20,817 nt of DNA from Actinomycetota bacterium (lineage in GTDB: Bacteria; Actinomycetota; Actinomycetes; Streptosporangiales; Streptosporangiaceae), in NCBI GenBank assembly GCA_003168295.1, contig PMST01000046.1, positions 1 through 20,817 on the forward strand. The letters run 5' to 3'. Below the pieces are notes generated by a model. That model worked only from the letters and a program-made list of their open reading frames with translations, was not told the origin of the DNA and ran no database searches. Position 1 is the stretch's first letter. Every line of letters starts with the position of its first letter. The translations under genes and the position numbers were made by a program. Positions 1 through 20,817 of this stretch are shown one piece after another.

Positions 1-252
1 AAGGAAGACCCCGAGCTGGTCAGATCCGGCCCGTACCGGACGATCCGGCACCCGATTTACACCGGCATCCTGCTGGCGATGATCGGCTCGGCGATCGCCG
101 TCAGCGTCTGGTGGCTGATCGCCGTGGCACTGATCGGCGGGTACTTCATCTACAGCGCCTTCGTGGAGGAGCGCAATATGACCAGGCTCTTCCCCAGTGC
201 CTATCCGGAGTACCAGCAGTCCACGAAAATGCTGATCCCCTTTATCTTCTGA
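1..252 (+). CDS. Isoprenylcysteine carboxyl methyltransferase (ICMT/PEMT)-family membrane protein, C-terminal part
   Basis: The 5' end lies outside the window; 83 residues remain, open from base 1 to the TGA at 250-252. The visible part carries the family signature: a GPYRTIRHPIYTG segment, then a hydrophobic stretch (LLAMIGSAIAV followed by WWLIAVALIGGYFIY), then an EER box and an F-x-x-Y-x-x-Y motif near the C-terminus. In this family the RHPxY and EE segments form the S-adenosylmethionine pocket at the membrane face. Members methylate isoprenylated cysteines in eukaryotes; most bacterial members have unknown substrates. It points towards the convergent TetR gene and shows no functional link to the catabolic genes. 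Family assignment is fairly secure, specific function is not. Confidence 0.8.
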   Translation, partial: KEDPELVRSGPYRTIRHPIYTGILLAMIGSAIAVSVWWLIAVALIGGYFIYSAFVEERNMTRLFPSAYPEYQQSTKMLIPFIF

Positions 253-411
253 GGACGCGCGGCGCGTGCTGGCGGGATGGGCCGCGGCTGCGCTGCTGGC
301 CGCGGGGCCTGCTCCTGCGCCTGCGCGATGCCTGAACCGGATCCCGGTCCGGGTGCGGAGGTCCGCAGCGCCCGGCTGCGCCAGAAGCGCCGGCCGTGTG
401 AGGCGCTCGGA
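253..411. other. Convergent intergenic region with a weak hairpin
   Basis: This is 159 bases between two convergent stop codons (ICMT-like gene and TetR gene). The best structure is an inverted repeat CCGCGGC (282-288) and GCCGCGG (299-305) with a 10-base loop and no T-run. It could be a weak intrinsic terminator. The stretch is very GC-rich and I see no coding gene in it. Confidence 0.35.
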
Positions 412-1080
412 CTAGCTCGGCGTCGACGGGGTCAGCAGGATGCCACCCAGGGCGATGCGCATGAACTCCTCGGTGATGACGTCCGCCGGATAGCTCCCGT
501 TCGGGTCGTACCACTTGAACGCCCAGTTGTACATGCCAAGGATGCCCAGCGCCGCGAGCTCGGGTGAGACGTCAGCGCGGACCTGCCCGGCGGCCTGTGC
601 TGCGGCGATCTCCGAGGTGACGAACTCCGAATACGAGCGGCGCTCCTTGATGATCTGCGTCCGGCGCGGCTTGCTCAGCCGCTCGAAGTCATTGAGAAAA
701 ACCGTGACGGTGTCCCGATACTCATCAAGCAACCTGGCGTATCCGCGGAGGAATGCCGACAGCCGGGTGATCGGGTCGCCGTCGATGGCGCGGCACTTCT
801 CGGCGTGCTGGCGCGCTACCTGGTGATGCCGATCGATGACGGCATACAGCAGGTCGTCCTTGGACTTGATGTAGTAGTAGACGCTGCCCTTCAGGATGCT
901 GAGAGCGTCGGCGACATCCTGAATGCTCGTGGCGTCAAAGCCGCGCTCGCAGAACAGGGTGGCGGCTGCGGTGATGACCTCGTCGGCGCGACCGCGCGGC
1001 TTCGGTGCGGACGGCCGGAAGGCGGCGCCCTTCGCATCGCCGCGACCGCCGGCAGTCTTGGCGGCGCTGGAAGTCGGCAT
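412..1080 (-). CDS. TetR/AcrR-family transcriptional regulator
   Basis: A 222-residue TetR-type repressor. After a basic, disordered N-terminus of about 30 residues comes the TetR helix-turn-helix (about residues 34-80: AATLFCERGFDATSIQDVADAL, shown here as AATLFCERGF then DVADAL, then KGSVYYYIKSKDDLLYAV), ending in the typical YYYIKSKDDL recognition segment. The rest is a helical ligand-binding domain resembling the KstR2/FadR-like group that senses acyl-CoA pathway intermediates (family knowledge; the ligand here is unknown). The ATG at 1080 has an AAAGG six bases upstream. The gene lies 86 bases downstream of the hotdog gene on the same strand, so it is probably the last gene of the acyl-CoA dehydrogenase operon, and would then be autoregulated through the palindrome at 3248-3261. 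It is the only regulator gene in the window and so the best candidate for the shared 14-bp motif. Confidence 0.93.
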   Translation of the reverse strand: MPTSSAAKTAGGRGDAKGAAFRPSAPKPRGRADEVITAAATLFCERGFDATSIQDVADALSILKGSVYYYIKSKDDLLYAVIDRHHQVARQHAEKCRAIDGDPITRLSAFLRGYARLLDEYRDTVTVFLNDFERLSKPRRTQIIKERRSYSEFVTSEIAAAQAAGQVRADVSPELAALGILGMYNWAFKWYDPNGSYPADVITEEFMRIALGGILLTPSTPS

Positions 1081-1166
1081 GGGCGGCCTTTCGTCGTCGA
1101 GCTGAGATCGTGACCAGGTAGGCCCTGCGGTTGGATCCAGGTTAGGGCTCCGCGAATGTCCTTCTG

Positions 1167-1580
1167 TCAGATTAACTCCTTAGCCGTCGGCTCCGTGGTG
1201 ACGGAGACCACGCCCGTCACGAGGGAGTCCCCCCGCTGATTCCGGAGCCACGTCATCAGGCTTGTCGCGCCCTCCGACGACGCCATCTCCCCGCCCGCAA
1301 TGACGGTGTCCCCCTCGAACGCGTTGGCGAGGAACCGGAAGGTCGCGGACGACACCATCACGTTCGTGCCGAACTGGGATTGGATTGCGTTCAGGACGTA
1401 AGCAACGTTCAGCCCGCCCTGGTTGATGAGGCGGTCGCCGTAGCCGAGCCGTTGGGTTTCGCTCCGGTCCCAGTGGATCGGGTTCGGGTCGTTGGTGAGC
1501 AGTGAGAAGACCTGCATCGGGCCGGCCTCGACGAGGGTGGTCCACTCCCCGAGATGGTCGAGTGCCGTGCCGTCGCTCAC
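1167..1580 (-). CDS. MaoC-like hotdog dehydratase/enoyl-CoA hydratase, catalytic-type subunit
   Basis: A 137-residue single-hotdog protein. It carries the (R)-hydratase signature with D31-P-N-P-I-H36 in LLTNDPNPIHWD; the Asp and His are the catalytic pair of MaoC-type 2-enoyl-CoA hydratases. I place the start at GTG 1580 because it overlaps the TGA of the preceding gene in a GTGA quartet and has a GAGG-type ribosome site upstream; a longer frame up to 1625 would run inside that gene. The partner hotdog gene immediately upstream lacks the D-x-x-x-x-H motif, so the two probably form a heteromer in which this subunit does the chemistry, as known for actinobacterial ChsH1/ChsH2-type hydratases. 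The inferred role is hydration of the enoyl-CoA made by the dehydrogenase two genes upstream. Confidence 0.85.
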   Translation of the reverse strand: MSDGTALDHLGEWTTLVEAGPMQVFSLLTNDPNPIHWDRSETQRLGYGDRLINQGGLNVAYVLNAIQSQFGTNVMVSSATFRFLANAFEGDTVIAGGEMASSEGATSLMTWLRNQRGDSLVTGVVSVTTEPTAKELI

Positions 1581-2044
1581 GCCGACCGCCTCGGAAGGAT
1601 GAAGGAGCACCCGACCGTGGCGCACACTGGCTCCGCTGAGGTGACTCGCATCTCGAATTGCAGGATGTCGAAGATGCCGAGGGTCGCGCCGCTGCGCCGC
1701 CTGATGTCAGTGATCTTTCCCGTCACGCTGTAGTCGATTCCGGAGTACACCGGCAACGCCTGCCCCAGCGTCAGCTCGCCGAAGACCACCCCGTCATCGA
1801 CCGACGACTCGGCCAGCGCGAGCAGTTCCGCAATTGTGATGCCGACACCGCGCAGGGCGAGCGGAAGCAGCCAGCCCGGGCCGAGGCGATTATCCGGCAA
1901 GTGCGGCGCGCGCATCGCGTCGTTGCCGATCCATGCCTCGTGGGGCTCGAATCGTGCGCCCCCCCCGGGCAGGTCATACCCGACGAGCTTGGCCCGAAGG
2001 TCATCGATGCTCGGCGCGGCGGCGGCCGGCGTTGCGTCGCTCAA
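1577..2044 (-). CDS. Hotdog-fold (FAS1-type dehydratase/MaoC N-terminal-like) partner subunit
   Basis: 155 residues. After an Ala-rich start, a segment with RFEPHEAWIGNDAMRAPHL and a later FGELTLGQALPVYSG and DILQFEMRV pattern resemble the non-catalytic hotdog domains (N-terminal MaoC/FAS1-type dehydratase) that pair with MaoC subunits. I see no D-x-x-x-x-H hydratase motif. The start is TTG 2044, which overlaps the TGA of the acyl-CoA dehydrogenase as TTGA; its stop overlaps the start of the catalytic hotdog gene as GTGA. The three genes are therefore translationally coupled, supporting a dehydrogenase plus heteromeric hydratase module. The fold is well supported; the exact partner role is inferred. 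Confidence 0.75.
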   Translation of the reverse strand: MSDATPAAAAPSIDDLRAKLVGYDLPGGGARFEPHEAWIGNDAMRAPHLPDNRLGPGWLLPLALRGVGITIAELLALAESSVDDGVVFGELTLGQALPVYSGIDYSVTGKITDIRRRSGATLGIFDILQFEMRVTSAEPVCATVGCSFILPRRSA

Positions 2045-3204
2045 TACGCCCTCGGCAGTCCGAGCGACTCGGCGATGGAACTGCGGGCGACCTCGTTGTT
2101 GATCGGCGCGACGCGGAACTGTCGCAGATCTCTCCAGTAGCGCTGCATGTGCGTCTCGGTGGAGAGGCCCATGCCGCCGAGCATCTGGATGCCCAGGTCG
2201 GCTGCCTGGACCGCGTACTCCGACGTTGCGACCTTCGCGATGAGCGCGTCGATCGCGCAGGGGAGCCCGGCTTCCTCACGCGCCGCGACATCGAACGTCA
2301 GCAGCTCCGACTGCTTTCGCCACATCGCGATGTCGGCGATGTAATGCTGTACGGCTTGCCGTGCGCCGATGACGCGCCCGAAGGTCTCGCGCTGCAGGAC
2401 ATAGGCGAGCGCCTCCTCCAATACGCCCTCGAGCATCCCGAGCGCCATTGCCGCGCTGAGGATCCGCTCGTTGTTGAGGGCAGCGACCAGAGCCTTGAAG
2501 CCGTTACCGACCTCGCCGAGGACGAGGTCCGGCTCGATTTCGACCTCGTCGAGGAAGATCTCGCAAGAGCCGATGGCTCTCATCCCGAGCTTCGGAATGT
2601 ACCGGAAGTCGAGCCCCTGGCGGTCCGTGGGGACGAGGAAGAGCGTGGTCTGGGGGTGACGCCGGCCCGGTGCGGGATCGCCGGTCTTGGCCAGGAGCAG
2701 GAGGTAGTCCGCTTCCTTGGCGCCCGTGCACCACGTCTTCTGCCCATTGAGCAACCAGCCGGTCGCGGTCTGGCGAGCCGCCGTTCGCATCGCGCCGAGC
2801 AGGTCCGTACCGCCTGAGGGTTCGGTGACGGCGATGGCGAACCGGCACTGACCCGCCGCCAGCATGCTGAGGTATTGCTTCTTCTGTTCGTGGGTGCCGG
2901 CGAGACCGATGGCCCGCGCGCCGGCGAAGGAGGAGATCGACCAGGCCCACGCCAAGCCGCCGAGGTTGCGGCTCAGCTCTCGAGCCAGGATCGCCGTGTC
3001 GACCGGTGTCCCGCCCGCCCCGCCGTACTCCTCGTCGATGCCCACGGCATGAAAACCGGCCTCGGTCATCTCGTCCCAGAGATCGAACGGGAACTGATAC
3101 TCGCGCTTCTCGCTTTCGAGAGCCCGCTGCTTGGGCCAGGTACTGTCGACCCAATCCCGCACCGAGCGAGCGAACTCCTGGCGCTCCGGGCTGAGTTCAG
3201 CCAC
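2041..3204 (-). CDS. Acyl-CoA dehydrogenase (FadE type)
   Basis: 387 residues, normal length for the family. It oxidises an acyl-CoA to the 2-enoyl-CoA with FAD. Visible landmarks are the N-terminal helical domain (LSPERQEFARSVRDWV), the FAD/substrate loop AVTEPSGGTDLLGAMRT followed by NGQKTWCTG, the beta-domain, and the C-terminal helices with QMLGGMGLSTE and the tail NNEVARSSIAESLGL, which aligns with the usual TxEIxRNIIAERLGL. I did not assign the catalytic glutamate. The start is GTG 3204, not the earlier in-frame TTG at 3264: an AGGAGG lies exactly 7 bases upstream of the GTG. It is the first gene of the minus-strand operon, and its upstream region holds one of the four 14-bp palindromes. 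Substrate unknown. Confidence 0.93.
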   Translation of the reverse strand: MAELSPERQEFARSVRDWVDSTWPKQRALESEKREYQFPFDLWDEMTEAGFHAVGIDEEYGGAGGTPVDTAILARELSRNLGGLAWAWSISSFAGARAIGLAGTHEQKKQYLSMLAAGQCRFAIAVTEPSGGTDLLGAMRTAARQTATGWLLNGQKTWCTGAKEADYLLLLAKTGDPAPGRRHPQTTLFLVPTDRQGLDFRYIPKLGMRAIGSCEIFLDEVEIEPDLVLGEVGNGFKALVAALNNERILSAAMALGMLEGVLEEALAYVLQRETFGRVIGARQAVQHYIADIAMWRKQSELLTFDVAAREEAGLPCAIDALIAKVATSEYAVQAADLGIQMLGGMGLSTETHMQRYWRDLRQFRVAPINNEVARSSIAESLGLPRAY

Positions 3205-3211
3205 GAACCTT

Positions 3212-3217
3212 CCTCCT
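3212..3217 (-). promoter_or_regulatory. Shine-Dalgarno of the acyl-CoA dehydrogenase gene
   Basis: On the minus strand the sequence reads AGGAGG, with a 7-base gap to the GTG at 3204. It is the strongest ribosome site in this part of the window and fixes the start of the dehydrogenase 20 codons inside the longest open frame. Confidence 0.85.
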
Positions 3218-3247
3218 CGGGCCAGCATCCGTCGTCGGCAGCTCTCT

Positions 3248-3261
3248 ACCAAACGATTGAC
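3248..3261. promoter_or_regulatory. Putative TetR-type operator, site A
   Basis: ACCAAACGATTGAC. The left half and core match the motif found at 9302, 11040 and 11317 (about ACCnAACGnTnGGT); the right half ends AC instead of GT. A second half-site, ACCAAATG, follows at 3260. It sits between the divergent dehydrogenase and acyl-CoA ligase operons. A plausible plus-strand promoter, TTGACC (3257-3262), 16 bases, TACTGT (3279-3284), overlaps it, so binding would block the -35 region. It is the weakest of the four sites on sequence alone. Confidence 0.5.
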
Positions 3262-3284
3262 CAAATGCTAGCCTGACGTACTGT
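3257..3284 (+). promoter_or_regulatory. Possible promoter of the acyl-CoA ligase-DUF35-thiolase operon
   Basis: TTGACC and TACTGT are 16 bases apart, upstream of the ligase at 3345. The -35 overlaps operator site A. The match to a housekeeping promoter is moderate. I could not find a convincing minus-strand promoter for the dehydrogenase in the same gap. Confidence 0.35.
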
Positions 3285-3344
3285 TGGCTGACTGGCAAGT
3301 CTTAGTTGGACTCCGTCAGCTCAGTTGCGAGTTGGGAGCACACG

Positions 3345-4892
3345 TTGCGAGCAACGCTGGCTGAAGAGTTCCGCCACGCGCTGGCCACCCACGCCGAGAA
3401 GGTGGCGATCAAGAGCGACAACGCCGAGCTGACCTACGCAGACCTCGACGCGTGGTCCCGTGCCGTCTGTCGCCAACTGCACGACGTCGGGCTGCGCGCC
3501 GGTGACGTGGTCGCCCTCTACCTGCGGAACCGCGCCGAGTTCGTCGTGTGTGACGTGGCGATCTCGCGGCTCGGAGCGGTGAAGCTCCCGATCAACTACA
3601 TGCTGCCGACCGAGACGGTCGCCTACATCCTCGATCGCGCATCGGCGAAGGCCGTCGTCGTCGATGCGGCGATGGCGGGTGGCCTCCCCTCCCCGACTGA
3701 GGCCTCCGGCCTGGCCGTGTTCCAGGTCGCCGACGCTGGCGCGGATCTGCTGCCCCACGCTCGCCGCCTGGCCGACCTGACCGACGCATCGGACGAGGGC
3801 TTCCCCGTCGTGCCGGACCTGCCGCCGACTGCTCCGGCCGCCATCTACTTCACCGGCGGAACCACCGGTCGCCCCAAGGGGGTGTTGCACACGCAGGCGT
3901 CGACGGTCGCCCTGCACTACGCCCAACTGCTCGAGGCGGAGATCCGGCAGGACGACTGCCTGCTGCTGCTGACGCCGCTCGCGCACGCGGCCGGCCTGTT
4001 CGCGCAGTCAGCCGTGATCCGCGGGGCGACGATCGTCCTGCATGACGGCTTCGATGCCGGAACCGCTCTCGACCTGTTCGCGTCGCAGGACATCACGTGG
4101 ACTTTCCTGGTTCCGACGATGATCTACAGGATCCTCGACCTGCCAGCGCCGGAGAACCGGCTCGCCCTGCGCACGATCGTTTACGGCGCGGCGCCGATCG
4201 CGCCGAGTCGCCTCGAGCAGGCGCTCGATCGATTCGGTCGCGTCTTCATCCAGCTGTACGGCCAGACCGAGTGCCCCAACTGGGGCACCCGGCTCGCAAA
4301 GGAGGACCACGACCCGGCCCGTCCCGACCTGCTGCTGACCTGCGGCCAAGCGTCGATCATGGCCGACGTCAAGGTCGTGGACGACGACGGCAAGGACGTC
4401 GCTCTCGACGAGATCGGGGAGATCTGCCTGAAGTCCCCCTACCTGCTGCACTCCTACCTGCTCGACCCGGCCGCGACGGAGCAGAAGTTCCTGGACGGAT
4501 GGATCAGAACGGGCGACATCGGAACGATGGACGCCCGCGGATACCTGACGCTGAAGGACCGCAAGGCCGACATGGTGATCACCGGCGGCATGAACGTTTA
4601 CTGCCGCGAGGTCGAGGACGTCCTCGCCCAGCACCCCGACGTTCGTGCCGTCGCCGTCATCGGCATCCCGCACGAGGACTGGGGAGAGGCCGTCCACGCC
4701 GTCGTCACGGTGCGGTCCGACGCGTTCGACCCCGCCGCCCTGATCGCCTGGTCGCGCGACCGGCTCGCCCGCTACGCGGTCCCCAAGTCGGTCGAAGTGG
4801 TCGAGTCGCTGCCCGAGACGGCGTTCGGCAAGGTGGAAAAGAAGAAGATCCGCGAGCCGCACTGGCAGGGTCGGGATCGGGGCATCGCGTGA
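3345..4892 (+). CDS. Acyl-CoA synthetase (AMP-dependent synthetase/ligase family)
   Basis: 515 residues. It activates a carboxylic acid with ATP to the acyl-AMP and then the acyl-CoA. Visible motifs are the phosphate loop TGGTTGRPKG (about residues 170-179), the adenine/acyl motif QLYGQTE, the WIRTGDIG and LKDRKADMVITGGMNVY hinge motifs, and the C-terminal catalytic lysine region ETAFGKVEKKKI. I chose TTG 3345, which has GGGAG six bases upstream; another in-frame TTG at 3306 has no ribosome site but cannot be excluded (it adds 13 residues). The stop overlaps the next gene's GTG (GTGA), coupling it to a DUF35 protein and a thiolase. The substrate cannot be read from the sequence; a role in activating the transported compound or a late acid intermediate is inferred. 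Confidence 0.92.
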   Translation: MRATLAEEFRHALATHAEKVAIKSDNAELTYADLDAWSRAVCRQLHDVGLRAGDVVALYLRNRAEFVVCDVAISRLGAVKLPINYMLPTETVAYILDRASAKAVVVDAAMAGGLPSPTEASGLAVFQVADAGADLLPHARRLADLTDASDEGFPVVPDLPPTAPAAIYFTGGTTGRPKGVLHTQASTVALHYAQLLEAEIRQDDCLLLLTPLAHAAGLFAQSAVIRGATIVLHDGFDAGTALDLFASQDITWTFLVPTMIYRILDLPAPENRLALRTIVYGAAPIAPSRLEQALDRFGRVFIQLYGQTECPNWGTRLAKEDHDPARPDLLLTCGQASIMADVKVVDDDGKDVALDEIGEICLKSPYLLHSYLLDPAATEQKFLDGWIRTGDIGTMDARGYLTLKDRKADMVITGGMNVYCREVEDVLAQHPDVRAVAVIGIPHEDWGEAVHAVVTVRSDAFDPAALIAWSRDRLARYAVPKSVEVVESLPETAFGKVEKKKIREPHWQGRDRGIA

Positions 4893-5272
4893 GCGGGACC
4901 GCTCCCGCGCTGCCCGATCCGCGCCCACAGGTGACATCGACCCCCGGTGGTCCCCGCGTCCGGGGTTGGCGGTGCGGGCGCTGCCACGGACCAACGGTCC
5001 TTGCTGGGCCGTGGTGCCCGCGCTGCGGAGGCGACGTCCGGGAGGAGCTGTTCGGGCCGGACGGTCAGGTGTGGTCCTCGACGATGGTGCACGTGGCGCT
5101 GCCCGGGCGGACACCGCCCTACGTGCTCGCCTACGTCAACCTCGATGACGGGCCGCGGGTCCTTGCCCATGTGACCGGTGTCAGCCAACGGCTCGCGGTG
5201 GGTGCTCGCGTCAGTCTCCAGCTGCCGGACGAGGGAGGCGACGTGACGGTTGCGGCGGCCGGCCCCGGATGA
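4889..5272 (+). CDS. DUF35 zinc-ribbon/OB-fold protein, thiolase partner
   Basis: 127 residues. An N-terminal rubredoxin-like zinc ribbon has two CxxC knuckles (C29, C32 and C43, C46 in WRCGRCHG and PWCPRCGG), followed by an OB-fold (SSTMVHVALPGR to RVLAHVTG). Proteins of this family bind acyl-CoA and form obligate complexes with thiolase-fold enzymes, for example ChsH2 with Ltp2 and BbsA with BbsB (established knowledge). GTG 4889 overlaps the ligase stop (GTGA), and its own TGA overlaps the thiolase ATG (ATGA), so stoichiometric expression with the downstream thiolase is likely. It is compact, with a poorly conserved first 25 residues rich in Pro and Gly. Partner assignment rests on gene coupling. 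Confidence 0.85.
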   Translation: MSGTAPALPDPRPQVTSTPGGPRVRGWRCGRCHGPTVLAGPWCPRCGGDVREELFGPDGQVWSSTMVHVALPGRTPPYVLAYVNLDDGPRVLAHVTGVSQRLAVGARVSLQLPDEGGDVTVAAAGPG

Positions 5273-6387
5273 GCGCGCACATCTGGGGCGTCGGCACGTC
5301 GATGTTCGGCAAGCAGCCGGAGCGGAGCACCGCCGAGCTGGTGTGGACCGCGGTGACCGAGGCGCTTCGGGACGCCGATGTCGGCTCGGTCGAGGCGGTG
5401 TATGTCGGCAGTTGTTTCGGGGAGCCGGGGATCGCGCAGCGCTCCCTGCTCCGGATGGGCATCGTCGGTCTGCCCATCACCGTCATGGAGAGCGCCTGCG
5501 CCAGCTCCACGCATGCCTTCCACGAGGCGACCACCGCCGTGCAGCTGGGCAGGTACGGATCGGTCCTCGTCGTGGGCGTCGAGCACCTGACCTCACGCTT
5601 CCGCGGCGCCATCCCGGTCGAGCAGCGTGACCCGGAGGGACGAGCCGGACTGGCGTTGCCGGCCCTCTACGCCATGGCGGCGGCGCACTACCAGGACGTC
5701 TACGGCCTGACCGGCCGGCAGCTGGCGGCGGTCTCCGTGAAGAACCACGCCCACGGAGCGCTCAACGAGCGGGCCCAGTACGGGCACCCGGTGACCCTGA
5801 GAGAGGTGCTTGCCTCACCGCCGGTGGCCGACCCGCTGACCCTGTTGCAGTGCTGTGCGATCTCAGACGGCGCCGCTGCGCTGGTCATCGGCAGCGGGCG
5901 CCGAAGCCAGCGTGACGTCAGCGTCCGCGCCAGCGCCTTCGGCACCGGGGGACTGTGGAACGAGGACTCCCCGCATGTGTGGGGCTTCGACCTGGTCCGC
6001 CGCACGGCTCAGCAGGCCTACGACAGCGCCGGTCTGGGCATCGACGACATCGACGTGCTCGAGGTCCACGACGCGTTCACGATCGGCGAGATCGTGACGA
6101 CCGAAGCCCTCGGGATGGCAGCGGTCGGTCACGGATGGGAACTCCTCGAATCGGGCCGCACCCGCCTGGGTGGAGCTGCCCCGGTGAATCCCTCCGGCGG
6201 GCTGCTCTCCCGCGGGCACCCGCTCGGCGCGACCGGCGCAGCGCAGATCGCGGAACTGGTGTGGCAGCTGCGAGGCGACGCAGGACGTCGTCAGACTCCG
6301 TGCCGGACGGCGCTGGTCGAGACCATGGGCGGCGGCGTCGGCGGCATCGACGGCAACGCCTGCGTCGTCGGCATCCTGGCAGCTTGA
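5269..6387 (+). CDS. Thiolase (SCP-x/acetyl-CoA acetyltransferase type), active-site residues intact
   Basis: 372 residues. The thiolase fold is clear from start to end. The nucleophile is C77 in ESACASSTHAF, the HDAF segment (H267) replaces the NEAF of classical thiolases as in SCP-x types, and H317 lies in NPSGGLLSRGHPLGATG. The C-terminal glycine loop GGGVGG precedes ACVVGIL. It therefore should carry out CoA-dependent cleavage of a 3-oxoacyl-CoA. ATG 5269 overlaps the DUF35 stop as ATGA, so it probably works as a complex with that protein. The stop codon lies within the left arm of the hairpin at 6384-6427. It contrasts with the two cysteine-less thiolase-like genes across the hairpin. 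Confidence 0.92.
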   Translation: MSAHIWGVGTSMFGKQPERSTAELVWTAVTEALRDADVGSVEAVYVGSCFGEPGIAQRSLLRMGIVGLPITVMESACASSTHAFHEATTAVQLGRYGSVLVVGVEHLTSRFRGAIPVEQRDPEGRAGLALPALYAMAAAHYQDVYGLTGRQLAAVSVKNHAHGALNERAQYGHPVTLREVLASPPVADPLTLLQCCAISDGAAALVIGSGRRSQRDVSVRASAFGTGGLWNEDSPHVWGFDLVRRTAQQAYDSAGLGIDDIDVLEVHDAFTIGEIVTTEALGMAAVGHGWELLESGRTRLGGAAPVNPSGGLLSRGHPLGATGAAQIAELVWQLRGDAGRRQTPCRTALVETMGGGVGGIDGNACVVGILAA

Positions 6388-6427
6388 CCGAGCCCTCCGC
6401 ACGGCTGGCGGCGGAGGGCTCGGTCAA
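6384..6427. terminator. Bidirectional intrinsic terminator between convergent operons
   Basis: A perfect 17-bp inverted repeat (arms 6384-6400 and 6411-6427) with a 10-base loop, starting TTGACCGAG and ending CTCGGTCAA. It lies between the thiolase stop (6387) and the end of the convergent DUF35 gene (6446). There is no T-run, as is usual for actinobacterial terminators. The symmetry means it can act for both transcripts. Confidence 0.88.
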
Positions 6428-6445
6428 GGGCATTCCCGCGACCTC

Positions 6446-6943
6446 CTACTCCGCGTCGAAGGCCGCGATGTCCGTGATGGCACCCGAGCGTTCCGCTGCC
6501 CAGCGGGCGCGGACTCGCAGGCCATCGACGAGCCGGGCGCGGGCCGCTTCGGGATTGCCCAGGTCGACGCCGCCGATGAAGTGCATGAACAGCGAATCCG
6601 TGCCGTCGACCTCGATGGCCCCCACCGCGTAGGGAACCTCGGGCCCGCCGTCAAACCCCTGATAGACGATGGTCGCCGCGCGGAGGGTCCCGACAGGTTC
6701 GAGTTGCCGCCACTCCTCGATGTGCTCGTAGCATGCCTCGCAGTAGTCCTGGGCCGGCACGTAGGTACGGCTGCAGTGCTGGCAGACCGACCCCCACAGC
6801 TCCTGGTTCTGCAACCCCTTCATGAACCGACTCCAGGTCCGGCCGAGCTTGACCTGGTAGTCGATCTCCCAATGGACGTGTTGGACGATCCGCCCGGTCG
6901 CATCAGCGGCGAAGCCGGTGGTGTCGCTGTCGGTGGTAGTCAC
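6446..6943 (-). CDS. DUF35 zinc-ribbon/OB-fold protein, partner of the thiolase-like pair
   Basis: 165 residues. A helical N-terminus with HWEIDYQVKLGRTWSRFMKGL leads into a zinc ribbon with C54-Q-H-C57 and C68-E-A-C71, then the OB-fold (VGTLRAATIVYQGF to SLFMHFIGGVD). The N-terminal helix plus ribbon plus OB-fold is the full-length form of the family, longer than the first DUF35 protein in this window. The start is GTG 6943, overlapping the stop of the preceding thiolase-like gene as GTGA; a longer frame to 7117 would lie inside that gene. The known role of the family is to supply part of the acyl-CoA site to a thiolase-fold partner. Here the partner would be one or both of the cysteine-less proteins upstream. 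Confidence 0.88.
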   Translation of the reverse strand: MTTTDSDTTGFAADATGRIVQHVHWEIDYQVKLGRTWSRFMKGLQNQELWGSVCQHCSRTYVPAQDYCEACYEHIEEWRQLEPVGTLRAATIVYQGFDGGPEVPYAVGAIEVDGTDSLFMHFIGGVDLGNPEAARARLVDGLRVRARWAAERSGAITDIAAFDAE

Positions 6944-8109
6944 GAGCCGACCCTTTCCATGACGGTGGCGGTATGGAACTGGAAGAACGTGCCGCCGGTG
7001 CTGTGGGCCAGCCCGCGCTGCGCGCCGGCCACCTGCTGGGCCGGGGACTGCCCCATGAGCTGGAGCGCGATGTGAGCGACCGGAGCGATCTGACCGGCGA
7101 GCCCGGGGTTGGTGCACTGGGTGCCGCCGGAGACGTTCACCGGGATGTCGCCGTCAACCTGAGTGGCGCCGGCGTGGAACAGCGCCGGCGCGGTGCCGTA
7201 GCCGCAGAGCTGGAAGGCCTCCATGAGCATGTACTCCATCGGCGCGTACGGCGTAAACAGCTCGCAGACGTCGAAGTCGCGGCGGGGCTCTCGGATGCCG
7301 GCCTGCTCGTAGACGCGCCGGGCGAGGATCTCCACCACCTCGAAGGTGGAGAAGTCACGGCGCTTCCCGCCGAGGTAGCCATCGCTGATCGATCCGTGAC
7401 CGCTGATGCGGACCAGCGGGTTCGGACTGTCGTCCTGCACCGCCTCCTCGGCGGAGATCACCATCGCGATCGCCCCTGAGGAGACCGGGCAGACCATGCC
7501 CAGCCGCAGCGGAGTCGAGATCAGGCGCTCCGCCAGCGCGTCCGGCAGCGCGCTGGTGACGTGCGCGAACGGATTGTGGTCGGCGTTCCGGCGGTTCTTC
7601 TCCGACAGTGCCAGCAGGTCGGCGTCGGACACCTTGTAGCGCTGCTGGTACGCGGCGGGGAAGAAGGCGCCCATGTGGACCGCTCCCATGCCCAGCGGCT
7701 GCTCCATGACCATTGGCGAGTTGGTGTTGATCACGGCCTGCAGGTCCACGGGGCCGTCGAACGTGTTCGGCGCAACACACAGCACCCGCTGGGCGAACCC
7801 GGCCTGGACCAGCGTCGCTGCCTGATTCGGCAGCTGACCACCGGAGGTACCGCCGGTACTGATCGGCACCACGGCGGTCAGTGGCGGCAGCCCCAAGGAC
7901 GGCGCGATCGTCTTGGTCGCCACGCACGACGCCTCGAAGCCGGCGATGTCGCCGATGATCACGGCGTCGATGGCATCCCGTGGGCAACCGGCGTGATCCA
8001 GCGCGATGTCCACCGCCTGCCGGCAGAGTTCGTTTTTCGACAGCGGCTGGCGCCGCGGCGATGTCGCCGGCGTGATCCCCACGCCGCTGACCACCGCATG
8101 ACTCTTCAC
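6940..8109 (-). CDS. Thiolase-like protein lacking the nucleophilic cysteine (Ltp/SCP2-like)
   Basis: 389 residues with thiolase-superfamily architecture (KSHAVVSGVGITP start, EKNRRNADHNPFAHV, NVSGG loop). Where thiolases have the nucleophilic Cys, this protein reads PISTGGTSGGQL (about residues 82-93), with no cysteine. The HDAF box is replaced by CELFTPYAPMEY, and the GHP histidine loop reads NVSGGTQCTNPGLAGQ, without His. Ordinary Claisen chemistry is thus unlikely. SCP2-like retro-aldolases such as Ltp2 also lack thiolase cysteines and need a DUF35 partner (established knowledge); a similar retro-aldol role is an inference here. GTG 8109 overlaps the upstream stop (GTGA) and the gene's own stop overlaps the DUF35 start (GTGA). 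It could also be a structural subunit. Confidence 0.85.
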   Translation of the reverse strand: MKSHAVVSGVGITPATSPRRQPLSKNELCRQAVDIALDHAGCPRDAIDAVIIGDIAGFEASCVATKTIAPSLGLPPLTAVVPISTGGTSGGQLPNQAATLVQAGFAQRVLCVAPNTFDGPVDLQAVINTNSPMVMEQPLGMGAVHMGAFFPAAYQQRYKVSDADLLALSEKNRRNADHNPFAHVTSALPDALAERLISTPLRLGMVCPVSSGAIAMVISAEEAVQDDSPNPLVRISGHGSISDGYLGGKRRDFSTFEVVEILARRVYEQAGIREPRRDFDVCELFTPYAPMEYMLMEAFQLCGYGTAPALFHAGATQVDGDIPVNVSGGTQCTNPGLAGQIAPVAHIALQLMGQSPAQQVAGAQRGLAHSTGGTFFQFHTATVMERVGS

Positions 8110-9266
8110 GACGCCTCCAGAACGAAGACGTTGGCAGTGCCGCTGACCAGGCCCATCAGGTCGTCGACACCGTGAACGACCAGTGGGCCGCCCGTAGCGC
8201 CGTCGGAGACGCGCTCGACGGCGTCGACGAGCCGGAGCAGGCCGGAGGCGATCCCGGGATGGTTGGCGCGGACTCCCCCCGACACGTTCACTGCTTGATC
8301 CGGCAGGTGAGCGAGCTGCAGCGCCCCCTGCAGTTCGTCGCTGAGCGCCGGTGACAAGTCGGTCATCTCCAGTCCGGCCACGGTCGAGGGATCGGTCAGG
8401 CCGGCACGCTCGTACGCCTTTGACGCGGCCCGGGCCGCCGCCGCTGCCGGCTCGTCTAGCCAGGTCCGGTTCGCCGGCGGCTGGCCGGTCGCGGATCCCC
8501 ACCCGGTCAGCCGCGCCAGCGGTCGTGGGCACCGCCGGGCCGCGACCCCGTACGCGAGGACCACCGCGCCCGCTCCCGCCGACTCCGCGGGCAGCATCAG
8601 TTGGGGAAGCGGCGCCACGGCCATCGGGGACGACCGCACGTCGTCGGCGGTGACCGGTGAGCGCCGGCCCCGTCCCGAGACCGCTCCCCGGTTAATGTCC
8701 GTCGTGGTGCGGTCCACCAGTCGGTCCCATGTCACAGCGCCGGAGTCGAGCCGTCGGGCGGCGTGCATGCCGAGCGTCACGGCTGCCCTCATCCCCACTG
8801 GCCGGTCCATGTGCGAGTCGAAGGTGTAGCTGCTCACGTGCTCCCGGAGTTGTCGCACCGCGGGCTCTGCCGTCGAGCCTGCCTCGGGCACGTTGATCGC
8901 GGTCACGATGGCCATGTCGGCGTGACCGCTGATGAGGTGGGCCATGGCGAGCACCACCGACGAGCTGGCGTCTCCTTCGACCCGGAGTTCGTCGTTGAGG
9001 TAGCCCGCGGCAGCAGGGGCCGTCAGGGCGTTCGAGATCGACCGTCCGTCGTAGAGATCGAGCGAGCTGGTGACGGAGAAGCCGATCTGGTGTCGACGCA
9101 CGCCGGCATCGCGCAGGGCCTGCGAGCACGCGTCGAAGATGAGCTCATCGAGTTGGCGGTCGTCGTGGTCGTCGACGTCGATCCACGCCCGCCCGACCAC
9201 ATAGACGTCCTCGCGCGGCTGTTGGGACAGCGGTGGCTCCGAGAGCGCGGCCACAGGTGGCGTCAC
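8106..9266 (-). CDS. Second thiolase-like protein, cysteine replaced
   Basis: 386 residues, divergent thiolase fold. The segment aligning with the thiolase nucleophile loop reads VEGDASSSVVLAMAH, placing D99 where Cys is expected. The late loop NVSGGVRANHPGIASG keeps a His (H336), which the neighbouring thiolase-like protein lacks. The two proteins may therefore be complementary halves of one heteromeric enzyme. The start is GTG 9266 with a GAGG/GGGG-rich ribosome region upstream. It is the first gene of a three-gene unit (this gene, the next thiolase-like gene, DUF35), all joined by GTGA overlaps. A promoter with a 14-bp palindrome lies at 9301-9329. Similarity to plain acetyltransferases is weak, and the reaction cannot be told from the sequence. 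Confidence 0.78.
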   Translation of the reverse strand: MTPPVAALSEPPLSQQPREDVYVVGRAWIDVDDHDDRQLDELIFDACSQALRDAGVRRHQIGFSVTSSLDLYDGRSISNALTAPAAAGYLNDELRVEGDASSSVVLAMAHLISGHADMAIVTAINVPEAGSTAEPAVRQLREHVSSYTFDSHMDRPVGMRAAVTLGMHAARRLDSGAVTWDRLVDRTTTDINRGAVSGRGRRSPVTADDVRSSPMAVAPLPQLMLPAESAGAGAVVLAYGVAARRCPRPLARLTGWGSATGQPPANRTWLDEPAAAAARAASKAYERAGLTDPSTVAGLEMTDLSPALSDELQGALQLAHLPDQAVNVSGGVRANHPGIASGLLRLVDAVERVSDGATGGPLVVHGVDDLMGLVSGTANVFVLEAS

Positions 9267-9300
9267 GATGCCTCATCCCCTTCCGATCCGTTTTGGCGCC

Positions 9301-9329
9301 AACCTAACGTTTGGTCGATGAAGAATCAA
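9301..9329 (-). promoter_or_regulatory. Promoter of the thiolase-like/DUF35 operon
   Basis: On the minus strand TTGATT (9329-9324) and TAGGTT (9306-9301) are separated by exactly 17 bases. Operator site B (9302-9315) covers the -10 and half the spacer, a classical repressor position. The start site would fall near 9295, about 30 bases before the GTG at 9266. Confidence 0.55.
9302..9315. promoter_or_regulatory. Putative TetR-type operator, site B
   Basis: ACCTAACGTTTGGT, a near-perfect 14-bp palindrome (only the fourth position and its partner break symmetry). It shares the motif of 3248, 11040 and 11317 and lies in the 88-base gap in front of the thiolase-like operon, over its predicted promoter. 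Confidence 0.72.
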
Positions 9330-9354
9330 CGCCCAGATTAGTGCGTGACAGAGC

Positions 9355-10962
9355 TCACTGCCGGTCGGTCCGGGATCGAGGATGGGTCAATGCGCGGCGA
9401 CGCTCGACGTCCCCGTCCGCGGTGGCGGTGTCACGCGGGATCACGACGAAGTCGTCGGACAACGCCGGGAAGCGCGTCCGCAGGATCTTCTTGTCCACCT
9501 TGAGCAGGCCGTTCCTGGGCAGCGCCTCGCCGAACCGGGCGATGTACCGGGGCCACTTGTACCGGGCCAGCTCGGCCGAGAGCCGCTCGCCGAGGTCGCC
9601 GAGATCCCAGCTGCCGTCGGTGTCGCCCACGACCAGCAGCCCGACCTCGCCCCACTTCTCGTCGGGTACTCCGATCACGGCGCTGTCGCTCAGCCCGGCG
9701 AGGCCGCTGACGATGCGCTCGATCTCCGCGGGATACACGTTGAACCCGCCCGAGATGATCATGTCCTTCTTGCGGTCGCGGATCGTGAGGTATCCGTCCT
9801 GGTCGAGTTCGCCGACGTCACCGGTGTGCAACCAGCCGCCTCTGAGGGCCTGCGCGGTCTGCTCCGGCGACTTCCAGTAGCCAGCCATGACGCCGGGCCC
9901 GCGGACCAGGATCTCCCCGGGGGTGTCGGCCGGGCAGTCGACGTCGTCGTCGACCACGCGCACCTCGGTGTACATGATCGGCCGGCCGACGGTGCCCGGG
10001 TGCTCAAGCGCCTGCGACGAAGGCAGCTTGGCCACGTAGATGCTCGACTCGGTCAGGCCGTATCCCTGGGTGATCCGCACGCCCTTGCTCAGATAGGTCT
10101 CGATGAGCGCCTTGCTGATGACCGCGCCCCCGGTCGTCACATCGAGCAGGCTCGTCAGGTCGCAGGACGCGAAGTCCGGGTGGCGGGCCATCCGCTCGAG
10201 GAAGATCGTCGTCACCGCGGTCAGGCTGATCCGCTCCCGTTCGATCATCTTCAGGCATGCGCCCGGATCGAAGACGGTCTGGATGTAGATCCGGCAACCG
10301 TTGAACAGCCCGAACTGGGTGACCGCCGCGCCCAGGCCGCCGGAGGCGTGGAACGGCTGCGGGGCCAGGACCCGGTCGCGCCAGGTGTAGCCGACGGCAG
10401 CCGCGTTGGCGAGCGCCACCTCCCGCAGCGACGCGTGGGTGAGCATCGCTCCCTTGGGATAGCCCGTCGTCCCGGAGGTGTAGCAGATGACCAGCGTGTC
10501 GTCGGCCTCGGAGCCGGGTGGTGGCACGGTCCCGGGCTTCCGCAGGCTGGCGAGGGTCGGGTATTTCTCACTGCCGCGGCTGTAGATGCCGACCTGCGGA
10601 TGCTGGGCGAGGACCTCGCCCAGCAGCGGCTCGGAGTCGGGTTCGGTGAGGACGATCTTGCTGTCGGAATGCTCCACTTGGTAGGCGACTTCACCCGGCG
10701 TGAGGCGGGTGCTGAACGGAGCCGTGATGGCGCCCAGCTTGATCAGCGCGACATAGGCCTCGATGTACTCAAGGCCGTTCTCCATGAGGATGCCGACCAC
10801 GTCGCCAGCCCTGATCCCGAGGTCGTACATCCCGACCGCGAGTTCCTCGCTGCGGGCGTCCAGCTCACCCCAGGTCAGGGAGTCCTCATCCTTCAAGAAC
10901 GCGAGGTCGGCGGGGCGCTCTCGCGCCCAGTACCGCACGGCCTCGTTCGCGGTGATCGCCAT
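9355..10962 (-). CDS. Acyl-CoA synthetase (AMP-dependent synthetase/ligase family), second copy
   Basis: 535 residues, a full-length class I adenylate-forming ligase. Motifs: phosphate loop TSGTTGYPKGAML (starting near residue 161), GYGLTESS, WLHTGDVGELDQDGYLTIRDRKKDMIISGGFNVYP, and the catalytic lysine region ALPRNGLLKVDKKIL. It differs clearly from the ligase at 3345 (different loop, hinge and C-terminus), so it is not a recent duplicate and may activate a different acid. The last 25 residues are basic and outside the family core. ATG 10962 has GGGAG five bases upstream. It is transcribed towards the thiolase-like genes, but an 88-base gap with its own promoter and operator separates them. 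Operator site C lies 78-91 bases upstream. Confidence 0.92.
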   Translation of the reverse strand: MAITANEAVRYWARERPADLAFLKDEDSLTWGELDARSEELAVGMYDLGIRAGDVVGILMENGLEYIEAYVALIKLGAITAPFSTRLTPGEVAYQVEHSDSKIVLTEPDSEPLLGEVLAQHPQVGIYSRGSEKYPTLASLRKPGTVPPPGSEADDTLVICYTSGTTGYPKGAMLTHASLREVALANAAAVGYTWRDRVLAPQPFHASGGLGAAVTQFGLFNGCRIYIQTVFDPGACLKMIERERISLTAVTTIFLERMARHPDFASCDLTSLLDVTTGGAVISKALIETYLSKGVRITQGYGLTESSIYVAKLPSSQALEHPGTVGRPIMYTEVRVVDDDVDCPADTPGEILVRGPGVMAGYWKSPEQTAQALRGGWLHTGDVGELDQDGYLTIRDRKKDMIISGGFNVYPAEIERIVSGLAGLSDSAVIGVPDEKWGEVGLLVVGDTDGSWDLGDLGERLSAELARYKWPRYIARFGEALPRNGLLKVDKKILRTRFPALSDDFVVIPRDTATADGDVERRRALTHPRSRTDRQ

Positions 10963-11039
10963 TACCTCTCCCGACTTTCGGTGCAGAGCGCGGCTGAGGG
11001 GTCGTCGGTTCGCATCCGCCCTCCGTGGGCCCGCATTTG

Positions 11040-11053
11040 ACCAAACGTTCGGT
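11040..11053. promoter_or_regulatory. Putative TetR-type operator, site C
   Basis: ACCAAACGTTCGGT, 14 bp, palindromic apart from one pair. It is upstream of the second acyl-CoA ligase. A candidate minus-strand promoter lies next to it: TTGACA (11092-11087), 18 bases, CAGCAT (11068-11063). That would put the operator at about +3 to +16 of the transcript. Confidence 0.7.
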
Positions 11054-11062
11054 TACTCCTTG

Positions 11063-11092
11063 ATGCTGGCGCAGTGACGAGCGTGGTGTCAA
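11063..11092 (-). promoter_or_regulatory. Possible promoter of the second acyl-CoA ligase
   Basis: On the minus strand a perfect -35, TTGACA, is followed after 18 bases by CAGCAT, a poor -10. The position just upstream of operator site C supports it. Confidence 0.35.
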
Positions 11093-11272
11093 TGACCTGG
11101 ACGGGCCATGCCGACCGAGTCTCCGGCCGCGGGAGAGGGCCGCTGTACGGGCTGCCGCAGGGTGGTGGGGCGCTGGCGCCGATCGATCGCCGCAGACCGT
11201 CGCTTTGATGATCTTCGGTGGGGCGCCCCCGGACCGCTTCCGCGACATCCGTCGCGCCAGCCGTGGCGGGTC
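11093..11272. other. Non-coding part of the divergent control region
   Basis: The gap between the ligase (10962) and the permease (11505) is 542 bases. Its outer parts hold the promoters and operators listed separately. In this central part I see only a short palindrome, GGGGCGCCCC (11220-11229), and short open frames with no recognisable protein, codon pattern or ribosome site. I assign no gene or RNA here. Confidence 0.4.
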
Positions 11273-11301
11273 TTGACACCGGCATCGCCGTTCCGTAAGT
11301 T
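11273..11301 (+). promoter_or_regulatory. Promoter of the ABC transporter operon
   Basis: A perfect -35 TTGACA (11273-11278), a 17-base spacer and TAAGTT (11296-11301) form the best housekeeping-type promoter in the window. Transcription would start near 11308, immediately before operator site D, leaving a leader of about 195 bases before the permease GTG. Confidence 0.65.
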
Positions 11302-11316
11302 ACATCTGTTCGTCCT

Positions 11317-11330
11317 CCCAAACGGTTGGT
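11317..11330. promoter_or_regulatory. Putative TetR-type operator, site D
   Basis: CCCAAACGGTTGGT, matching the motif of the other three sites except at the first base and the ninth. It would span about +9 to +22 of the transcript from the promoter at 11273-11301, a position suited to blocking initiation or early elongation. It is the link between the transport operon and the degradation operons. Confidence 0.65.
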
Positions 11331-11504
11331 AGATGCTTCGGCATTCACCTGACGAAAGGCCCCACGGGGACGCAATCGAGAGAGGTGCCCGGAGCTCGCC
11401 GCTGACTGTTCACCGCCGCCCGTCCCACGACGAGGCGACATGCCCTCCTACGGAACGGATATCCGAGGCGGTCGATCCGCCCAAAAGGGAGTCGAGAGAC
11501 CAAC

Positions 11505-12545
11505 GTGCCTGTTGAGTCGCGGGAACACCACCGAGTCGGGAAGCGCCTCCCACTTCCGGTTCGGGGGCGGTTTCGCTCGATCGACTCCGCGCTGCTGCCC
11601 GTCCTCGCCACTGTCCTCCTTAGCGTCCTCGGCGCGATCTTCGTCAGCGGATTCCTGACCGCCGGCAACCTCAAGGTGCTCTTCCAGGACGCCGCCCCGG
11701 TGACCGTCATCGCGGTCGGCTCGGCGGTCGTGATCCTGACGAAGAACATCGACCTGTCGCTCGCCGCGATCGTTCCGGTCTCTGCGGAGATGGTGATCCG
11801 GCTGGAGACCGGATCGGGCTTCGGCGAGGGGACCGCGGTGCTGACCGTGTTCCTGATCGCGCTCGGCGTCGCCCTGCTGAACGGCGCCATCGTCGCCTAC
11901 GTCGGGATCTCGTCGCTGTTCGCCACCCTCGCCACCTGGCAGCTCATCTCCGGGCTTTTCGGAGTGCTCTTCCTGGGCGCGGACCAGTACGTCGTCCCGA
12001 AGAACTCTCGCTTCATCAGCGATCTCGGCACCGGTGACGTGCTCGGGGTCTCGGTGCCGATCGCGGTGGCGGCACTGGTCGTCATCGTCGTCTGGCTGGG
12101 CCTCAAGTACACCGCGTTCGGCCGGCTGTTCGTCATCACCGGCGACAACCCGCAGGCCGCTCGGCTGAACGGCATCCCCGTGCGGCGCGTGGTGTTCGCC
12201 GCCTTCTGCGTCTCGGCGCTATTGGGTGCGCTCTCGGCACTGATGTCGTTGGGGCAGGCGGGGGTCTACAGCAGCTCGGCCGGCGACGGCGGCATCAACA
12301 CGTTGTTCATCGCGATCACAGCAGTCGTTCTCGGCGGGGTGTCGCTGAGCGGCGGACAGGGCTCGATCTTCGGCGTCCTGGGCGGCGTCGCGTTCATCTC
12401 CGTCCTGGAAAGCATCATGACCCTGCTCAACTTCAGCGAGATCACGGCCGGATTGGTCCAGGGCATCGTGTTGCTCGCGGCGCTGGCCATCGACCGTCAG
12501 CTACATCCTCGGGACGAGGAGACGGCGAGGCTGGATGAATTGTAA
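11505..12545 (+). CDS. ABC transporter permease, sugar type (RbsC-like)
   Basis: 346 residues, predominantly hydrophobic with about nine to ten membrane segments, beginning near residue 27 (LLPVLATVLLSVLGAIFVSGF). The family signatures are present: NIDLSLAAIVPVSAEMV in an early segment, and the cytoplasmic ATPase-coupling loop YTAFGRLFVITGDNPQAARLNGI, followed by the late GGVSLSGGQGSIFGVLGG. It forms half of the translocation channel in the inner membrane. The GTG start at 11505 has GAGAGA upstream; the leader is about 195 bases. It precedes the binding-protein gene by 58 bases. RbsC-type permeases move sugars, but related systems carry autoinducers, nucleosides and other small polar molecules, so the substrate is open. 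Confidence 0.93.
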   Translation: MPVESREHHRVGKRLPLPVRGRFRSIDSALLPVLATVLLSVLGAIFVSGFLTAGNLKVLFQDAAPVTVIAVGSAVVILTKNIDLSLAAIVPVSAEMVIRLETGSGFGEGTAVLTVFLIALGVALLNGAIVAYVGISSLFATLATWQLISGLFGVLFLGADQYVVPKNSRFISDLGTGDVLGVSVPIAVAALVVIVVWLGLKYTAFGRLFVITGDNPQAARLNGIPVRRVVFAAFCVSALLGALSALMSLGQAGVYSSSAGDGGINTLFIAITAVVLGGVSLSGGQGSIFGVLGGVAFISVLESIMTLLNFSEITAGLVQGIVLLAALAIDRQLHPRDEETARLDEL

Positions 12546-12603
12546 ACGGTAGGTGTCATCAACGAGCCGAACTTGCTGATCCTCACAGATCTAGGAGAAC
12601 CAC

Positions 12604-13653
12604 ATGCCCAGCAAGAAAGTAGTCTCCCTCCTGCTGATCTCGCTCGCGCTGTTCCTAGCGGGCTGCTCGAGCGGCGGTAGCGGCAATAGCACCAGCAGCG
12701 GCGGCAGCTCGGGGGAAACTGGTGTCCCGTCGGTGACCACCGAGCAGGTCGCGCACGGCGACGTCCTCGACGCCATGAAGGGCAAGCGCATCCTCTTCGT
12801 GCCCGTCGCCTTGGGTGCGCCGAGCACCGACCGGTGGAACACCGAATTCAAGTCAATCTTCGGGCAGCTGGGCGCCGACTACGAGGTCGCGAACCCGAAC
12901 TTCAACACCAACAACATGATTTCGATCATTAACTCCCACATCGCTGCCCACAACGTGGACATGCTGATCCTTCAGCCGCCGGACGTCAGCGTGCTCGACA
13001 CCCAGATCGAAGCGGCGAAGAAGGCCGGCATCTACGTCATCGTGCTCTCCGAGTTCAGCGACGCGACCGGTGACGCCTACGTGGGTCCGAACCTGCAGCA
13101 GATGGCCCAGGCGCTCGGCCAGAACATGGTCACGCGCTGCAAGGCGGAGGGCAAGAACCAGGTGGCGATCATCGACGGCTACGGGACGGATGCGTTCTCG
13201 ATCCTCACCAACGCCGGCTGGATCCCGGTGTTCAAGGCCGCCGGGCTGAAGATCGTCTCCGAGCAGGAGGGCCAGTACGACCCGACGCTGTCGAACAAGA
13301 TTGCTGCGACCGTCCTGCAGCAGCACCCTGACCTGTGCGCGTTCGCGGTCAACCTGGATCTCGGTGCGATCGGCGTGGGCAACGCCATCCAGCAGGCCGG
13401 GGACAAGGGCAAGGTCGGGGTCTACACGATCGACGACGGGTCCTTCCTGTGCCCTGCTCTGCAGTCGGGCCTCATCACCGAGACCGCCGACTTCAACCTG
13501 CCGGGGATCGGCGTCGCGGTCGGCGCCGTCGCCCAGAACCTGTTCGAGCTCGGCAAGCCCGCCGGCTCGACCCGGACGGTGGCGTTCTCGCCGTACACGA
13601 TCGTGAACGGCTCCGACGTGCACAACACGCCTGGGACCTGTTACACGGGCTGA
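12604..13653 (+). CDS. Substrate-binding lipoprotein of the ABC transporter (Peripla_BP_4/RbsB-like)
   Basis: 349 residues. The N-terminus is a lipoprotein signal (MPSKK, hydrophobic core, lipobox L18-A-G-C21), followed by a Ser/Gly-rich linker that tethers the domain to the outer membrane face. The two-lobe sugar-binding fold is visible: GKRILFVPVALG start, DMLILQPPDVSVLDTQIEAAKKAGIYVIVL in lobe one, and VGVYTIDDGSFLCPALQSGLI near the hinge. Four cysteines in the mature domain (in TRCKAEG, DLCAFAV, FLCPAL and GTCYTG) could form disulfides. AGGAG lies 6 bases before the ATG. A strong hairpin follows the gene, which would favour excess binding protein over the downstream subunits. The ligand cannot be identified. 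Confidence 0.94.
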   Translation: MPSKKVVSLLLISLALFLAGCSSGGSGNSTSSGGSSGETGVPSVTTEQVAHGDVLDAMKGKRILFVPVALGAPSTDRWNTEFKSIFGQLGADYEVANPNFNTNNMISIINSHIAAHNVDMLILQPPDVSVLDTQIEAAKKAGIYVIVLSEFSDATGDAYVGPNLQQMAQALGQNMVTRCKAEGKNQVAIIDGYGTDAFSILTNAGWIPVFKAAGLKIVSEQEGQYDPTLSNKIAATVLQQHPDLCAFAVNLDLGAIGVGNAIQQAGDKGKVGVYTIDDGSFLCPALQSGLITETADFNLPGIGVAVGAVAQNLFELGKPAGSTRTVAFSPYTIVNGSDVHNTPGTCYTG

Positions 13654-13675
13654 TGACAGGTCAACCTTGCGAATA

Positions 13676-13689
13676 GTGCGATCTCGCAC
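13676..13689. repeat. Short inverted repeat before the terminator
   Basis: GTGCGA, two bases, TCGCAC: a perfect 6-bp inverted repeat just after the binding-protein stop and immediately upstream of the larger hairpin. It could be an RNA processing or stabilising hairpin, or a binding site; it does not match the 14-bp operator motif. Confidence 0.5.
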
Positions 13690-13691
13690 CG

Positions 13692-13741
13692 CCCGGCGGC
13701 AGCCCGTGAAGGTCAGAACGGCCTTCGGGCTCGCCGCCGGG
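13692..13741 (+). terminator. Intrinsic terminator or attenuating hairpin after the binding-protein gene
   Basis: Arms 13692-13706 (CCCGGCGGCAGCCCG) and 13726-13741 pair over 14-15 positions with one bulged base, and the loop contains a further AAGG/CCTT pairing. There is no T-run. The next gene, the fused permease, starts 80 bases later with no obvious promoter, so partial read-through seems likely. Confidence 0.75.
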
Positions 13742-13821
13742 AGGCGAGGACGCCGTGACAGCGGTGCCGTCGGCGGCAGCCGGGTCGGCACCATCGTGAC
13801 CACCGCAGCGCACGAGGCAGC

Positions 13822-16020
13822 ATGAGACGTTCCCTTAGACCCAGGTACCCGGGTGCCGCCGATGCCTTCTCCTTGACCGACCAGCGCTGGACCGCGCGGT
13901 TCGTCCCGTCCCGGGCACTCGGCGACCTGTTCGGCCGGCCCTGGATGGAAGGCGCGGTCCCGATCATCCTGGCGGTGATCCTCGGGCTCTCTCTCGCCCT
14001 CATCGCCCCCGGTGTCACCACGTCCTACGGGCTGCAGCTCATCCTGATCCAGTTCGCGCAGATCGGATTCCTGGCCCTCGGTCTCACTGTGGTGATGGTG
14101 GGCGGCGGCATCGACCTCTCGGTCGGCTCGATCGCCGGCGCCTCGGCGTTGACGAGCCTGGTGCTGTTCCGCTCCTACAACTGGTCGCCGATCGCGATCG
14201 TGCCGGCGGTTCTCGTGCTCGGGGCCGTGCTGGGGGCGGTCAACGGCCTGCTGACCACGCGGGCGGGGATCAGGCCGCTGATCGCGACCCTGGTGACCGG
14301 CGTGGTGTACCAGGCGCTCATCGAGGACGAGCAGGCGCACTACGTCTCGCGACTGGTGTCGCTGCGGAGCGACACCATCTGGAACTTCCTGGGAAACGGC
14401 AAGGTTGCCGGCCTTCAGGTCTCGGTCTTCGTCTTCCTCATCGTCTTGATCGTCGCCCAGATCGGGCTGACCCGATCCCGCTGGGGGTGGCGCGTGCTCG
14501 CTGTGGGCAGCAACCGCCGCTCCGCTCGCCGCAACGGCATCTCGCCCAACCCGGTCATCTTCTCCACGTACGTGCTGAGTGGCATCCTCTGTGCCGCCGG
14601 CGGCCTCTTTTACGGTGCCAATCAGCAGGACACGTCCGATCAGCTGACCGCGGGCTGGACGATCATCGCGCTGACGGCTGTCGTTGTCGGTGGCGTGAGC
14701 CTACGGGGGGGCCGGGGCACGGCGATCCGGGCCGCGCTCGGGATGCTGGTGATCTCGCTGCTGTCGTACGCCATCATCGTGCTGAACATCGCGAGCGACT
14801 GGCAGATGTTCGCTCTCGGCGCGGCCCTGCTGATCTTTGCCTCGGCGGACCACAAGTGGGGGAAGTACCGCAACGTCCTCGCCGGGAAGCTGGCCTTCTC
14901 GCCCGCGTTGGTGCGCACGGCGCCGCTCGAGGACATCACCTCACCGGACTCCCGATGGCGCATCAACGCGATCCTGTCGGACGCTGAACCGATCGGGCTG
15001 GGCCAGGTCGAGGGTGGCGAGGACTGCATCCTGGACAGCCAGGGCCGGCTGTACTGCGGCGACCGTCGCGGCTGGATCTGGCGATTCTCCGGGCCGAAGT
15101 TCGAGGACGCGGAGATGTTCTGCCGGACCGGTGGGCTGCCGCTCGGCCTCGCTTTCGACCGCGACGGCAACCTGCTGGCCGCCGTGGTCGGCATGGGCGT
15201 CGTGATGATCTCCCCGGACGGCTCCATGCGGCCCATCGCCACCCACGTCCACCGCCGCAGCTTCCGGCACCTCTACGACGACAGCGCGATCATGTTCCCG
15301 GATGACCTCGATGTCGCTCCAGACGGCTCGGTCTACTTCAGCGAAGTCAGCACCCGGCTGATGAACGCCGGCGAGATGCAGACCGAGATGCTCGAGTGCC
15401 GGCCCAACGGCCGGGTGCTGCGCTACGACCCACAGGCGGACCGCTGCGAGGTGGTCGTCCGGAACTGTGTGCTGCCTAACGGCATCGCCACCGCGCATGA
15501 CGGCCGCTCGATCCTGATCGCGAGTACCGGGCTGTGCCGGGTGGACCGGCTGTGGATCAGCGGCCCCGAGCAAGGGCGCCTGGAACCGGTGCTCACCGAC
15601 CTGCCGGGACACATCGACAACATCAACCGGGCCTCCGACGGCAACTACTGGTTGACGTTCGTCGGAATGCGGACCCCCATGTTCGACCTGTTGTTGAAGT
15701 ATCCCCGGGTCCGCCACCGGATGCTTCGGGAGCTGCCACTGGACGACTGGGTGACGCCGCAGTTCAACGTGTCCTGCGTGGTGAAATTCTCCGAGGCCGG
15801 CGAGATCCTCAGCGTCATGTGGGACTCGTCGCTGGAGAAGCACCCGATGGTGACGTCGATGCGCGAGCAGCAGGGCTACCTCTACCTCGGCGGTCTCCAG
15901 AACAACCGGATCGGCCGGGTGCTGCTGCCCGCCGCCGATGTGGGCACGATCGACCCGATTGCCGTACCGGGCTCGCACGGGTCATTCCTCGCAGGAGTGC
16001 GATATGTCGCGCACATCTAA
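13822..16020 (+). CDS. Fusion: ABC sugar-type permease plus strictosidine synthase/SMP-30-like beta-propeller
   Basis: 732 residues in one uninterrupted frame. Residues about 45-340 are a complete RbsC-type permease (GGGIDLSVGSIAGASAL, coupling loop WGWRVLAVGSNRRSARRNGI, GGVSLRGGRGTAIRAALG). A linker of about 45 residues follows, then from about 386 a six-bladed propeller of the strictosidine synthase/APMAP/SMP-30 group: DGNLLAAV repeats, LPNGIATAHDGRSILIAST, and GHIDNINRASDGNYWLTFVG. The PNG and DN residues that hold the metal ion in lactonases of this superfamily are kept. RbsC-type permeases end in the cytoplasm, so the propeller would sit at the channel exit (inference). The ATG at 13822 has GAGG just upstream. 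It probably pairs with the permease at 11505. A hydrolytic (lactonase) role is likely but unproven. Confidence 0.9.
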   Translation: MRRSLRPRYPGAADAFSLTDQRWTARFVPSRALGDLFGRPWMEGAVPIILAVILGLSLALIAPGVTTSYGLQLILIQFAQIGFLALGLTVVMVGGGIDLSVGSIAGASALTSLVLFRSYNWSPIAIVPAVLVLGAVLGAVNGLLTTRAGIRPLIATLVTGVVYQALIEDEQAHYVSRLVSLRSDTIWNFLGNGKVAGLQVSVFVFLIVLIVAQIGLTRSRWGWRVLAVGSNRRSARRNGISPNPVIFSTYVLSGILCAAGGLFYGANQQDTSDQLTAGWTIIALTAVVVGGVSLRGGRGTAIRAALGMLVISLLSYAIIVLNIASDWQMFALGAALLIFASADHKWGKYRNVLAGKLAFSPALVRTAPLEDITSPDSRWRINAILSDAEPIGLGQVEGGEDCILDSQGRLYCGDRRGWIWRFSGPKFEDAEMFCRTGGLPLGLAFDRDGNLLAAVVGMGVVMISPDGSMRPIATHVHRRSFRHLYDDSAIMFPDDLDVAPDGSVYFSEVSTRLMNAGEMQTEMLECRPNGRVLRYDPQADRCEVVVRNCVLPNGIATAHDGRSILIASTGLCRVDRLWISGPEQGRLEPVLTDLPGHIDNINRASDGNYWLTFVGMRTPMFDLLLKYPRVRHRMLRELPLDDWVTPQFNVSCVVKFSEAGEILSVMWDSSLEKHPMVTSMREQQGYLYLGGLQNNRIGRVLLPAADVGTIDPIAVPGSHGSFLAGVRYVAHI

Positions 16021-17113
16021 ATCAGTCCGTGAGTGGTTCCGGCCGGGCTCTGTCGAACGGCCGTCGATCCCCCCGATGGAGGCGGGGCTCCGCCCGAACT
16101 CACGCCTGGACGACAGCGAGGTGTTCGTCGAGTTCGACGGCGGCGAGCCCGACGACATCGCGGTCGACGGCGACGGGGTGGCCGTCAGCAGCGGTCAGAC
16201 CGTCCAGCGCCTGACCGCGACCGGTGCCGTCAAGTCGCAGCTCGACCTGGGTGGGGCCGTGACCGCGCTGGTCACGAGCCGCGCTGGCGATCTGCTCGCC
16301 GCGGTCGAGGGACGCGGGCTCGTCCGGGTCCGGACGGACGGGTCTACCGATCTGCTATCCGGGGATCCCTGCCTTCAGCGGTGCGTGACCGCCATGGCCG
16401 CCGTCGCGGACGGGACCTTCCTCGTCACTGTCGGGTCATCGAGCCACTCAGCAGCCGACTGGGCCCGGGCCATGGTCGAGCGCAGTTCGAGTGGTTCCAT
16501 CGTCAGGGTCACCGACGGGACGGCAGAACTCCTGGACAGCGGGCTGCCGTGGCCGGCCGGCATCGCGCCAGCTGGCGCCGACGGCTTCGTCGTGTCGCTG
16601 AGCTTCGCCCATCGGGTCGAGCGGCGGTCGCTGCAGAACCCCCGGGCAGCCGTATCGCTCTGCGAGAACATGGCAGGCTATCCGGGTCGGTTGATCGCGG
16701 ACGAGGAGGGCGGCTGGTGGGTGGCCGTCCCCTATGCGCGCAACCGCGCGACGGAGATCGTCCTGTCGGAGCCGGCGGTGGCGACCGAGATGGTCGAGGA
16801 AATCCGACCCGATCTCTGGCTGGTGCCCTGCCTGCGCACCGAGAGCGTCTACCAGTCGCCGTGTCAGGTCGGGCAGATACGGGTCCTGGGCGAGATCAAG
16901 CCGTGGGCCCCGGCGCGCTCCTACGGCCTGGTCTTCCGGTGCGACGAGCAAGGGCGGGTGCTGGAGAGCGCCCACTCCCGGGCGGATGGGAACTGCCACG
17001 GCGCCACCGGGCTCGGCACCGACCGATCGGGCCGGCTCTACGCTGTCTGTCGTGGCGCACGGAAAGTACTCGTCTTGGAAGAGGGACTCGCTGCAGTGAG
17101 CACGCGCGCATGA
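16004..17113 (+). CDS. Free-standing strictosidine synthase/SMP-30-like beta-propeller protein, metal site degraded
   Basis: 369 residues, no signal peptide, hence cytoplasmic. Repeated blade motifs are visible (PDDIAVDGDGVAVSSG, GDLLAAVEGRGLVRVRTDG, GGWWVAVPYARNR, GRLYAVCRGARKVLVLEE). The PNG motif of the fused propeller reads PAG here and the DNI segment reads GRL, so the usual metal ligands appear lost; a late SRADGNCHGATG segment resembles the end of this family. ATG 16004 has AGGAG six bases upstream and lies 17 bases inside the preceding gene; the frame open from 15938 has no such site. Its stop overlaps the next ATG (ATGA). It may bind the substrate, or form part of a complex with the fused propeller, rather than catalyse. 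Confidence 0.85.
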   Translation: MSRTSKSVREWFRPGSVERPSIPPMEAGLRPNSRLDDSEVFVEFDGGEPDDIAVDGDGVAVSSGQTVQRLTATGAVKSQLDLGGAVTALVTSRAGDLLAAVEGRGLVRVRTDGSTDLLSGDPCLQRCVTAMAAVADGTFLVTVGSSSHSAADWARAMVERSSSGSIVRVTDGTAELLDSGLPWPAGIAPAGADGFVVSLSFAHRVERRSLQNPRAAVSLCENMAGYPGRLIADEEGGWWVAVPYARNRATEIVLSEPAVATEMVEEIRPDLWLVPCLRTESVYQSPCQVGQIRVLGEIKPWAPARSYGLVFRCDEQGRVLESAHSRADGNCHGATGLGTDRSGRLYAVCRGARKVLVLEEGLAAVSTRA

Positions 17114-17565
17114 CCGCCGACACCGTTGTCCCGACCGCCGCAGAGCTGGCAGCGTCGTGCCTCGACCTGATCAGCAAGCGCGACGCCGCGGCCGTCGGCG
17201 AGCTGTTCAGCGAGGACGGACAGTGGGAGTTGGCCTATGCGTTCGGCCGAATCTCGAACGATCACCGTGTCCTGCAGGGACGTCACCGGATCACCCGCTT
17301 TCATGCGCAGATCGCGGCATTCACCATCAGCGTGGCCTTCTCGGACGTCGAGGTGTCCGTCGTCGACGACCGTCTTGCCTTCGTCGAGTGCCGCTCCGAA
17401 GCCCAGACCATCAAAGGCGTGCCGTACCGGAACTACTACATGGTGAAGGTCGTCGCCGAGCAGGGGACGATCCGCCGCTGGCTGGAATTCTTCGACCCGC
17501 GACCCTCCGAGGTCCTGCAAGACCTGATGGCGGCCGGCACCGGTTCGGCGGAGGCAGGCGCGTGA
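17110..17565 (+). CDS. SnoaL-like/NTF2-fold protein
   Basis: 151 residues. It has the nuclear-transport-factor-2 cone fold: an N-terminal helix with AASCLDLISKRDAAAVGELFSEDG, WELAYAF, a LQGRHRITRFHAQ segment, then strands VSVVDDRLAFVECRSEAQT and NYYMVKVV and a C-terminal WLEFFDPRPS. In catabolic clusters such proteins are often isomerases, dehydratases or hydrolases of polar ring intermediates, such as ketosteroid isomerase, SnoaL and limonene epoxide hydrolase. Which one applies here cannot be said. The ATG overlaps the propeller stop (ATGA) and the TGA overlaps the SDR start (GTGA), so it is coupled on both sides. Confidence 0.85.
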   Translation: MTADTVVPTAAELAASCLDLISKRDAAAVGELFSEDGQWELAYAFGRISNDHRVLQGRHRITRFHAQIAAFTISVAFSDVEVSVVDDRLAFVECRSEAQTIKGVPYRNYYMVKVVAEQGTIRRWLEFFDPRPSEVLQDLMAAGTGSAEAGA

Positions 17566-18308
17566 CGGATCGTGTCGCTCTGGTCACCGGCGCCGCCCAG
17601 GGCATCGGCCAGGCGACGGCGGAAATGCTGGCCAGCAAGGGCATGGCCGTCGTCGCCGCTGACCGCAACCTCGACGGCATCGCCGAGGTGGTCGCGGGTA
17701 TCCAGGCGACCGGACACCGGGCCATCGCGCTGCACCTCGATGTCACCGACTCCGAAGCGGTGGTGCAGAGGCTCGACGAGACGGCGAAGTCGTTCGGCGA
17801 CATCAGCGTTCTCGTCAACAACGTCGGCGGCGACGAACTGGTCCCCTTCCAGTCCTCTGACGAGTTGTTCTGGGACAAAGTCATCGAGCTGAACTTCACC
17901 AGCATGGTCCGGGTGACCCACGCGGTGCTGCCCGCCATGGTGCGGCAGGGATGGGGCCGGATCGTCAACATCAGCTCGGACGCGGGACGCATCGGCACGT
18001 CGCTCGAGCCGCTGTACACCGGGGCGAAAGGCGGCGTCATCGCCTTCGCCAAGACGCTCGCCCGTGAGGTCGCCCGCGACGGTGTCACCGTGAACACGGT
18101 CTGTCCCGGGATGATCGACACCCCCGCCCTCAGAACGCTGACCGAGTCCCACGAGCGGCTCTTCGCCGCCATGACGCAACGGGTTCCGGTTCGCCGACCC
18201 GGCGAGCCGCGCGACATCGCGGCCGCCGTCGCCTACTTCGCGTCGGACGATGCCGGCTACGTCACCGGACAGACGCTCTCGGTGAACGGCGGCTTGTCCA
18301 TGGTCTAG
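17562..18308 (+). CDS. Short-chain dehydrogenase/reductase (SDR)
   Basis: 248 residues, classical SDR. Cofactor motif TGAAQGIG (residues 9-16), an acidic residue after the second strand (D34, in AADRN) suggesting NAD(H), D60 in the DVTD segment, NNVGG in place of NNAG, and the tetrad N111, S139, Y152 and K156 (YTGAK). The C-terminus GYVTGQTLSVNGGLSMV is typical. It should oxidise a secondary alcohol or reduce a ketone. GTG 17562 overlaps the SnoaL-like stop (GTGA). It is followed after 52 bases by the ABC ATPase gene. Confidence 0.94.
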   Translation: MTDRVALVTGAAQGIGQATAEMLASKGMAVVAADRNLDGIAEVVAGIQATGHRAIALHLDVTDSEAVVQRLDETAKSFGDISVLVNNVGGDELVPFQSSDELFWDKVIELNFTSMVRVTHAVLPAMVRQGWGRIVNISSDAGRIGTSLEPLYTGAKGGVIAFAKTLAREVARDGVTVNTVCPGMIDTPALRTLTESHERLFAAMTQRVPVRRPGEPRDIAAAVAYFASDDAGYVTGQTLSVNGGLSMV

Positions 18309-18360
18309 CGGCCGGCGGGATGACGGGCCGTAGTGCACGACGTGTCGAGAGGAACGAGTG

Positions 18361-19872
18361 ATGGCGAGCGAGACGGAGCCGGAGGCGGCGGGGCCCAGGA
18401 TCGAGATTGTCGGTGTGTCCAAGGCCTACGGCGGGGCGCAGGCACTGTCCGACGTCAGCTTCAGCGTGAGGTCCGGGGAAGTCCACGCGCTGCTCGGGGA
18501 GAACGGCGCCGGCAAGTCCACGCTGGTCAAGATCATCGCCGGAGTCACCCAGCCGGACTCCGGTGAATATCTGTTCGACGGCAAGCTGGTCTCCTTCAAG
18601 TCGCCCGCCGACGCCACTGCCGCCGGGGTCGGCATGGTCTACCAGGAGACGTCCCTCGTGGACACCATGACGGTCGCCCAGAACCTCTTTCTGGGCAAAG
18701 AAGCCCCGCTCAACCGGATGTCGCGCCTCAACATCGAAGCCCGGCTCATCCTCGAATCACTGAACTTCCACGTCAGTCCGACCGTCCCCGTCGGCGTGCT
18801 CGGCGCAGCCCAGAAGCAGATGGTCGAGATCGCGAAGGCCATCCATCGAGCGGCGACCGTCATCATCTTCGACGAACCGACCACGTCACTCACTCCCGAG
18901 GAGCGCCAGCAGCTGCTGCTGAGCCTGGAACAGCTGCGCCGCAGCGGTGCGGCGATCGTGATGATCAGCCACAACCTCGAGGATGCGCTGGAAGTCGCCG
19001 ACCGCATCACGGTCATGCGGGACGGCAAGGTGGCGGGGACCATGCCGGTGAGCGACGCGCAGCGCGAGACGATCGTGCGCCTGATGGTCGGTCGGGAGCT
19101 GGAGTTCACCCGACCGTCGAGTCCCCGCCAGCCGCGCTCGAAGCCGATTCTGGAAGTGGACAACCTGGTTGCCGCGAACGTGAAGAACATGTCCTTCACG
19201 GTGCGGCCTGGGGAGATCGTCGCCATCTTCGGGCTCGTCGGAGCCGGCCGTACTGAGACCGCCCACGTGATCACCGGCGCCATCAAGCGCCGCCGCCTGG
19301 CCGGCGGACAGATCCGGCTGAACGGAAGGCCCGTGCGCTTCCGGACGCCGCGACAGGCGGTCCGCGCCGGGATCGCCTACGTCACCGAGGACCGCGGCAC
19401 CGATGGCTTCTTCGGGCATCTGAGCATCGTCGACAACATCCATGCCGGTCATCTCGGCAAGGCGAAGCGGCTGCCCTTCCTCTCGACCCTGGCCAGCCGG
19501 GACGCCGTGGCGCGCCCGCTAGTCGAACGGTTCGGCATTCGCACCCTGGACCCGTCCCGGGCGAAGCTGGTCGAGCTCTCCGGCGGCAACCAGCAGAAGA
19601 TCGTTCTCGCCAAGAGCCTCACCCGGCTGCCGAAGGTGGCCATCTTCGACGAGCCGACTCGAGGGGTTGACGTGGGTTCGATCCAAGAGATTCATGACCA
19701 GATCCGCGAATACGCCGACATGGGCGTCGGGATCGTGGTCATCTCCTCCTACTGGCCGGAAGTGCTGGCGCTGGGCGACCGGATCCTCGTCGCCAGGGCC
19801 GGCCGGGTCGTGGCGGAGTTCGACCCGACGGAAGTCGATCAGGAACGGATGACCTTCGCGGCCGTCCACTGA
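18361..19872 (+). CDS. ABC transporter ATP-binding protein, sugar type (double ATPase, RbsA/MglA-like)
   Basis: 503 residues with two ATPase domains. Domain 1: Walker A GENGAGKST (46-54), signature-like GAAQKQMVEIAKA, Walker B VIIFDEPTTSLT. Domain 2: degenerate Walker A GLVGAGRTE, intact signature LSGGNQQKIVLAKSL, Walker B VAIFDEPTRGVDVG. A weakened second Walker A is normal for this subfamily. It energises the two permeases (11505 and 13822); it is the only ATPase here. The start is ATG 18361, directly after an in-frame GTG at 18358, with AGAGG upstream serving either. The ATPase being separated from the permeases by four enzyme or propeller genes supports the view that those genes belong to the same transport-linked pathway. 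Confidence 0.96.
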   Translation: MASETEPEAAGPRIEIVGVSKAYGGAQALSDVSFSVRSGEVHALLGENGAGKSTLVKIIAGVTQPDSGEYLFDGKLVSFKSPADATAAGVGMVYQETSLVDTMTVAQNLFLGKEAPLNRMSRLNIEARLILESLNFHVSPTVPVGVLGAAQKQMVEIAKAIHRAATVIIFDEPTTSLTPEERQQLLLSLEQLRRSGAAIVMISHNLEDALEVADRITVMRDGKVAGTMPVSDAQRETIVRLMVGRELEFTRPSSPRQPRSKPILEVDNLVAANVKNMSFTVRPGEIVAIFGLVGAGRTETAHVITGAIKRRRLAGGQIRLNGRPVRFRTPRQAVRAGIAYVTEDRGTDGFFGHLSIVDNIHAGHLGKAKRLPFLSTLASRDAVARPLVERFGIRTLDPSRAKLVELSGGNQQKIVLAKSLTRLPKVAIFDEPTRGVDVGSIQEIHDQIREYADMGVGIVVISSYWPEVLALGDRILVARAGRVVAEFDPTEVDQERMTFAAVH

Positions 19873-19895
19873 GCGACGGTCACGAAGGGTATGGC

Positions 19896-20666
19896 GTGAA
19901 CATCGCGGGAATTCGGGCGATCATCACCGGCGGAGCGTCCGGGCTTGGCGAGGCCACTGCCCGCATGCTCGTCGACAGCGGAGCGCGGGTGTTCGTGCTC
20001 GACCTGCCGACCTCGGCGGGTGCCGACCTTGAAGCGGAACTCTCGCCGCACTTCACCTTCCTCCCGACGGACGTCACGTCCGATGACCAGGTGACCGCAG
20101 CCTTCGCCACGATCGAGCAGGCGGCGGAACCGATCATGCTGTGCCTCAACTCGGCCGGCAACGGTCCGGGTCATCGCATAGTCCGGCACGACGGCACCAT
20201 GTTCCCGCTCGACCTCTACCGACGGACGATCGAGCTGAATCTCGTCGGTGCGTTCAACGTGCTCCGCAACGCTGCGCGCCTGATGACCAGGAACGACCCT
20301 GGGCCCGACGGCGAACGGGGCCTCATCGTGAACGTCGCCTCCATCGCCGGCATCGACGGCCAGGTCGGGCAGGCCGCCTACTCCGCCTCCAAGGGAGGAC
20401 TCATCGCGAGCACCCTGCCGCTGGCGCGAGACCTAGCCGACTGGGGGATCCGCGTGATGACCATTGCGCCCGGGATCATCGAGACATCGCTCCTGCGCGA
20501 CACGCCACCGAAGGTGCGGGACGCGGTCTCTCAGCTGGCGGTCTTCCCGAAGCGGCTGGGCCAGCCCAGGGAGTTCGCCGCGCTGGTCCGCCACCTGGCC
20601 GAGAACCCGTTCCTCAACGGTGAGGTCATCCGCTTCGATGCCGCCGCCCGGCTCCCGCCGAGGTGA
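19896..20666 (+). CDS. Short-chain dehydrogenase, 3-hydroxyacyl-CoA dehydrogenase type II-like
   Basis: 256 residues. Motifs: TGGASGLG (11-18), D36 suggesting NAD, NSAG in place of NNAG, and N115, S149, Y162, K166 (YSASK). The length, the TGGASGLG motif, the VASIAGIDGQVGQAAYSASKGG segment and the PGIIETSLL segment resemble the HSD17B10 type II 3-hydroxyacyl-CoA dehydrogenases, which act in beta-oxidation and on steroids. That would complete the step between hydratase and thiolase (inference). The start is GTG 19896 with AAGGG six bases upstream. A 23-base gap follows the ATPase gene, so it is in the same transcript. It differs strongly from the SDR at 17562. Confidence 0.92.
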   Translation: MNIAGIRAIITGGASGLGEATARMLVDSGARVFVLDLPTSAGADLEAELSPHFTFLPTDVTSDDQVTAAFATIEQAAEPIMLCLNSAGNGPGHRIVRHDGTMFPLDLYRRTIELNLVGAFNVLRNAARLMTRNDPGPDGERGLIVNVASIAGIDGQVGQAAYSASKGGLIASTLPLARDLADWGIRVMTIAPGIIETSLLRDTPPKVRDAVSQLAVFPKRLGQPREFAALVRHLAENPFLNGEVIRFDAAARLPPR

Positions 20667-20817
20667 GCCTCGACCGCCCGCACAGGTGCGGCCTGGCGTG
20701 CGCCGGGCGGGCCAACTGCGTCGTCGTGAGGCGGGGTGGGAAGGAAGCCCGAGGCGAATCCCTGCACCGAGGAATACGAACCGCGTAGAAGGCGGCCGAG
20801 CCAGGCGTAGGCCTCAG
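20667..20817. other. Intergenic tail with a possible terminator hairpin
   Basis: After the SDR stop, CCGCCCG (20674-20680) can pair with CGGGCGG (20704-20710), extended by CAC/GTG, forming a possible terminator for the long plus-strand operon. The remaining bases to the window edge hold no gene I can support. Confidence 0.4.

Follow-up and report, generated by a model that had tools for sequence, protein, structure and literature searches.

Palindromic sites and gene sets at the locus

The 20,817-nucleotide stretch of Actinomycetota DNA analysed here (contig PMST01000046.1, hereafter the window) contains a TetR-family regulator gene, several sets of putative degradation genes, a transporter operon and four copies of a 14-bp palindrome, arranged as follows.

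412..1080, minus strand: TetR-family regulator (TetR_N and TetR_C_24 domains), last gene of the run behind site A
1167-1625, minus strand: MaoC-like hydratase, overlapping the gene at 1577-2044 (both within 1167..2044)
1577-2044, minus strand: hydratase partner gene, no Pfam match
2041..3204, minus strand: acyl-CoA dehydrogenase, start set to the GTG at 3204, with a perfect AGGAGG ahead of it
3248..3261, no strand assigned: putative operator site A, ACCAAACGATTGAC, between the divergent dehydrogenase operon (minus) and ligase 1 operon (plus)
3306..6387, plus strand: ligase 1 (AMP-binding), OB-fold ChsH2_C protein, thiolase-like protein
6446..9266, minus strand: OB-fold/zinc-ribbon protein and two thiolase-like proteins
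9302..9315, no strand assigned: putative operator site B, ACCTAACGTTTGGT, 35 bases ahead of the thiolase-like operon (minus, start 9266)
9355..10962, minus strand: ligase 2 (AMP-binding)
11040..11053, no strand assigned: putative operator site C, ACCAAACGTTCGGT, 77 bases ahead of ligase 2 (minus, start 10962)
11273..11301, plus strand: candidate promoter of the transporter operon (TTGACA, 17 bases, TAAGTT), found by eye, ending 15 bases before site D
11317..11330, no strand assigned: putative operator site D, CCCAAACGGTTGGT, 174 bases ahead of the first ABC-transporter gene (plus, 11505)
11505..20666, plus strand: transporter operon with a permease, a rhamnose/ribose/allose-type binding protein, a permease fused to a strictosidine-synthase/SMP-30-like domain, a second SMP-30-like protein, a SnoaL-like protein, two short-chain dehydrogenases and an ATPase

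A PDB search at E <= 0.1 gave no relative of the hydratase partner gene, whose place and 39-40% identity correspond to Rhodococcus genes that lie beside MaoC. The thiolase-like protein at 8106-9266 has no Pfam match, and its NCBIfam lipid-transfer/thiolase matches fall below the cut-off. Ligase 1 may start at 3345 instead of 3306. A promoter scan found no promoter at any of the four sites and did not list 11273..11301, whose second hexamer reaches 3 of 6.

The four palindromes had been proposed in an original prediction, which placed all of them between genes; their sequences are present at those positions, and with the gene starts chosen here all four are non-coding, although 94.0% of positions 412-20666 is coding. 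The distance from site A to the probable GTG start of the dehydrogenase is 43 bases. The sites differ in quality, matching the consensus of the related loci described below at 11 (A), 13 (B), 13 (C) and 12 (D) of 14 positions. Self-complementary base pairs number 4, 6, 6 and 5 out of 7, respectively, so that site A, the weakest of the four, is a weak palindrome and would not convince as an operator by itself.

The protein encoded at 412-1080 exceeds the curated cut-offs of both TetR domains (PF00440, 47.7 bits against a cut-off of 24; PF17932, 97.7 bits against 26.4). It is the only one of the 19 window proteins scanned with a DNA-binding domain, which bears out the original prediction that the sole regulator in the window is this TetR in the operon behind site A. 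No motif site lies directly ahead of the TetR gene's own start.

Conservation of the palindrome beside related TetR genes

Within the window, a matrix built from the four sites scored them at 17.7-22.1 and the next position at 10.2, in agreement with the earlier claim that coding DNA holds no equally good copy. With leave-one-out matrices every site still outscored all non-site positions, the narrowest case being the site at 3248 (12.7 vs 9.7). A matrix built from the relatives alone ranked the sites 1-4 among 20,804 window positions (scores 16.4-23.3, fifth 6.3); on shuffled sequences it gave at least one match as good as the weakest site in 4 of 300 and four such matches in 0 of 300. This last test is partly circular because the relatives' sites were chosen by likeness to a window-derived consensus, a circularity that does not affect the enumeration of palindromes. 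The loose pattern (at most 3 mismatches) is not enriched in the window, with 12 matches against 9.1 expected and 23 of 100 shuffles reaching 12. When all 16,384 14-bp palindromes were enumerated in the window alone, GC-rich words dominated and the motif (p ~4e-5) stood behind two CG-rich words, a result that fails correction. The window-only statistics are thus weak, and the significance of the motif rests on the relatives.

The relatives were analysed as a set of 17 loci, comprising 14 of 25 loci plus three (L096-L098) of 20 stretches, included once motifs near L063 and L064 had come to light; the 20 stretches were examined out of 37 matches from a search of 396 genomes. Left out, and used as controls, were L002 and L015 (Pseudomonadota) and the weak or short matches L017-L025 (E 8e-12 or worse). 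The relatives' consensus of the 14-bp palindrome is ACCAAACGTTTGGT. Around the TetR relatives this word is the most over-represented of the 16,384 palindromes at a threshold of at least 13/14 (10 seen vs 0.06 expected) and the second at 12/14 or above. It takes first place only against a composition-matched expectation; by raw counts GC-rich words stand above it. Across the 17 loci there are 22 sites of at least 12/14, against 0 in ten random sequences of equal composition; four loci (L001, L007, L008 and L016) have no such site. One of the nearest TetRs is carried by L001. At L003 a perfect palindrome stands 8 bases ahead of the aligned part of the TetR, and at L064 a 13/14 site stands 38 bases ahead of it.

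In 11 whole genomes, each encoding 2 to 11 TetR homologues at E <= 1e-10, 18 of 39 near-exact copies have a TetR homologue no more than 10 kb away, against an expectation of 0.76. The other 21, which include all copies in G002, G008 and G011, have none at that distance. Among the 396 genomes there are six exact copies, half of them not near such a TetR. The motif adjoins TetRs of the window's clade in unrelated gene neighbourhoods.

On Rhodococcus plasmids the orthologous enzyme cluster is accompanied by a different TetR, and the motif is missing; considered as direct relatives, these clusters were rejected on both grounds and serve as a control. No site of at least 12/14 occurs in 93,300 bases of Rhodococcus or in 157,566 bases of the weakly matching loci, and there is no copy of the motif near the TetR of R. 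pseudokoreensis, which is 38% identical. Because the enzyme cluster occurs with another TetR and without the motif, the motif follows the regulator and not the enzymes. As far as it can be run by computation, the proposed check of conservation beside related TetR genes came out positively, with the motif conserved there and clustered near them in whole genomes. The suggestion that its size and symmetry fit a TetR operator gains support from this conservation, from the clustering and from the absence beside another TetR, and the comparison with relatives makes a well-supported case for the motif as the predicted operator of the local TetR clade.

Known regulators and alternative readings

A structural search with the modelled TetR fold found KstR2, AibR and PfmR as the nearest solved structures. 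KstR2 is the best match (PDB 4w97 and 4w1u; rank 1, TM 0.88 by target, 23-24% identity), although a KstR2-like fold is common to a wider group and hence not specific for KstR2. AibR is second (PDB 5k7f, 5k7h and 5k7z; 26-27% identity) and was solved with isovaleryl-CoA and with operator DNA, indicating acyl-CoA binding in this fold group. PfmR (PDB 3vpr) gives TM 0.88-0.90 by target in three of the chains listed, at 28-29% identity.

The operators can also be compared. The putative regulon of the window resembles the KstR2 system of Mycobacterium tuberculosis (consensus AnCAAGnnCTTGnT, PMC3068626) in being local and in having 14-bp palindromic sites where promoters diverge, and each site agrees with the KstR2 consensus at 7 of 10 defined positions; the KstR2 G/C at positions 6/9 is found in 0 of 4 sites, a difference of one base per half-site. 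PaaR (TTHA0973) of Thermus thermophilus is a TetR repressor of CoA-thioester degradation with the 14-bp consensus AACnAACGTTnGTT, and it binds ACCTAACGTTCGCT with a KD of 3.9 nM (PMC6651687); the title of a work cited there gives phenylacetyl-CoA as its effector. The bound sequence is identical to sites B and C at 12 of 14 positions. Sites A-D match the PaaR consensus at 8, 10, 10 and 8 of 12 defined positions, a comparison of operators and not of protein sequences, and position 2 is C in all four sites but A in PaaR. No phenylacetate (paa) genes are found among the 19 window proteins. For PfmR (TTHB023, also T. thermophilus; consensus TACCGACCGNTNGGTN, PMC7022988), sites A-D match the core ACCGACCGNTNGGT at 8, 10, 11 and 10 of 12 positions, but PfmR prefers C over A at core position 6 and has a different regulon. 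The earlier statement that the motif is not a known KstR, KstR2 or FasR motif thus stands insofar as it is not that of KstR2, and needs amending in that it has the KstR2 layout with one base changed per half-site and lies close to the PaaR and PfmR operators, which had not been named. In the open-licence literature, with subscription papers mostly outside it, we found no report of ACCAAACGTTTGGT as an operator, nor of CCAAACGTTTGG or AAACGTTTGG with a TetR.

This nearness of operator and fold could be taken to mean that the window TetR is an orthologue of PaaR or KstR2 and that the cluster degrades phenylacetate or steroid rings. We consider this very unlikely: structural-alignment identity to KstR2 and PfmR is only 23-28%, none of the four sites fits the KstR2 consensus at positions 6 and 9, paa genes are missing from the window proteins, and the NCBIfam equivalog models for KstR (25 bits vs a cut-off of 280) and FasR (29.8 bits vs 330) score far below their thresholds. 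It is somewhat less improbable, but still unlikely, that the palindrome is a TetR operator read by a paralogous TetR elsewhere in the genome while the protein at 412-1080 binds something else. That no site lies directly ahead of the window's TetR gene would fit such a paralogue, as would the several TetRs of this type that relatives often carry (the 2 to 11 per genome noted above), yet the protein at 412-1080 is the only DNA-binding protein among the 19 and is encoded in the run behind site A, and the motif accompanies this clade's TetRs where the surrounding genes are unrelated but is absent beside the different TetR in the Rhodococcus clusters. Chance, that is, four unrelated AT-richer palindromes in intergenic DNA, would agree with the window-only enumeration that fails correction for 16,384 palindromes and with a loose pattern no commoner than in shuffles; against it stand all comparative tests and the negative controls, and we regard this reading, by far the least credible, as already refuted by the enrichment around relatives.

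Proposed regulation and two operator spacings

We return to the local TetR, which very probably binds the four-site 14-bp operator, represses the units behind the sites and is released by a CoA-thioester of the pathway. Computation shows the sites directly, along with how they are conserved and how they associate with this TetR clade, and it supplies a model of the TetR fold; we infer that this very protein binds the sites and represses rather than activates. Analogy with AibR, with PaaR and with KstR2, whose effector is of the acyl-CoA type, suggests that the effector would be an acyl-CoA. A TetR dimer would occupy sites A-D, repressing from site A both the dehydrogenase/hydratases/TetR operon and the divergent ligase 1 operon, from site B the thiolase-like operon, from site C ligase 2 and from site D the ABC importer operon. 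As the TetR gene belongs to the dehydrogenase operon behind site A, the regulator would also control itself. A CoA-thioester produced by the ligases or at a later step of the pathway would enter the ligand pocket and release the dimer, turning on uptake and degradation together. Such regulation would be a further case of an established type of control and not a novel type.

A sister clade shares this half-site but spaces it 4 bp wider, and the tree places a single change of spacing on a branch with support 98/95, with spacing labels taken from motif scans in which two of 15 long-type rows (L067 and L074) reach only 12/16. We tentatively suggest, as a possibility we hold to be somewhat doubtful, that two sister clades of catabolic TetRs read the half-site ACCAAACG at two fixed spacings, the window clade as an overlapping 14-bp palindrome and the sister clade as the 18-bp ACCAAACG-NN-CGTTTGkT just ahead of its own regulator gene. 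The 4-bp shift may reflect binding by two overlapping dimers in place of a single one. This arrangement would explain why PaaR's two published consensus sites differ in exactly this spacing and, if true, would allow tests of how TetR sequence relates to operator geometry.

The operator sequence allows targets to be predicted for a clade of uncharacterised TetRs, mostly from Actinomycetota, whose genes neighbour those for CoA-thioester degradation. It also connects a sugar-type importer with a steroid-side-chain-like set of enzymes, so that the substrate can be sought as the compound whose CoA-thioester releases that regulator.

Putative operator sites in the window

All four 14-bp palindromes of the original prediction were confirmed at their positions, and its claim that they lie between genes holds for each once gene starts are chosen by ribosome-binding site, within a stretch (412-20666) of which only 6% (1,212 bases) is non-coding.

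Site A, 3248: between the divergent dehydrogenase operon and ligase 1; 4/7 palindrome pairs
Site B, 9302: 35 bases upstream of the thiolase-like operon; 6/7 pairs
Site C, 11040: 77 bases upstream of ligase 2; 6/7 pairs
Site D, 11317: 174 bases upstream of the first transporter gene; 5/7 pairs

Site A is the weak member of the set because only four of its seven positions pair. The dehydrogenase operon beside it likely starts at GTG 3204, which is preceded by a perfect AGGAGG. Near site D a candidate promoter was found by eye (TTGACA, 17 bases, TAAGTT) that ends 15 bases ahead of the operator, and which was not among the results of a promoter scan of the window.

Taken alone, the window does not make a firm case for more than chance. 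A loose form of the pattern is not enriched there (12 matches vs 9.1 expected), and enumeration of all 16,384 palindromes gave the motif p ~ 4e-5, ranked behind two CG-rich words. In a leave-one-out analysis, the matrix built from the other three sites scored each omitted site above every non-site position. It is the relatives that supply the decisive evidence.

Conservation with the regulator

Close relatives of the TetR (TetR_N and TetR_C_24 domains) are few in the protein database (18 proteins, itself counted; 61% identity for the nearest, 42% and below for the next). A four-sequence alignment, used to scan GTDB contigs, found 25 loci; 14 of them, together with three from a further set of stretches, make up 17 loci of the window type. 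In these 240,375 bases the relatives' consensus ACCAAACGTTTGGT occurs 22 times at ≥12/14 matches, compared with zero in ten composition-matched random sequences, and 13/17 loci have at least one such site (none in L001, L007, L008 or L016), so that the conservation beside related TetR genes proposed as a check was found. A rough gene caller places 17/22 of these sites outside genes, though it wrongly puts window site B within a spurious frame. Since the 22 sites were chosen for resembling a consensus that the window itself had first suggested, we also enumerated every 14-bp palindrome in the 17 loci: ACCAAACGTTTGGT ranks first of 16,384 at ≥13/14 (10 seen vs 0.06 expected) and second at ≥12/14 (22 vs 0.19). 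When a matrix of the relatives' sites was run on the window, the four sites took ranks 1 to 4 (scores 23.3, 22.4, 17.6 and 16.4), the fifth position scoring 6.3. A G at the second base past the last T flanks 73% of the relatives' half-sites; in the window, sites A, B and D have it on one flank or both, and site C on neither.

Rhodococcus provides a natural control. Megaplasmids of R. rhodochrous (L092) and R. opacus (L093) carry an orthologous enzyme cluster (thiolase-like identities of 63/61%, 74/73% and 71/71%, ligase 59/59%, with both OB-fold and both MaoC-type genes) in a single gene run that also includes an F420-type oxidoreductase. Transcribed away from this run is a TetR gene whose product shows no match to the window's TetR at E ≤ 1e-5. 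Across three Rhodococcus loci (93,300 bases), the third of which, L094, has only a partial cluster, there are zero sites at ≥12/14 and one at 11/14. The enzyme cluster with a different TetR lacks such a site, and therefore the motif is tied to the regulator and is not a property of the enzyme genes.

In 11 genomes carrying these loci, ACCAAACGNTTGGT with ≤1 mismatch occurs at 39 places, 18 of them no more than 10 kb from a TetR homologue (E ≤ 1e-10) vs 0.76 expected (G001 1/9, G002 0/3, G003 1/2, G004 3/3, G005 3/4, G006 2/2, G007 4/6, G008 0/1, G009 3/4, G010 1/2, G011 0/3). G001 has one of the nearest TetRs (43%) and nine sites spread over seven contigs; its regulon may be dispersed, because six of the seven contigs bear homologues of window genes (for example ligases, MaoC genes or a dehydrogenase with 53% identity to that of the window). 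A 49.7-kb contig of G006 (C35) holds six TetR homologues and two motif copies. A search of 396 Actinomycetota genomes found six exact copies of the pattern, spread over five genomes; the reversed-pattern control gave three in three genomes. Three of the six copies are near window-type TetRs, one in G258 (38 bases upstream of the aligned part of a TetR) and two in G004 (~2 kb off), itself located via its TetR and the centre of the sample. The other three (G073, G188, G304) have no such TetR nearby; the TetR match in G188 is on a different contig, and G073 and G304 have zero TetR matches at E ≤ 1e-25.

Twenty site-adjacent proteins in the relatives were scanned; the first genes include those listed here.

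First genes next to sites in related loci
AMP-binding ligases: L004, L013, L096, L098
Thiolases: L004, L005, L097
Flavin oxidases: L096-L098
SnoaL proteins: L009, L012
Luciferase-like oxidase: L009
Hydantoinase: L006
Amidohydrolase: L004
Biotin carboxylase: L011, 439 bases from the site
Behind weaker 11/14 sites: P450, L006; binding protein, L012

The picture is one in which relatives of the TetR would be local repressors of degradation clusters of varied chemistry.

Two spacings and known regulators

In the 396-genome search, 15 TetRs of a sister clade (helix type SMQHLGDALGLQRGSLYAHIGSK) have an 18-bp form, ACCAAACG-NN-CGTTTGkT, upstream of their own gene, 26 to 84 bases ahead of its aligned part and with 12-15/16 matched. 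A tree of 45 proteins, of which 12 carry the short label, 15 the long one and 18 none, separates the two operator types at a single 98/95 branch, with labels derived from the same motif scans and a long branch for the window's own TetR. The split is not absolute, since window-type loci also contain eight long-type matches at ≥14/16. L004, which otherwise has 14-bp sites, carries a long-spaced form ACCAAACGACCGATTGGT (two overlapping 14-mers) at 1285-1302, upstream of an ABC-transporter homologue (2547-3998). Two apparent spacings of one half-site are the less ordinary lead of the analysis.

A structure model of the TetR (mean pLDDT 86.3) matches KstR2 best, followed by isovaleryl-CoA-bound AibR, a Thermobifida TetR and PfmR. 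The operator quoted for KstR2, AnCAAGnnCTTGnT (PMC3068626), shares length and layout with the window sites but differs at positions 6 and 9 in all four. In vitro selection with Thermus PaaR yielded AACnAACGTTnGTT, and the protein binds ACCTAACGTTCGCT with a KD of 3.9 nM (PMC6651687); this second sequence shares 12/14 bases with sites B and C. The earlier PfmR consensus is given as TACCGACCGNTNGGTN (PMC7022988). By sequence, the window operator is of a known type, yet not identical to the KstR2, PaaR or PfmR operators as these sources quote them. The earlier genomic PaaR consensus quoted, CNAACGNNCGTTNG (PMC6651687), is the long-spaced form, and the genomic site AACAAACGACCGTT corresponds to its left part. 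As quoted, PaaR has both a short consensus and CNAACGNNCGTTNG, so both spacings are met in one protein; that source treats them as two versions of a single consensus (PMC6651687).

Proposed control and pathway

Most likely, a TetR dimer on sites A-D would block the adjoining promoters, its own operon's among them, and a CoA-thioester of the pathway would free it from DNA; repression, binding by this protein and an acyl-CoA effector are all suggested by the family. The acyl-CoA dehydrogenase, the MaoC pair and the ChsH2-type OB-fold proteins and their thiolase-like partners resemble the dehydrogenase-hydratase-aldolase set described as stripping propionyl units off steroid side chains (PMC12502768). 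The importer, however, belongs to the rhamnose/ribose/allose type. An ABC permease (13822-16020, plus strand) carries a strictosidine-synthase/SMP-30-like beta-propeller domain fused towards its C terminus, and a second SMP-30-like gene (15998-17113) follows. The thiolase-like protein at 8106-9266 (minus strand) has zero Pfam matches at E ≤ 0.001 and is 48-63% conserved in many actinobacterial hypothetical proteins, a family mostly unnamed.

Such control would amount to a simple feed-forward switch in which import and degradation are opened together. The observation in the original prediction is upheld and its interpretation supported, the putative window regulon being a further case of a known control type.
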